Assembly (NCBI GenBank): GCA_009691255.1
Contig: SHUT01000003.1
Location: 1 to 64,000 of the forward strand
Length of the DNA stretch: 64,000 bases
Direction: 5' to 3'
Origin: Ilumatobacteraceae bacterium
Lineage (GTDB): Bacteria > Actinomycetota > Acidimicrobiia > Acidimicrobiales > Ilumatobacteraceae
The notes beneath the pieces are model-generated. The model ran no database searches, was not told the origin of the DNA, and saw only the letters and a program-made list of their open reading frames with translations. Both the position numbers and the translations under genes were made by a program. Every line of letters starts with the position of its first letter. Position 1 is the stretch's first letter. Below, one piece after another: positions 1-64,000 of this stretch.

Positions 1-2
1 TG

Positions 3-485
3 TATTTTCGCAACAAAATGGGAACCGATTTTTCGTATCACAATGACGAAGAAAAAACCAAGGCTGCACACCTCGAACCCGGAGTCTTTACTACCGGAGA
101 TGTTGGCTATGTCGATGATGATGGGTACCTCTGGTTATCTGATCGCAAGATCGACATGATTATCAGTGGTGGTGTAAATATTTATCCAGCAGAGATAGAA
201 GGTGTTCTTTCGATGCATCCATCGGTGGATGACGTGGCTGTTATCGGGGTTCCTGATGAAGAGTTTGGCGAGAGCGTTAAAGCACTCGTTCAGCTTTTTG
301 AGAATGTACAACCATCAGACGATCTAAAATCTGAAATCTTGACGTATTGCCGCGGACTCTTGGCTGGCTATAAGGTTCCGCGCTCAATTGATTTCATTGC
401 TCTCGTTCCCAGAACCGGAACCGGAAAAATACAGAAGCAACCATTGCGTGCGCCTTTTTGGGAAGGGCATCAACGCCGTATCTGA
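3..485 (+). CDS. Acyl-CoA synthetase (AMP-dependent), C-terminal fragment, truncated by window edge
   Basis: Frame open to the left edge (YFRNKMGTDF...); GVFTTGDVGYVDDDGYLWLSDRKIDMIISGGVNIYPAEIE and PRTGTGKIQKQPLR C-terminal motifs of the AMP-binding family. Confidence 0.93.
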   Translation, partial: YFRNKMGTDFSYHNDEEKTKAAHLEPGVFTTGDVGYVDDDGYLWLSDRKIDMIISGGVNIYPAEIEGVLSMHPSVDDVAVIGVPDEEFGESVKALVQLFENVQPSDDLKSEILTYCRGLLAGYKVPRSIDFIALVPRTGTGKIQKQPLRAPFWEGHQRRI

Positions 486-497
486 AACGGAGACACG

Positions 498-965
498 ATG
501 ATCGACTACAGCAGGTGTTATCACAATGGCGTACGAGTTGCGCATCTTGAAACAGCGATGGACGAGATAGGTGCGGCGTTGGGAGTGACGTGGTGCGAAC
601 CCCAAGTTCGGGAACAAAATGTTTGGTTACCTGGTGCTGGTGAGACAACTATTCCGTTGCGCTTTACTTATTCAGCGCAAGGCCCACAACACATCGAACT
701 ACTTGAAGGAGCTCCTGGATCAATCTGGGATGGTCGAGTGACGCCTGGTCTGCACCACGTTGGAGTGTGGTCAGACGACGTTGCAGGTGACACGACTGAA
801 TTGCTTAAATCCGGCTGGACTTTGGCAATGGCCCAGGCCAGCCCAGAGAAAGGATTTGGAGCATTCACCTATGTTCAACCACCTAGTGGGTTGATTGTGG
901 AGCTGGTGTGGAGCGCAATTCAGCCGATGTTTGAGCGCTGGTTTGCAGGGGGTCCGCTGGCATAG
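498..965 (+). CDS. VOC (glyoxalase/bleomycin-resistance) family protein
   Basis: 155 aa; GLHHVGVWSDDV and a C-terminal GLIVELV strand typical of the VOC fold. Confidence 0.7.
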   Translation: MIDYSRCYHNGVRVAHLETAMDEIGAALGVTWCEPQVREQNVWLPGAGETTIPLRFTYSAQGPQHIELLEGAPGSIWDGRVTPGLHHVGVWSDDVAGDTTELLKSGWTLAMAQASPEKGFGAFTYVQPPSGLIVELVWSAIQPMFERWFAGGPLA

Positions 966-973
966 GGCTGCGC

Positions 974-2242
974 TTATTTGGGCTTGTCGCCCCATTCAAG
1001 ATGTAGTTCGTTCAGTGCGCGCAAGACAAAGCCGGGCATGTGAGTGAAATCATTTGTATCGGGAGCAAGCCTGAGATTTGGAAGTCGATCCAGAAGAGCG
1101 TTTAGAGCAGTTTTTTGCTCAAGACGGCTTAAGCCACTGCCCGGGCAGTGATGTTCTCCAAGTGAGAAAGCCATGTGACGTTTTGTGTTAGCACGAGTGA
1201 GATCGACTTGGTCTGCATTTGGAAAAATTGTGTCGTCGCGATTAGCGGCGGCGTATCGGATATGCACCGTTGCCCCAGCTGGAATATCAACTCCGGCTAT
1301 TTGCGTGTCAGTGACGACAGTGCGATACAAACCTTGAGTTGGAGACTCTAAGCGCATTGATTCTTCGAGAAATTGTTCGACAAGAGAACGGTCGTTGTAG
1401 ACGGCGTCATACAGACCGGGCTGGCGCAAGAGAATCCATAGTGCTGAAGTCATCGCAAACGTTGTTGTTTCGTTGCCGCCGATGTAGAGATGATCAATAA
1501 TGGTGATGATTTCGTGGTTAGTGAGTGGGCGCTCGCCATTGTAAACAGCGGTAGTGAGCGCCGAGATAACGTCATCATCTGGATTAATTCTCTTTTCTTC
1601 GATGGCGTGGTTGATGTAGTGCTGAAACTCGACAACTTGTCTTGCAACCCAGTTGTCTTGTTCGAGGGTCAGTGGACCCGAGAAGGGCAAGACCCATGCA
1701 GTGGACCATGCCTTGAGCTGAGGAATATCGCTAGCCGGAAAACCAAGAATGCGAGTGATGGCACGCACTGGCATTGGAACTGCAAAGGACTGCACAAACT
1801 CTGTTGTGCCGTGAGTGCTGATGCTGGCGCCTGCAAAATTATCAATTAGTTCATGAATCGTGGTTTCGATGAAGGACAACCAATGAAGAGATCCGGTTGT
1901 ATCGAAAAAATGATCCACCATGTCGCGGTATTGGCGATGCTCAGGTGGGTTCAAGGACAGAGGCGCAATGCGCTCCCAGCCAGTATTTTTATAGATGTCT
2001 AGGGACTGGCCAGATCTGGCTACAGCTGTGCCAGTGCGAAAAATTTCTTGATGCCTTAAAACATGAAGAACATCTTGGTAACGGGTGATGACAAACATTT
2101 TTGTTCCGGGCATTTGGTACACGGGCAATTCGTCTCGCAACCTTTGGTAGGTGGGGTACCAGTCTTCTTGTGTTGCTGGTGCATATAAATCAATTATTTG
2201 TTCGTTTGACATCATCCCCCAATCACTGCCCACGATAGTCAA
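974..2242 (-). CDS. Cytochrome P450
   Basis: I-helix GGNETTT, ExxR (EESMRLESP), heme loop FSLGEHHCPGSGLSRLE. Confidence 0.96.
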   Translation of the reverse strand: MTIVGSDWGMMSNEQIIDLYAPATQEDWYPTYQRLRDELPVYQMPGTKMFVITRYQDVLHVLRHQEIFRTGTAVARSGQSLDIYKNTGWERIAPLSLNPPEHRQYRDMVDHFFDTTGSLHWLSFIETTIHELIDNFAGASISTHGTTEFVQSFAVPMPVRAITRILGFPASDIPQLKAWSTAWVLPFSGPLTLEQDNWVARQVVEFQHYINHAIEEKRINPDDDVISALTTAVYNGERPLTNHEIITIIDHLYIGGNETTTFAMTSALWILLRQPGLYDAVYNDRSLVEQFLEESMRLESPTQGLYRTVVTDTQIAGVDIPAGATVHIRYAAANRDDTIFPNADQVDLTRANTKRHMAFSLGEHHCPGSGLSRLEQKTALNALLDRLPNLRLAPDTNDFTHMPGFVLRALNELHLEWGDKPK

Positions 2243-2286
2243 TCTTGGGCTATCTCGTTACAGGTGGAGTTGGTTACTGTGGGCTG

Positions 2287-3246
2287 ATGACAACACAGAG
2301 CGGGTTTAGTGCAACATCAACAACGCAAGACGTCTTGGCCGGCATGGATCTCGCTGGCAAACGCTATTTAGTTACTGGTTCATCAGGTGGCCTCGGGCTC
2401 GAAACGACGCGTGCGCTCGCTGCACATGGTGCAACAGTTGTGATGGCAGCGCGAGATGAGGCCAAGAATGCAGCAGCAGCAGAATCAATTCGTCAAGAGC
2501 ATCCAGGCGCCGAACTTGAATTTATGACGGTTGATCTTGGGTCACTGGCATCAGTGCGCACTGCGGCGGCAACTTTTATGGCAGACCCACGACCGTTGCA
2601 TGCCTTGATTGCCAATGCGGGCGTGATGGCAACTCCGTACGGCACAACTGTTGATGGTTTTGAAACACAGTTTGGAGTCGATCATTTGGGGCACTTCTTG
2701 CTTGTACGTGAAATCTTGCCCAAGCTTGTGCAATCTGCTCCAGCACGGGTGGTTCTGTTGACCTCGGCTGGACATCGATTGGGAGATATTGATCTTGATG
2801 ATGTCAACTTTGAGAGTCGTCCATACGACCCACTGCTTTCATATGGTGCTGCTAAATCGGCAAACATCTTGCATGCAGTAGAGATAGACCGGCGCTACCG
2901 CGACAAAGGAGTACGTGCATTTGCCGTCCATCCTGGAGGCATTCACACCGAATTGGGTAGATATATGACAATGGAAGTGATCACCTCATTGATGGACCGC
3001 ATCGGTGAGCAAGGATCTTCATTTTCTTGGAAAACGATCCCCCAAGGCGCAGCAACAACGGCCTGGGCTACAACATCAGAGTTGCTCAATAACATGGGCG
3101 GTGCCTATTGCGAAGACTGCAATGTTTCGCCAGTGCTGGCAGAGGACGACGAAGGAATCAATGGCGTCGGGGTTGCTGCTCGTGCAGTAGATGCCACAAA
3201 GGCCGCGGCGTTGTGGCATCTCAGTGAGCGATTAGTCGCCCTATAG
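2287..3246 (+). CDS. SDR family NAD(P)-dependent oxidoreductase (retinol dehydrogenase-like)
   Basis: TGSSGGLGLETTRALA nucleotide-binding motif, NAGV, YGAAKSAN; ATG at 2287 preferred over TTG at 2245. Confidence 0.9.
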   Translation: MTTQSGFSATSTTQDVLAGMDLAGKRYLVTGSSGGLGLETTRALAAHGATVVMAARDEAKNAAAAESIRQEHPGAELEFMTVDLGSLASVRTAAATFMADPRPLHALIANAGVMATPYGTTVDGFETQFGVDHLGHFLLVREILPKLVQSAPARVVLLTSAGHRLGDIDLDDVNFESRPYDPLLSYGAAKSANILHAVEIDRRYRDKGVRAFAVHPGGIHTELGRYMTMEVITSLMDRIGEQGSSFSWKTIPQGAATTAWATTSELLNNMGGAYCEDCNVSPVLAEDDEGINGVGVAARAVDATKAAALWHLSERLVAL

Positions 3247-3290
3247 TCAGAAGTTTTTTGGCATGCGGTGGGCTTGCTACGGTGCTTGGT

Positions 3291-3698
3291 ATGGCAACAA
3301 TATTGGTTCACATTGTTATTCGCGACGGCCATGAGGCCGAGTTTGAAGCAATTGCAAGAGATCTACATCGAGCGAGTCATGCGGGTGAAAAAGGTTTGTT
3401 GCGCTATGAGTACTGGCGAGGGAGCGAACCCCGCTCGTATTACACGCTGTTGTCGTTTGTTGATTTTGCGACGTTTATTGCTCATCAAACAAGCGAGCAT
3501 CATGAAACTGCCTCTCCGCAACTTGGTCCGATGGTGGAGTCTTTGCGCCTGGAATGGGTAGACCCAGTGGATGGGGCATCGGATTTGCCAGCCACGAACG
3601 CCCAAGACTTGTCTGCTGCGTCAGATGAATTGACGCGGGTCTATGCTGGTCGTTTCGCGGCAAGTGTCGCACCGTGGTGGGGGCCACTACGGCACTAA
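3291..3698 (+). CDS. Antibiotic biosynthesis monooxygenase (ABM)-like protein
   Basis: MATILVHIVIRDGHEAEFEAIARDLHRASHAGEKGLLRYEYWR; ABM ferredoxin-like pattern. Confidence 0.7.
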   Translation: MATILVHIVIRDGHEAEFEAIARDLHRASHAGEKGLLRYEYWRGSEPRSYYTLLSFVDFATFIAHQTSEHHETASPQLGPMVESLRLEWVDPVDGASDLPATNAQDLSAASDELTRVYAGRFAASVAPWWGPLRH

Positions 3699-3715
3699 TA
3701 AATGGGGAGAGCACA

Positions 3716-5077
3716 ATGACCGACATTCTTGATAAGCCTGGTGATCAAGAGAAGCCTTGGTTTTTGAGCGGCAACTACGGCCCAGTTTTTAATGAAGCGA
3801 CTGCTCATAATTTGCCAGTCACTGGGGCAATTCCGCCAGCACTGTCGGGGTTGTATGTGCGTAATGGTTCAAACCCTCATGATGGCACCGCCGGCCATTG
3901 GTTTTTTGGTGACGGAATGGTGCACGGTGTTCGCATTGAAGGCGGACAAGCGAAGTGGTATCGCAATCGTTATGTTCGTACAACAAAGTTGGCACAAAAT
4001 CTTGACGCGATGGATCCCGTTGCAATGTTTGACCCAACGGCAAGTGCCGCCAATACACATGTGATCGGACATGCTGGTCGTATTTGGGCGCTTGAAGAAG
4101 GTCATCTTCCGTATGAGTTGAGCCAAGAACTCGAAACACTTGGATGCGATAATTTTGGCGGCAAGCTCAATACCGCATTCACTGCACACCCAAAGTTATG
4201 TCCAGAGACAAAAGAATTGCACTTCTTTGGATACGGGGCAGTTGCACCATTTTTGACCTATCACGTGCTTGATGCGAAAGGCCAACTTGTGCACTCGGCG
4301 CCGATTACAACACCCAAAGGAACCATGATGCATGACTTCATGATCACGCGCGATCATGCAATCTTTATGGATCTTCCTGTGGTCTTTGATCTTGACAATG
4401 CAGCTAAAGGCTTGTCTCCCATTGGATGGGACGACAACTACGGGGCACGCATCGGCATCGTGCCGCGCATGGGAACAAATGCCGACATTCGTTGGTTCGA
4501 TGTCAACCCGTGCTATGTGTTTCATCCACTTAATGCCTATGTCAGCGGTGACGAAGTCATCTGCGACGTTGGTCGTCACGAATCAATGTGGCGTGGTTCG
4601 ATGGAAAATGGAACACCATCATTCATGCACCGCTGGAGATTCAACATGGTCACTGGTGCTGTACATGAAGAACAAATGGACGATGTTGCCCACGCGTTCC
4701 CGCGTGTTGATGACCGCGTTGTCGGCTTAAAGCATCGCTTTGGCTATGTTGCGTCACCTCGTGACGGAACCAAGGGAGACTTTAGTGACCCGAGCACAAT
4801 TGTTAAATACGATATGTCCAACGGTTCAAAGACAAGCCATGATTTAGGACCTGCTGCGTTTCCGGGTGAGTTTGTCTTTGTGCAAGACACCGCCACCGGA
4901 GCAGAAGACGACGGATGGGTGATGGGATTTGTGTATGACAGGATGACTGATTCGAGCGATCTTGTGATTCTTGACGCTAAAGATATGTCTAAGCCTCCAG
5001 TTGCACGTGTGCATTTGCCACAGCGAGTTCCGTTTGGTTTTCACGGTAGTTGGATCGATGATTCAACGATGCCCTAA
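3716..5077 (+). CDS. Carotenoid oxygenase / lignostilbene dioxygenase (RPE65) family
   Basis: LYVRNGSNPHDGTAGHWFFGDGMVHGV, TAHPKLCPETKELHFFGY, MMHDFMITRDHAIF, terminal GFHGSW; expected His ligand positions present. Confidence 0.93.
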   Translation: MTDILDKPGDQEKPWFLSGNYGPVFNEATAHNLPVTGAIPPALSGLYVRNGSNPHDGTAGHWFFGDGMVHGVRIEGGQAKWYRNRYVRTTKLAQNLDAMDPVAMFDPTASAANTHVIGHAGRIWALEEGHLPYELSQELETLGCDNFGGKLNTAFTAHPKLCPETKELHFFGYGAVAPFLTYHVLDAKGQLVHSAPITTPKGTMMHDFMITRDHAIFMDLPVVFDLDNAAKGLSPIGWDDNYGARIGIVPRMGTNADIRWFDVNPCYVFHPLNAYVSGDEVICDVGRHESMWRGSMENGTPSFMHRWRFNMVTGAVHEEQMDDVAHAFPRVDDRVVGLKHRFGYVASPRDGTKGDFSDPSTIVKYDMSNGSKTSHDLGPAAFPGEFVFVQDTATGAEDDGWVMGFVYDRMTDSSDLVILDAKDMSKPPVARVHLPQRVPFGFHGSWIDDSTMP

Positions 5078-5094
5078 GAGAGCAGGTTGTCGCG

Positions 5095-5544
5095 ATGGCA
5101 TCTGATGCACTGCAATTATTGACTGACCGGACAGAGATTGTTGAGTTGACGGCAATGTATTGCTGGGCTCTTGATACTTGCTCTTATGATGCACTTGACA
5201 ACGTTTTTGTGGCTGATGCCACTGCTGATTTGTTTGAAGATCTCGTCGGAAGAGATGCCATCAAAGCGCGCATTAAACGGGCCCTTGAGCCACTTGACGG
5301 CACTCAACACATGGTTTCTAATCATGTTGTCAGCATTACTGGTGACACTGCGACATGTCGGTGTTATTTGCAGTCGCAGCATATTCGCAAGCAAGACAGC
5401 GGTGGCTCAAACTTCATGGTTGCTGGTCGATACGAAGACACATTAAAACGCACGTCTGATGGCTGGAGAATCACACATCGCGTTCTTACCACTATGTGGA
5501 CAGACGGAAACCCTGCCGTTGCTGGCGGTGGTCCACGTGCGTAA
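5095..5544 (+). CDS. SnoaL-like / NTF2-fold protein
   Basis: LLTDRTEIVELTAMYCWALDT...YDALDNVFVADAT...RYEDTLKRTSDGWRITHRVL. Confidence 0.85.
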   Translation: MASDALQLLTDRTEIVELTAMYCWALDTCSYDALDNVFVADATADLFEDLVGRDAIKARIKRALEPLDGTQHMVSNHVVSITGDTATCRCYLQSQHIRKQDSGGSNFMVAGRYEDTLKRTSDGWRITHRVLTTMWTDGNPAVAGGGPRA

Positions 5545-5580
5545 TCACAATCATCAATTCAAAACAGCAAGGACACCCTC

Positions 5581-6075
5581 ATGACAAACGAACTTGATCC
5601 GATCAACATCAATGACTACGTATCAATTCAAAGACTCATTAATCGGTACGCAGATGCGGTGATTCATCGCACTGGTTCACAATGGGCAAGTTGCTGGGCT
5701 GACGATGCAGTCTGGGATCTTGGTGGCGGACGCTTAGTTGAGGGCAAAGATGCAATCGTGAAGTTGTGGTATGCCGCAATGGGCGGAATCTCGTCCGTAG
5801 TACAGAATGTGCACAACGGAGAAGTTTGGCAAGTCGCTGATAGTTCAGCAGAGGCCACAGGACGTTGGACAATCAGTGAGCGTTTTAAGCGTGCCGATGG
5901 GGCAACCGGAATCTTGCTGGCACATTATGACGATGCGTACCGCAAGATAAATGGAGAATGGTTGTTCACTCGGCGCTTTTTGCAACCCCACTACCACGGC
6001 CCAGCCGATCTTTCTGGGGAATTTCTCAATAGCAAAGAAATGTTGGCCAAGCGAGGTGTCCCCGCTGATGTCTAA
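5581..6075 (+). CDS. SnoaL-like / NTF2-fold protein
   Basis: IQRLINRYADAVIHRTGSQWASCWADDAVWDLGG...YDDAYRKINGEWLFTRRFL. Confidence 0.87.
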   Translation: MTNELDPININDYVSIQRLINRYADAVIHRTGSQWASCWADDAVWDLGGGRLVEGKDAIVKLWYAAMGGISSVVQNVHNGEVWQVADSSAEATGRWTISERFKRADGATGILLAHYDDAYRKINGEWLFTRRFLQPHYHGPADLSGEFLNSKEMLAKRGVPADV

Positions 6076-6103
6076 CGGGTATGAAATCTTCTAGCGTTGA
6101 CAC

Positions 6104-7642
6104 ATGCCTTCTTTTGTAACTGAACTTGCGCGAGCACGTCCACAAGAAATTGCTGTTCGCGATTCAGATCACACATTTACATGGCAGCAGGTTGGAGACA
6201 TTCTTAATCGCACTGCCAACAATGTCTTGGCAGTAGATCTAGGGCTCCGTCGTCGCGTTGCAGTTTTTGCAGAGAACGCTGCCGAGACAGCGTTTGCGCA
6301 TCTTGGATGTTTGTTCGGTAGCGCGTCTACGGTGCCAGTTAATTTTCATCTCAACGCCGAGGAGGTCGCCTATATATTGGTCGACTCAGATTCGCGCATA
6401 CTTTTTGTCGGACCAGAAACATTTGAGCGAGGCATCGCCGCTGCAGAGTTGGCTCGTGCGCAAGGAGTACAGCTCAGCGTTGTTGGATGGGGAGTCAGCC
6501 ATGCACAGGTGACTAATTGGGATGACTGGCTGAGTGCTGGTGATGCCACTGATCCGCCCCTTGATGTGCAACCACGCGCCAACCTCTTGTATACGTCTGG
6601 CACAACAGGTCAACCCAAGGGAACCGAATTGCCGCCAACCATGTTTGCTGGCGGTAGCACGATGGCAGAGCACATTGAAGGCATGAAGAAGAATCGCTTT
6701 GCTGACTTTGGAACACATCTCGTGGTTGGTCCGATGTATCACACTGGTCCACTTAACGGAATGCGTTTGTTGGTATGTGGTATTGCGATGGTGATCCTGA
6801 ACAAGTTTGACGCGCAAGGCACTTTAGAAGCAATCGACCTATATAAAACAGAGTCCTCCGTGATGGTTCCGACTCACTTTGTGCGACTGCTGGCATTACC
6901 TGCGGATGTGCGTAACAAATATGATCTGTCGTCTATGAAGTTGGTGGCGCACACTGGCGCAACGTGTCCTGTCGATGTCAAGCGCTCGATGATTGAGTGG
7001 TGGGGTCCTGTGTTTACTGACGCCTATGGTGCAACTGAGGTCGGAACAACATGTTCTATTTCAAGCCAGGAGTGGTTAGAGCATCCTGGTTCGGTTGGGC
7101 GCACGGTTCCGCCGTTCTCGGCACTTGTGTTAGACGACAACGACAACGAGTTGCCTGCCAATACAGAAGGTCGACTGTTTTTTAAAGATGCGACTGGGCG
7201 GGGAGTGATTTATCCTAATGATGCTCAAAAAACAAAAGCGGCAAATATTACCCCTGGTGTATTTACGCTCGGAGAAATTGGCTACATCGATCAAGATGGG
7301 TATGTATTTATTACTGATCGTTTCAGCGACATGGTGGTGTCTGGTGGTGTAAATATTTATCCCGCAGAAGCTGAACAAGTGTTGGTTCAACACCCTGGCA
7401 TTCTTGATGTGGCATGTATCGGAATCCCTTCTGCTGATATGGGTGAAGAACTCAAAGCAATTGTGATTCCCCGCGATGTATCGAACCCACCTGCTGCCAC
7501 AGAAGTATTGGCTTTTTGCCAAGAACGGCTAAGCAAATACAAGTGCCCACGAACAGTTGAGTTCGTTAGTGATTTGGGTCGCAACACGATGGGCAAAATA
7601 AATAAACGAAAATTGCGCGCGCCGTATTGGGAGAAAACCTAA
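6104..7642 (+). CDS. Acyl-CoA synthetase (AMP-dependent)
   Basis: LLYTSGTTGQPKGTE, DAYGATEVG, TDRFSDMVVSGGVNIYPAEAEQVL, GKINKRKLR. Confidence 0.95.
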   Translation: MPSFVTELARARPQEIAVRDSDHTFTWQQVGDILNRTANNVLAVDLGLRRRVAVFAENAAETAFAHLGCLFGSASTVPVNFHLNAEEVAYILVDSDSRILFVGPETFERGIAAAELARAQGVQLSVVGWGVSHAQVTNWDDWLSAGDATDPPLDVQPRANLLYTSGTTGQPKGTELPPTMFAGGSTMAEHIEGMKKNRFADFGTHLVVGPMYHTGPLNGMRLLVCGIAMVILNKFDAQGTLEAIDLYKTESSVMVPTHFVRLLALPADVRNKYDLSSMKLVAHTGATCPVDVKRSMIEWWGPVFTDAYGATEVGTTCSISSQEWLEHPGSVGRTVPPFSALVLDDNDNELPANTEGRLFFKDATGRGVIYPNDAQKTKAANITPGVFTLGEIGYIDQDGYVFITDRFSDMVVSGGVNIYPAEAEQVLVQHPGILDVACIGIPSADMGEELKAIVIPRDVSNPPAATEVLAFCQERLSKYKCPRTVEFVSDLGRNTMGKINKRKLRAPYWEKT

Positions 7643-7663
7643 TTTGTTACATGAAAGGTAAAT

Positions 7664-8485
7664 ATGTCTGAATCAGTGCTACTCATTGATAATCCCGCAC
7701 CAATGGTGCGACGTTTCACGCTTAATAGACCAGAGAAACGTAACGCCCTCAACGACGACATTCGAGGTGCATTGTTTGATGCATTGCGCCAAGGGGACCG
7801 TGATCGCTCTATTTCGGTGATGATTATTCGCGGCGCCGGATCGTGTTTTTGCGCGGGATATGACTTAGGTTCGCCAAACAGCGATGTCGAACGAGCAATT
7901 TCGCGTGCCGACGGTTGGTGGTCGCGACATGTGGTGAATAACTGGTTCGAGATGTGGGATATGTCAACACCCATCATCGGTCAGGTGCACGGATATTGCT
8001 TGGCTGGCGGAACAGAGTTGGCAACTGCGTGTGATCTTGTGTACGTCGCAGAAGATGCAAAAATCGGGTACCCACCTGTTCGACTGATGTCGCCTCCTGA
8101 CATGCAGTGGCAAACATGGATGATGGGTTTGCGGCGTGGCATGGAGGCGTTGCTCACCGGAGACTCGATGTCTGGCACCGAAGCCGTGGCAGCAGGTTTT
8201 GCTAATCGCGCCTATCCAGAAGCAGACCTTGATGCAGCGGTGCTCGCAATGGCTGAGCGTGTAGCCAAGATTCCGCTTGATCTGTTAGCACTCAATAAGC
8301 GCGCGGCTCACCGAGCCATGGAAGTTATGGGAATTAGAGCAGGAATACGAGCCACAGCAGAGATCCAGGCACTCGGGTTTCATCAACGCTCATCAATAGA
8401 CTATATGGGTTCGTTTGCGACCAAAGGAGTTACTGCGGCGCTCAGCGAGCGAGATGCGAAATTTTCAGACTATCGAGAGGCGTAA
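7664..8485 (+). CDS. Enoyl-CoA hydratase/isomerase family
   Basis: LNRPEKRNALND, GAGSCFCAGYDLG, GYCLAGGTELATACDLVYVAEDAKIGYP. Confidence 0.92.
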   Translation: MSESVLLIDNPAPMVRRFTLNRPEKRNALNDDIRGALFDALRQGDRDRSISVMIIRGAGSCFCAGYDLGSPNSDVERAISRADGWWSRHVVNNWFEMWDMSTPIIGQVHGYCLAGGTELATACDLVYVAEDAKIGYPPVRLMSPPDMQWQTWMMGLRRGMEALLTGDSMSGTEAVAAGFANRAYPEADLDAAVLAMAERVAKIPLDLLALNKRAAHRAMEVMGIRAGIRATAEIQALGFHQRSSIDYMGSFATKGVTAALSERDAKFSDYREA

Positions 8486-8505
8486 GATAGCCATGGGGGT
8501 ATGAC

Positions 8506-9264
8506 ATGGATCTTTTAACCACGAACGGAATGTCTGTCACATTTGGGGGACTACGAGCGGTCAACAATGTTGATATCACGGTAGAAGAGGGAAAACTTGT
8601 CGGACTGATTGGCCCCAATGGTGCTGGCAAGACAACCTTCATTGACGGCATCACCGGATTTGTTCAGACGACTGGGCGTATCCAGTTCAAAGGCAAAGAA
8701 ATTGATGCGATGCCGGTACATGCCAGGAGTCGTTTAGGAATGGCGCGCACATGGCAGTCTCTCGAGCTATTTGATGACCTAACAATCGAAGAAAATCTGC
8801 AAGTAGCGGCAGAGCGACAGACGGTCAAGAGTTTTTTGACAGACATCATTCGTCCGACTCGTCAGCGTGAGAGAAGCGGAGTTGATTTTGCGATTGAAGT
8901 ATTGGGAATCCAAGATCTCGTAAAAAAACTTCCTAACGAAATCAGCCAGGGACAACGAAAACTAGTGTCGGCGGCGCGTGCATTGGCATCTCGACCTGAG
9001 TTGATCTGTATGGACGAACCTGCTGCAGGTCTTGACACGAGCGAATCCCGCGAACTCGGACTAAGTCTGAGGCGCATTATTGATGCTGGGATGACAATAT
9101 TTTTAGTAGACCACGACATGGGTCTAGTGCTAGATGTATGTGACTACATTTACGTCATTGAGTTTGGTCAAAAAATCGCCGAAGGAACACCGGCACAAAT
9201 AAAAACAGATTCGCGAGTGATTGAGGCATACCTCGGAAGCAGCGCAACAGAAGGAACACACTGA
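8506..9264 (+). CDS. Branched-chain amino-acid-type ABC transporter ATPase (LivG-like)
   Basis: Walker A GPNGAGKTTF, ISQGQRKLVSAARALASRPELICMDEPAAGLD. Confidence 0.92.
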   Translation: MDLLTTNGMSVTFGGLRAVNNVDITVEEGKLVGLIGPNGAGKTTFIDGITGFVQTTGRIQFKGKEIDAMPVHARSRLGMARTWQSLELFDDLTIEENLQVAAERQTVKSFLTDIIRPTRQRERSGVDFAIEVLGIQDLVKKLPNEISQGQRKLVSAARALASRPELICMDEPAAGLDTSESRELGLSLRRIIDAGMTIFLVDHDMGLVLDVCDYIYVIEFGQKIAEGTPAQIKTDSRVIEAYLGSSATEGTH

Positions 9265-9977
9265 TGACGGCATTGCTGGAAATCACTGATCTCAATACTG
9301 GATACAACGGCGTGTCTGTTGTGCGCGGTCTTAACTTGCATGTCAACGAAGGAGAAGTCGTGGCATTGCTGGGGCCAAATGGCGCAGGCAAAACCACAAC
9401 ACTGCTCACGATATCTGGTCTTGTTCCGATCATTTCGGGTGAGGTCAAAGTGTTTGGCAAGAGCGTAAAAGGTCGGCGACCACACCTGATTGCGCGTGAA
9501 GGACTCGCGCATGTGCCAGAGGGCCGGGCACTTTTTTACCAACTAACCGTAGGTGAGAACTTGCGATTGGGTGGGGCTAGGAGTGGAGCAGACGTCAAGC
9601 AAGCATTGGCCTATTTTCCAGTGCTGGCTGAAATCACGGATAGACGGGCAGGTCTTCTATCTGGCGGAGAACAACAGATGCTTGCAATGGCGCGCGCACT
9701 CACCGTCAAGCCAAAGTTGTTGATGGTGGATGAAATGAGCCTTGGCTTGGCTCCCATCATTGTTGAGCGACTCTTGCCCATCTTGCGCAAAATTGCCAAG
9801 GAGACCGGAGCAGGTGTTTTGATTGTCGAACAACACGTCAACATGGCGCTTCAGGTTGCTGACCGCGCCTATATCTTGAGTCATGGAGAACTCGTCACTG
9901 AAGGTGATGCCAAAGAGCTAGCACAGAATCGTTCGCTACTCGAGGCAAGTTATTTGGGCGAGACTGCCGCGCACTAA
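9264..9977 (+). CDS. Branched-chain amino-acid-type ABC transporter ATPase (LivF-like)
   Basis: GPNGAGKTTTLLTISGL, VPEGRALF, LSGGEQQMLAMARAL, VDEMSLGLAP; start overlaps LivG stop. Confidence 0.93.
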   Translation: MTALLEITDLNTGYNGVSVVRGLNLHVNEGEVVALLGPNGAGKTTTLLTISGLVPIISGEVKVFGKSVKGRRPHLIAREGLAHVPEGRALFYQLTVGENLRLGGARSGADVKQALAYFPVLAEITDRRAGLLSGGEQQMLAMARALTVKPKLLMVDEMSLGLAPIIVERLLPILRKIAKETGAGVLIVEQHVNMALQVADRAYILSHGELVTEGDAKELAQNRSLLEASYLGETAAH

Positions 9978-9987
9978 ATAAGTTTGA

Positions 9988-10497
9988 TCAGACAGCCTGA
10001 GGTCTTGGTTCTCGGCTCCAAAGGACATCAAAATCTTTAGCAACATCAAGCACGTGAAATGCACGACCCATGCCGATGCAGAATCCGATCGTGACAGTTA
10101 GTTCGAGTAGTTCGGTATCGGAGTACTGCGCTTGTAGTCGTTCCCAGAGGGCGTCGTCAATGTCAGTATGGTCAACAGCAAATCTCTCGGCGTACTCAGC
10201 AGCGAGGCGTTCGCGCAGAGTGAAAGCAGGGTTGTCGTGGTAGTTCTGCACTGAGTTATACAGCTCGTCTGTTAGGCCTTGTGCCATCGCTGATGCTGCT
10301 CGCGTGTTAAGACACACCACGCACTGATTAAGTTGAGCGATACGCATTCTGGCAACTTCGCGTTCGCGGATGCCAAGACTGGATTTCTCGTACACGGCTT
10401 CGCTCATTGCATGCATTGCTGTGCCCATGTGTGGGGCAAGCATCCACATACGATGCGCTTCGAGTCCTTCACCTTCTGGAATATTTAGTCGTGACAT
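9988..10497 (-). CDS. Carboxymuconolactone decarboxylase / AhpD-like family
   Basis: LGIREREVARMRIAQLNQCVVCLNTRA with CxxC; CMD motif. Confidence 0.87.
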   Translation of the reverse strand: MSRLNIPEGEGLEAHRMWMLAPHMGTAMHAMSEAVYEKSSLGIREREVARMRIAQLNQCVVCLNTRAASAMAQGLTDELYNSVQNYHDNPAFTLRERLAAEYAERFAVDHTDIDDALWERLQAQYSDTELLELTVTIGFCIGMGRAFHVLDVAKDFDVLWSREPRPQAV

Positions 10498-10531
10498 GGT
10501 GATTGCCTCCTATGTAGTGACGATATGAAAC

Positions 10532-12712
10532 TTAAGTAGTGAGTCGTTCAAGAAGTTTGATCGCAACAGGGATGGCACTCTGTACCACCATTCCGGTGAG
10601 CGGGTCAAAACCTTGATCAACAGACACCAACCTGCTCGTTGGCGTTCCGATGTCGCGCACTTTTTCATCCGTAAGTGACGAGCCACCCCATGAGTGCGCC
10701 ATTGAGATAACGCCTGTTCGTACATCTGGTGCTGACTCGACGACGGCGTGTACTGATGCACGGGGTGATGTGATTTGGATTAGGTCACCTTCGGCGATGT
10801 CGTATGCCGCCATATCGGCAGGGTTCATGTATGCAGGATTAGTGCTGCCTTTGGCGGCAAGGACTGAGAGTTCGTTACCAAGTGAGTTCAGTCGATGCTT
10901 GAGTCGACGACTGACAAGCCTAAATGGGAACCGCGTGGAGTCGATTCCGAGTACATCAGCGCCATCAGTTTCGTTGCGCACGACTGCTAATTCTTCGACA
11001 ATGTCATCTGGAGCCATTGTGAATTTGGCAGTGCATGACGGATCGGCCGCAGTGACAACCATTGCTTTTTCAGGATGGATCTTGCGTCGATTGTTTCGGA
11101 CTTCTTCAATTGGCATGCGGGAGTTGGCATACGCCAGTTCAATGATGTCGTGGTCAGTTGGCCGCGTGTCAGTAGGTGCATCGCCGCCAGGGAAAGGCAA
11201 GGTGGAGCCCAACCGTTGTGACAGTTCCCAAAATACTTCCCACTCGTTGAGCACATCTCCGTCGCGTTCGAGAACTGCGTCTGTGTAGTTGGTGTATGGA
11301 GCAGCAAACCATCTGTCCATAAGGTGAGGTACATCAGCGCGCTCAAGTGCAAGCGTTGGAGCGATCACGTAGTCAGCAAACTCAGCAGTAGCCGACATGC
11401 GATGATCGATAACAACGAGTAGTTCGAGGTCTTTCATGGCACGAATAGTGAGTTCTTGGTCTGGCCACGCCACAACGGGGTTTCCGCCACTCACGATGAG
11501 CGCTCTAATGCGACCTTCCCCGGGGGTGATGATTTCTTCTGACAATGTGGCAGTGGGCATTTCGCCGCGGTATCCACGCAAATTGCGGAAACGTGCTGGC
11601 GCACCAGTAACAGCAGAACGTGGAGCAATTACCTGAGCGCGTTTTGGTGTCTCTGGATACAAGAACAAGCCACTTTCCAAAAGATCGCCTTCGCGATTGA
11701 CTCGTCCGCAAATTGTATTGAGCACGATTCCCAGATGTTCTGTGAGGCTTGGGTGCGGAGCCATATTTGGACCAGTGCCCGTGCCGCATGTGCCTTTTGT
11801 GCCCGCCGCAAACATGCGTGCTGCAGCAATGATTTGATCTGCTGGCACGTCGCATCGCTTGGCAACATAGTCAGTCGTAAACATTGCAACGCTTTTGCTG
11901 AGTGCATCAAGATCCGAGATCCACTGATCGCAGAATTCATGGTCAAAGAGGCCTTCATCTAAAATAATATTGATGAGACCTGCCAACAATGTTGGGTCCT
12001 CGCCAGGCTTAACGGCAAGATGAATGTCGGCGCGACTTGCAAGTTCTGTGCGTCGGGGATCGATAACAATGAGTTTCATGCCGCGCGCTTTTGCTTCGCG
12101 CAGTTTGACGAACGGATCGGTTCCTTGTAAACCTCCCACTGGTCCGTAGCTTGAGACCATCGGGTTGTAGCCAACGGCTAGCAACACATCTGCATCACGA
12201 AAGTTGTGATAGCCGGCTTCCCAGATTCCGGTGCGGAAAGGTGCAATGCTTTTTGCTGGTTGATCGATGGTGACGGATGTGTAAAACGATGATGATTTTA
12301 TGCCATCATGAAATGCGTGGGCGGCCGGCACGGCAACACTGTTTTGGTATCCACCTGTGCCTGTATAGCTTGCGACTGCGCGCGGGCCGTAAGTGTCGAT
12401 AATGCGACGAAGCTCTGCAGCAATGCCATCGAGTGCATCAGTGGATGACACTTCTTCAAAAGTTCCATCAGCACGTCGACGCAATGATTGGCGAATGCGT
12501 GCGGGGTGCGACATTTGTTCTGGGATCTGTCGTCCTTTGATGCAGGTGTATCCGGCAAAAAGTGGATCATCGGCAACGCCACGCACTGCTGTGACACGAC
12601 CAAGTGTGACGTCAACTTCCATTGGGCAGCTGGCGTGACACACGCGACAAAACGAGAGATGGGTAGATGTTGTGGAATCTTGTGCTGGTGTCATCGCTTC
12701 ATCTATTGACAT
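10532..12712 (-). CDS. Molybdopterin (bis-MGD) oxidoreductase, DMSO-reductase/formate-dehydrogenase-like superfamily
   Basis: N-terminal CRVCHASCPMEV...CIKGRQIPEQMSHPARI [4Fe-4S] motif; GTGTGPNMAPHPSLTEHLGIVLNTICGRVNREG; C-terminal molydop-binding domain MNPADMAAYDIAEGDLIQITSPR. Confidence 0.93.
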   Translation of the reverse strand: MSIDEAMTPAQDSTTSTHLSFCRVCHASCPMEVDVTLGRVTAVRGVADDPLFAGYTCIKGRQIPEQMSHPARIRQSLRRRADGTFEEVSSTDALDGIAAELRRIIDTYGPRAVASYTGTGGYQNSVAVPAAHAFHDGIKSSSFYTSVTIDQPAKSIAPFRTGIWEAGYHNFRDADVLLAVGYNPMVSSYGPVGGLQGTDPFVKLREAKARGMKLIVIDPRRTELASRADIHLAVKPGEDPTLLAGLINIILDEGLFDHEFCDQWISDLDALSKSVAMFTTDYVAKRCDVPADQIIAAARMFAAGTKGTCGTGTGPNMAPHPSLTEHLGIVLNTICGRVNREGDLLESGLFLYPETPKRAQVIAPRSAVTGAPARFRNLRGYRGEMPTATLSEEIITPGEGRIRALIVSGGNPVVAWPDQELTIRAMKDLELLVVIDHRMSATAEFADYVIAPTLALERADVPHLMDRWFAAPYTNYTDAVLERDGDVLNEWEVFWELSQRLGSTLPFPGGDAPTDTRPTDHDIIELAYANSRMPIEEVRNNRRKIHPEKAMVVTAADPSCTAKFTMAPDDIVEELAVVRNETDGADVLGIDSTRFPFRLVSRRLKHRLNSLGNELSVLAAKGSTNPAYMNPADMAAYDIAEGDLIQITSPRASVHAVVESAPDVRTGVISMAHSWGGSSLTDEKVRDIGTPTSRLVSVDQGFDPLTGMVVQSAIPVAIKLLERLTT

Positions 12713-12793
12713 AGAGCCCCCTTGCGTTGTGGGAGTTCGGGTGGGCGAACATATGGGATAGTTTATGTCAAGTCCAGCAGTGAAGGAGTATGG

Positions 12794-14098
12794 GTGGCTA
12801 CCAATACAGCGTCTTCTCGGGTCGATGACCTAATTAATCGGGAGCAATCGGCGATTGCCTGCCCGTATCCGATCTTTGCCGAACTCCGTGAGCATGACGG
12901 CCCAACCTTTCATGAGCATCTCGGAGCTTGGCTGGTAACTAAATATGACGATGTGCGGATGATTTTGCGCGATACCGAGAGATTCTCGAGTCGCAGCCCG
13001 ACAGGTCCGCAGGCGGCCGGAACCGTGTTGATGGAGCGGTTCATGGAGTTATCGCAAGATCCGACGATGGCGCCGTATTTGACATCAATCACCGCTGGAC
13101 GCGGGCAGGCAGCCGTGTTGCTTAACGCTGATCCGCCAGATCACCGACGTCAACGAAAACTTGTCAATCCCGCGTTTCGTCCCGATCGATTGCGCAGTAT
13201 GGAACCTGCAATCACCCAGACGGCGAGTCGCTTGCTCGATGATGTAGCCGCCCAGATTAAAGCATCTGGTCAAGTAGACATTGTGACGCAGTTTGCGGTG
13301 GGTCTGCCAATGACAATTATTGCACTGGCGCTAGGCGTGTTGGGTGATGATTTAGCAACGTTTAAGCGATGGTCAGATGACATCGTGATGCCTGTTGGAA
13401 ATCATTCGCCGTCGCTTGACCAAGTGCGCGGTTTCATTATTTCTTCTAACGAGTTCAAGGAGTATTTCTTGGCGCGTATTGCCTTAAGCAAGATAGAGCC
13501 GGCAGAAAATATTTTGTCAGACATTGCTAACGCTGTGATTGACGGTGAAGAACTTACTGACGATGAGCAGTTAGGGATGTTGCAGCAGTTCTTGGTTGCT
13601 GGCAACGAGACAACAACCAAGCTAATCACCAACATTATTCATGCGCTCGCTGCAGACAGTGCTCTACAGATGCGCGTGCGGGCAGACCGCACGTTGATTG
13701 AGCCGTTGGTTGAAGAAATATTGCGCATTGAAGCGCCAGTGGGAGGCCTGTTTCGCCAAGCCAAGGTGGATGTGCAAATCGGGGCAACGACTGTGCCTGC
13801 CGGGGACCACCTCTGGTTGTTATTTGCTGCCGCCAATCGAGACGAGTGCAAATTTGCCAAGCCAGATGCCGTTGACATTGACAGGACAAATGCCAAAGAC
13901 CATTTGGCCTTTGGCAACGGAGAACATTTTTGTCCTGGCGCTGGCTTGGCCAGACTAGAAGCCTGTATTGCCACTGGCTTGCTGCTGGACCGTCTTGACA
14001 ACATCAGTGTGGCCCCCGACAATGACTTTGTCTACGAGGATTCCTTCGTCTTGCGAGGACTCAAGCACCTCAACATCATTGCCACCCCGTTTTCCTGA
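12794..14098 (+). CDS. Cytochrome P450
   Basis: AGNETTTKL, EEILRIEAPVGGLFR, LAFGNGEHFCPGAGLARLE; GTG start at 12794 is the likely start. Confidence 0.95.
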   Translation: MATNTASSRVDDLINREQSAIACPYPIFAELREHDGPTFHEHLGAWLVTKYDDVRMILRDTERFSSRSPTGPQAAGTVLMERFMELSQDPTMAPYLTSITAGRGQAAVLLNADPPDHRRQRKLVNPAFRPDRLRSMEPAITQTASRLLDDVAAQIKASGQVDIVTQFAVGLPMTIIALALGVLGDDLATFKRWSDDIVMPVGNHSPSLDQVRGFIISSNEFKEYFLARIALSKIEPAENILSDIANAVIDGEELTDDEQLGMLQQFLVAGNETTTKLITNIIHALAADSALQMRVRADRTLIEPLVEEILRIEAPVGGLFRQAKVDVQIGATTVPAGDHLWLLFAAANRDECKFAKPDAVDIDRTNAKDHLAFGNGEHFCPGAGLARLEACIATGLLLDRLDNISVAPDNDFVYEDSFVLRGLKHLNIIATPFS

Positions 14099-14156
14099 TT
14101 CAGGGTGCGGGCTTTGTATCCGTGCTGGGGTGGGCTGGCGCTTGGGATAGTGCGCG

Positions 14157-14176
14157 AACTAATCCATCGGTTAGTT
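14157..14176. promoter_or_regulatory. Imperfect inverted repeat AACTAATCCATCGGTTAGTT upstream of 14223
   Basis: 6-bp perfect outer arms, 47 bp upstream of the ATG; possible operator. Confidence 0.4.
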
Positions 14177-14222
14177 TGGCAAGACACGCATACGGTCAGA
14201 TGATTACTAACGGGGGCTAAAA

Positions 14223-15965
14223 ATGTCAGAGCGCTGGATAACAGACAGGGATCCAAGTGTTAGGTGGCCCCACTACACACGTGCAAATGCTGGCGAAGTA
14301 TTACCGACTGCTGCGAGTCCACTTGGGCAGCAGTTCAGTTGGGAAAAAGGAATTCTTCTGGGATGGCGTGATGGATACGTGCGAAGTGGAAACTATTCAC
14401 TCGATGAGTTCACGGAGAGCCCACCCGCAGTGGCCGGATTCTTTGCCGGATATTTTTATATCAACTTGGCAAATGTCCGCATGCAGGGAGTGCGTAGTCC
14501 TGCTGTCACCGTTGAGCAACTTGACTTAGCATTTTTTGGAAATCATCCCGAGGTTCCGCCATATGTTGCCCATCCACTCGATGAGCGACCCGACTTGCTG
14601 GAGTTGATCGGTGCCCACTTGGGTTGGCTCATGACAGCCACGACGTGGCCAGAGATTAATGAAGAAAAAGTGCAGACGATTGCATTTCGCGCGTCTCGAC
14701 CTGACTTGACAAAACTGACGGATTCGGCACTTCTTGAACGCGCTCGTTCTACACAACCAATGTTGCAAAAACTTTTTGAGAGTCATACTTTGCCTTCATC
14801 TGGCTCTGGAGTCGCTCCCGGAATTTTGTTTGCTGTTGGTGAGGCGATTGGTGATCCAACAATCCCGATGAAGATTGTGGCCGGAATCGGCGAAGTTGAT
14901 TCAGCAGAACCAAGTTATGAAATGTGGAAGATCTCGCGTGTGATCCGAAGTTCTCAAGAATTGACGGCTGCTTTTAATGCAGGCGTGACCGGACTGCTCG
15001 ATCGCTTGCGCAACTCAGGCTCTGCGGACGCCAAGAGATTCTTGGCACAGTTCAGTCAGTTCATCGCAGACTTTGGATCTCGTGGTCCAAATGAGTGGGA
15101 GATGAGTGCAGAAGTTTGGGAGACAAAACCAGAAATAGTTTTGGCAGCATTCGATCGTGTTCGCTTTCAGAATGATGATGAGTCTCCCGAGATTCGCAAC
15201 AAGCGTCAGGCCAAAGAGCGTGAGCAAGCAATTATTGAAGTTCGTGCCAAGGTGCAAGTTTTGGGAGAAGAACTTGCTGGAATGTTTGAGTCAGCGATTG
15301 TTGCATCTGCACAATTGATGTTTAGAGAGCGCACAAAGACGAACATCATTCGAGTTGTACACGAGGGCCGTATGGTGTTTCGCGAACTCGGTCGGCGTCA
15401 CGCTGCAACAGGAGCGATTCAACAAGCTGGTCATATTTTTATGTTGCTTGACGACGAAGTTGAAGCATTTATTGCTGATCCAGGTTCGATGGGGGCCACT
15501 CTGGCAACTCGGTACGGACAATGGCTGAATCTGCAAACGCTCGAGCCACCATTTTTTATAAAAAACGGAATCGTGCCGCCACTAAGTCAGTATCCTCCCA
15601 AAGGCAGTTCATCGGCCGTAAAAGGAAAGCCGGGAGAATCGATTCAGGGTGTCGCTGGTTGCCCTGGTCACTACATCGGACGTGCCCGCGTGATTCTGGA
15701 CGCAGCCGAGCCCGGAGATCTGCAGCCAGGAGACGTCATGATTGCCCCGAACACCGACCCAGCATGGACTCCACTGTTTATGTCTTGCGGTGCAGTGGTT
15801 GTCAATGTCGGTGGACAAATCAGTCATGCAATTATCGTTAGCCGTGAACTTGGCTTGCCGTGCGTGGTGTCAGCGACAGATGCAACTGTGCGTATTCCAG
15901 ATGGTGCCTTGGTAGAAGTAAACGGAGACAACGGAATCGTCACAATATTGGAGATGCCAGCATGA
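14223..15965 (+). CDS. PEP-utilizing enzyme mobile (swivelling His) domain protein lacking an ATP-grasp domain
   Basis: C-terminal GDVMIAPNTDPAWTPLFMSCGAVVVNVGGQISHAIIVSRELGLPCVVSATDAT; no N-terminal ATP-grasp signature. Confidence 0.88.
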   Translation: MSERWITDRDPSVRWPHYTRANAGEVLPTAASPLGQQFSWEKGILLGWRDGYVRSGNYSLDEFTESPPAVAGFFAGYFYINLANVRMQGVRSPAVTVEQLDLAFFGNHPEVPPYVAHPLDERPDLLELIGAHLGWLMTATTWPEINEEKVQTIAFRASRPDLTKLTDSALLERARSTQPMLQKLFESHTLPSSGSGVAPGILFAVGEAIGDPTIPMKIVAGIGEVDSAEPSYEMWKISRVIRSSQELTAAFNAGVTGLLDRLRNSGSADAKRFLAQFSQFIADFGSRGPNEWEMSAEVWETKPEIVLAAFDRVRFQNDDESPEIRNKRQAKEREQAIIEVRAKVQVLGEELAGMFESAIVASAQLMFRERTKTNIIRVVHEGRMVFRELGRRHAATGAIQQAGHIFMLLDDEVEAFIADPGSMGATLATRYGQWLNLQTLEPPFFIKNGIVPPLSQYPPKGSSSAVKGKPGESIQGVAGCPGHYIGRARVILDAAEPGDLQPGDVMIAPNTDPAWTPLFMSCGAVVVNVGGQISHAIIVSRELGLPCVVSATDATVRIPDGALVEVNGDNGIVTILEMPA

Positions 15966-16933
15966 AAAAACCATTTCGTTTTGGAGTACAAGGGTATGCG
16001 CCTGCGTCTGCAGGAGAGTGGCGCATGCTTGTTCGTACCGCTGAGTCTCTAGGATTTTCTTCTTTTCATTTGGCAGACCATGTAATCGGACCAGGGCCTG
16101 CGCTTGCAGCGACGGGTCACCCTGTGCAAACAGTTGCAGCAATTCCGGCAATGGCAGTTGCTGCAGAAGCGACAAGCACAATCAAGATCGGCTGTCGCGT
16201 ATTGTGCGTGGATTATCGCAATCCGGTCATGCTGGCCAAAGAACTCGCTACGCTCGATTTTTTTTCTGAGGGTCGCCTCGAGATCGGATTAGGTGCAGGC
16301 TGGTTGCAAAACGAGTACGACGCAATGGGGATTACTTTTGATCGTGCCGGAGTTCGATTAGATCGACTCGAAGAAGTTATTGCGTTGATTCGCGCTTCAA
16401 GTGCGGACGGAGAACTCAATATCGCAGGCAAACATGTTCATGCCGTTGGATTTGACGCTGTTCCAAAACCAGTGCAGCGACCATTGCCTCCAATCATGAT
16501 CGGCGGAGGAGCACAACGCATCTTGGGAATTGCCGGACGAGAAGCCGACATTGTGAGTCTGAACTTCAACAACTCATCTGGCAAGCTTGGCCCGGAAGGC
16601 ATTGGCTCTTCCACGGCTGAACTAACGGATCAAAAGATTCAATGGATCAAAGATGGTGCTGGTAAGCGTTTTGATGACATTGAGATCGAAATCGCTGCGT
16701 ACTTTACGGTTGTCACGCCAGATGGCGCAGCAACTCGGGCCAAAATGGCGCCAATGTTTGGTTTAACACCAGAAGTTTTTGCTGAACACCCCAATGCGCT
16801 TATCGGCTCGGTCGACGAAATATGTGACCGCATTGTTGAGCGACGTGAGCGTTACGGAATCAGCTATATCACATTTGGATCGTCGGTTATGCAAGCTGCC
16901 GCTCCAATTGTTGAACGACTCTCAGGAAAATAA
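15962..16933 (+). CDS. LLM-class (F420-dependent-type) oxidoreductase
   Basis: FHLADHVIGPG, ATLDFFSEGRLEIGLGAGWLQNEYDAMGI; ATGA overlap with upstream stop at 15962-15965. Confidence 0.94.
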   Translation: MKKPFRFGVQGYAPASAGEWRMLVRTAESLGFSSFHLADHVIGPGPALAATGHPVQTVAAIPAMAVAAEATSTIKIGCRVLCVDYRNPVMLAKELATLDFFSEGRLEIGLGAGWLQNEYDAMGITFDRAGVRLDRLEEVIALIRASSADGELNIAGKHVHAVGFDAVPKPVQRPLPPIMIGGGAQRILGIAGREADIVSLNFNNSSGKLGPEGIGSSTAELTDQKIQWIKDGAGKRFDDIEIEIAAYFTVVTPDGAATRAKMAPMFGLTPEVFAEHPNALIGSVDEICDRIVERRERYGISYITFGSSVMQAAAPIVERLSGK

Positions 16934-16963
16934 AACTGTACAAATCAAATAGATGGAGAAAAT

Positions 16964-18229
16964 ATGAAAACTGACCTTGCAACATTTAACCCTTTTGATG
17001 CTGAGACATTGCAGTGCCCATTTCCGCACTATGCCCAGATGCGTGAAGAAGCTCCCGTCTTGTTAGTCGAAGGCATTGGCGTACATCTTGTGACGCGGCA
17101 CGATTTAGTGATGGAAGTTTTGCGTGACCCGCAGACGTATTCTTCGATGTTTGGTGGTGCCGGAATGCCACTCAGTGCAGAAGCACGCGAACGCTTGAGT
17201 GCCGTTGTCAAAGAAGGGTACCCACGCGTACCCACCATGTTGACTGCTGATCAGCCAGACCACACGCGCTATCGCCGACTGGTCTCGAAGGCGTTTCACC
17301 CCAAGGTCATTGCTGAACTTGAGCCATTCGTCCGTCAATTGACTGTGCGCTTGATTGATTCTTGGATTGCCAATGGACACATTGAATTCGTTAAGGAGTT
17401 CGGCGTGCCGTTGCCGGTAGAAGTGATTGCTCATGCTCTCAATGTTCCGCAAAGTCGCTTGGCAGATTTCAAGCGTTGGTCTGACGACTCAATCGCCGGA
17501 ATCGGGACAAACATTTCTCTTGATGAGCGAGTGCGTGCAGAAGGCGGAGTCAATGAGTTTCAGCACTACTTTGCTGAGCAGATCGAGCTTCGTCGTACTG
17601 ATCCGCGTGACGACATCTTGACGAACTTACTGAATGCCAGCATTGAAGACGACGACCCAGAAGTCACTGATAGGCGACCACTTGATATGCCCGAGATGCT
17701 CAGCATCGTGGCGCAGTTGCTTGTGGCGGGCAACGAAACAACGACCAAGATGTTGACCGAAATGATGCGTTTGCTAGCAGAAAATCCAGAGCAGTGGCAA
17801 ATGATCAGAGACGATCCATCGCGAATCGATCGCGTTGTTGATGAGACACTCCGTTTGTCGACACCAACTCAGGGAATGTGGCGCATTGTCACCAAAGATA
17901 CAGAACTTGGTGGTACCCAGTTAACAAAGGGGTCGCGTATTGTGATCGTGTTCTCGTCTGCTAATCGTGACGAGCGCTTGTTTGACGAGCCAGATGCGTT
18001 TGATCCTGACAGAGAAAACCTTCGCGAGAACTTGGCGTTCGGAAAAGGAATCCACTTCTGCCTAGGTGCAAACTTGTCGCGCCTTGAGGGAAGAGTGGCA
18101 TTAGAAGAATTATCCAAGCGGATTGAAAGTTTTAGCTTGTCACCAACAAACAAATATGAGTATTTCCCTAGCTTCATGTTGCGTGGGCTCATCAGCCTTG
18201 ACGTTGACTTTGTAGCGGTGCCTAAATAA
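16964..18229 (+). CDS. Cytochrome P450
   Basis: AGNETTTKM, DETLRLSTPTQGMWR, LAFGKGIHFCLGANLSRLE. Confidence 0.96.
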   Translation: MKTDLATFNPFDAETLQCPFPHYAQMREEAPVLLVEGIGVHLVTRHDLVMEVLRDPQTYSSMFGGAGMPLSAEARERLSAVVKEGYPRVPTMLTADQPDHTRYRRLVSKAFHPKVIAELEPFVRQLTVRLIDSWIANGHIEFVKEFGVPLPVEVIAHALNVPQSRLADFKRWSDDSIAGIGTNISLDERVRAEGGVNEFQHYFAEQIELRRTDPRDDILTNLLNASIEDDDPEVTDRRPLDMPEMLSIVAQLLVAGNETTTKMLTEMMRLLAENPEQWQMIRDDPSRIDRVVDETLRLSTPTQGMWRIVTKDTELGGTQLTKGSRIVIVFSSANRDERLFDEPDAFDPDRENLRENLAFGKGIHFCLGANLSRLEGRVALEELSKRIESFSLSPTNKYEYFPSFMLRGLISLDVDFVAVPK

Positions 18230-18231
18230 CG

Positions 18232-19041
18232 ATGGGCTCTCAACTCGCGGGCAAGATTGCTGTAGTTACAGGATCAAGTCGCGGAATTGGACGCGGCACA
18301 GCAATCGCACTCGCAGAAATGGGCGCAACTGTTTATATCACTGGTCGCACAACAGGCAGTGATCCGCTTTCAATCGACACAACTGCGTCAATGGTCAACG
18401 ATGCTGGTGGACGTGGAATCGCAGTTCAGGTTGATCATGGCAATGACAATGAAATTGCAGCATTGTTTGCCCGAATACAAGCAGAGTCGGGCAAACTAAA
18501 TATTCTCATCAACAATGTTTACAAAATTCCAGATCCACCTGCATGGGGTGGTGGATTCTGGGATCACCCCGTGAGTATTTGGGATGACCAAGTTGGAATC
18601 GGATTGCGCGCACATTATGTGGCGTCATGGCATGCAGCACCATTGCTATTTGCTGCAGGCATAGGCGGGTCAATTATCAATGTGTCGTCGCCTGGGGGCA
18701 CCTCGTATCACTTCAGTTCGTCGTACGGTGCTGGCAAGGCTGGACTAAATCGATTGAGTGCCGACATGGCGATCGAACTAGAACCCAAAGGCATTGCCTG
18801 TTGTTCGGTGTATCCAGGATCGGTTGCCACAGAGTTCATTCAGAAATGGGCTGGCGAACGCGGAATAGATCTATCAACATCTCAAACAACTCTTGGTGTG
18901 GGGCGTGCGATTGCCGCACTGGTGATCGCACCGGATTTGATGCAACGCTCGGGTTCGATTCAGTGGGTTGAAGACATCTCGGAAGAGTTTGATGTGCGCG
19001 ACGAAAACGGAAATCGGGCAGTCAAATACGCTGGCCGCTAA
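18232..19041 (+). CDS. SDR family oxidoreductase
   Basis: VVTGSSRGIGRGTAIALAEMGATVYITGRT; SSSYGAGKAGLNRLS. Confidence 0.93.
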   Translation: MGSQLAGKIAVVTGSSRGIGRGTAIALAEMGATVYITGRTTGSDPLSIDTTASMVNDAGGRGIAVQVDHGNDNEIAALFARIQAESGKLNILINNVYKIPDPPAWGGGFWDHPVSIWDDQVGIGLRAHYVASWHAAPLLFAAGIGGSIINVSSPGGTSYHFSSSYGAGKAGLNRLSADMAIELEPKGIACCSVYPGSVATEFIQKWAGERGIDLSTSQTTLGVGRAIAALVIAPDLMQRSGSIQWVEDISEEFDVRDENGNRAVKYAGR

Positions 19042-19059
19042 ATACTTAGTTCGGCAAAA

Positions 19060-19896
19060 TTATTCGTCCCATGAGCGATGCCACAGCAGTGGATTGCTCG
19101 AGGATGTTGCCGGAGTTCCGATTTGGGCGCCACCAAGCCACAGTGCGAGGTCGAGTTCACGCGCGGGGTGGTCTGTGACCCCGATGTTGGTGCCGTCTGC
19201 AAAATAAATAATTGTCATGACCCCGCGCATGATGTCCGTGCTGTTGGCTGGGGCCGAATGCAATGTCCACCCCCGATGAAACGTGGCATCTCCTGGAGAG
19301 AATGGTCCGTGAGTAGACAATGAGAACCCGCGTTCTTGAACGACTGTTTCAAAATGAGCCTGGGATTCGTCACCAATGACTTGTTCTCCAAGATTGCCGT
19401 GTCGCCAACTCTGGTCGGCAAATATCATTCCACCAATATTGCTCGGCACATCAACAAGAGGCATCCACATTGTGATTGTTTTGTTGGTGTCTAGTGGCCA
19501 ATACACCTGATCTTGATGCCACGGCGTGAATCCGCCGCCAGGTTCTTTGTAGAGGGCTTGATCGTGATACAGCCGCACGCCGTCGCACTGCAATAGTTCG
19601 GCCGCAACGCGAGCGAATCGTCGGGCGTACACGAACGCGGCAACTATGGGATCGTGTTGACAAATATTGGCAGATTGAATGAATGCTTTTCCGTATGTAT
19701 CGCGTTGCTCAAGCGGACGATTGTCCCATCGACATGCCATCGTGGCTTCATCGATATTGTCTTTATAGGCAGCTATCTCTTGGCGAGAAGCCAATCCACG
19801 CACGACTGTGTGGCCATCTCGCTCAAAGTCGTCAATTGTTGATCGTGAAAGTGAAAAGTATTCAGTTAGCGGACGGGCATCAGATGCTGCGGTCAT
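19060..19896 (-). CDS. Phytanoyl-CoA dioxygenase (PhyH) family
   Basis: GFTPWHQDQVYW (HxD), distal HRGWTLHSAP; start 19896 overlaps the next gene's stop (ATGA). Confidence 0.9.
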   Translation of the reverse strand: MTAASDARPLTEYFSLSRSTIDDFERDGHTVVRGLASRQEIAAYKDNIDEATMACRWDNRPLEQRDTYGKAFIQSANICQHDPIVAAFVYARRFARVAAELLQCDGVRLYHDQALYKEPGGGFTPWHQDQVYWPLDTNKTITMWMPLVDVPSNIGGMIFADQSWRHGNLGEQVIGDESQAHFETVVQERGFSLSTHGPFSPGDATFHRGWTLHSAPANSTDIMRGVMTIIYFADGTNIGVTDHPARELDLALWLGGAQIGTPATSSSNPLLWHRSWDE

Positions 19897-20714
19897 ACGG
19901 GAGAGCCGTTGCGCAATACCCATGGGAATCGTGCATCATCAGTGAGTGAAGTACCTGTGGCATCCGTAGGTCCATCAAACCTTCTGGCACTTGGTCCGAC
20001 ATATTGCAAAATGTACGCCTTGCGCATGTGGTCTGACACGTTTGGCCCAGTGAGGTGTGGCGTGAGGCTAGAAAAAATAACTGCACCACCAGCCTTGATG
20101 GGTGCAGCAACGGGAGTCACGGGTGGTTTTTCAAATATCTCCCAACCCAATGGTTCGACGTATGTGTGCAGAAGTGTTCCGCGTCGATGTAGTCCAGGCG
20201 CTGCCCACACGCAACCAGCCTCAATGGGCACGTCGTTTAGCGCAATCCAAACAGTGAGATAGTGCTCTGGCATGACGAAGGTGTAGCCGTTGTCTTGATG
20301 CCACGGAAACCTACGGGGCTTTTCGTTCGCTTTGTATACCGCTTGATCGTGATACAGACGAGCATCAGGTCCGATGAGATCATGCACGAGTCTGGTGATT
20401 GGCAAAGACGAGACAAACTTCAGTAGTACATCTGATTTGAGAGCGATATTTGGAGCAAACGTAATCGCACCTTTTTCAGCGATAAACATTCTGCTGTCCG
20501 GTAATTTTTCAAGAAATTCATCAACTTGTTCACAAAATGCATCAGTCTCAGTGCAGACTTCAGCGAGAGTCTGCTCATCGATGAGATTTTCGATGACAAA
20601 ATATCCGTCCGTGTTGAATTGGTTCCACTGCTCATCTGTGAGCGTTGTTCGCCCGTGCGAGGGGATCACAGTGTCCCAGTCAAAGCCAGACGACATGGGA
20701 TGAGAAGCGACCAT
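19893..20714 (-). CDS. Phytanoyl-CoA dioxygenase (PhyH) family
   Basis: RLYHDQAVYKANEKPRRFPWHQDNGY (HxD), SLTPHLTGPNVSDHMRKAYILQY. Confidence 0.92.
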   Translation of the reverse strand: MVASHPMSSGFDWDTVIPSHGRTTLTDEQWNQFNTDGYFVIENLIDEQTLAEVCTETDAFCEQVDEFLEKLPDSRMFIAEKGAITFAPNIALKSDVLLKFVSSLPITRLVHDLIGPDARLYHDQAVYKANEKPRRFPWHQDNGYTFVMPEHYLTVWIALNDVPIEAGCVWAAPGLHRRGTLLHTYVEPLGWEIFEKPPVTPVAAPIKAGGAVIFSSLTPHLTGPNVSDHMRKAYILQYVGPSARRFDGPTDATGTSLTDDARFPWVLRNGSPV

Positions 20715-20766
20715 GACACTATTGTGCCATTTCTGGAGCGTGTGAGCACTCTTTTAAATCAGAGCA

Positions 20767-22230
20767 TTACGGGGTTTGGTTGCTCCAGTATGAATGAGTT
20801 CCGCTACAGATTTTTTCGGGCAGTCGTATCTTGGCGATGGGACCATCGCTGACGCGTTGTGCGTCAAAGACAACGCAATCACTCGCATCGGCCACGGTAT
20901 CTGTGGTGAAAGAGACAAGGTAGCCATCGTCTTCTGACCGAGAGTTAGTGCGTGGTGCAAATACAGTTTCGCTGCAGTAGACACCATCATCAAAGCGAAA
21001 TGACTCTTCGGTTTCGGTTTGAACAGAGTGCTTAATGATGCCCTCGAAGAGGAACCATCCATTTACTGGTATCGCACTATATGTGTAGTCGTATTTGCGA
21101 CCGGCATATGCATTGTTAATCATGCCGAATTCAGTGATGGTGTCTGAGATAGGGCCTTCTTTCACCAATCCGGTTCGACGATTGAGGCGCCAGCGGTATG
21201 GACGCGATTGCAGCGCATACAGATCAAGAAAACGGAACAGCCGCGTGTTGAGATCGGCGTCTGGGGGCATCGTGGGGGAAGGATCAAACTCAAAATAGCC
21301 ATCCAGAATAATCTCATCGCCTTCTTCGTAGGCGTTGATCCAGTGCAATACATATGTTGCCTCACACTCAAACCACTGGACGTCGCTACTTGAGCCATGA
21401 CGCGGAATAACAGCAATACGCGTGGGCATCTCTTTATGGAATTGAGTGGCGTATACGTCACGCTTGAGCAGTTCTTCGTCCCAAAATAGTGGACAGTCAT
21501 TAAGAATCGAAAAGTTTGTCGTGTAGGCCATGTCGTGGGGCAAGCGTGGACCAGGCAGTGGGATGTCGGTGTATGTCACTAGGTCTCCGGTGGCAGAAAC
21601 AACTCCGTAATGCAGGTATGGATATGTCGTTGAGTAATTAAAAAATAGCAACTCGCCAGTGTTCTCATCGACCTTGGTATGCGCAGAGACACCTTCTTGC
21701 GGAAAAGCACCGTTCCATGATGTGGTGCCGAGATTGTCGAGTGTATGAGGGTCTAATTGATACAGGTCTCCGCATTGGTAAAAACTTGTGAGGGCGATTC
21801 CATTATGAACAACGACGTCTGTACTTGACGCATCTTTCATTCGTGTTCGTGCACCCCATCCATCTTGGCGTATAGATTTTTTTGGTGATTCAGCAAGACC
21901 AGACCACAACGGACCTCCGTGTTTGAGTTCTGCGGCGAGTCCTTGGGTCTGAATCATTCTGTTGCGATACGAAGCAGATCCGCCATTAAAGGACATTGAG
22001 TGCAACATGCCGTCACCATCAAAAGGGTGATAGCGATCTAGTGCGGGCACTAACGGATTTTCGGTATTACGCAGGTACACCCCATTGAGGTCGCTAGGTA
22101 TTTCTCCTTGCACCTGCATCTCGGTGGCGTTCCATTCGCGAGTCTGGGGTGCCCATGCCCCAATGCGGTATGGGTGGTCATCATCTAATGGCAACAGTGA
22201 TGGCCATGTGTTGATCAAAATGTTCGTCAT
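20767..22230 (-). CDS. Carotenoid oxygenase family
   Basis: GVYLRNTENPL...YHPFDGDGMLHSMSF, SAHTKVDENTGELLFFNYS, LPHDMAYTTNFSI, C-terminal GTHSYW. Confidence 0.93.
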   Translation of the reverse strand: MTNILINTWPSLLPLDDDHPYRIGAWAPQTREWNATEMQVQGEIPSDLNGVYLRNTENPLVPALDRYHPFDGDGMLHSMSFNGGSASYRNRMIQTQGLAAELKHGGPLWSGLAESPKKSIRQDGWGARTRMKDASSTDVVVHNGIALTSFYQCGDLYQLDPHTLDNLGTTSWNGAFPQEGVSAHTKVDENTGELLFFNYSTTYPYLHYGVVSATGDLVTYTDIPLPGPRLPHDMAYTTNFSILNDCPLFWDEELLKRDVYATQFHKEMPTRIAVIPRHGSSSDVQWFECEATYVLHWINAYEEGDEIILDGYFEFDPSPTMPPDADLNTRLFRFLDLYALQSRPYRWRLNRRTGLVKEGPISDTITEFGMINNAYAGRKYDYTYSAIPVNGWFLFEGIIKHSVQTETEESFRFDDGVYCSETVFAPRTNSRSEDDGYLVSFTTDTVADASDCVVFDAQRVSDGPIAKIRLPEKICSGTHSYWSNQTP

Positions 22231-22290
22231 CGGTGCTCCTTGACCTTAACCCTATGTCGTTATAGTCGGTTCACGGGCAGGGGAGGTTCG

Positions 22291-22713
22291 ATGACTGAGG
22301 ATATGCCACATAATCCCAACAAAGCAGTAGCAGTTTTTCGCCGTGAGGCGGACTGCGAAACCCAAGAATGGTCAGATTCCGTAAGGGGGTCTGTGCAATG
22401 GCGGACCTTGTTTAGCGCCGACCGCACTCCGACGGCTGACCTAACAGTAGGAGTGGCCGAGATACCCGTTGGCGCCCCCGTCCCGATACGTGGTCATTGG
22501 CACTCGCTAGCGGAGGTGTATTACATCTTGAGCGGTAGCGGGTATGTGTGGATTGCCGGCGATACAACTTCAGTTGTCGCCGGCGATGCAGTTTTTATTC
22601 CTGGCGACATCGAGCATTTTGCAGTCAATACAGGCATCGAACCGCTGCGTCTGTTGTATTTCTTTCCGACGAATTCGTTCGCTGATGTTAAGTACGAGTT
22701 TCCGCCGCACTAA
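22291..22713 (+). CDS. Cupin-domain protein
   Basis: GHWHSLAEVYYILSGSGYVWIAGDTTSVVAGDAVFIPGDIEHFAVNTG. Confidence 0.92.
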   Translation: MTEDMPHNPNKAVAVFRREADCETQEWSDSVRGSVQWRTLFSADRTPTADLTVGVAEIPVGAPVPIRGHWHSLAEVYYILSGSGYVWIAGDTTSVVAGDAVFIPGDIEHFAVNTGIEPLRLLYFFPTNSFADVKYEFPPH

Positions 22714-22719
22714 TTGTTG

Positions 22720-24126
22720 TTATGAATGTTTGAGATGAAATGATTTGAGTTTTGTATATGGCCCAAATCCAAGTTCTGATAACGCAATTCCAGAACCGGT
22801 GTTTTTTACTCCCGTCCATACCAAAGAGGGATCTAAGTAATCACATCTGTTCATAAAGCATGTACCCGTCTCAATGAGATGGCCGAGTGCTTCGGCGCGC
22901 TCAATGTCTTTGGTCCAGAGACAAGCAGTCAGGCCATATGGCGAGTCATTCATTAGTGCCACAGCTTCTTGGTCTCCGGAGACTTTCATGATGCCAATCA
23001 CTGGACCAAATGATTCGTCTCGCATCACACTCATTGAGTGGTCGACATCAAGCAAAACAGTCGGTCCTAGATACGGAGAATCGATTCGTGATGCCGCAAA
23101 GTCGTACTCGTTGACAATTGCTCGTGCACCCTGAGCGATTGCAGCAGCAATCTGGTCACGCACGAACTGCGCGCTGTTGGTGTTGACCATTGGTCCGAGC
23201 GTGGTCGAATCTTGAAGAGGATCACCGAGCACATATTTACGAGTCAAATCAGCAAAGCCATCAACGAAGTCGTCATACACGTCAGCATGGACATAGATTC
23301 GCTCGATACCACAACAGGATTGACCACTGTTGAAAAATGATCCGTCCACGTTGTCGGCTATTGCTAGTGCAAGATCTGCGTCGGCACGCACGTACGAAGG
23401 ATCCTTGCCCCCGAGTTCTGTTCCGACACCGATAAAACGCCCTGCAGCAGCGCGTTCCATTGCAGCGCCACCCTCAACTGATCCGGTAAAGACAACAAAG
23501 TTAATACGCCAGTCACTGATCATCTTGCTTACGGCTACATGACTGGCATGTACATGCTGAAAAACGCCATCTGGGAATCCGGCGGCAGCGCAAGCATCAG
23601 AAAATCTTTCAGCACAGAGCAGGGTTTGGGAGGCATGTTTCATGATGATTGTGTTGCCACTAAGCAATGCTGGAACCACCGAGTTGATGGCAGTCAAATA
23701 GGGGTAATTCCAGGGCGCAACAACAAGCACTGTTCCGACCGGATTGCGACGAATGAACTTGGTAAAACCATCGACATGGGGAACTGCTAAGTCACAGAGT
23801 TCGCGTTGAGCGATTGACATCATGTATCGCGCACGTTCTTGCACGCCGCGCAAGATCTCGTTGGGGGTGTAACGAATAGGTCTCCCCATCTGCTGTGTGA
23901 TTTCTAGTCCGATTTCATTGGCGTTGGCTTCAAGGTATTGCACCATGCGTTCGCACAGACGAATTCTGTCGGCGATAGAAGTGCTCTGCCACTCTGATTT
24001 GGCTTTTGCCGCTTTTGCGAGAATGTTTTCTATCTGTGAATTATCTGCTAGTTCGCGCGTTGCAAGAGTTGAGCCATCAATCGGGGAAACTATACTTTGC
24101 GTTGGCACGGTATCTACACTAGACAT
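22720..24126 (-). CDS. Aldehyde dehydrogenase family
   Basis: VAPWNYPY, FTGSVEGG, GTELGGKDPSYV, FFNSGQSCCGIERIYV. Confidence 0.95.
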   Translation of the reverse strand: MSSVDTVPTQSIVSPIDGSTLATRELADNSQIENILAKAAKAKSEWQSTSIADRIRLCERMVQYLEANANEIGLEITQQMGRPIRYTPNEILRGVQERARYMMSIAQRELCDLAVPHVDGFTKFIRRNPVGTVLVVAPWNYPYLTAINSVVPALLSGNTIIMKHASQTLLCAERFSDACAAAGFPDGVFQHVHASHVAVSKMISDWRINFVVFTGSVEGGAAMERAAAGRFIGVGTELGGKDPSYVRADADLALAIADNVDGSFFNSGQSCCGIERIYVHADVYDDFVDGFADLTRKYVLGDPLQDSTTLGPMVNTNSAQFVRDQIAAAIAQGARAIVNEYDFAASRIDSPYLGPTVLLDVDHSMSVMRDESFGPVIGIMKVSGDQEAVALMNDSPYGLTACLWTKDIERAEALGHLIETGTCFMNRCDYLDPSLVWTGVKNTGSGIALSELGFGPYTKLKSFHLKHS

Positions 24127-24132
24127 TAAGCC

Positions 24133-25071
24133 ATGCCAGCTCTTCAAGTTGCCAACACTTTGATTCTGCCGCGGCTTGCAGTGGCACTGCCAGAATCAGT
24201 CGAGCGAAGCGTAGTGAAGATTGCTCCCGGTCGAGCCGGACTCGAAGGCGCCGGATTTCCGGTGTATCGGGGCTTTGCTGAGCTGACGATGCAAGACATC
24301 GACCCATTTTTGATGCTCGATCAGTTAGGGCCAGTGCTGAATGGACCGTTCGAGACAAAAGGTGCACCTTGGCATCCACATCGTGGTTTTGAAACAGTGA
24401 CCTATGTTCTTGATGGCGAAATTGTGCACCATGATTCAAATGGCGGCGGCGGTATTATCGGCGATGGCGACACACAATGGATGACCGCAGGTGCAGGCAT
24501 CTTGCACGACGAAGTACCCAGCGACAAAGTTTTGAACACCGGCGGATGGCAACATGGCATCCAGTTGTGGGTGAATCTGCCAAAAACATTGAAGTTTTCT
24601 GCTCCGCGATATCAGGGAATTGTGGCGAACAAATTAACGCTGACAACTTCTCATGATGGTGGAGCGCTTGTTCGGATTATTGCTGGAGACATTGCGGCGC
24701 ACTCAGGCCCTGGCAGTACGCATACGCCCATTGCCATCGCCCATGTCACTCTTGCCCCAGGCGCCCAACTGGTAGTGCCATGGAATCCAGAGTTCAACGC
24801 CATGGTGTACATGTTGTTGGGTAGCGCAACTCTAGGAAGCAAACGCCATGTTTTGGCGCCCCATCATGTGGCTCTTTTTGGACCTGGAGGTCATCTGATG
24901 GTGTCAGCAGGTGACCAAATAGCCGATTTCTTGTTGCTCGGGGGTTGGCCGATTCGCGAGCCCGTGGTGCAATACGGGCCGTTCGTGATGAACACTCAGG
25001 ATCAGATTCGGCAGGCTTTTCGCGACTACGAGGCCGGAAGGCTGGGGAGGATTCCGGCGCAGATGGGGTGA
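24133..25071 (+). CDS. Pirin family protein (start uncertain)
   Basis: HPHRGFETVTYVLDGEIVHHDSNGGGGIIGDGDTQWMTAGAGILHDEVP pirin motif. Confidence 0.93.
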   Translation: MPALQVANTLILPRLAVALPESVERSVVKIAPGRAGLEGAGFPVYRGFAELTMQDIDPFLMLDQLGPVLNGPFETKGAPWHPHRGFETVTYVLDGEIVHHDSNGGGGIIGDGDTQWMTAGAGILHDEVPSDKVLNTGGWQHGIQLWVNLPKTLKFSAPRYQGIVANKLTLTTSHDGGALVRIIAGDIAAHSGPGSTHTPIAIAHVTLAPGAQLVVPWNPEFNAMVYMLLGSATLGSKRHVLAPHHVALFGPGGHLMVSAGDQIADFLLLGGWPIREPVVQYGPFVMNTQDQIRQAFRDYEAGRLGRIPAQMG

Positions 25072-25107
25072 GCAGACAAGAGGGTGTAATATTGTTATAG
25101 ATTGTAT

Positions 25108-28100
25108 ATGCGTGGTCCAATAGAATCTTTCAAGACAGAACGGAGCAGGGTATTGCGCTGGGTTGTAGTAGGTGCCACTATCGCAAGTGTTGGCGTGGTC
25201 TTTTTGCCCAGGGCTGCTCAGGCGGTAGCCACTTCCTCTGACTACATAGTGGTGTTGCGCGATGGCGTAAATCTGTCAAAAAAAGTCGCTTCTGAAGAAA
25301 AACGTGGCAACGACGTAGGCGATACATTCTCGGCTGGTTCTGATGGTTTTGTTGCGTCACTTGATAGTTCTGATGTCGCGCGATTACGCAAAGACCATGA
25401 TGTGCGAATCATCGAACGTGATGCCCCTGTGTCGCTTGTTGCTGACAACGAAACCGACACAATCAGTTCGCTATCCACCCCAACTGGTGCGGTTGGCGAG
25501 GTCATTCCTGGCCGCTATATCGTGCGATACAAGTCCAACGATGCGTTGCTTGCTTCGGTAAATTCTTTAGAAATCTCGGTATTAGCTAACTACACCAATG
25601 TGTTTCCTGGATACGTCGCCAATCTTAGTGATGCGACAGCCAATCAGTTGCGCACAACGCAAGGCGTTGTGCTGGTCGAACAAGACAAAGTGGTTTCAAT
25701 TAATACAGATCAACCGATCGGGGTGGGCGACTCATGGGGTCTTGACAGAGTCGATCAGCGGTTGCTTCCGATGAACATGATGTATTCGTATTCTACAAAC
25801 GGTACGGGTGTCTCGGCGTATATCATCGACACTGGTATTCGTGCCACGCACGTGGAGCTCGCAGGCAGAGTGGGGAGTGGTTTCACGGCGGTGAACGACG
25901 GAAATGGTTCCTCTGATTGTCATGGTCACGGAACCCATGTCTCTGGAACTGTTGGCGGCACAAGATATGGTATTGCAAAAAATGTCAATTTCTTCCCAGT
26001 GCGCGTATTAGATTGCAACGGCTCTGGAAGTCTCTCCGGTGTTATTGCCGGAATTGATTGGGTGATTGCGAATCACGCCGCTGGCGTGCCAGCAGTCGCC
26101 AATATGAGTCTTGGTGGTGGCTACAGCTCAAGCCTCAATGCTGCTGTGGCACGTGGCGTCGCAGATGGAGTGGTGTTTGCGGTTGCCGCCGGCAATGAGT
26201 CATCACTTGCATGCAACGTGTCTCCTGCATCGGAGCCGACAGCCATCACTGTCGGAGCAACCGATACCAGTGATGCGCGTGCGTATTTCTCGAACTACGG
26301 AGCATGTGTCGACATCTTTGCTCCTGGGGTTGGCATAAAGTCGTCAACTGCGTCGAGCGATACATCTACTGCGTCATGGTCAGGCACCTCAATGGCCACA
26401 CCACATGTCGCAGGTGTTGCTGCGCAGTATTTACAGTCTCACCCCACTGATACGCCAGCTCAAGTGGCTCGGGCATTAGATGCCGCCACTACTTCAAATG
26501 TAATAGTCAACCCCGGTACGGGTTCGCCAAACAAGTTGTTGTACAACGTTTCGTTTTATCCAGCTCCGATAACCGTGCCAAGTGCTCCAAACTCACTTAC
26601 GTCAGTTGCTGGATCCTCGCTAGTCACTCTGAGTTGGGGAGCGCCTTTAACTGACGGAGGAGTCGCTATTTCTAACTATGTAGTGGAGTATTCATCTGCA
26701 TCAGGCTCGTGGACTACTTTTGCTCACCCTGCGTCAACGGCATTGTCGATTATTGTTACTGGTCTCACAAACGCAACGGCGTACTCATTTCGAGTATCAG
26801 CAACTAACAGCGTCGGCACCAGTGTTTCTTCGGCGACAACAACCGTTACCCCCCGTGATCCAACTCTTCCGTCTGCACCAACTGCAGTATCAGCTATTGC
26901 GGGAAACGCCTCTGCTGTCGTGCGTTGGACAGCCCCGAGCAGTGCAACTATTTCTTCGATCACCATTAACTCCACTACTCCTTATGTAGATATTCCTTTG
27001 ACTGCCGGAGCACTTGATGTCATTGGTCATTCTGACCACTCATGTTCTGCTCATGTTGCGAGCGCAATTGATCCGTGGCTCGACGTCATTCAAGTGTCAA
27101 CTGGTCGAATTATTTTCTCTAATGACGATGGTGCTCACAACTATTCAACAGATTGCTATGCATCTCGCATCACCACCACTATCTCTGGATCAGGGTATGT
27201 CTTGAGAGTCAGGGGCTGCTGTGGTCATCCTTATGGAGTCGTGCGACTCGAACAACGCTCTACGGTTGTAGATGTCACTGGCTACACGGTCAAATCGTCT
27301 CCTGCTGGCCTGACATGCACCACTGCAACTTTGTCTTGCACAGTTGCTGGTCTGACAAATGGCACGCCATATACATTCACAGTCATTGCCACTAATGCAG
27401 TAGGCAACAGTGTTTCATCGTCACCGTCTGGTGCAGTCACTCCAACTAATCCAGCTCTGCCGTCTGCGCCAACTGCAGTATCAGCTACTGCCGGAAACGC
27501 ATCTGCTGTCGTGCGTTGGACTGCACCAGTGATCTCGTCTCCGCGTTGGCAACGAGAAGCTGGCTCCATCCAAGCCACGGAAGTTGATCTAGATGCTCCG
27601 TACGACTCTGGCTATTCAATCCGCCAATGGGCTGACTGTGCATGCGCTCGATTTAGATGGGTGAGCCTAACGCGTATTTCTGATGTCTATGACACGGATA
27701 TTGTGCTGGTCGATGCAAAGTGGCCCGTCACTGGCTACACGGTCAAATCGTCTCCTGCTGGCCTGACATGCACCACTGCAACTTTGTCTTGCACAGTTGC
27801 TGGTCTGACAAACGGCACGCCATATACATTCACAGTCATTGCCACTAATGCAGTAGGCAACAGTGTTTCATCGTCACCGTCTGGTGCAGTCACTCCAACA
27901 GAACCAGTACCGTCTGCACCAACTGCAGTATCAGCTACTGCCGGAAACGCATCTGCTGTCGTGCGTTGGACAGCCCCAGTAAGCTCGTTTGTCACTGGCT
28001 ACACGGTCAAATCGTCTCCTGCTGGCCTGACATGCACCACTGCAATTTTGTCTTGCACAGTTGCTGGTCTGACAAACGGCACGTCGTATACATTCACAGT

Positions 28101-29445
28101 CATTGCCACTAATGCAGTAGGCAACAGTGTTTCATCGTCACCGTCTGGTGCAGTAATCCCGCTTACTTATGTTCCTGGTGATGTTGTGGCTGCATCGTGG
28201 GGTCTTGATCGCATCGACCAACGCGCACTGCCACTGAACGGACGCATCACTCGTGCCGGATCCGGAGCCGGAGTCACGGCGTACGTCATTGACACTGGTA
28301 TTTATGCAGGACATAGTGAATTTGGTGCTCGTGTGAGGTCAGGTTTTAATGCAATCAACGATGGCAACGGGACCCAGGACTGCCAAGGACACGGAACGCA
28401 TGTCAGCGGAACGGTCGGTGGTACGACTTATGGTGTCGCACCACTCGTCACGCTTGTGCCGGTGCGTGTTTTGGACTGCAACGGAAGCGGTTCGGTGTCA
28501 GGGGTCATCGCAGGAATTGATTTTATGATTCAGGATCATGCCACAGGGGTTCCAGCAGTTGCAAACATGAGCCTTGGTGTAGCCGGTGTGAGCGCTGCTC
28601 TAAATGATGCCGTCGCACGCGCCATCGCTGATGGCATCACGGTCGTGGTTGCAGCCGGAAATAGTTATGCCGATGCATGCGGATCCTCGCCGGCATCTGC
28701 TCCGCTTGCTGTCACCGTAGGAGCAACGACATCATCTGACTCAATGTCGTATTTCTCAAACTACGGATCATGTGTTGACATCTTTGCTCCGGGAAGTTCG
28801 ATCACTTCTGCTGCAATATCTTCGAGTTCTGCAACAACAACAATGTCAGGAACTTCTATGGCGAGCCCACATGTGGCTGGCGTGGCTGCTGTGATCTTGG
28901 GTACGCAAAACTTACTCACGCCAGCAGAGGTAGCGACAGCAATGAAGGCAGCCGCAACAACAGGGGTCATCACCTCCATCGGGGCGGACTCACCTAATTT
29001 GCTGCTCTTCTCGCGCGTTGCCTCAACAACTGTTGCTCCCGTGACACCACCAACTGTTGCTCCCGTTACACCACCAACAACTGTTGCTCCCGTGACACCA
29101 CCAACAACTGTTGCTCCCGTGACACCACCAACAACTGTTGCTCCCGTGACACCACCAACAACTGTTGCTCCCGTGACACCACCAACAGCAGTTGCTGTTG
29201 ATTCTGCTCTGCAGATAACCACAGTCAGTAATGTTGGTCGCAACGTCACGATCACGGTCAACTCGCCAGCCGGAGCGCTAGTCACCATCATTCGTGATGG
29301 AAAGGTTGTGGCGAAGGGCAAGTCCTCGGTCTTTACTCTCAAAAATGTTGCTCGCGGAAACCACAGTTTCCAAGCAAAAGTTAAAGTTGGCAAGCGAACC
29401 TTAAAGTCGCAAGTGGTCAATTTTTCTGTCTCCACAAAGCGTTGA
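25108..29445 (+). CDS. Secreted multidomain protease: signal peptide, two I9-like propeptides, S8 subtilisin domain, FN3 repeats with inserts, second S8 domain, Pro/Thr linker, C-terminal Ig-like domain
   Basis: Two triads: AYIIDTGI/HGHGTHVSGTVGG/SGTSMATPHVAG and AYVIDTGI/QGHGTHVSGTVGG/SGTSMASPHVAG; hydrophobic N-terminus ending AQA; VAPVTPPTT repeats. Confidence 0.95.
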   Translation: MRGPIESFKTERSRVLRWVVVGATIASVGVVFLPRAAQAVATSSDYIVVLRDGVNLSKKVASEEKRGNDVGDTFSAGSDGFVASLDSSDVARLRKDHDVRIIERDAPVSLVADNETDTISSLSTPTGAVGEVIPGRYIVRYKSNDALLASVNSLEISVLANYTNVFPGYVANLSDATANQLRTTQGVVLVEQDKVVSINTDQPIGVGDSWGLDRVDQRLLPMNMMYSYSTNGTGVSAYIIDTGIRATHVELAGRVGSGFTAVNDGNGSSDCHGHGTHVSGTVGGTRYGIAKNVNFFPVRVLDCNGSGSLSGVIAGIDWVIANHAAGVPAVANMSLGGGYSSSLNAAVARGVADGVVFAVAAGNESSLACNVSPASEPTAITVGATDTSDARAYFSNYGACVDIFAPGVGIKSSTASSDTSTASWSGTSMATPHVAGVAAQYLQSHPTDTPAQVARALDAATTSNVIVNPGTGSPNKLLYNVSFYPAPITVPSAPNSLTSVAGSSLVTLSWGAPLTDGGVAISNYVVEYSSASGSWTTFAHPASTALSIIVTGLTNATAYSFRVSATNSVGTSVSSATTTVTPRDPTLPSAPTAVSAIAGNASAVVRWTAPSSATISSITINSTTPYVDIPLTAGALDVIGHSDHSCSAHVASAIDPWLDVIQVSTGRIIFSNDDGAHNYSTDCYASRITTTISGSGYVLRVRGCCGHPYGVVRLEQRSTVVDVTGYTVKSSPAGLTCTTATLSCTVAGLTNGTPYTFTVIATNAVGNSVSSSPSGAVTPTNPALPSAPTAVSATAGNASAVVRWTAPVISSPRWQREAGSIQATEVDLDAPYDSGYSIRQWADCACARFRWVSLTRISDVYDTDIVLVDAKWPVTGYTVKSSPAGLTCTTATLSCTVAGLTNGTPYTFTVIATNAVGNSVSSSPSGAVTPTEPVPSAPTAVSATAGNASAVVRWTAPVSSFVTGYTVKSSPAGLTCTTAILSCTVAGLTNGTSYTFTVIATNAVGNSVSSSPSGAVIPLTYVPGDVVAASWGLDRIDQRALPLNGRITRAGSGAGVTAYVIDTGIYAGHSEFGARVRSGFNAINDGNGTQDCQGHGTHVSGTVGGTTYGVAPLVTLVPVRVLDCNGSGSVSGVIAGIDFMIQDHATGVPAVANMSLGVAGVSAALNDAVARAIADGITVVVAAGNSYADACGSSPASAPLAVTVGATTSSDSMSYFSNYGSCVDIFAPGSSITSAAISSSSATTTMSGTSMASPHVAGVAAVILGTQNLLTPAEVATAMKAAATTGVITSIGADSPNLLLFSRVASTTVAPVTPPTVAPVTPPTTVAPVTPPTTVAPVTPPTTVAPVTPPTTVAPVTPPTAVAVDSALQITTVSNVGRNVTITVNSPAGALVTIIRDGKVVAKGKSSVFTLKNVARGNHSFQAKVKVGKRTLKSQVVNFSVSTKR
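26860..28160 (+). repeat. FN3 repeat array (in-frame, near-identical DNA) inside the protease gene
   Basis: GTCACTGGCTACACGGTCAAATCGTCTCCTGCTGGCCTGACATGCACC... recurs at 27274, 27727 and 27991. Confidence 0.95.
29025..29196 (+). repeat. About six tandem 27-bp units encoding (T)TVAPVTPPT linker
   Basis: ACAACTGTTGCTCCCGTGACACCACCA units read directly. Confidence 0.95.
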
Positions 29446-29551
29446 CTAAGTCTTACGAAGTAGGGTTTCTCTGCGGAGGCACTCATGTTTGATTTCATAA
29501 TTCAGGCCGAAATAATAGTTGTCGAACGAGTGTTGGGCGAGTAGTACACGC

Positions 29552-30082
29552 ATGCTTTTACAACGACTCGACGACTATCAGACCTGGTTGCTGACTCATG
29601 GCTCGACTGCTCTTCTTGTCGACCCCACAACACCAGTTTATGGCACACCCAAAGCCGCCAAAGCCGCCCGCAAGATCGGCATGACATCCACGCACGCACA
29701 TAAACCAGGCGACACCTTTGTCATCGAGCCAGTGGTTGGCGGAACACGGGTCTATTTTGACCCTCATTTACCATCGTCGACATTGGCAACCTCAGTTGGT
29801 CATGCAGATGTATTAGTGGCCCCTGTGCGCGGTATGCGTGCCGTCATCATTTCAGCGACCGCTGGACCTAAGCGAGTTGTTGGCAGTGCTCGAGCTGTTG
29901 GCGCATCAGTGATTGTTCCGACAGCACTTGATCCCAAACGAGATATGAATTGGTGGCAACGCACTGCATATCGCGGATGGGGAAGTGTCACTGCCCTACA
30001 GAAATGTGCCAGTTCGAGTGTGCTTGTTTTGCCAGAGAATCAAGTGTTGATAGATCTTGACGACTTGATTACTGCTAACTGA
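29552..30082 (+). CDS. Hypothetical protein; possible degenerate metallo-beta-lactamase-fold (UlaG-like) protein
   Basis: ALLVDPTTPVYGTP...TRVYFDPHLPSSTLATSVGHADVLVAPVRGMRAVIIS; no HxHxDH motif. Confidence 0.5.
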   Translation: MLLQRLDDYQTWLLTHGSTALLVDPTTPVYGTPKAAKAARKIGMTSTHAHKPGDTFVIEPVVGGTRVYFDPHLPSSTLATSVGHADVLVAPVRGMRAVIISATAGPKRVVGSARAVGASVIVPTALDPKRDMNWWQRTAYRGWGSVTALQKCASSSVLVLPENQVLIDLDDLITAN

Positions 30083-31283
30083 GGCGAATCGGCAATTTCT
30101 TAATGCCGTGAACAAAATGTGATCGCATACGCTTGACATCGCCGATCAATTCAATATTTGTTACTTGCTTCGCTAGTTCTTCAAAGATAATTCGCATTTC
30201 TAGCTTTGCCAAGTTTGACCCTAGGCAAAAGTGAGGTCCGCCTCCGCCAAACGTGACATGCGGATTAGGGTTTCGCCGAATATCAAAGGTGAACGGATCA
30301 GCAAATACTTCTTCGTCGCGGTTGGCTGAGACATAGAACATTACAACGCAGTCGCCTTCTTTGATCTGATGGCCACGCAAGTCCACGTCACACACTGCAG
30401 TGCGGCGAAAAGAGTTGACAGGTGTGGCCCATCGGAGGATTTCTTCCACGGCTGACGGCACAAGTGATAGATCGGCACGCATCTGCTGAAAAGAGTCAGG
30501 GTTCTCTGTTAGTGCCAGTACACCATGACTGATTCCGTTTCGGGTGGTTTCATTACCTGCAACTGACAACAGCAACATAAATAGTTCAAACTCATGTGAG
30601 CCCAAGTGGTCGTCTGCTGTCTCGTCAATGAGTGCAGTGATGATGTCGTTGCGCGGGTCGGTACGCCTAGTGGCAGCAACTCCGTTGAAGTACATGTAAA
30701 GATCTGCAGCGGCGCTTTGGGCGTCTTCTGGACCACTAGACATGTCTGGATCGGTTGATCCGATCATGCGGTTAGACCAGTCGAATACTTTGTGGCGATC
30801 TTCAACAGGGATGCCTACTAACTCGGCAATTGCAATCAGGGGCAGTTCAGCAGATATTTTTTCGACAAATTCGACATCACCTGAGGCGAGCCCAGCCGCT
30901 ACGAGTTCGGCTGCAACTTCTCGAAAATGATCTTCGAGCATGCGCATTGCTTTTGGAGTGAATCCGCGGTTGACCAATGTGCGAAGTCGAGTGTGGTCTG
31001 GTGGATCTGTGTCAATCATTAAGCGAGAATCTTCAAGGTCTGGACGGTTCTCTGACATCAAAGAACCCTTGAGTGCTGATGAGTAGATTTGAAATTGTCG
31101 GCTCACAGACACAAGGTCGGCATGCTTAGTAATAGCCCAGAACTTGTCTGGGAAACCGTCTTCAAGGCCAGGAGCCAAAATGATTGGCGACTCATGACGC
31201 AAACGAGTAAATATTTCATGCGGCGGACCATTGCGGTAGGCCTCGTTGCTAATGATGTCAATATCGACTACTTCGTTGCTCAT
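30075..31283 (-). CDS. Cytochrome P450, CYP125-like (steroid C26/27-hydroxylase candidate)
   Basis: FWAITKHADLVSVSR, DPPDHTRLRTLVNRGFTPKAM, ELPLIAIAELVGIPVEDRHKVFDWSN, AGNETTRN, heme loop FGGGGPHFCLGSNLAKLE with a one-residue-longer loop as recalled for CYP125; located next to ltp2. Confidence 0.85.
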   Translation of the reverse strand: MSNEVVDIDIISNEAYRNGPPHEIFTRLRHESPIILAPGLEDGFPDKFWAITKHADLVSVSRQFQIYSSALKGSLMSENRPDLEDSRLMIDTDPPDHTRLRTLVNRGFTPKAMRMLEDHFREVAAELVAAGLASGDVEFVEKISAELPLIAIAELVGIPVEDRHKVFDWSNRMIGSTDPDMSSGPEDAQSAAADLYMYFNGVAATRRTDPRNDIITALIDETADDHLGSHEFELFMLLLSVAGNETTRNGISHGVLALTENPDSFQQMRADLSLVPSAVEEILRWATPVNSFRRTAVCDVDLRGHQIKEGDCVVMFYVSANRDEEVFADPFTFDIRRNPNPHVTFGGGGPHFCLGSNLAKLEMRIIFEELAKQVTNIELIGDVKRMRSHFVHGIKKLPIRLS

Positions 31284-32458
31284 CTGTCCGCTCCTAATAT
31301 TAGACCACTCGTTGGTACACCTGTTCCCGCTGTTACGAGGACATGTTCGACGTCGGGTACCTGATTAACACTAGTGCCGCGTACTTGACGCACACCCTCG
31401 GCGATGCCGTTCATGCCATGTATATAGGCCTCACCGAGTTGACCGCCATGAGGGTTGATAGGCAAAGACCCACCCATTTCTATGCGCCCGTTTTTGATGA
31501 AGTCTTTGGCATCTCCACGAGCGCAAAATCCGAACTCTTCTAGTTGCATTAATACGTATGGCGTGAAATGGTCATACAGCACAGCAGTCTGAATATCTGC
31601 GGGAGTTAATCCACTCGAGCTCCACAGTTCGTCTGCAACTAGTTTCATTTCTGGAAGTTGAGCAATGTCATCGCGGTAAAAACTCGTCATTGTCCACTGA
31701 TCTTTGCCGGCACCCTGCGCCACGGCCTTGACGATGGCTGGTGTTTGTGGCATGTCTCGGGCCCGCTCGACCGTGGTGACGATTAAGGCTTGAGCACCAT
31801 CGCTTTCTTGACAACAATCCAATAGATGCAAGGGCTCAACAATCCAGCGACTGTTTTGATGATCTTCAAGCGTGATGGGCTGTTCATAAAACCAAGCGGC
31901 TGGATTAGTTGCAGCATGTTTACGATCAGCAACTGCGACACGACCCAGATCTTGGCTCGTTGCTCCGTATAGATGCATATAGCGCTGAGCAACCATTGCC
32001 ACCCAACTCGCAGGTGTTAGTAAACCTTGAGACGATGTATACGAAAACTGCGCGCGTTCGGCTGTTGCGGCATTTGGCAGATCTTGAACACCTGAACCAA
32101 AGCGACGACCACTGCGTTCATTGAAAGCGCGGTAACACACCACGTAGTCTGCAACTCCAGTCGCAACTGCCATGGCAGCTAGTTCGATTGTTCCGCAAGC
32201 AGCGCCACCGCCGTAATGGACGCGACTGAAATGTCGAAGATCGCCAATGCCAAGGTGACGAGCGATCTCGATTTCTGGATTGTTGTCGGCGCTGTATGTC
32301 ACCATGCCATCGATGTCTGAGGGTTTGAGTCCAGCATCTTGAATAGCCGCCAGAACTGCTTCGCAGGCCAGTTTCATCTCGCTGCGTCCAGAGTCTTTTG
32401 AGAACTCTGTTGCCCCGATACCAACGATGGCTGTTTTATTGCCGAGTTGATTACTCAT
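31280..32458 (-). CDS. ltp2: Ltp2-like thiolase-fold aldolase (steroid side-chain retro-aldolase)
   Basis: TAIVGIGATEFSKDSGRSE, HYGGGAACGTIELAAMAVATGVADYVVCYRAFNERSG, EDHQNSRWIVEPLHLLDCCQESDGA, HGGQLGEAYIHGMNGIAEGVRQ. Confidence 0.92.
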   Translation of the reverse strand: MSNQLGNKTAIVGIGATEFSKDSGRSEMKLACEAVLAAIQDAGLKPSDIDGMVTYSADNNPEIEIARHLGIGDLRHFSRVHYGGGAACGTIELAAMAVATGVADYVVCYRAFNERSGRRFGSGVQDLPNAATAERAQFSYTSSQGLLTPASWVAMVAQRYMHLYGATSQDLGRVAVADRKHAATNPAAWFYEQPITLEDHQNSRWIVEPLHLLDCCQESDGAQALIVTTVERARDMPQTPAIVKAVAQGAGKDQWTMTSFYRDDIAQLPEMKLVADELWSSSGLTPADIQTAVLYDHFTPYVLMQLEEFGFCARGDAKDFIKNGRIEMGGSLPINPHGGQLGEAYIHGMNGIAEGVRQVRGTSVNQVPDVEHVLVTAGTGVPTSGLILGADR

Positions 32459-32865
32459 GGCAAAACTACTTCGACGGTTGCCGTGACATGGTCACCCATT
32501 GAGTTGCTTCCAGTAACAAGAACTGTGACGGTCTTGGCGTCGACCGCAGTTATCTTGCCCCGCATCTTCATGGTCTCGCCAGGATAGTTCGGCACCCCAA
32601 GACGAACTTTTACCGACCTAATAAATGCGTTGGGTCCGGCCCAGTCTGTGATGTAACGCCCGACAAAACCGTTTGTGCTGAGAATATTCATGATGATGTC
32701 TTGCGAACCACGCTCGACAGCAATGCTTGGGTCATGATGTACTTCTTGGTAGTCGCGAGAGGCGATTGCGGTGGCGGTAATCAAAGTGCGGGTCAGTGGA
32801 ATATCGAGTGCAGGTAATTCTTGCCCAACCTGAACATCGGCGATGGTGAGAGATGGCGTATTCAT
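32455..32865 (-). CDS. chsH1: MaoC-like hydratase subunit (ChsH1-like)
   Basis: ITATAIASRDYQEVHHDPSIAVERGSQDIIMNILSTNGFVGRYITDW; about 137 aa; ATGA overlap with upstream ACAD. Confidence 0.85.
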   Translation of the reverse strand: MNTPSLTIADVQVGQELPALDIPLTRTLITATAIASRDYQEVHHDPSIAVERGSQDIIMNILSTNGFVGRYITDWAGPNAFIRSVKVRLGVPNYPGETMKMRGKITAVDAKTVTVLVTGSNSMGDHVTATVEVVLP

Positions 32866-33974
32866 CGGGATGCAATCAACTTTCCGAGTCTGGCAAGGTG
32901 TTGGCTTGCACCACCAAGTTGCGTACTGATTTGGATTCCCCACAAAAAGAAGCGATGAACGGGATAACTAATGTCAGCGCCGACACCTCCGTGTAGGTGT
33001 TGACCTGCCAACACAACCGAATGTCCACCCTCTGTGGCCCAATACATTGCCACCAAGACATCTTGGCGCGCATCAAAGCCTTCTGCCAAGCGCCATGCCG
33101 CATTAAGCATGGTGACACGCATTGCCTCTGTGGTGATGTAGGCGTCTGCCGCACGAACTGCAACCGCCTGTTGGGCGCTAAGTGGCTTGCCAAACTGATG
33201 GCGTGTCTTGACGTGTTCTGCTGTGATGGCGATTGATCCTTGGGCGACTCCAAGTTGTATTGCGCACAGGGCCACAAGCGAATGTTCGTGCATCCAACGC
33301 AACGCCTCGCGTCCGTCGTTTGTTAGGCCCGCAATGATGTGGCTTGCCGGCACGACGACATCAATGTCCATGTTGGCCTGGGGTTGGTGATCACTACCGT
33401 CAACTGCAGTGAGTATGACTCCACGTGCATCAGTCTCGACCAGCGCAAGAACGACTGATCCATCTACCCGCTTTGCAGATACCACGACAAAGTGTGCATT
33501 TTGAGCATATGGAACCGCAGGTTTTGATCCGACCAAGCGAACTCCACCATCTACATCTGTCGCCTCGACTGAAGGGTTCATTGAGTCATTGGCGCCGAAG
33601 TTGGCAAGTGCACAAGAAAGCACTGTGGTCCCGTTGCAAACACCTGGCAAAACCAAAGTCTGTAATGCAGGGCTGCCGTACTGAGCCACAGTCATTGCTG
33701 CAATTGACGACGACCACAGCGGAACCTGGGCGATGTGTTTTCCTTGCTGTTCGAGCACAAGAGATAGCTCCACCATATGCATCGCAAGACCACCGTGCTC
33801 TTCTGCCACACACAGACCAAGGAGTCCGGCTTTTGCAAGTTCGTTCCAGAGCGTGGCGTCAAAGCCATCACCTGTTTGAAGTTCGGTGATGCGCTCGATC
33901 GTGGAGAGTCCACTAAATATCTGTTGTGCTAAATCACTAAGCACGTGTTGTTCGTCGGAGAGATCAAAATTCAT
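32862..33974 (-). CDS. Acyl-CoA dehydrogenase, partner subunit (FadE28/ChsE1-like)
   Basis: MNFDLSDEQHVLSDLAQQIF, HSLVALCAIQLGVAQGSIAITAEHVKTRHQFGKPLSAQQAV. Confidence 0.88.
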   Translation of the reverse strand: MNFDLSDEQHVLSDLAQQIFSGLSTIERITELQTGDGFDATLWNELAKAGLLGLCVAEEHGGLAMHMVELSLVLEQQGKHIAQVPLWSSSIAAMTVAQYGSPALQTLVLPGVCNGTTVLSCALANFGANDSMNPSVEATDVDGGVRLVGSKPAVPYAQNAHFVVVSAKRVDGSVVLALVETDARGVILTAVDGSDHQPQANMDIDVVVPASHIIAGLTNDGREALRWMHEHSLVALCAIQLGVAQGSIAITAEHVKTRHQFGKPLSAQQAVAVRAADAYITTEAMRVTMLNAAWRLAEGFDARQDVLVAMYWATEGGHSVVLAGQHLHGGVGADISYPVHRFFLWGIQISTQLGGASQHLARLGKLIASR

Positions 33975-33983
33975 GGTGTTCCT

Positions 33984-34943
33984 TTACTTGTGAACTCGGG
34001 CGAAGGGGAGTGTCAGTTCGTCATCGGTGGCCAGCAGTACGATGTCAACTTTTTTACCGATAGCGATGTCAGCAATATCTGTATCAATAGGGTTCATCAC
34101 CATGCGAACACCTTCGTCTAGGTCGACGAGCAAGACCGGAAGCGGATACTCCAGTCCCGGAACTTGCGGATAGTGCGTCACAACAAAACTATGGATAGTG
34201 CCAGTGCCGACGGCCTCAACAGGGTGCCAGTCCATCGACACACATGACGGACAGACAGGCCCTGGAGGAAACCGTAGAGCCTGACAGTTTGTACAACGTT
34301 GGACAAAGAGTTTTCCGTTTTGTAGACCGTCAAACCACCAACTGTTGTCGTGTGTTGTTGCAGGTCGCGGACGCACCACATGGGGGGAGGGGTTTTTGCG
34401 CGTCGCTGGTCTAAAACGAATAATCCGAAACAACATTGAACCAACACGTTGGTTGTTTTGATCAAAATAATCCTGTCGAGTTGTGACGAAGTGCCCTGTT
34501 CCGAGCGCAGTCGTTTTTTCCGTGCTAATTGCATCAATGGTGGTGGTCATTGAGAGTCTGTCGCCGGGATGCAGGTATCGGTCGTAGGTCTGCTCACAAT
34601 TAGTGGCAACCACGCTGGTGAATTGCTTAGAAAAGAGTAGTTGGTTCATGTCTTCGTATGGATTGGTGCCGGAAAGTACTCGTGGTTTGAGACCCGCCAT
34701 TACCCATGCCTGCAGCATCGTTGGTGGAGCGACGATCTGGCCATGTACCGATGCCTCGGCCGCTGTCGTATCAAGATAGATGGGGTTGTTGTCGCCGATT
34801 GCTTCGCACCAATGACGAATCATTGGGATGTTGACTTCATCTGGGGACAACTGTGCTGGCCCAATTTCTTTTCCGACGAACGCTTGTAATTTTTGCCAGA
34901 AAGCCTGTTTGTCTTTTTCTGTTTCTTGGTCGACTGAAGTCAT
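33984..34943 (-). CDS. chsH2: Bifunctional MaoC-like + DUF35 (OB-fold/Zn ribbon) protein (ChsH2-like)
   Basis: N-terminal IRHWCEAIGDNNPIYLD hot-dog; C-terminal NGKLFVQRCTNCQALRFPPGPVCPSCVSMDW Zn ribbon. Confidence 0.9.
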   Translation of the reverse strand: MTSVDQETEKDKQAFWQKLQAFVGKEIGPAQLSPDEVNIPMIRHWCEAIGDNNPIYLDTTAAEASVHGQIVAPPTMLQAWVMAGLKPRVLSGTNPYEDMNQLLFSKQFTSVVATNCEQTYDRYLHPGDRLSMTTTIDAISTEKTTALGTGHFVTTRQDYFDQNNQRVGSMLFRIIRFRPATRKNPSPHVVRPRPATTHDNSWWFDGLQNGKLFVQRCTNCQALRFPPGPVCPSCVSMDWHPVEAVGTGTIHSFVVTHYPQVPGLEYPLPVLLVDLDEGVRMVMNPIDTDIADIAIGKKVDIVLLATDDELTLPFARVHK

Positions 34944-34957
34944 TGTTTAGCCCTTGT

Positions 34958-36181
34958 TTAACCTTTCACGAGTTCGCGCCACGGCAGATTGCGATCTACC
35001 GATGGCTCTCGCGGTAATCCAAGACCGCGCTCACCGATGATATTTTGTTGAATTTCATTTGTTCCGCCACCAAGACGTATTGCGAATTGACTCAACAGAC
35101 GGTGTTGCCATTCGCCATTATCAATGACATTGTCTCCCCATAACATTGCGTCAGCCCCTAGAACTTCCATCGCGGTATCCATTGTTTTTTCCCAATGACG
35201 AGCGTATGCCAATTTCATAACAAACATTTCAGGGCCGGGTATTAGTCCGAGTGATGATGCTGTGCGCAGGCGGTAGCCCAAGTACGACAGTGTTTGAGCG
35301 CGAGTATATGCGGCGGCGAGCTTTTGGCGCACAACAGGGTCTTGAGTGCGCCCCAGCTTTTGGGCAGTTTCAATTAGCGCTTCAACGGTCCAAGAACTTC
35401 CGCCACCGCCGATGAATGCTCGCTCGCTTGTCAAGGTCGTGTTGGCAACAGCCCATCCGTTGTTAACTTGGCCCAATACGTTGGCAGCCGGAATTCGAAC
35501 ATCGGACAAAAACACCTCATTGAAATGAGCCACGCCAGTGATTTGTACAAGTGGTCGCACTTCGATTCCGGCTGATTTCATGTCAACAATAAAATAAGTA
35601 ATGCCTTTGTGTTTTGGTGACTCTGGCTCGGTGCGAGTGAGCAAGATTCCGTAGTCAGAAAATTGACCAAAAGATGTCCAGACCTTTTGACCATTTACAA
35701 TCCAGGTGTCGCCATCGAGCACGGCGCGTGTGCCGATGTTTGCTAAGTCGCTGCCAGCGTTTGGTTCGCTGAACAATTGGCACCACACATGGTCACCGCG
35801 CAGCATCGGCGCTAAAAACTCCGCATGCTGTTGTGGTGTGCCGTGGGCCATCAACGTGGGGCCCACCATGCCCAGACTGACGGCAAATGAACCGGTCGCT
35901 ACATCGAATTTAGATTGCTCTTCCGCAAAAATTGAGGCTTGCAAACTGGTGCCGCCTCGTCCGCCAAATTGTTTAGGCCAAGAAATACCAGCCCAGCCGT
36001 TGTCGTACAAAACGTGCTGCCATTTCTTGCAGGCCACGACATGTCCACCAAGGTCATCATGCCAATTGGCAACATCGTCAGAGCGCAGGGATGCATGTTG
36101 ACTGAGCCATGTGCGAGCCTGATCTCGAAAGATGGCTTCTGCGGCTGAGTCTCCGATCTGCATTGACATGTGTTGTCCCAA
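34958..36181 (-). CDS. Acyl-CoA dehydrogenase (FadE29/ChsE2-like)
   Basis: GISWPKQFGGRGGTSLQ, WCQLFSEPNAGSDLANIGTRA, GGGTNEIQQNIIGERGLGLPRE. Confidence 0.9.
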   Translation of the reverse strand: MGQHMSMQIGDSAAEAIFRDQARTWLSQHASLRSDDVANWHDDLGGHVVACKKWQHVLYDNGWAGISWPKQFGGRGGTSLQASIFAEEQSKFDVATGSFAVSLGMVGPTLMAHGTPQQHAEFLAPMLRGDHVWCQLFSEPNAGSDLANIGTRAVLDGDTWIVNGQKVWTSFGQFSDYGILLTRTEPESPKHKGITYFIVDMKSAGIEVRPLVQITGVAHFNEVFLSDVRIPAANVLGQVNNGWAVANTTLTSERAFIGGGGSSWTVEALIETAQKLGRTQDPVVRQKLAAAYTRAQTLSYLGYRLRTASSLGLIPGPEMFVMKLAYARHWEKTMDTAMEVLGADAMLWGDNVIDNGEWQHRLLSQFAIRLGGGTNEIQQNIIGERGLGLPREPSVDRNLPWRELVKG

Positions 36182-36221
36182 CTTCAGGCGGAGAAACGCT
36201 CTCTGAGGCCTGTCCTGTATC

Positions 36222-36244
36222 GTTTCTGACAGTCTGTCAGAAAC
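36222..36244. promoter_or_regulatory. Operator site A: perfect 23-bp palindrome GTTTCTGACAGTCTGTCAGAAAC
   Basis: Read directly; lies in the divergent intergenic region between ACAD (36181, -) and LLM (36291, +). Confidence 0.9.
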
Positions 36245-36290
36245 AAGCCGTACAACGGAAATGGAGCGAACCCATGCTAGGAATAGCCGT

Positions 36291-37196
36291 ATGAAGTTTT
36301 GGTGCGCAAGTGCGTTTATGGATACCCGTCAACTAGTCAAGGTGGCCACCATCCTTGATCAGTCGGGTTATCACGGCCTGATGGTGTCTGATCACCTGGT
36401 CTACCCGCAACATTTGGTGAGCAAGTACCCATACTCGCCCCACGAAGATGGGCGGCCAATGTGGGAGCCAAGTGCCTCGTGGCCAGACCCCTGGGTGCTG
36501 ATTGGTGCGATGAGTGCTGTGACAACACGACTGCATTTCAATACCAACATCTATGTGGCTCCGCATCGTCCACTTGTGCAGTTGGCCAAAGAAGTATCGA
36601 CGGCAGCAGTAATTTCATCAGATCGCGTTGCTCTTGGTGTCGGGGCTGGATGGATGAAAGAGGAGTTCGACCTGCAGGGTGTTGATTTTTCGACACGCGG
36701 TAAACGACTCAATGAAATGATTCCGGCTCTCCGTGCGCTCTGGAAAGGCGGATGGGTGGAGTGGCATGGTGATTTCTACGATGTTCCGGCCTGCACGATT
36801 GAACCGCACACTGATGTTGCTATCCCGATCTATGGCGGAGGCCATACCAATGCTGCGCTAAAGCGCGCTGCAAAATATTGCGATGGATGGATTGGCAACG
36901 CGTATCCGTGGGATGAGGCCGCTAACTATGTGGGCAAGCTAAAAAGTTTTTTGCATGAGTTCGGTCGCGACAATGATGACTTTGACATCATCTGTGGTTT
37001 GTACGCACTTCCTGCACCAGACTTGTATCGGCGCGCAGAAGAAGAACTCGGCATCACGGGCACAATGTGCATGCCGTGGGCTCTTGATCAAAATGTGAGC
37101 AAGGGCGAGATGAGCGGTCTTACTCAGAGCGCTGATGTTTATCGACCGTCAATCGAAAAATTTGCTGAAGAGATATTGTCTAAGGCGCAAAACTGA
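36291..37196 (+). CDS. LLM-class (F420-dependent-type) oxidoreductase
   Basis: MKFWCASAFMDTRQLVKVATILDQSGYHGLMVSDHL; RVALGVGAGWMKEEFDLQGVDF. Confidence 0.93.
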   Translation: MKFWCASAFMDTRQLVKVATILDQSGYHGLMVSDHLVYPQHLVSKYPYSPHEDGRPMWEPSASWPDPWVLIGAMSAVTTRLHFNTNIYVAPHRPLVQLAKEVSTAAVISSDRVALGVGAGWMKEEFDLQGVDFSTRGKRLNEMIPALRALWKGGWVEWHGDFYDVPACTIEPHTDVAIPIYGGGHTNAALKRAAKYCDGWIGNAYPWDEAANYVGKLKSFLHEFGRDNDDFDIICGLYALPAPDLYRRAEEELGITGTMCMPWALDQNVSKGEMSGLTQSADVYRPSIEKFAEEILSKAQN

Positions 37197-37203
37197 TTGC
37201 TTG

Positions 37204-38445
37204 TTAACCCAAGGCACCAGTTGCGCGCAGAGCAGCAATAGCAGCAGCATCAAGACCAAGAATATTTTTTAGGACGTCATCGGTGTGTTCGCCATTTGTT
37301 GGTGCCATTGTCGGCATTGGCAGTTCTTCGCCCAGCACATGCAGTGGCAATAAAAGCTGTTCGCAGCCGAGTTGTTCGGTGCTTCCCCATGTGAATCGGT
37401 TCTTAAACTGTGCGTCGTCCATAACTGTTTGAGGTGTATTGACGGGCGCGATTGTGGTGTTGTGTTCGTCAGCAAACAACAACCATTGCGCCGTTGTTTT
37501 AGTTTTAAAGATTTCGCGCAATTGGGTCTGTAACGCCGTGTTTCCTCTTGCGTGATCGGCGTAGGTGCTGCCTGGAAATGCTTCAAATAGGTCATCACGG
37601 CCGATTCCATGGCAGAAGTTTTTCCAAAAACTTTGTTCGCTTGCCATGAACAACACGTATCCATCTTGAGACGCATAAAACTGGTACCGCACGCCTTCCC
37701 ACATGCCGCCAAGTCCGGGTGCTCTGCGCTCAAAATTATCGCTGGAGTTTCCAGTGACCTCGCTCTGTGGACGCTCGTAGGCTTTGTGGGTCTCGATGCG
37801 ATACCAATCAAAATAGGCGGCCGAGTCGCTCTGGGCGATCTCCATGCATGCTGGTTTACCAGTCGTTCGCGCCCGCACGAGGGCTGCCATGATTGACATT
37901 GCTGCAAACGCAGGACCCGCAGTAATGCCGATATTTGTTTGTGCAGGGATGCGTGCAAAGCCTTCGTCATCAATAACTGGGGCAATCGTTCCGGACCACG
38001 CATCATAAGCAACACCATGACTTGCTAAATCGCGATATGGCCCAGTTGCCCCGTAACCAGAGATCGTGCAGAACACAATTTTGGGCTGAAGTTGTTTGAG
38101 ACGCTCAAAGCCAAGGCCCATTTTGTCTAAGAAACCTGGCCGCATCGCCTCAATGACTACGTCGGCCGAACGCACAAGGTCTTCGAAGATGGCGATTGCT
38201 TCTGGTGTTTTTAGATTGAGTGTCACTGATTTCTTGCCACGATTAATGTGTAAGTGCAATAAAGATGAACCCTCAACGATGGGCCATGTCATTTGCCGTA
38301 CGTAGTCACCAGCAGGGGATTCCACTTTGATGACTTCAGCCCCAAAGTCAACAAGGTGTCCACCTAATGCAGCAGGACCAAGCAAGGAGCACTCAATAAC
38401 ACGAACACCTGCCAAGAATCCGGAGTTAATCGACTCAGAAGTCAT
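37204..38445 (-). CDS. CaiB/BaiF CoA-transferase family
   Basis: GVRVIECSLLGPAALGGHLVDFGAEVIKVESPAGDYVR; NRGKKSVTLNLKTPEA; IVFCTISGYGATGPYRD. Confidence 0.94.
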   Translation of the reverse strand: MTSESINSGFLAGVRVIECSLLGPAALGGHLVDFGAEVIKVESPAGDYVRQMTWPIVEGSSLLHLHINRGKKSVTLNLKTPEAIAIFEDLVRSADVVIEAMRPGFLDKMGLGFERLKQLQPKIVFCTISGYGATGPYRDLASHGVAYDAWSGTIAPVIDDEGFARIPAQTNIGITAGPAFAAMSIMAALVRARTTGKPACMEIAQSDSAAYFDWYRIETHKAYERPQSEVTGNSSDNFERRAPGLGGMWEGVRYQFYASQDGYVLFMASEQSFWKNFCHGIGRDDLFEAFPGSTYADHARGNTALQTQLREIFKTKTTAQWLLFADEHNTTIAPVNTPQTVMDDAQFKNRFTWGSTEQLGCEQLLLPLHVLGEELPMPTMAPTNGEHTDDVLKNILGLDAAAIAALRATGALG

Positions 38446-38449
38446 AACG

Positions 38450-39916
38450 TCACCCAGGCCAAACGATGGATTGCATCTCGGTGTAGGCATGGAGTCCGAA
38501 TTCTCCGCCATCGCGTCCGACGCCGCTCAATTTGAATCCACCAAAAGGTGTCTCTGGATTTCGTTGTGCGGTGTTGACCCCGACATTGCCGCTGCGTAAA
38601 AGACGAGCCACGCGGTATGCGCGAGCAGTGTCTTTGCTAAAGACATAGTCATATAAACCAAAGTCTGTTCCGTTGGCAATCGAGATTGCTTCTTCTTCGT
38701 CATCAAAAGGCAGAACCACAACGACTGGTCCAAAAATTTCTTCTTGCACCGGTGTCATGTCAGGGCGACAGTCTGCCAACAAGGTTGGAGCCACATAGAA
38801 ACCACGTTCCATATGACTCGGACGACGACCATCAACGACAATGGTGGCGCCCTGTTGCGCGCCAGTGGCAATGTATCCGTCGATGCGATCACGCTGTATT
38901 GCTGAAATAACTGGACCAACCATTGTGTCTGCAGCAGTGGGATCTCCGACTTTGAGAGATCGTGCCGCACCAGCAAGTTTTTCTACTAGCTCGTCATATT
39001 TACTGCGGTGCACGATGGCGCGTGTCGGGGCTGTACAAATCTGTCCGCTGTGAAAACCCCAGACGCTAGCGATTCCGCCAACAGCAGTGGCGATGTCGGC
39101 GTCGTCAAAGACAAGCGCAGCACCTTTGCCCCCAAGTTCAAGCAAGAGTCGTTTCATGGTCAGTGAGCCAGCAGCAAAAATTCGTTGGCCAATGGCGGTG
39201 CTGCCAGTGAATGACACCATGTCAACATCGCGAGTCTCTGTTAGAACTGCGGCTGGCTCTGGTTTAGACGAAGTGATGATGTTGACTACGCCTGGTGGGA
39301 AGCCGATTTCGTGCATGATCTCAACAAGTTCGATGACTGCGAGCGGATCTTGTGGTGCAGGCTTGATTACAACAGTGCAACCCATCGCCAACGCCGGTGC
39401 AATTTTTCCGGCAACGTTAACGACTGGAAAGTTATAGGGAGAAATACAGGCGACAACACCAACAGGTTGACGATTAATGACAGCGCCAATCAATCCGCCG
39501 GGGGCGAGAGGTGTTGCCAGCGTTGCTGATGGCGGTAGCGGAATATCAAATGACTTGGCAGCAGCTTTTGCATAACGAGCGAATCGCTCAACAGCGACGG
39601 GTACTTGCATGCGCGAACCAACGGTTGCTGTCGCGCCAGTCTCGGAAATAATTAAGGGCACTAAATCACTGGCACGTTCTTGCAGTCGCACGGACACGGC
39701 GTGCAAAAGGCGAGCACGTTCTTCTGGTGCCGTGGCAGCCCATTTTGGAAACGCCTCGCGAGCAGCACGAGCGGCCTGCAGGGCCTGATCGACAGACGCT
39801 TCGGGGGCGTGTCCGACAATGGTCTCGGTGGCCGGGTTAATAATGGGAGAAGTGCCAAGGGCACCCTTGACCCATTGTCCCCCGATGAGTAACTTGTAGG
39901 TCTTTGGATTGGTCAT
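38450..39916 (-). CDS. Aldehyde dehydrogenase family
   Basis: ISPYNFPVVN, FTGSTAIGQRI, LELGGKGAALVFDDAD, FHSGQICTAPTRAIV. Confidence 0.95.
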   Translation of the reverse strand: MTNPKTYKLLIGGQWVKGALGTSPIINPATETIVGHAPEASVDQALQAARAAREAFPKWAATAPEERARLLHAVSVRLQERASDLVPLIISETGATATVGSRMQVPVAVERFARYAKAAAKSFDIPLPPSATLATPLAPGGLIGAVINRQPVGVVACISPYNFPVVNVAGKIAPALAMGCTVVIKPAPQDPLAVIELVEIMHEIGFPPGVVNIITSSKPEPAAVLTETRDVDMVSFTGSTAIGQRIFAAGSLTMKRLLLELGGKGAALVFDDADIATAVGGIASVWGFHSGQICTAPTRAIVHRSKYDELVEKLAGAARSLKVGDPTAADTMVGPVISAIQRDRIDGYIATGAQQGATIVVDGRRPSHMERGFYVAPTLLADCRPDMTPVQEEIFGPVVVVLPFDDEEEAISIANGTDFGLYDYVFSKDTARAYRVARLLRSGNVGVNTAQRNPETPFGGFKLSGVGRDGGEFGLHAYTEMQSIVWPG

Positions 39917-39932
39917 AGCGCCTCAATGGTAC

Positions 39933-39953
39933 AATCTGACACACCGTCAGATT
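39933..39953. promoter_or_regulatory. Operator site B: AATCTGACacaccGTCAGATT
   Basis: Perfect 8-bp arms, 5-bp spacer, same core geometry as site A; between ALDH start (39916, -) and amidohydrolase start (40037, +). Confidence 0.87.
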
Positions 39954-40036
39954 TCATTGGCTGGAAGATGACGGCTAGTTACAACGGCCCGATGGCCGCC
40001 AAAACGATGAAAAGGACACAACTTGAGGGGCCCAGA

Positions 40037-41758
40037 ATGCTTGACCATCTGATCACAGGAGCAACAATCGTTGATGGCACCGGTGCCTCTGGTCGTCGGG
40101 GTGATATCGGAATCAAAGACGGACGCATTGTCGTAGTGGGAACCACAGATGAACCTGCCCAGAATGTGATTGACGCAACAGGAATGGTTGTTGCACCCGG
40201 ATTTATCGACCCACATACGCACTACGACGCGCAATTGCTTTGGGACCCAATGGCAACACCATCGAGTTTTCATGGCGTCACAACAGTGATTGGTGGCAAC
40301 TGTGGATTCACTCTTGCACCACTCAAGCCAGGTGACGGTGATTACTTGCGCAAGATGATGTCAAAAGTTGAAGGAATGCCGTTGCCTGCACTCGAACACG
40401 GAACAGATTGGTCATGGGAAACTTTTGCAGATTTCTTGCAACGCTTCGAAGGAAACATTGCTGTTAACGCAGGCTTCTTGGTGGGACATTGCGCAATCAG
40501 GCGATACGCAATGGGCCTTGATGCGGTCGGTAGTCCTGCTGACGCTAAACAAATTGTTGGAATGCGCGCGGAGTTGGCAAAAGCAATTGAAGCGGGTGCG
40601 CTCGGATTTTCATTTACGAACTCAACATCACACTCAGACGGAGAAGGTGAGCCAGTCGCAAGCCGATGGGCGACACATGACGAGTTAATCGCGCTCTGCG
40701 AAGAAACCGGAAAATATCCAGGAACAACTCTAGAAGGAATCGTTCCTGGCTGCCTAGACACATTTTCTGATGACGAGATCGACCTACTGGCCAAGATGAG
40801 CGCTATTGCCAACAGACCAATGAACTGGAATGTGCTCACTGTTGATTCACGAGAGCCTGATCGTGTGCCACGCCAACTGCAAGCAGCTGCAAGAGCTAAA
40901 GAACTTGGTGGGCGAGTCGTAGCACTCACGATGCCGATCCAAGTGCCAATGAATATGTCGTTTCTGAATTTTTGTGGTTTGTGGTTGATGCCTCACTGGA
41001 ACGACATAATGGCTGGCACTGTGGCGCAACGCATTAAACGCCTGCAAGACCCCGATACGCGGATCAAATTGTTGGAGTGGAGCCTGTCCAAAGAAGCGGG
41101 TGTATTCCGGCGTCTTGCAGATTGGGCTGACTACATCATTGGCGACACATTTGCTGAAGTAAATGCTGGTCTTTCTGGTCGTAGCGTACGCGATATTGCC
41201 AACGAGCGACAAACATCAGCCTTTGGAACTCTGCTTGACATTGTGATTGCCGATGAGTTGCGCACCGTGTTGTGGCCAACACCTCAAGATAACGATGCAG
41301 AGTCGTGGCGGATGCGTGCCGAACTATGGCTTGATGACCGCGCCATGATCGGTGGATCTGATGCAGGAGCACATCTTGATCGGATGTGTGGTGCTCCGTA
41401 TCCAACCAAGTTTCTCAATGATTGTCTGCATGGTCACAAACTCATCAGCATGGAAATAGCGGTGAAACTTATGACCTCTGATCCTGCGGCATTGTTTGGG
41501 CTCAAAGATCGCGGAGTCTTGCGCGTTGGTGCGCTAGCTGATGTTGTTGTGTTCGATCCCGCAACCGTGGGCAGCCAAGAGCCTCGCTTGGTGACCGACT
41601 TGCCCGGAAACTCGGCACGACTCACCGCTGACTCTGTCGGAATGCATCATGTCTTTGTCAATGGTGTCGCAATTTTGCGTGACGGCATTGCCACAGGCGC
41701 AACACCCGGAACAGTACTTAAATCTGGTCGCGATACCGAGACCGTAACGGCACGATAG
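40037..41758 (+). CDS. Amidohydrolase family protein (N-acyl-D-amino-acid deacylase-like)
   Basis: MLDHLITGATIVDGTGASGRRGDIGIKDGRIVVVG; VVAPGFIDPHTHYDAQLLWDP; GGSDAGAHLD. Confidence 0.92.
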   Translation: MLDHLITGATIVDGTGASGRRGDIGIKDGRIVVVGTTDEPAQNVIDATGMVVAPGFIDPHTHYDAQLLWDPMATPSSFHGVTTVIGGNCGFTLAPLKPGDGDYLRKMMSKVEGMPLPALEHGTDWSWETFADFLQRFEGNIAVNAGFLVGHCAIRRYAMGLDAVGSPADAKQIVGMRAELAKAIEAGALGFSFTNSTSHSDGEGEPVASRWATHDELIALCEETGKYPGTTLEGIVPGCLDTFSDDEIDLLAKMSAIANRPMNWNVLTVDSREPDRVPRQLQAAARAKELGGRVVALTMPIQVPMNMSFLNFCGLWLMPHWNDIMAGTVAQRIKRLQDPDTRIKLLEWSLSKEAGVFRRLADWADYIIGDTFAEVNAGLSGRSVRDIANERQTSAFGTLLDIVIADELRTVLWPTPQDNDAESWRMRAELWLDDRAMIGGSDAGAHLDRMCGAPYPTKFLNDCLHGHKLISMEIAVKLMTSDPAALFGLKDRGVLRVGALADVVVFDPATVGSQEPRLVTDLPGNSARLTADSVGMHHVFVNGVAILRDGIATGATPGTVLKSGRDTETVTAR

Positions 41759-41766
41759 GAACCACT

Positions 41767-42588
41767 ATGACCACCGAGACTGATGATCTGCTGTACACCG
41801 TTATTAATGGAGTTGCGCGCGTCACGCTAAATCGGCCCGACGCCGCAAACTCAATTACCCCAGATCAACGAAACCGATTGATTGAACTTTTCGCTCAAGC
41901 ATCTGCAGATCTCAATGTTCGTGTGGTTGTTCTGAGCGCTACTGGAAAACATTTTTGCACCGGTGCTGATTTGCGAGTGTCTCGCATTGAAGAAACTTCT
42001 CGACCTGACGGTGCTCCTGAACGTACCGTTGGCGATGTTGGTCGCAATATTAAAAATGGTGCGCAGCGGTTGATTATGTCAATCATGGATTGTGAAAAAC
42101 CAGTAATTGCAGCAGTCAATGGCACTGCCGCTGGTATCGGTGCGCACATTGCATTTGCATGTGATCTGATTATTGCTGTCGATACAGCGCGATTCATCGA
42201 AGTCTTTGTGCGACGCGGCATTACCCCTGATGGTGGAGGTGCCTATTTATTGCCGCGCATGATTGGTTTAGCGAAAGCAAAAGAACTGATCTTCTTCGGA
42301 GATGATCTATCTGCACCTGATGCTGAGCGCATTGGTCTTATTAATCGGGCCGTGAGTGCCGATCAGTTCAGTGGCGTCGTCGACGAATGGGCTGGTCGTT
42401 TGGCAATTGCGCCCACCAAAGCGTTGTCGTTGGCAAAAGGCCTTCTGAATAGTTCACTTGATGTAGATCGCACAACGGCGTTTGATCAAGAAGCATGGGC
42501 TCAAGAACTGGCATCACGAACCGAAGATTTCAACGAGGGCGTTCAGGCTTTCATCCAGAGACGTGACCCAACATTTAGAGGTTGGTGA
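41767..42588 (+). CDS. Enoyl-CoA hydratase/isomerase family
   Basis: VTLNRPDAANSITPDQRNRLI, GKHFCTGADLRVSR, AAVNGTAAGIGAHIAFACDLIIA. Confidence 0.93.
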   Translation: MTTETDDLLYTVINGVARVTLNRPDAANSITPDQRNRLIELFAQASADLNVRVVVLSATGKHFCTGADLRVSRIEETSRPDGAPERTVGDVGRNIKNGAQRLIMSIMDCEKPVIAAVNGTAAGIGAHIAFACDLIIAVDTARFIEVFVRRGITPDGGGAYLLPRMIGLAKAKELIFFGDDLSAPDAERIGLINRAVSADQFSGVVDEWAGRLAIAPTKALSLAKGLLNSSLDVDRTTAFDQEAWAQELASRTEDFNEGVQAFIQRRDPTFRGW

Positions 42589-42589
42589 A

Positions 42590-44647
42590 ATGGGCTTCAA
42601 CTCACTACTGGGCGCTGGCCAGATCGGCGCCATGACGCTTGCTAATCGAGTGGTTCTGCCCGCGATGGACATGAACTTATGCGATGACGGCGATTTCTCG
42701 GCAGCAGAGATTGCACATTACACCGCTCGCGCAGCAGGTGGAGTTGGTCTCATCATCACAGGCACAGGAGCCGTGGCGTGGCCAATCGGAGCCTGCTCGT
42801 GGCATCAGCCGTCATTTAGCGATGATCGCCACATCCCAAGTATCAAAGCTCTAGCCGACAGTGTCCATGCTGCCGGAAGCAAGTTGTGCGTACAGATTTG
42901 TCATCACGGCAAGACTGCTGGTGTCGACACAGCGCAAGGCAGACCGTTGTTGGTGCCATCGTTGCCCGAGGGCAAACTTGATCTCGCAGCATTGCAAGAC
43001 AACACGATTGATGAACTCATGAAACTTGGCTCGGCGTCACGTGGCAAGCAAGCAATACACAAAGAAGCCGACGAAGACGATCTTGCTTGGGTGATTGATC
43101 AATTTGCTCAGGGCGCAAACCGTGCGTCACGGGCTGGGGTGGATGCCATTGAGATCCATGCGGCACATGGGTATTTGGTGAACACATTCTTGTCTAGTGG
43201 CTACAACAAGCGCACCGATCGTTGGGGTGGCTCAGTTGAGAACCGTGGTCGTTTGATGACTGACATAATTCGTGCAGTGCGGGCGCAAGTTGGTCACACC
43301 ATCGCCATCAGTGTTCGCCTAAACGGGATGGAATACGGACTACAAGATGGCATGACTCCAAGCGAGGCCGCAATTTTTGCGCTAATGGCTCAAGATGCTG
43401 GTGCCGATGCAATTCATGTTTCAGCAAATGCACATAACCCGTTTGGAGACTTCACGGATGGACCGCTGCCAAGCGGCGAGGCACAATATCGCGAGTTTGC
43501 ACGCATTGTAAAAAAATCAGTAACTATTCCGGTTATTGCAGTTGGGCGTATCAGCCCTGAAATCGGTGACGAAATGATCACGCGCGGAGAATGCGACTTT
43601 GTTTCGATGGGGCGCCAGTTATTGGCCGATGCAGATCTAGTGAACAAACTCAAGGCTGGCCAACGCAAGTCAATTCGTCCGTGCATCAACTGCTATGTCT
43701 GCGTTGAACAGAATTTCTTTGATGCACCACCCAAGTGTGCTGTTAATCCTGCATTGTGCAACGAACCACTGGCGCAATTGATACCGGCTCCACGTGCAAA
43801 GAGAGTGCTTGTTGTCGGCGGGGGGCCTGCGGGTCTGGAGGCGGCACGCATTGCCGCGATGCGCGGACATTTAGTGTCGCTGTATGAAGCATCGTCACGC
43901 CTGGGCGGTACGGCTTGGTTTTCACAACTCACGACACCAGCCAATGGTCCATTGGTGGAGTGGCTCGAGCATGAGGTGCGCAGATTAGGCGTGCAAATTT
44001 TTCTTAAGACGCGACTTCTGGCGGCTGATATTTTAGAGTTGGTCCCCGATGAAGTAGTTGTCGCAACGGGTGCGGTGCGCAATCGTCCAGCGAATGAACA
44101 TACTGATTATGCAGAGTCGCGCGTGTACACCGGCGATGACCTACGCGCGTTGTTGACGGGTGAAGGCATCGTGTTGAGTGCTTCAATAAAGACCAGATTG
44201 ATTGCACAACTAGCGCGACTTTTTGGGATATCGCGCAGCATCACTCGCGTGCGGACATGGTCCAAGATGTATTTGCCGCTTAGTAAAGACATCACGGTTG
44301 TCGGTGGTGGACTCGTTGGTCTAGAACTCGCTGAGTTTTTAGCCACGCGTGGCCGAACAGTCACTGTTGTTGAAGAACAAGCCCAGTTAGGCCTGCCAAT
44401 GGCCATGCCTCGCCGCTGGACCGCCGTACAAAATGCCACCCGTCATGGCGTGCAATTGCGCCGTTCAAGCACAGACGTCATTGCATCAAAAGATGTCATC
44501 ATTGCTAATAATGTCGTAGCAGCGGCGCCAATTGCTGATGAGTTGCGCACTGCGGGAATGCTCGTACATGTCATCGGTGACGCACACGACATTGGTTATA
44601 TTGAGGGCGCAATTCATTCTGCTGGCATAGTGGCACGAGAGATATAG
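42590..44647 (+). CDS. NADH:flavin oxidoreductase, OYE N-terminus + FAD/NAD(P) C-terminus (2,4-dienoyl-CoA reductase-like)
   Basis: LANRVVLPAMDMNL, RAGVDAIEIHAAHGYLVNTFLS, RPCINCYVCVEQNF...CAVNP, RVLVVGGGPAGLEAARIAA. Confidence 0.93.
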   Translation: MGFNSLLGAGQIGAMTLANRVVLPAMDMNLCDDGDFSAAEIAHYTARAAGGVGLIITGTGAVAWPIGACSWHQPSFSDDRHIPSIKALADSVHAAGSKLCVQICHHGKTAGVDTAQGRPLLVPSLPEGKLDLAALQDNTIDELMKLGSASRGKQAIHKEADEDDLAWVIDQFAQGANRASRAGVDAIEIHAAHGYLVNTFLSSGYNKRTDRWGGSVENRGRLMTDIIRAVRAQVGHTIAISVRLNGMEYGLQDGMTPSEAAIFALMAQDAGADAIHVSANAHNPFGDFTDGPLPSGEAQYREFARIVKKSVTIPVIAVGRISPEIGDEMITRGECDFVSMGRQLLADADLVNKLKAGQRKSIRPCINCYVCVEQNFFDAPPKCAVNPALCNEPLAQLIPAPRAKRVLVVGGGPAGLEAARIAAMRGHLVSLYEASSRLGGTAWFSQLTTPANGPLVEWLEHEVRRLGVQIFLKTRLLAADILELVPDEVVVATGAVRNRPANEHTDYAESRVYTGDDLRALLTGEGIVLSASIKTRLIAQLARLFGISRSITRVRTWSKMYLPLSKDITVVGGGLVGLELAEFLATRGRTVTVVEEQAQLGLPMAMPRRWTAVQNATRHGVQLRRSSTDVIASKDVIIANNVVAAAPIADELRTAGMLVHVIGDAHDIGYIEGAIHSAGIVAREI

Positions 44648-44656
44648 GACACTTAT

Positions 44657-46312
44657 ATGGCAACTTTTGCTGATCATGTGCGAGCTCGTGCCGATGATGA
44701 CAACACAGCATTGCTGTTTGAAGACCAACGCTGGACCTATCGACAATGGGTTGCAGACATTGCAGCACGGGCTGCGCTATGGCAACACATGCGACTTGAT
44801 GGTCCAGCGCATATTGGAGTGCTGCTTGAAAATATCCCAGACTTCACGATGTGGCTTGGCGCTGCAGCCGTTACGGGCAGCACGGTAGTAGGCATAAACC
44901 CGACACGGCGCGGTACAGAACTTGAACGCGATATCACATACACCGATTGTCAACTCATCATCACGCAGCGCAGCCAGTTGGCCTTGCTTGATGGCCTTGA
45001 CCTAGGCGTAGCAAATAACCGCATCTTGGTGGTGGATGACGAATCATACGCCGATCAGCTTGCACCATATGTTGGCCAAGATTTACCAAATGTCGAGGTC
45101 AAGGAGTCTGACTGCTTCTTGTTGTTATTTACTTCGGGAACGAGTGGCGCGCCAAAGGCTGTAATCACGTCGCATAGCCGGTTCACTTTTGTCGGTGGTG
45201 CAATGAACTACATCATTCATCTTGAGCCCACAGACGTGACCTACATAGCGATGCCCTTATTCCATTCGCTTGCATTATTTTCTGGCTGGGCGCCCACGGT
45301 GATGGCAGGTGCAGCGACGGCTTTGCGCCCCAAGTTTTCGGCATCAGCCTTTTTGGATGACGTCCGCAGATACGGCGCTACCTATTTCAATTATGTTGGC
45401 AGGCCACTGGCGTATATCTTGGCAACTCCAGAATCCAAGCACGACAAAGATCATTCATTGCGACTCGGATTTGGCAATGAAGGTGCCGATTCCGATATCG
45501 GTCGTTTTGCGCAACGTTTTGGAGTTGAACTCATTGATGGGTACGGCCAAACTGAAATGGGCGCCTCGATCACTCGGGTCCCCAATATGCCCCAAGGTTC
45601 TTTGGGCGTTGCTATTTCTCCAGCGCTCAAGGTGTTGAATCCTCAAACAAATGAAGAATGTCCTGTCGCAATATTTGACGCAAATGGCCAGTTATTAAAT
45701 GCCGAAGAGGCAACTGGAGAAATCACCAACACTGCTCAGTCGGCATTTGAGGGGTACTGGAAAAATGACGAAGCAAATCGCGAGCGGTTGCGCAACGGCT
45801 TCTACTGGACGGGGGATTTGGCTTATCGCGATGTAGATGGCTTTTTTTATTTTGCTGGTCGGACCGCAGATTGGATCAGGGTGGACGGTGAGAATTTTGC
45901 GGTAGCGCCTATCGACCGTATCGTCTCTCGATTTCCTGGCGTCGTGTTGGCCGCAGCGTACGGAGTGCCAGATGTTGATATCGGAGATCGGGTGATGGTG
46001 GCGTTGCAACTAAAAGATGGAGTGACATTTGATCCAAACAAGTTCACTGAATTTTTGCGCGCGCAATCCGATCTTGGTCCAAAGTGGTTGCCGTCGTTTG
46101 TACGCATCATGCTTGAGTTGCCTCTCACTCAAACCAACAAGGTGCTCAAACGTGAACTCACTAAAGATAAGTGGCAGAGCGTGGTCCGTGGCGAAGGTTC
46201 AATGTATATGCGGGCCCAAAAGAGCGATAGGTTCGAATCTTTTGGTAGAGCAGAGTATGACGAGCTTCAGAGTCGGTTTGTCGCCTCAGGGCGACAGGGT
46301 ATATTTTCCTAA
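44657..46312 (+). CDS. Acyl-CoA synthetase, FadD17-like
   Basis: HIGVLLENIPDFTMWLGAAAVTGSTVVGINPTRRGTELERDI, LLFTSGTSGAPKAVI, GYGQTEMG. Confidence 0.92.
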   Translation: MATFADHVRARADDDNTALLFEDQRWTYRQWVADIAARAALWQHMRLDGPAHIGVLLENIPDFTMWLGAAAVTGSTVVGINPTRRGTELERDITYTDCQLIITQRSQLALLDGLDLGVANNRILVVDDESYADQLAPYVGQDLPNVEVKESDCFLLLFTSGTSGAPKAVITSHSRFTFVGGAMNYIIHLEPTDVTYIAMPLFHSLALFSGWAPTVMAGAATALRPKFSASAFLDDVRRYGATYFNYVGRPLAYILATPESKHDKDHSLRLGFGNEGADSDIGRFAQRFGVELIDGYGQTEMGASITRVPNMPQGSLGVAISPALKVLNPQTNEECPVAIFDANGQLLNAEEATGEITNTAQSAFEGYWKNDEANRERLRNGFYWTGDLAYRDVDGFFYFAGRTADWIRVDGENFAVAPIDRIVSRFPGVVLAAAYGVPDVDIGDRVMVALQLKDGVTFDPNKFTEFLRAQSDLGPKWLPSFVRIMLELPLTQTNKVLKRELTKDKWQSVVRGEGSMYMRAQKSDRFESFGRAEYDELQSRFVASGRQGIFS

Positions 46313-46314
46313 CT

Positions 46315-46848
46315 ATGAGTTTGCGTAAATCCCATCCGATGGCTTGGCTAATAGCCCATGAAGATATTCGCCAGTTGGCAAGTCGATATGCGGTGCTCCT
46401 TGATGCACGTAACTTTGCCGCAGTCGCTGAACTATTTGTCCCCGATGTGCGAGTAGGGTCCAAACAAGTTGGGCATGATGCCTTGATTGCAAATCTGCGG
46501 CAACAATTTAGTTCTCTTGGTCGCAGTATTTTGCAAGTTACAAATCATGTCATTGATGTCACTGATGCTGACAAAGCCACAGGCATCGTGAGTTGTCGTG
46601 CAGAGATCGAACCTCTTGACTCAGCCGCAGTCTGGGTTGTGCAGCAGATTCAGTATCACGACATCTACGCTCGCGTTGATGACCACTGGTTATTTGTGCG
46701 ACGCAAACACTTGTTGTGGTACGGAGCAGACATATTGCAACACCCCAACGACTTGCCTGATGCGAATTGGCCTGCTAATCATTCCGGCAAGGGTGAACTG
46801 CCTGAGTGGTATGACTCATGGCAAGAATGGATCGCATCGCGTCGTTAG
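46315..46848 (+). CDS. SnoaL-like / NTF2-fold protein
   Basis: IRQLASRYAVLLDARNFAAVAELFVPDVRVG. Confidence 0.87.
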   Translation: MSLRKSHPMAWLIAHEDIRQLASRYAVLLDARNFAAVAELFVPDVRVGSKQVGHDALIANLRQQFSSLGRSILQVTNHVIDVTDADKATGIVSCRAEIEPLDSAAVWVVQQIQYHDIYARVDDHWLFVRRKHLLWYGADILQHPNDLPDANWPANHSGKGELPEWYDSWQEWIASRR

Positions 46849-47579
46849 CGAACGTCACCCGCAACAATACTCGGGTCGCGGCGAATCTCGCGTCGAGCCA
46901 TGGCTTCCCAGAATCCGATGAATTTGTTGCCATCACTCAGCGACGAACGTTCTTGTGCTTCTAGGGGAAGTGGATGTCCTCCACCGATTGCCTCTACATG
47001 CCAGGCATGTTTGCATCGTTGTTCAAGTGCAACTGCTCGTTGATGAGCAGCGCGGATAGAAATACCTGTCACCATCACGCCATGATTAGCAAGTAACGCC
47101 ATATCAGCGGAGCCCATTGCTTGTGCGGCAGCGCGTGCTGCATCTGCATCGTTAACTGCTGTTGTGTATTCGTCTACGAGTACGACAGTTCCGCCACCGA
47201 GTGCACTGCTTTGGTCATATGGTGGCGGTACACGACCTGCGTTGGCAAACGTGGTGGCAAATAACGGGTGATTGTGAACCAAAACCACAACATCAGGACG
47301 CAACTGATGCAGTGCCACATGAAGCGGAATACCAAGGGGTATCTGCCATTTGCCAGAAATTTTTTCACCAAGTTGGTTCATAACGATGACATCATCTGGA
47401 CCGAACTCATCCCACAGGAGTGGCCATGGATTTACCAAGAAGGTGCCATCTGATTGTTTGTATGTAATGTGACCCGCTAGATGATCGTTGTAACCCTCTT
47501 GCAAAAGAGTGCGTGCCAGCAAGACCAGTTCTTGACGCGGACCAAGAGGTGGCAACAAAGCGTCAGGTGAAGGCGTCAT
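46845..47579 (-). CDS. Class II aldolase/adducin family protein
   Basis: NDHLAGHITYKQSDGTFLVNPWPLLWDEFGPDDVIVMN; HQLRPDVVVLVHNHPLF; LLANHGVMVTG. Confidence 0.93.
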   Translation of the reverse strand: MTPSPDALLPPLGPRQELVLLARTLLQEGYNDHLAGHITYKQSDGTFLVNPWPLLWDEFGPDDVIVMNQLGEKISGKWQIPLGIPLHVALHQLRPDVVVLVHNHPLFATTFANAGRVPPPYDQSSALGGGTVVLVDEYTTAVNDADAARAAAQAMGSADMALLANHGVMVTGISIRAAHQRAVALEQRCKHAWHVEAIGGGHPLPLEAQERSSLSDGNKFIGFWEAMARREIRRDPSIVAGDVR

Positions 47580-48775
47580 AGGGGCAAGACAGTTTTGGGA
47601 AGTGGGTGCCTATACAAACTTGCGGCGTTTTCACTGCAGAGTTTGCGCAGTATGTGATTGGGTAGATGACCCCATGCCGATTTCAGTACGTTTTGCGTAT
47701 CTGGCCAAGTGCTGTCGCCGTGCGGGTAATCAACTTCAACCATGATGTGGTCTTGCCCGATGACGTCATATAAATCAATTGTGCTCGGATCATCAATCGT
47801 GCAGAAATAAAAGTTGCGCTTCAATACATCGGCAGGTCGTATATCCCATCCTTGGCCGTAACCGCTGCGGTCAACAACGTTTTCGAGGCGGTCGATGAGC
47901 ATTGGCACCCATCCGATGCCGCCTTCGCTCATTGCGATTTTGAGAGTCGGAAAACGGTACGCGTATCCGCTCCACAGCCACTCCGCGCACGCGTTGAGCG
48001 AAAGTTGTCCAAACATCGTGGCTCCCAGTTGCAGGACGGGTGCGTTTTCTGGCATCGGGTACATACCGCTTGAGCCAACATGTAATGAGATAACCGTGTC
48101 GGTCTCGACACACGCTTGGATAATGGGATCCCACCAGCCAGTGAACAAGGAGGGCAATCCGATGTTGTGTGGACGTTCTGGCAGAGTGACTGTATGAAAT
48201 CCGCGTGCTGCATTGCGCCTGATCTCATCTGCGCCCAACTGGGCATCAGCCATCCATGTAATACCGCACGGAATAAATCGGTCGGGGTACTGCTGCCACC
48301 ACTCTTCGTACATCCAGTCGTTCCAGGCCCGCATGGTGGCGTGACCAACTTCTGGATCACTGCAACCACTAAAAATTCGACCTGCGAAACCAGTGATTTG
48401 AGACGGAAAATTCAGCGAGGCCCAACATCCGATGATGTCCATGTCTTTGACTCGTTCGTGCACATCAAAACAGCCACGACGCATGTCTTCAAGGCGGGTC
48501 GGCTCGAGCGAACGAGCCTCTGGTTTGCGTCCTACAACTGCATTCATGCCCACCTGTGTAAATGTCTGTCCGTCAAAGTTCCAGATTTGGTGCCCCTGTT
48601 CGTTGACGATCAACCGCGGTGCGCGATCTTGAAGACGAGACGGCAGGCGACCATCAAACATGTCGGGTGGTTCTACTAAGTGATCGTCAACCGAAATGAG
48701 CGTGTAGTGCACTGGCTTGTCGTGGGGGTCTGGCAACAATAGGTCAGTATTGGTGGTGCCAACTGCATATGTCAT
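47576..48775 (-). CDS. Amidohydrolase (amidohydro_2, metal-dependent TIM-barrel) family
   Basis: LISVDDHLVEPPDMFDGRLPSRLQDRAPRL; HVGSSGMYPMPENAP; MVEVDYPHGDSTWPDTQ. Confidence 0.92.
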   Translation of the reverse strand: MTYAVGTTNTDLLLPDPHDKPVHYTLISVDDHLVEPPDMFDGRLPSRLQDRAPRLIVNEQGHQIWNFDGQTFTQVGMNAVVGRKPEARSLEPTRLEDMRRGCFDVHERVKDMDIIGCWASLNFPSQITGFAGRIFSGCSDPEVGHATMRAWNDWMYEEWWQQYPDRFIPCGITWMADAQLGADEIRRNAARGFHTVTLPERPHNIGLPSLFTGWWDPIIQACVETDTVISLHVGSSGMYPMPENAPVLQLGATMFGQLSLNACAEWLWSGYAYRFPTLKIAMSEGGIGWVPMLIDRLENVVDRSGYGQGWDIRPADVLKRNFYFCTIDDPSTIDLYDVIGQDHIMVEVDYPHGDSTWPDTQNVLKSAWGHLPNHILRKLCSENAASLYRHPLPKTVLPL

Positions 48776-50469
48776 GCCGGTGCTCCTACGGGCAGAAATG
48801 CCGTTCGTTGATTTTGGTGAAATTCTTGATGCAATGTTACCACGAGAAGCAGTGTAAGAGGTTCGAGCGCTGCATCTTTTGTTGTACGCCACCAGACTTG
48901 ATCAGGTGTGATCCATGCCTCCGAGCGCAGTGGAGTTTTATTGACTTTGTTATTGGCAGTCAGTGGAATAGAGGTGGTTATCCGCACAAAGCGCGGTGCC
49001 CACTTTGTGCCTAGATCACGTTGCGATGACAAAAAAGTATCAAAAGAGACAGGATCAAAGATGCTGCCGGGAGTCATCTCTAGGGTCACCATTACCTGAT
49101 CTCCTGTGCGTGGATCAGGCACTGGGTAGGCGGCCACCATCACAACCCCGGCAAACCGACGCAAGATTTCTTCAACAGGTGCTGTCGCAAAATTTTCACT
49201 ATCGACACGCAGCCAGTCCGCATCGCGACCTGCAAAATAAAAAAACCCATCCGCATCGCGGTATGCAAGATCACCGCTCCAGTACCAGCCTCGGCGCAGA
49301 CGTGCGTCAGTAGCAGAGTCATTGTTGTAGTAGCCCTCAAAAGCTCCGCCGCCATTGCGGTTCACGAGCTCACCAATAGCCTCGGTTGGGTTAATGATTG
49401 CGCCGTGTTCGGTGAATTTGGCTGCCACACATTCTTGGCCAGTATCAGGATTAACGACCGCAATGTCGTCGGCGGGATTGCGAGGGCGCCCAAGAGACCC
49501 GAGCGGACTATCCGGCGTGAGGCTAATCACGATCACGCTTTCGCTTGAGCCATAGCCCTCAATAAGGCGGCATCCAAATCGTTTCTCGAATAGTTCGCGA
49601 TCAAGTGCGCTCGCTTCTGTTCCAAAAGCATGGCGAAGTTTGTGCTGTTTATCGTATTGAGTTTCGGGTTGAGCCAAGATGTAGGCAATAGTGCGACCAA
49701 CGTATGTAAAAAAAGTGCAGTTATGTTGGCGCACATCATCAAGAAACTTCGTAGCCGAAAATTTACGGCGCATGACAAAAGTTGCACCATGGGCTAGAGC
49801 AGATGACCAGTTAGCCATCAGTGCATTACCGTGAAACAACGGCATTGGCGAGTAACACACATCGTTTCTGGTAACGCCCGTAATTTCTGAAGCCCTGATT
49901 CCAGACATTGCCATTCGAGTTGTGCTGCAAACCACGGCCTTTGGGGCGCTAGTGCTGCCACTCGTGAATAATAAAAACAGAGGCGTGCTCGGACTCGGAT
50001 CTTGTGAGGCATGCTGCATTAGAGCATCTGAATGCTGAGCAATGAGAGTGACGTACTCGGTGGAGTCCACAAGCAAGGTGGTGTGTACGTCACCCAGATC
50101 AAGGTCTGTCAGCAACTCCTGTTGTGCTGAATCTGTGATGATTATTTGGCAGTTGGTATGGCGAATATCGCGTGCGAGTTCTGCGCCCCGACGAGTGGGA
50201 TTGATGCCCACGATTGCTGCTCCGATAAAAGATGCTCCACCGGCCAAGAACAAATACTCAGGTGTGTTTTCAAGTAGCACGCCAATGTGTGGCGGCGAGT
50301 TCTGCAATAGAGATTTCAGCATTGATGCACGAATAACTGACTGTTGCGCAACTTGATGCCACGAATAGCGTTGTTCATCAAGGACATATCCAAGATGATC
50401 ATCCCCGATGCGGGCACGCAACTGCGACGCAATAGTGGCAGGAGTCTCCATGAGTAATTGAAGCGTCAC
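48772..50469 (-). CDS. Acyl-CoA synthetase, FadD17-like
   Basis: HIGVLLENTPEYLFLAGGASFIGAAIVGINPTRRGAELARDI, LLFTSGSTSAPKAVV, GYGSSES. Confidence 0.92.
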   Translation of the reverse strand: MTLQLLMETPATIASQLRARIGDDHLGYVLDEQRYSWHQVAQQSVIRASMLKSLLQNSPPHIGVLLENTPEYLFLAGGASFIGAAIVGINPTRRGAELARDIRHTNCQIIITDSAQQELLTDLDLGDVHTTLLVDSTEYVTLIAQHSDALMQHASQDPSPSTPLFLLFTSGSTSAPKAVVCSTTRMAMSGIRASEITGVTRNDVCYSPMPLFHGNALMANWSSALAHGATFVMRRKFSATKFLDDVRQHNCTFFTYVGRTIAYILAQPETQYDKQHKLRHAFGTEASALDRELFEKRFGCRLIEGYGSSESVIVISLTPDSPLGSLGRPRNPADDIAVVNPDTGQECVAAKFTEHGAIINPTEAIGELVNRNGGGAFEGYYNNDSATDARLRRGWYWSGDLAYRDADGFFYFAGRDADWLRVDSENFATAPVEEILRRFAGVVMVAAYPVPDPRTGDQVMVTLEMTPGSIFDPVSFDTFLSSQRDLGTKWAPRFVRITTSIPLTANNKVNKTPLRSEAWITPDQVWWRTTKDAALEPLTLLLVVTLHQEFHQNQRTAFLPVGAPA

Positions 50470-51704
50470 CTCTTACGCCAAAGACCAGTTACGGGATCGA
50501 GTCCCAGCATCTTGATGGCATTACCGCGCACGATTTTAAACACACTTGCATCATCAAGATGTTGTACTTGTTCTGCAAATATTTTTTGCGAATCTGGCCA
50601 AGTCGAGTCGGTGTGTGGATAATCAGTTTCGAACGTCACATTGTCTAGTCCGATGCGGTGCAGACTCTCCATCCCGTGACGGTCTCGATAGAAACATCCG
50701 TATATTTGACGAAACCAGTAGGTGCTTGGTGGCTCGGGGACAAGTTCACGTACGCCGCCCCAAGCACGATGCTCCATCCACACATCGTCTGCTCGTTCCA
50801 AGATGTATGGGATCCAACCGATTTGTCCCTCGCTGTAAGCAAGTTTGAGATTGGGGTGTTTGACTAAAATGCCACTAAACAAAAAGTCTGTGAGCGAACT
50901 CATTGCATTTCCAAAACTAAGTGTTGCTGCTACGGCCGGAGGAGCATCAGGCGATGTTGCAGGCATCTGGCTACTCGAGCCGATATGCATACAAATAATT
51001 GTGTTGGTGTCTTCACAAGCCTGGAAAAATGGCTCCCAGTATCCGGAATGAATTGACGGCAAGCCCAACTTTGCAGGGATTTCACTAAACGCAACCGCGG
51101 TGCATCCGCGTTCTGCGTTGCGGCGCACTTCTTTAGCTGCTGCTTCAACATCCCACAACGGAATAATTGGCAACGGAATCAATCGACCACCGCTGTCTCC
51201 GCACCATTCTTCGACCATCCAGTCGTTGTACGCAGTCACGCAACCCATCGCCAGTTCTTTATCTTTTGCTTCGGCAAAAGTTTGTCCGCAAAAACGGGGC
51301 ATAGTGGGGAAACAGAGCGAACCTTGAAGGTGATCAACGTCCATGTCGGCTAGTCGCTCTTTGGGGTCATAGCAACCAGGGCGCATCTCGTCGTATGTGA
51401 TTGGCGACAGCGTCATGTCATCGCGTGCAAAACCAACGGCGGCAACATGGCGCTTGTGTGGAGCAACAAGGTCTTCATAGAACCATGTATCTGCTTTGGG
51501 TGCTGATTCGTCCCACTCGATTTCATACTTGGTTCCGCCCACGTATTTCATTCCGGCGATTCCGCGGCGCTCAATGCGAGGGGCATCAGGATGGCTTCGC
51601 AACTTCGCTGGCAACCAACGCTCAAACAGATGCGCAGGCTCGACGACATGATCGTCCACGCTAATGATGAGGGGGATTTGGCGATCACTCATTTCTTGGC
51701 TCAT
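50466..51704 (-). CDS. Amidohydrolase (amidohydro_2) family
   Basis: LIISVDDHVVEPAHLFERWLPAKLRSHPDAPRI; HIGSSSQMPATSPDAP; TFETDYPHTDSTWPDSQ; start at MSQEMSDR (51704). Confidence 0.92.
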   Translation of the reverse strand: MSQEMSDRQIPLIISVDDHVVEPAHLFERWLPAKLRSHPDAPRIERRGIAGMKYVGGTKYEIEWDESAPKADTWFYEDLVAPHKRHVAAVGFARDDMTLSPITYDEMRPGCYDPKERLADMDVDHLQGSLCFPTMPRFCGQTFAEAKDKELAMGCVTAYNDWMVEEWCGDSGGRLIPLPIIPLWDVEAAAKEVRRNAERGCTAVAFSEIPAKLGLPSIHSGYWEPFFQACEDTNTIICMHIGSSSQMPATSPDAPPAVAATLSFGNAMSSLTDFLFSGILVKHPNLKLAYSEGQIGWIPYILERADDVWMEHRAWGGVRELVPEPPSTYWFRQIYGCFYRDRHGMESLHRIGLDNVTFETDYPHTDSTWPDSQKIFAEQVQHLDDASVFKIVRGNAIKMLGLDPVTGLWRKR

Positions 51705-51767
51705 TGGGTTCTCCTGCTTCTGCGTACTTTGGTCTGCGTTTAAGGCGTAAAGCCTTGTCTTTGTTGA

Positions 51768-51788
51768 TTTCTGACAGAGTATCAGAAA
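51768..51788. promoter_or_regulatory. Operator site C: TTTCTGACagagtATCAGAAA
   Basis: Same 6-N5-6 core as sites A/B with one arm mismatch; 64 bp upstream of the 51704 start. Confidence 0.78.
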
Positions 51789-51801
51789 CTTTTTAGAGCG
51801 C

Positions 51802-52722
51802 CTAGGGGAGCGCTGAAATGATGTCAGATCCGAGTTGGGCGACACGATCGGCGTATTCCAGGGGGTGTGCTGCTGCAACATTGACCACCAAAACCGTGGC
51901 ACCGGCATCGGCCAATTGCCCTATTTCGTCGTGTAGTGCGTCACTCGACCAGCCACCATGCCCAAACCCTGACAACGTGGTGGGCACAACAGCAATGTCC
52001 AGACTGTCGGTGCGACCTGAGGCGGCAAAGAGTTCACGGAGCAATTTCATTCGTTCTTTAAAATCAGCGATTGATTCCATTCCTGGCGTGCCCAAGTATC
52101 GCGCGCTTGCCGCAGTACTCGGCATCGGTGACCATCCGTTGCCATAAGCCACGACGCGCTCAATGGCACGTTTGGAGTTTCCGCCGATCCAGAGTGGTGG
52201 ATGTGGTTGTTGCATCGGTATCGGTTGCACCACTGTGTTGCGGGCGTTGTAGCCAATCCCGTCATGGTCAAATGGTTCGCCTTTCCAGGCAACAAGCATG
52301 GTCATAAGGGCGTCATCTGTGAGTGCTGCGCGATCGGAAAACGTCACTCCGAGTGCTCTATATTCTGATTGCAAATACCCGACTCCGACTCCCACGATGA
52401 CACGACCCTTGCTCAAGACATCCAAGCTCGCCACAGATTTTGCTGTCAACAGCGGATTGCGATATGGCAGTACCAATAAATTCGTATGCAGGCAAATATC
52501 TTCCGCCGCCGCCGCAGCAAAACTCAATGCCACAAATGGGTCCAGCGTTGGATGGCCCCCGGTGCGTAGCCATCTGGCGTCTGGCGCTGGATGGTCAGTG
52601 GCAAAGACAGCATGAAACCCTGCTCTTTGGGCGGCCTGCGCGCACGTGCTGATGCCAGCGGCCGTCAAGAATTGTCCTGTCGTGTCGACTCGGTCGATTG
52701 GTAGGCCTACGGATACGCGCAC
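51802..52722 (-). CDS. LLM-class (F420-dependent-type) oxidoreductase
   Basis: AGFHAVFATDHPAPD; ASLDVLSKGRVIVGVGVGYLQSEYRALGVTF. Confidence 0.93.
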   Translation of the reverse strand: MRVSVGLPIDRVDTTGQFLTAAGISTCAQAAQRAGFHAVFATDHPAPDARWLRTGGHPTLDPFVALSFAAAAAEDICLHTNLLVLPYRNPLLTAKSVASLDVLSKGRVIVGVGVGYLQSEYRALGVTFSDRAALTDDALMTMLVAWKGEPFDHDGIGYNARNTVVQPIPMQQPHPPLWIGGNSKRAIERVVAYGNGWSPMPSTAASARYLGTPGMESIADFKERMKLLRELFAASGRTDSLDIAVVPTTLSGFGHGGWSSDALHDEIGQLADAGATVLVVNVAAAHPLEYADRVAQLGSDIISALP

Positions 52723-52790
52723 TGTGTCAGCATAGAGTTATTGCTCGTGTCCGCCAGAACGGTGTACACATCACAGACAAGGGTAAATAC

Positions 52791-53684
52791 ATGGGTTCAT
52801 TAGATGGCAAGATTGCAATTGTTACTGGCGCTGGACAAGGAGTTGGTCGCTGTCACGCTGAGTATTTGGCACGTGAAGGCGCAACTGTGGTGGTGAACGA
52901 CATCACCGATAGCGCTGATGAAGCAGTTGCTGCAATTATTGCTGCAGGAGGCAAGGCGTCGGCGCACAAAGGCAGCGTTGCTGATTGGAGTGCGTGTGAA
53001 GCGCTCGTCAACGGAACAATCGCCACCTATGGAGATCTTGATATTTTGGTTAACAACGCTGGACTCGTGCGTGACAACATGGTTTTTTCGATGACCGAAG
53101 AACAATGGGACATCGTGATTGATGTGCACCTCAAAGGACATTTTGCGTGCAGTCATTTTGCGGCTATACATTGGCGCAACGCCGCAAAGACAGTCGGAGA
53201 AGGTGTCGCTCTGAAGTCGCGCAAGATTGTGAACACCACGTCAGAGAGTGGTCTGTTTGGGGGCACTGCGCAGAGCAACTATGCCGCTGCCAAAGGGGGC
53301 ATCATCACAATGACAGTGGTTCATGCTCGCGAGATGGGCAAATATAATGTGCATGTCAATTGCATTGCGCCTCGTGCTCGCACGCCAATGACCCAAGCGA
53401 TTCCTATGTTTGCCAAACCGGAGAGTGGTTGGGATAAGTACGATCCCACGCATATTTCGCCAATGGTGGCGTGGTTGTCATCGGCAGATTCAGATGGCGT
53501 CAACGGACAGGTATTTATCGTGACAGGCGAAGAGATTCACCGCATTCAGCAACATCAGGTTGCAACATCAGTATATGCCGGTAAAAAACAGTGGACTGTT
53601 GCTGGTATTTCTGCCAACAAAGGTGTTCTGTTTGCCGGAATGGACTCGCTTGATGTGGCGCCATTCGGCAGCCCCCAAATGTAA
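52791..53684 (+). CDS. SDR family oxidoreductase (MFE-type)
   Basis: IAIVTGAGQGVGRCHAEYLAREGATVVVNDI; NNAGLVRDNMVFSMTEEQWD; SNYAAAKGGI. Confidence 0.93.
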   Translation: MGSLDGKIAIVTGAGQGVGRCHAEYLAREGATVVVNDITDSADEAVAAIIAAGGKASAHKGSVADWSACEALVNGTIATYGDLDILVNNAGLVRDNMVFSMTEEQWDIVIDVHLKGHFACSHFAAIHWRNAAKTVGEGVALKSRKIVNTTSESGLFGGTAQSNYAAAKGGIITMTVVHAREMGKYNVHVNCIAPRARTPMTQAIPMFAKPESGWDKYDPTHISPMVAWLSSADSDGVNGQVFIVTGEEIHRIQQHQVATSVYAGKKQWTVAGISANKGVLFAGMDSLDVAPFGSPQM

Positions 53685-53686
53685 AT

Positions 53687-54871
53687 CTATTCGTCTTCCT
53701 CAACATCAATAATGTCATCGCCGGCGGCCTCTAGCTCTGGGATGCCTCGTCTTGTGCGCAAGTTGTCAATGTAACGAACTGGAACAGAGAGTTTTTTGAA
53801 ACGTGTGCCACCAGTGCTGATTTCCCCGATACTGTCAGTGAGTTTTGTAAAATTACTCTCGACAGTTTTAACGGCTTTTTCGTAATTTGCCCATTCGTTT
53901 TCAAATTTTTTGATTTGCTGCATAATCTCTGCCGCAGTTTTTTCGGTGTGGAAACTATCTGCAGCCTGACGCACTACGACGAGAAATGCATACAGAGTAA
54001 GCGGCGAACAAAGAAGAACTTTTTTCTCCAGTGCATTATCGATGAGGGTAGGGCTGGCTTCGTGCACGAAAGAGCTGATGCTCTCGTTTGGAACAAACAT
54101 CAGCACATAGTCGACTGCGTTTTCGGTTGCTTTGTCGATGTAATCACGTTTAGCGAGCGTGTCTACGTGCCCGCGAACCGCTTTAATAAAAGCTTCTTTT
54201 GCTAATGATCGCAAGCCTTCGTCGGTGGCTGAAATGTATTCGGCATATTTGTCGAGGGGGAACTTGACGTCCATAAACAACACGCGATCAGGCGGCATAT
54301 CAAATCGGTAATCAGGCCGACCTCCGCCTTCGATTTGTTTTTGCTTGTCGTAGTTGATGCCTTCGACGAATCCGGCGGCACGCAACATGTCTTCGGCTAG
54401 GCGTTCACCCCATTGTCCGCGCTTTTGAGAATTGGAGAGAATGTCGGTCAGGTTCTCGGTGCGTTTGGCGAGTGCTGTCACGGCGGTCTCGACACTTGAA
54501 AGTTGTTTGTCGTTGTCTGAGCGCAGACTCTGTAGTGCGAGATTGAGCTCTGATAAGCGACCGGTAACACTTTCTTGCATTGCTCTCATGCTGGTATCGA
54601 TAATGTCGGCACGTTGGCCAAGTTGTTCGCCACCTGCGCGGGCGATGAGATCTGCTCCGAGCTTAAGGGCTTCTTCGCGATCTTTGGTCGAGCGGTCTGC
54701 CAGTGTGCTCATGGCGTTTGCAAGTTCGGCTCGAACGGTGCGTGAAAGTTCGTCCGCCACACTGCCATTGTCGGGAGCCTCGGCGTATTGGTTTTGGCGC
54801 CGCACCATGACAATAAGGACGACTAATAGCGCAAGAGTGGCAACGACGAGAGCACCAAGAATGAGTTCCAT
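53687..54871 (-). CDS. rmuC: RmuC-family DNA recombination protein
   Basis: KRGQWGERLAEDMLRAAGFVEGINYDKQKQIEGGGRPDYRFDMPPDRVLFMDVKFPLDKY; N-terminal TM helix and coiled coil. Confidence 0.94.
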   Translation of the reverse strand: MELILGALVVATLALLVVLIVMVRRQNQYAEAPDNGSVADELSRTVRAELANAMSTLADRSTKDREEALKLGADLIARAGGEQLGQRADIIDTSMRAMQESVTGRLSELNLALQSLRSDNDKQLSSVETAVTALAKRTENLTDILSNSQKRGQWGERLAEDMLRAAGFVEGINYDKQKQIEGGGRPDYRFDMPPDRVLFMDVKFPLDKYAEYISATDEGLRSLAKEAFIKAVRGHVDTLAKRDYIDKATENAVDYVLMFVPNESISSFVHEASPTLIDNALEKKVLLCSPLTLYAFLVVVRQAADSFHTEKTAAEIMQQIKKFENEWANYEKAVKTVESNFTKLTDSIGEISTGGTRFKKLSVPVRYIDNLRTRRGIPELEAAGDDIIDVEEDE

Positions 54872-54897
54872 TTAGTCAACAGTACAGATGCCTTGTG

Positions 54898-55602
54898 TCA
54901 GCGTTCGTTGACGGCGATACCGCCGTCAACCCAGATGGTGGTGCCCGTGACAAAAGATGATTGATCTCCTGCTAACCAGGCAATAGCGTCAGCCACATCG
55001 TTGGGTTGGCCAAGACGTCCAAGGGGAGTGATAGCGACAACTTTGTCGCGTCGTCCAGGCGCGTCAAGAAACGCTTGGGTCATTGGAGTTTCAATGAATC
55101 CGGGAGCTACGGCGTTCACTCGAATCTGGCGGTGAGCCAGTTCCAGTGCCAATGTTTTGGTAAGCATCCAGACTCCAGATTTGGCAACACAATATGCACC
55201 GTTGCCAGGCGTGGCATGTTGGTATTCACCAGATGTAATCGTGATGATTGAGGCATTATTGGCGATGTATGGCTCAAGGGCTCGCAGGGGCAAAAGTGTT
55301 CCGGTGAGATTGACATCAATGACGCGGCTCCATGCATCGAGGCTGTCGGTGAGCACTCGATGATCAGCAGACAAGACGATTGCTGCTGCCAACACCACAA
55401 TGTCGACGTGGCCGTGAGCATCAACAACTCGTTGTGCAAACTCAATACAAGATGTCTCGTTCGTAATATCTGTGGCAGGCGACGACGCAATGTCGGCAAT
55501 CTCGACAATGGCGCCATCAGCCAAGAGGCGTTGGACAATGGCGGCACCGATTCCGCTAGCGCCTCCGGTGACAACTGCAATTCGTCCCGCAAGAGAACTC
55601 AT
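54898..55602 (-). CDS. SDR family oxidoreductase
   Basis: RIAVVTGGASGIGAAIVQRLLADGA; YCVAKSGVWMLTKTLALELAHRQIRVNAVAPGFIETPM. Confidence 0.93.
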   Translation of the reverse strand: MSSLAGRIAVVTGGASGIGAAIVQRLLADGAIVEIADIASSPATDITNETSCIEFAQRVVDAHGHVDIVVLAAAIVLSADHRVLTDSLDAWSRVIDVNLTGTLLPLRALEPYIANNASIITITSGEYQHATPGNGAYCVAKSGVWMLTKTLALELAHRQIRVNAVAPGFIETPMTQAFLDAPGRRDKVVAITPLGRLGQPNDVADAIAWLAGDQSSFVTGTTIWVDGGIAVNER

Positions 55603-55612
55603 GCTAGTTGTA

Positions 55613-56248
55613 TCAGCATTTTTCACCGGTGAGAATTTGTAGAATCAAGCACGAGAGTGTTTCGACCATTTCGTTTGGCTGCACACCGCGACGATTGAAC
55701 TCTGGCAGGTATGCAACTAAACGCTCAAGCATGGCCATGATGGCTGCTGCAGTTGCATATGCATTGATGTGGGCCGAGACGCGTCCGTCTGCTTGGCCTG
55801 CCTCAATCTTGGAAGTAAGACCTTTCATAAATGGCTGAATCGCTTTGCCACGCAAATCACGAAACTTAGTGTCACCTTCTTCTGCTTGCAGATTGCGCAA
55901 GCGCAATATTGCTGAGTGTTCTTGCCAGTGAGCGACGAACTCGGTAGTGAATGCAATTGCGTGTTGCTTGCCTGCTTCGCCATCCCATGATTGATCAAGA
56001 TGCACAAGCATCGGAAGAGCGTCTTGTCCGGCTTGAAGAGCGAGATCTAAAATAGCATCAGAGACATCAGCAAAATATTGATAAAAAGTTGCAGGTGATG
56101 TATTTGCTTCGCGCGTGATGTCAATTACCTTTAAGTCAAGAGCGCTGCTTTCGTTGAGCAACTTTGCAGTCGCCTCCAGTAAGCGAACACGAGTGATCGT
56201 GGCTCGTGAGCCGATGATGCGACCGTCTGTTGCGATTACTTGTGTCAT
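55613..56248 (-). CDS. TetR/AcrR family transcriptional regulator
   Basis: TRVRLLEATAKLLNESSALDLKVIDITREANTSPATFYQYFADVSDAIL helix-turn-helix. Confidence 0.94.
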   Translation of the reverse strand: MTQVIATDGRIIGSRATITRVRLLEATAKLLNESSALDLKVIDITREANTSPATFYQYFADVSDAILDLALQAGQDALPMLVHLDQSWDGEAGKQHAIAFTTEFVAHWQEHSAILRLRNLQAEEGDTKFRDLRGKAIQPFMKGLTSKIEAGQADGRVSAHINAYATAAAIMAMLERLVAYLPEFNRRGVQPNEMVETLSCLILQILTGEKC

Positions 56249-57147
56249 GATGCTCCGTACACCGGCGCAGGGTGCGGTCCGTTTTGAATCAGGTCAGCGA
56301 TTACTGCTCCGATTTCCTCTGCATCGTACTTTGCGCCTTTGTCAAATGGCACGCCATGTTGCCAACCATCAGCAATGCTCAGTTCGCCCCCCGCGATTTC
56401 AAAGGCACGTCCGGTTACCGTGCAGTCACTACTGCCAAGCCACACCACGACTGGAGAGATGTTGGCGGGGTCCATCTTGTCAAAACCAGTTTCTGGTTTG
56501 GACATCATCTCGGCAAATGCTTCTTGGGTCATGCGGCTACGAGCACTCGGAGCAATGGTGTTTGCCAAGATCTCATAGCGCTCCAACTCAGCAGCAGCAA
56601 CAATTGTAAATGTAGCGATACCGGCCTTCGCCGCTGAATAATTGCCCTGCGACACGCTGCCAAATAATCCTGCTCCAGAAGATGTGGTGACGATTCGTGC
56701 CTGGCGAGCGAGGCCGGCTTTGTGTTGTTCGCGCCAGTATGTGATGGCGTGACGAACAGGGCAAAACGTGCCGCGCAGATGCACGCGCATTACGGCGTCC
56801 CACTCGTCAACGCTCATGTTTACCAACATGCGGTCGCGCACAATTCCGGCATTACACACCAGCGTGTCGAGTGTCCCATAAGCGTCGATTGCTTGCGCTA
56901 TGAAACGACCAGCACCATCCCAATCAGAGATGTCATCGGTGTTGACTACTGCTTGACCACCCGTCTCGACAATCATCCGTACGACTTCTTGAGCAGGTGT
57001 TTCGTCAGTTGCGTCACCTGTCAATGATGCTCCGACATCATTGACGACTACCTGTGCGCCAGCAGCAGCAAAAGCGAGTGCATGCTCACGCCCAATGCCG
57101 CGACCTGCACCAGTGATTGCAACTACTCGTCCATCGCAGATTTTCAT
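56245..57147 (-). CDS. SDR family oxidoreductase (MFE-type)
   Basis: VVAITGAGRGIGREHALAFAAAGAQVVVNDVG; CNAGIVRDRMLVNMSVDEWD; GNYSAAKAGI. Confidence 0.94.
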   Translation of the reverse strand: MKICDGRVVAITGAGRGIGREHALAFAAAGAQVVVNDVGASLTGDATDETPAQEVVRMIVETGGQAVVNTDDISDWDGAGRFIAQAIDAYGTLDTLVCNAGIVRDRMLVNMSVDEWDAVMRVHLRGTFCPVRHAITYWREQHKAGLARQARIVTTSSGAGLFGSVSQGNYSAAKAGIATFTIVAAAELERYEILANTIAPSARSRMTQEAFAEMMSKPETGFDKMDPANISPVVVWLGSSDCTVTGRAFEIAGGELSIADGWQHGVPFDKGAKYDAEEIGAVIADLIQNGPHPAPVYGAS

Positions 57148-57166
57148 GGTGAGCCTTTCTTTATGC

Positions 57167-57196
57167 GCAGTGTCATGGTTTGCAGTGTCATGGTTT
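57167..57196 (+). repeat. Perfect 15-bp tandem duplication GCAGTGTCATGGTTT x2
   Basis: Read directly in the gap between the 57147 SDR start and the 57210 ACAD stop. Confidence 0.95.
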
Positions 57197-57209
57197 CGTA
57201 GTGGGGTGA

Positions 57210-58169
57210 TTACATTGAGTCAGCAAGAGCATCGGCGTGCATCTCGCTATTGCCGTAGTGGGTATCTAAGACAACGGCACGTTTCCAGTACCGCTGGGCG
57301 TTGACTTCCCAAGTGAAACCCATTCCGCCGTGAATCTGAATACCAGTCTTGCCACAAAATAACGCAGAGTCTCCGGCAAGCATTTTAGCAACGCTGACTA
57401 CGCGGTCTAGAGCGTCGTCGCCATTACCGTCAAGGTTGACTGCTGCTGCGTATGTGGCCGCACGGGCAACTTCGGCTTTGACCAACATGTCTGCCGCCAT
57501 GTGTTTGACGGCTTGGAAGGCGCCGATAGGTCGACCAAATTGTTCACGTCCCTTGGCGTATTCAACGGCGAGATCAATTGCGGCAAAACTTGCACCGACT
57601 TGCATGGCTGCAGTCATGACTGCACCTTCGCGACACCATTGACGCACTACATCACCCGTGGCAATGATTTCGCCACCACTGGTTGCCAAAGCAACATGAA
57701 CGGGCGTGAGCGGATCAAGGGGCCTCGACACAATTTGAGTTGGAACAGAATTGGGGTCAACTAGTGCTATCGAGTCGGGTCCCAAAATGAGTAACGAGTC
57801 GAGATCAAGCAGATGCTCAATCATTGTGACTGGTTCGGCAATCTGGGCGAGTCCCACAATGCGTTCACCAGAGTCTGTGCCACGCAAGATGCTGGCTAAA
57901 TGTGTGGCTGCTAAGTATGTTGCAGTGAGCGGTCCCGGGATGAGTGCGCGTCCAAGTTCTTCGAAAACTAAAACCGAATCCGTGATACTAAAACCATCAT
58001 GGCGTAGTGAAAACACACCCATGCCAGCAAGGTCTTTCCAGGCAGTGCGATCGAGGCGCCCGCCTGTTGCTTCGATGAGTTGCAACGATTCAATCGGAAA
58101 ACGGCCTTGGCAAAAAGTACGAATACCATCTTGTAGTGCCTCTTGATCTTCTGTGCGCCAAAAATCCAT
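57210..58169 (-). CDS. Acyl-CoA dehydrogenase, partner-type subunit
   Basis: AAIDLAVEYAKGREQFGRPIGAFQAVKHMAADM; IQIHGGMGFTWEVNAQRYWKRA. Confidence 0.92.
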   Translation of the reverse strand: MDFWRTEDQEALQDGIRTFCQGRFPIESLQLIEATGGRLDRTAWKDLAGMGVFSLRHDGFSITDSVLVFEELGRALIPGPLTATYLAATHLASILRGTDSGERIVGLAQIAEPVTMIEHLLDLDSLLILGPDSIALVDPNSVPTQIVSRPLDPLTPVHVALATSGGEIIATGDVVRQWCREGAVMTAAMQVGASFAAIDLAVEYAKGREQFGRPIGAFQAVKHMAADMLVKAEVARAATYAAAVNLDGNGDDALDRVVSVAKMLAGDSALFCGKTGIQIHGGMGFTWEVNAQRYWKRAVVLDTHYGNSEMHADALADSM

Positions 58170-58180
58170 CAGTGTTGTCC

Positions 58181-59368
58181 TTATTGATCCTTGGGCATGC
58201 CAAGTGTTCGTTCGGCAACGATGTTGCGTTGTACCTGAGATGTTCCGGCCGCAATGCCGATTGAGAGTGCATGGATGCGTCCGTGGATGTGTTTGCCAGT
58301 TGGTAATTCATGAACATCTTCGAGTGAGAGCGATGCGCGGTCAAGTAAGCGCAATGATAATTCTCCGAGTCGCTGCCGAAGTTCGCTGTAGGCGAGTTTA
58401 AAAACGTTTCCACCAACACCCACAAACCCAGTGCGTTGCGCTTGGCTGATGTTGCGCTTGGTGAGAGACCAGAGGGCATCAAGTTCACCAGATAAGTGGG
58501 CAATATCGCGACGTAGCCCGGTGTCTTCCCATGCCGTTGCTTGGTGACGCGTGACTTTTTTAGCAAGATCTACAAGGTCACGTACGAGTTCCATCGATTG
58601 CAACATTTCGCTCACAAATGCCGTGCCTCGCTCAAATGACAAAGTCACCATCGCAACACGCCAGCCATCGTTTTCGTCGCCCACGCGATTGGCAACCGGC
58701 ACGCGAACCTCATCAAAGAAGACTTCGCAAAACTCTGTGCTGCCTTCCATTGTTCGCAGCGGTCGAATATCCATTCCCTTGGAGTTCATTGGCAGAATTA
58801 ACCAAGTGATTCCGCGATGCTTTGGTACTTCGGTGTCGGTGCGCACGAGCATCTCGCAGTAGTCAGCAATGTGAGCAAAACTTGTCCAGATCTTTTGACC
58901 AGTAATGACATAGTCGTCGCCATCTCGAATTGCCCGACATTGCAAACTCGCCAAGTCGCTTCCGGCATTTGGTTCGCTGAAGCCCTGACACCACACGTGT
59001 TCTCCTTTGAGAATCGCCGGCAGGTGGTGGGCTTTTTGCTCGGGGCTTGCTTCGACAACAAGAGTAGGCCCCGCATGCAAAAGACCAACAAAGTTCATAC
59101 CTACGTATGGCGCTCGCATCCGCTCAGTTTCTTCTAAGAAAATCAAATGTTCAGTTGGCGTGGCACCACGGCCACCGTATTCTTTGGGCCAATTGATGCC
59201 CGCATAGCCAGCATCAAAAAGCATCCGTTGCCACCCTGTGTCCCAGGCGCGTCGACCACGCCAATCATCACGATGTGGTTCGGGGGCAACAGATGTCAAG
59301 ACGTCGGCTAACCAAGCCCGCAGTTCGGCCCGAAAGGTCTGTTCTTGTTCGGTGTAGCGAAGGTCCAT
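58181..59368 (-). CDS. Acyl-CoA dehydrogenase
   Basis: GINWPKEYGGRGATPTE, WCQGFSEPNAGSDLASLQCRA, GQKIWTSFAHIADYC, AAGTSQVQRNIVAERTLGMPKD. Confidence 0.94.
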   Translation of the reverse strand: MDLRYTEQEQTFRAELRAWLADVLTSVAPEPHRDDWRGRRAWDTGWQRMLFDAGYAGINWPKEYGGRGATPTEHLIFLEETERMRAPYVGMNFVGLLHAGPTLVVEASPEQKAHHLPAILKGEHVWCQGFSEPNAGSDLASLQCRAIRDGDDYVITGQKIWTSFAHIADYCEMLVRTDTEVPKHRGITWLILPMNSKGMDIRPLRTMEGSTEFCEVFFDEVRVPVANRVGDENDGWRVAMVTLSFERGTAFVSEMLQSMELVRDLVDLAKKVTRHQATAWEDTGLRRDIAHLSGELDALWSLTKRNISQAQRTGFVGVGGNVFKLAYSELRQRLGELSLRLLDRASLSLEDVHELPTGKHIHGRIHALSIGIAAGTSQVQRNIVAERTLGMPKDQ

Positions 59369-59383
59369 AGCCACCTGCGAGAG

Positions 59384-59404
59384 TATCTGATACACCGTCA
59401 GAAA
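59384..59404. promoter_or_regulatory. Operator site D: TATCTGATacaccGTCAGAAA
   Basis: TCTGAT-ACACC-GTCAGA core; spacer ACACC identical to site B; between ACAD start (59368, -) and TauD start (59475, +). Confidence 0.75.
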
Positions 59405-59474
59405 CCATCAGGAGAGCCACTAGTATGAGTTTTGGCGGCTGTGGGGACGAGCGATCCAGAAGGAGAAGTCGAAC

Positions 59475-60449
59475 ATGTCAATGACCAGCGAGCGAGATTT
59501 GGCCAAGGCCAAAGCAGCCGGAGATCCAGCTATCAGGTTTGGCAACAAGCAAATACATGTTGGCCAGATGACCATTGGCCCAGTCCTTTTTTTGGCTCCT
59601 GAGAGAGCACGACTGAGTGCATTGCAATGGCAGACATTTAGTGTCAAGCGTCTTGGCGCCACAGTTGGTGCCGAACTGCACGGTATTGACATCACGAAGC
59701 CATTAACGCCAACAGCGCTGGCAGAAGTCAAACAAGCACTTGCCGAATATAAAGTGATTTTTTTTCGCGATCAGCCATTAAATGCTGATCAACATATTGC
59801 TTTTGCTGCACAGTTCGGTGAACTTGAGTTACATCCATTTTTGCCTGGAACCGATGACAAGCCTGAGCTAGTGAGGTTTGCAAAATCTGCTGAAGTCGGC
59901 GGATATGAAAATGCTTGGCATCACGACGTCACATGGCGAGAGATTCCATCCATGGGAGCAGTGTTGCATGCGATTCAGGTTCCAGAGACTGGCGGAGACA
60001 CATTGTTTTGTGACATGTATGCGGCCTATGACGGATTATCAGATGAGGTAAAGGTGCAGATTGAAAATCTAGAAGCTGAGCATGACTTTATGCCATCATT
60101 TGGGCTTCGACTGACCAAAGAAAAGCAAGCAGAAATGCGATTGCAATATCCAGTCGTGCATCATCCGCTTGCGCCGCGGCACCCAGTCACTGGTCGTCGG
60201 TATTTGTATGTCAATCAATTTTTTGTTACTCGCATTATCGGATTGACAGAGCAAGAGAGCGAAGACCTCATTACGTTCCTGACGCAGCAATCAACTTTTC
60301 TTGAGTATCAGTGTCGTTTTCAGTGGCAAAAAGATAGCGTCGCGTTTTGGGATAATCACGCCGTACAGCATTACGCCGCTAGCGATTATTATCCAGATAT
60401 TCGCATAATGGAACGCGCCAGCATTATTGGGCATCGACCAACGAAGTAA
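59475..60449 (+). CDS. TauD/TfdA-family Fe(II)/2-oxoglutarate dioxygenase (start uncertain)
   Basis: LGATVGAELHGIDITKPL, YKVIFFRDQPLNADQHIAFAAQFGELELHPF, NAWHHDVTWREIPSMGAVLHA, VAFWDNHAVQHYAASDYYPDIRIMERASIIG. Confidence 0.93.
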   Translation: MSMTSERDLAKAKAAGDPAIRFGNKQIHVGQMTIGPVLFLAPERARLSALQWQTFSVKRLGATVGAELHGIDITKPLTPTALAEVKQALAEYKVIFFRDQPLNADQHIAFAAQFGELELHPFLPGTDDKPELVRFAKSAEVGGYENAWHHDVTWREIPSMGAVLHAIQVPETGGDTLFCDMYAAYDGLSDEVKVQIENLEAEHDFMPSFGLRLTKEKQAEMRLQYPVVHHPLAPRHPVTGRRYLYVNQFFVTRIIGLTEQESEDLITFLTQQSTFLEYQCRFQWQKDSVAFWDNHAVQHYAASDYYPDIRIMERASIIGHRPTK

Positions 60450-60450
60450 C

Positions 60451-61191
60451 TCAGCAGACGATTCCACCATCAATGGTGAGAATTGATCCGGTAATAAATC
60501 GACCTTCGTCGCTTGCAACGAATGCAAATGCTCCAGCAATTTCTGATGGATCTGCATTTTCTACTGGCGTCATCAGTTTGGTGATTAATTTGCGGTCGGC
60601 TCCTTCTGGAATGCTTGAAAACGAACTAAGAATATTTGTGTTGGTGCCACCTGGAGCAATGCCAACGACTCGAATGTTTTGATCACGGTACTCATAGGCC
60701 AGAGCCTTGGTAAGCATCACGACTCCACCCTTGCTGGCACAATATGCCGCACTCCATGGTTGACCAATTAAGCCAGCCGTGCTTGCAGTATTTACGATTA
60801 CTCCACCACCAGCCGCCAGCAGATGCGGCAGTACAAATCGGCAGGCGTAAAAAGTTCCGTTGAGATTGACGGCAAGTATTTTGTCAAACTCGGCTGGTGG
60901 TTCTTGGTGGCTCCACGCAAAGTGACCAATGCCGGCAATGTTGCACAAAATATCAAGGCCTCCCATCATGGCAACAGCACTGTCGACCATTGATTCGACT
61001 GCGCTGGCGTCTGCAATGTCGCAGTCAAGAGCAAACGCACGGCCACCTATCTCTGAAGCAGTATCTTGTGCTCCGCGTAGATCGACGCAGCCAACATGAG
61101 CGCCTTCAGCGGCAAATCGAATCGCCGTGGCTTTGCCGATGCCGGAACCGGCGCCCGTGATGATTACCTTTTTCCCATTTAATTTGCCCAT
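60451..61191 (-). CDS. SDR family oxidoreductase
   Basis: KVIITGAGSGIGKATAIRFAAEGAHVGCVDL; AAYCASKGGVVMLTKALAYEYRDQNIRV. Confidence 0.94.
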   Translation of the reverse strand: MGKLNGKKVIITGAGSGIGKATAIRFAAEGAHVGCVDLRGAQDTASEIGGRAFALDCDIADASAVESMVDSAVAMMGGLDILCNIAGIGHFAWSHQEPPAEFDKILAVNLNGTFYACRFVLPHLLAAGGGVIVNTASTAGLIGQPWSAAYCASKGGVVMLTKALAYEYRDQNIRVVGIAPGGTNTNILSSFSSIPEGADRKLITKLMTPVENADPSEIAGAFAFVASDEGRFITGSILTIDGGIVC

Positions 61192-61205
61192 ATTGTCTTC
61201 TTTCG

Positions 61206-62753
61206 TTAGGCCTTGCCACCATAGGTGGCACGGAGATCTTTCTTGAGTACTTTGCCACTCGGGTTGCGCGGAAGCACATCAATAATTTCGAGTTGCTCTG
61301 GAACCTTGTGCATTGAGAGTTGTTTGTCGCGCAGATAATCCACCATCTCTTGCTGGGATAGTTTCGAATCAATTTTTAGCACGACAACAGCACAAGCACG
61401 TTCTCCGCTGGCGTCATCAGGAAGTCCGATCACTGCACAATCGGCAATTGAAGGGTGAGCGTAGAGCAAGTCTTCGATTTCTTTGGCGCTGATGTTTTCA
61501 CCCTTGCGAATAATGATGTCTTTAAGGCGTCCCGTAATGCTGATGTATCCGTCCTCGTCAATGATGCCCAAGTCGCCCGTACGAAACCATCCGTCTTCAT
61601 CAAAAGCTTCAGCATCGAGCGATGCATCAAGGTATCCCATACAAACTTGAGGTCCTTTGACGCGCAGTTCTCCTTCTTCGCCAGAAGCACAGACATGTCC
61701 GTCAATGACAGTTCTTAGCAATACGTCAGGGCATGCACGACCATCAGTTTCGGCTTTTTTGATGTCGGCGTCGTCAACATGCACCATCGTGTTGATTGGG
61801 CTTTCGGTGAGACCCCAGCCCCCAATTACTGGCGCACCCAACTCAGCGAGCATTTCATAGTGCAGGGTCTTTGGTTTTGCTGCGCCGCCACCGTTAAAAA
61901 TACGAACCGTCGGCATTAATTTTTCATCAGGGAGCAACTGTCGTTGCGCATTGAGGTAGGCGAGCCAAAATACGGTGCCAGCACCTGCGCATGTGACTCC
62001 GTGTCGACCCAAATATGCTGGCGTCTGGGCAGGACTAAAAGTTTCTACCATCAATAATTCCACGCCAGTTTGCATCGCATTAAACAACCAGACCAACCCA
62101 CCAACATGTGTAATCGGAAACACTACGGCTGCTTTGTCGTTTGGTCCCACCTGCATACTCCATTGCATGCCGTTATTCGCCGCTGACATGGAGTAGTCGC
62201 TGTGTTTTGCACCTTTTGGATCTGCAGTGGTGCCAGAGGAGTAGAACAACCAGCGCAGTTCTTTGAGTACGGGGACATATTCTGGCAAAAGATGCGGATT
62301 GCCTTGGGGCAAATCTGGATCAGCAATCAAAACTTGAGCATCTAACCCAAGAAGTGCTTCTGTTGCCATTGGTGGATATTCAAAACCGCGAAAAATGTTA
62401 GGGACAATCATGAATTCGCAACCGCTTTGCTTGGCTATAAAACTAACTTCACGGGCACGATAGATAGTCAGAATCGGATTTTGAATTGCACCAAGTCTGC
62501 TCAGTGCTCCGGTTAGGACAAATGATTCAAGTCGTGACGGCATAATCCAGGAGACTTTCGTGCCGACATCGATTCCGATGGCGTGCAAACCAGCGGCCGC
62601 CTCAAGACACCACTGGTGGTATCGCCCGTATGTCATCGTGCGACCAGACTCATCACGAGCCATGCACTTGTTCGGAGTCAGGGAGGCGCGTTCTTCTATG
62701 AGTTGCCACAGTGTCTTATTGGTGGTGTCAAGGATCGTGTCTAACGAACCCAT
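61206..62753 (-). CDS. Acyl-CoA synthetase (AMP-dependent)
   Basis: LFYSSGTTADPKGAKHSD, GGWGLTESP, SITGRLKDIIIRKGENISAKEIEDLL, NPSGKVLKKDLR. Confidence 0.95.
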   Translation of the reverse strand: MGSLDTILDTTNKTLWQLIEERASLTPNKCMARDESGRTMTYGRYHQWCLEAAAGLHAIGIDVGTKVSWIMPSRLESFVLTGALSRLGAIQNPILTIYRAREVSFIAKQSGCEFMIVPNIFRGFEYPPMATEALLGLDAQVLIADPDLPQGNPHLLPEYVPVLKELRWLFYSSGTTADPKGAKHSDYSMSAANNGMQWSMQVGPNDKAAVVFPITHVGGLVWLFNAMQTGVELLMVETFSPAQTPAYLGRHGVTCAGAGTVFWLAYLNAQRQLLPDEKLMPTVRIFNGGGAAKPKTLHYEMLAELGAPVIGGWGLTESPINTMVHVDDADIKKAETDGRACPDVLLRTVIDGHVCASGEEGELRVKGPQVCMGYLDASLDAEAFDEDGWFRTGDLGIIDEDGYISITGRLKDIIIRKGENISAKEIEDLLYAHPSIADCAVIGLPDDASGERACAVVVLKIDSKLSQQEMVDYLRDKQLSMHKVPEQLEIIDVLPRNPSGKVLKKDLRATYGGKA

Positions 62754-64000
62754 CGTGCGGCCTCCTGATCTGCTGCTGTCTGTAGTTGCTTCTTGTCTAC
62801 TTTGCCTAACGATGTCAGCGGAAGTTCTGTCACCACCACTAGTGCGTCTGGCGCTTTGTAATCCGCAAGTGTTTGTTTGGTGAACGAGCGGATGTCGGTC
62901 AGGTTAAGTGTGGCACCTGCGCGGGCGACAGCAAAAAGTATGCCAATTTCTCCGAGCCTGTCCTGCACCGACGCACCCAAAACGGCCGCTCCAGCAATAT
63001 CAGGATGGGCACCGAGAGTATTTTCAATCTCAATAGGATAAACGTTATAGCCACCTCGGATATACATCTCCGTCGTGCGCCCTGCTAGGCGCAAGTTGCC
63101 GTCTGTGTCCACGCGACCAAGATCTCCAGTTACCAGCCATCCCTCAGATGTGATGGCCTGTGTTGTGAGTTCAGGGTCTTTCCAGTATCCGCGCATGATT
63201 GCTCGACTGCGCAATTGCAGCGTGCCCACTCGGTCAGGTGCACATAGTGAGCCGTCATCTGCAACGATGCGTAATTCGACTTCGCCGTTGGGCCGACCCA
63301 CGGTGTTGCAAATGGTGTCAATGTCATCATCAAGGCGAGTACCTGTCGCCAGGCATCCTTCTGTGCTGGCGTAACGCACTACGACAGGACAGCCAAGTTT
63401 TTCTTGCATCTCGAGTACTAACTCTGCAGGAATACGCGCAGCTCCAATGCCAGCAATTCGCAAGCACGAAGTGTCAGTGGTTGCAAAGTCGCGATGATCA
63501 AACATCATTCGATACTGCGTTGGTACACCTTGACAAACTGTGACTCGTTCAGAACTAATAGCAGCCAATGTTGTGGCAGCTGTCCACGGGGACGGCGCAA
63601 TAACAGTGGTGATGACATGCATCAGTTCATCCCAAACACGCGTCATGGCTCCCACATGAGCAAAAGGAAGCGGTGATAATCGACGGTCGCCAACAGCACT
63701 CAAGGGTGCCGCACCATGCGACATTGCCTCAAGACATGCATGATCAAACCATGCTCCTTTGGGGTAACCCGTTGTTCCGCCTGTCCACACAATTGCGATT
63801 GGATCGGTGGCGTCAATGGCGACGCGTCTGCGCAGGGGGTCGCCGCCGTCACATTCTGGCAAGTCACCATCAAAGACAAACACGGGTTCACAACGCCTTT
63901 GAATGTGAGTAATTTCTGCTGAACCAAGACGCGGGTTGATGCCTGTTGCAATTGCGCCTGCCCGAACGATGGCTTGGTAGGCAATCGCGTAATCAAGACC
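62741..64000 (-). CDS. Acyl-CoA synthetase (AMP-dependent), N-terminus truncated by window edge
   Basis: IVWTGGTTGYPKGAWFDH, LAGRTTEMYIRGGYNVYPIEIENTL, LGKVDKKQL; minus frame stays open upstream of 63883 (...GAIATGINPRLGSAEITHI...). Confidence 0.92.
   Translation of the reverse strand, partial: GLDYAIAYQAIVRAGAIATGINPRLGSAEITHIQRRCEPVFVFDGDLPECDGGDPLRRRVAIDATDPIAIVWTGGTTGYPKGAWFDHACLEAMSHGAAPLSAVGDRRLSPLPFAHVGAMTRVWDELMHVITTVIAPSPWTAATTLAAISSERVTVCQGVPTQYRMMFDHRDFATTDTSCLRIAGIGAARIPAELVLEMQEKLGCPVVVRYASTEGCLATGTRLDDDIDTICNTVGRPNGEVELRIVADDGSLCAPDRVGTLQLRSRAIMRGYWKDPELTTQAITSEGWLVTGDLGRVDTDGNLRLAGRTTEMYIRGGYNVYPIEIENTLGAHPDIAGAAVLGASVQDRLGEIGILFAVARAGATLNLTDIRSFTKQTLADYKAPDALVVVTELPLTSLGKVDKKQLQTAADQEAARWVR

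Follow-up and report, generated by a model that had tools for sequence, protein, structure and literature searches.

The window analysed here (64,000 nucleotides at the start of contig SHUT01000003.1 of an Ilumatobacteraceae bacterium) carries an igr-like operon of six minus-strand open reading frames, all free of internal stops. The first gene encodes a 407-aa ACAD (36181-34958) and is followed after 14 bp by ChsH2 (34943-33984), which is separated by 9 bp from FadE28 (33974-32862, 370 aa), while ATGA four-base overlaps link FadE28 to ChsH1 (32865-32455), Ltp2 (32458-31280, 392 aa), and a terminal P450 gene (31283-30075). The initial annotation had called the same six reading frames and proposed that they form one transcript, which these tight junctions support. 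The start of ChsH1 is most likely the ATG at 32865 (giving 136 aa) and not the GTG further upstream where the mechanical ORF begins, and the real start of the first ACAD is likely one of two ATGs located 4 or 6 codons in. Scans for sigma-70 promoters and terminators gave no signal above shuffles.

Judged by homology and by the known catalytic motifs, which are kept, five of the six genes are ChsH2, FadE28/ChsE1, ChsH1, Ltp2, and a CYP125-family P450, with best relatives in steroid clades as the initial annotation had expected. The nearest solved structure of Ltp2 is the Thermomonospora curvata enzyme (6ok1, E 1e-182), and the protein scores 692 bits against the NCBIfam lipid-transfer-protein model NF005892 (cut-off 469). 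It retains Y295 (in a YDHF motif), H297, and Y345, matching the C3-cleaving TcLtp2, where the catalytic tyrosine of YDHF is Y294 and the second tyrosine Y344 (PMC12329534), and not the C5 bile-acid aldolase Sal. The proteobacterial Shy/Sal system of Comamonas testosteroni similarly has a thiolase-fold aldolase docked on DUF35, but Sal carries YDCY and a glutamine at these places (PMC12329534). ChsH2 combines a MaoC-like hydratase half (best PDB match 4wnb_A) with a DUF35 half (6ok1_B) and has a Cys4 zinc-finger motif, C-x2-C-x10-C-x2-C, unlike the ChsH2 of Mycobacterium sp. 4858, which is without the zinc finger. ChsH1 has an RDYQEVHHD motif and matches chain B of 4w78 and 4wnb. ChsH1, the MaoC–DUF35 protein ChsH2, and Ltp2 all stand together in the operon. 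For the 370-aa ACAD, the best PDB match is Tcur3481 (6wy8_A; 268 bits versus 157 for ChsE5); in our tree it belongs to a strongly supported family clade of its own, and its position fits that of the igr FadE28.

The P450, linked to the ChsH and Ltp2 genes as last gene of the operon, ranks CYP125 reconstructions and enzymes at the top of the PDB search (469 and 332 bits), followed by CYP124 (321) and CYP142 (201). Because the scores of CYP125 and CYP124 enzymes are close, we base the CYP125 assignment on the tree, which places the protein as sister to the CYP125 clade of Mycobacterium and Rhodococcus (90/95), separate from a CYP124-like row whose label we infer from matching coverage and score. 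A CYP124 identity is thus disfavoured.

The first ACAD occupies the slot of FadE29 but belongs to a different clade. In a tree of 89 ACAD rows, the FadE29 proteins recognised by position in Mycobacterium, Rhodococcus, Actinomadura, and Acidimicrobiia form one clade with Tcur3483 and ChsE4/FadE26 (61 rows, 100/100, branch 1.46), whereas the first ACAD falls outside this FadE29/ChsE2 and FadE26/ChsE4 clade in a separate group (100/99) whose members at five other loci sit upstream of a separate, true FadE29. By this tree, the first ACAD is not FadE29 and the operon itself holds no FadE29/ChsE2. Contrary to what had been proposed, the operon therefore does not reproduce the six-gene set of M. tuberculosis, although five of the six families hold. 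The true FadE29 of this genome lies on another contig (C14, 8092-9282) adjoining FadA5, is 80% identical to the copy of a relative, and occurs in each of the seven igr-bearing congeners; three igr-lacking congeners gave nothing above about 45%.

Compared to the M. tuberculosis igr operon (cyp125-fadE28-fadE29-chsH2-chsH1-ltp2), the gene content is of a known kind, with orthologous CYP125, FadE28, ChsH2, ChsH1, and Ltp2 for which the same chemistry is expected, but the arrangement is a variant with FadE29 elsewhere, another ACAD first, and the P450 last, and it is without the KstD/HsaEFG/KshA neighbourhood. Contrary to the initial annotation, the order itself is not a local rearrangement. ACAD-ChsH2-ACAD-ChsH1-Ltp2 is found across Acidimicrobiia as well as in Actinomadura, Actinocorallia, Streptomyces, and several rhodococci (Rhodococcus globerulus, R. 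spelaei, and Rhodococcus sp. RD6.2), whereas Mycobacterium, Nonomuraea, Lentzea, Saccharopolyspora, and other Actinomadura have the order of M. tuberculosis. Only the position of the P450 directly after Ltp2 is peculiar to the host family and close lake and pond MAGs (13 loci). The clusters of Actinomadura, T. curvata (Tcur3481, Tcur3483), and Rhodococcus type, which share the order and provide the nearest solved structures, differ in that a genuine FadE29 fills the first ACAD position and no P450 follows Ltp2. A search for Ltp2 on viral contigs found none.

The igr operon and other side-chain genes have in their promoters a common palindrome of 23 bp, GTTTCTGACRG-N-CYGTCAGAAAC. Within the divergent promoter of the operon (79 bp) it takes the perfect form GTTTCTGACAG-T-CTGTCAGAAAC (36222-36244), an 11-bp inverted repeat and putative operator of both the operon and the plus-strand gene of an F420-type LLM oxidoreductase (36261-37196), the divergent igr neighbour across Acidimicrobiia. 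Three further operator-like sites lie in the window. The first (39935-39951) separates minus-strand genes of a CaiB-type CoA transferase (37204-38511) and an aldehyde dehydrogenase (38450-39916), both kept in igr-bearing congeners and the former downstream of this putative operator, from a putative regulon operon on the plus strand (39926-46848) encoding an amidohydrolase (whose true start is probably slightly downstream of 39926), an enoyl-CoA hydratase, a flavoenzyme resembling OYE and 2,4-dienoyl-CoA reductase, an AMP ligase, and a SnoaL protein. Another (51770-51786) precedes minus-strand amidohydrolase, AMP-ligase, amidohydrolase, and class II aldolase genes, and the last (59386-59402) lies between a minus-strand operon of large ACAD, small ACAD, SDR, TetR, and SDR genes (54898-59395), with an SDR 55% identical to a Mycobacterium Rv3548-like SDR, and a plus-strand TauD gene. 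Other lipid genes near the igr operon include two PhyH, two RPE65, and several P450 genes.

A scan of contigs from four genomes (about 444 kb in total) for TCTGAC-N5-GTCAGA with at most one mismatch gave 24 sites where order-1 Markov simulations expect 1.4, including 14 perfect ones (0.1 expected); this density applies to the scanned contigs and is not a genome-wide figure, since they were chosen for carrying side-chain genes. Nearly all sites adjoin gene starts, and they precede the igr operon, the ALDH-CaiB and amidohydrolase-OYE-ligase genes, the operon of the ACAD pair, SDR, and TetR, FadE29, the SDR-ligase genes of contig C14, and a Liv transporter. The TetR-family regulator encoded within one of the regulated operons (PF19352; 55613-56248, minus strand) is a candidate that likely binds the palindrome, and its gene is kept in three congeners (G031, G022 with 90%, and G007 with 62%). 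As we propose here, a TetR-type protein would control dispersed sterol genes by way of a palindrome, much as in the KstR and KstR2 regulons of mycobacteria, but the operator differs (TTCTGACRGNCYGTCAGAA here versus the KstR motif TnnAACnnGTTnnA). The KstR motif matches the window at chance level (twice, 1.0 expected) and never at an igr promoter, which speaks against a KstR regulon here. The proposed regulon is a new and testable element of the system, and its operator offers a handle for reading all of it from sequence.

The remainder of a side-chain pathway is scattered over other contigs and the window itself, where the operon of the ACAD pair, SDR, and TetR (54898-59395) belongs to it. Contig C14 carries FadA5, FadE29, SDRs, and an AMP ligase, and its FadA5 is 63% identical to the Mycobacterium copy and exceeds the cut-off of the equivalog NF005889 "steroid 3-ketoacyl-CoA thiolase" (617 versus 515 bits). 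Contig C68 has an ABC transporter of the Liv type as well as a FadE26-like ACAD truncated by the contig end; at the equivalent place, G031 has the FadE26-like gene together with a gene for a small ACAD subunit, probably FadE27. In G007, all of these blocks, corresponding to those of C14, C68, and the window, share a single 161-kb contig. Ltp2 (at least 86% identity) occurs in 7 of 32 genomes of the genus, and FadA5 orthologues (at least 85%) are found in 6 of these 7—the exception is only 62% complete—versus none of the 25 igr-negative genomes, whose best match is at most a 52% to 56% paralogue (Fisher about 8e-6, calculated by hand and ignoring phylogeny). Based on these sequence matches, a side-chain pathway of CYP125, FadE26, probably FadE27, FadA5, FadE28 and FadE29, ChsH1 and ChsH2, and Ltp2 is present.

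The initial annotation had taken a complete absence of ring-degradation genes as an argument against steroid breakdown. We searched for four ring markers, not the whole pathway, in this genome (84.6% complete) and in igr-bearing congeners of which the best are 91% to 97% complete, including G022 (96%) and G031 (97%); strongly diverged or non-9,10-seco enzymes would escape such a search. KstD was not found at a specific score in this genome or the tested igr-bearing congeners; the only two strong FAD_binding_2 matches, considered as KstD candidates, are NadB and SdhA. KshA (PF19298) gave only sub-cut-off Rieske matches in the same genomes. HsaC-type extradiol dioxygenases reach at most 66 bits in the igr-bearing congeners (382 in Mycobacterium), likewise without a specific match in this genome, and IpdE2 of C/D-ring degradation scores about 160 bits, the same as in igr-negative genomes (562 in Mycobacterium). 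HsaC is also absent from the matches of 20 out of 22 igr-bearing Acidimicrobiia-type MAGs, a figure inflated by incomplete MAGs. These results argue against complete 9,10-seco steroid catabolism but not against a side-chain function. Complete sterol mineralisation, with ring genes that lie on missing contigs, are too diverged, or belong to a different ring-opening route, would fit the incompleteness of this genome and the HsaC and/or KstD/KshA matches of four other members of the order, but it seems rather unlikely given that all four markers stay below specific level even in G022 and G031 while the Mycobacterium control is strongly positive for KstD, HsaC, and IpdE2.

Gene identities, catalytic motifs, co-occurrence, the repeated operator, and the four undetected markers lead us to regard it as probable that the operon serves the last cycle of a sterol side-chain module that is regulated and not coupled to degradation of the rings by the 9,10-seco route. 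In the route that we infer, CYP125 would oxidise C26, possibly assisted by the linked aldehyde dehydrogenase, and a CoA ligase or CoA transferase would form the thioester. FadE26 with probably FadE27 (C68), hydratases, SDRs, and FadA5 (C14) would carry out the first rounds of beta-oxidation, before FadE28 and the relocated FadE29 of C14 would desaturate the three-carbon remnant. ChsH1-ChsH2 would then hydrate it and Ltp2, docked on the DUF35 domain of ChsH2, would release propionyl-CoA to leave a 17-ketosteroid, with all these genes repressed by the TetR protein at the 23-bp palindrome. That the first ACAD has instead replaced FadE29 as FAD-binding partner of FadE28 is suggested by its slot and its retained G-helix glutamate (SER), but we consider this improbable because all seven igr-bearing genomes keep a true FadE29 and because, at the five loci mentioned above, FadE29 is found alongside an orthologue of the first ACAD; the first ACAD would probably act on another acyl-CoA of the pathway. 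Least probable is that the module acts on a bile-acid-like compound or an isoprenoid other than a sterol, with a branched side chain attached to a ring. The nearby lipid genes and the igr order shared with Rhodococcus species might speak for such a substrate, but CYP125, FadA5, and FadE26-type genes suit an intact C8 sterol side chain and the active-site residues of Ltp2 are of the C3-cleaving type.

With side-chain genes present but the tested ring genes not found, the bacterium probably removes the side chain of sterols, leaving the ring system to other organisms: the nucleus would not be degraded by the 9,10-seco route, and the gain would be acetyl- and propionyl-CoA. A search of the literature on steroid degradation in Ilumatobacter found nothing. 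Order and family neighbours in public records are Acidimicrobiales and Ilumatobacteraceae MAGs, and several of these come from lakes and ponds, which suggests an aquatic life of the host species. Tentatively, small-genome aquatic Acidimicrobiia may be specialist removers of sterol side chains that gain or lose the module as a unit and convert algal or animal sterols to 17-ketosteroids, with the nucleus left to other microbes. Surveys of environmental steroid degraders rely on the ring-cleavage markers KshA and HsaC (PMC5790920), so such bacteria would be missed. The side-chain-without-ring metabolism that we propose as a new and testable element would, if true, amount to a division of labour among the microbes that break down steroids in the environment and, if the nucleus is left, to a biological source of hormonally active 17-ketosteroids in lakes.

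Three plasmids of Vibrio alfacsensis (NZ_CP032095.1, NZ_CP140104.1 and NZ_AP024168.1) carry homologues (62%) of the retro-aldolase Ltp2 of the igr side-chain operon, and the isolate genomes of Nonomuraea turkmeniaca (L105) and Streptosporangium sandarakinum (L122) each contain an igr operon with no match at E 1e-40 to HsaC-type dioxygenases, which mark steroid ring degradation. The public record L077, titled Bifidobacterium breve, has an igr locus of the lake type that is almost the same as those of L074 and L076; it is probably a mislabelled MAG.

Throughout Acidimicrobiia, the divergent companion of the operon is an F420-type LLM oxidoreductase (36261-37196), also present at the igr loci L053, L082, L084, L088, L098 and L109, with relatives beyond its closest group at 44-56%. 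In the window, an MBL-fold ORF (29519-30082) of 187 aa seems to have suffered an internal deletion, since its relatives align over ca. 255 columns. To judge by its translation, the 1447-aa protein at 25102-29445 appears to have two subtilisin-like halves, several repeats that resemble fibronectin domains, and a tail in which TVAPVTPPT recurs.

The 1.76-Mb genome encodes ca. 10 P450s, 4 of them in the window (974-2242, 12722-14098, 16964-18229 and 30075-31283) and the rest on other contigs. In the window we also find 2 RPE65-type carotenoid-oxygenase genes (3674-5077 and 20767-22230), the latter near two PhyH dioxygenase genes.

A recurring palindrome, the putative operator, lies at 36222-36244, 39935, 51770 and 59386 of the window and also at C5:68217, C14:1914, C14:7996 and C68:21122 of this genome. 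Judged from these sites, approximately 8 promoters would constitute a side-chain regulon of this organism.
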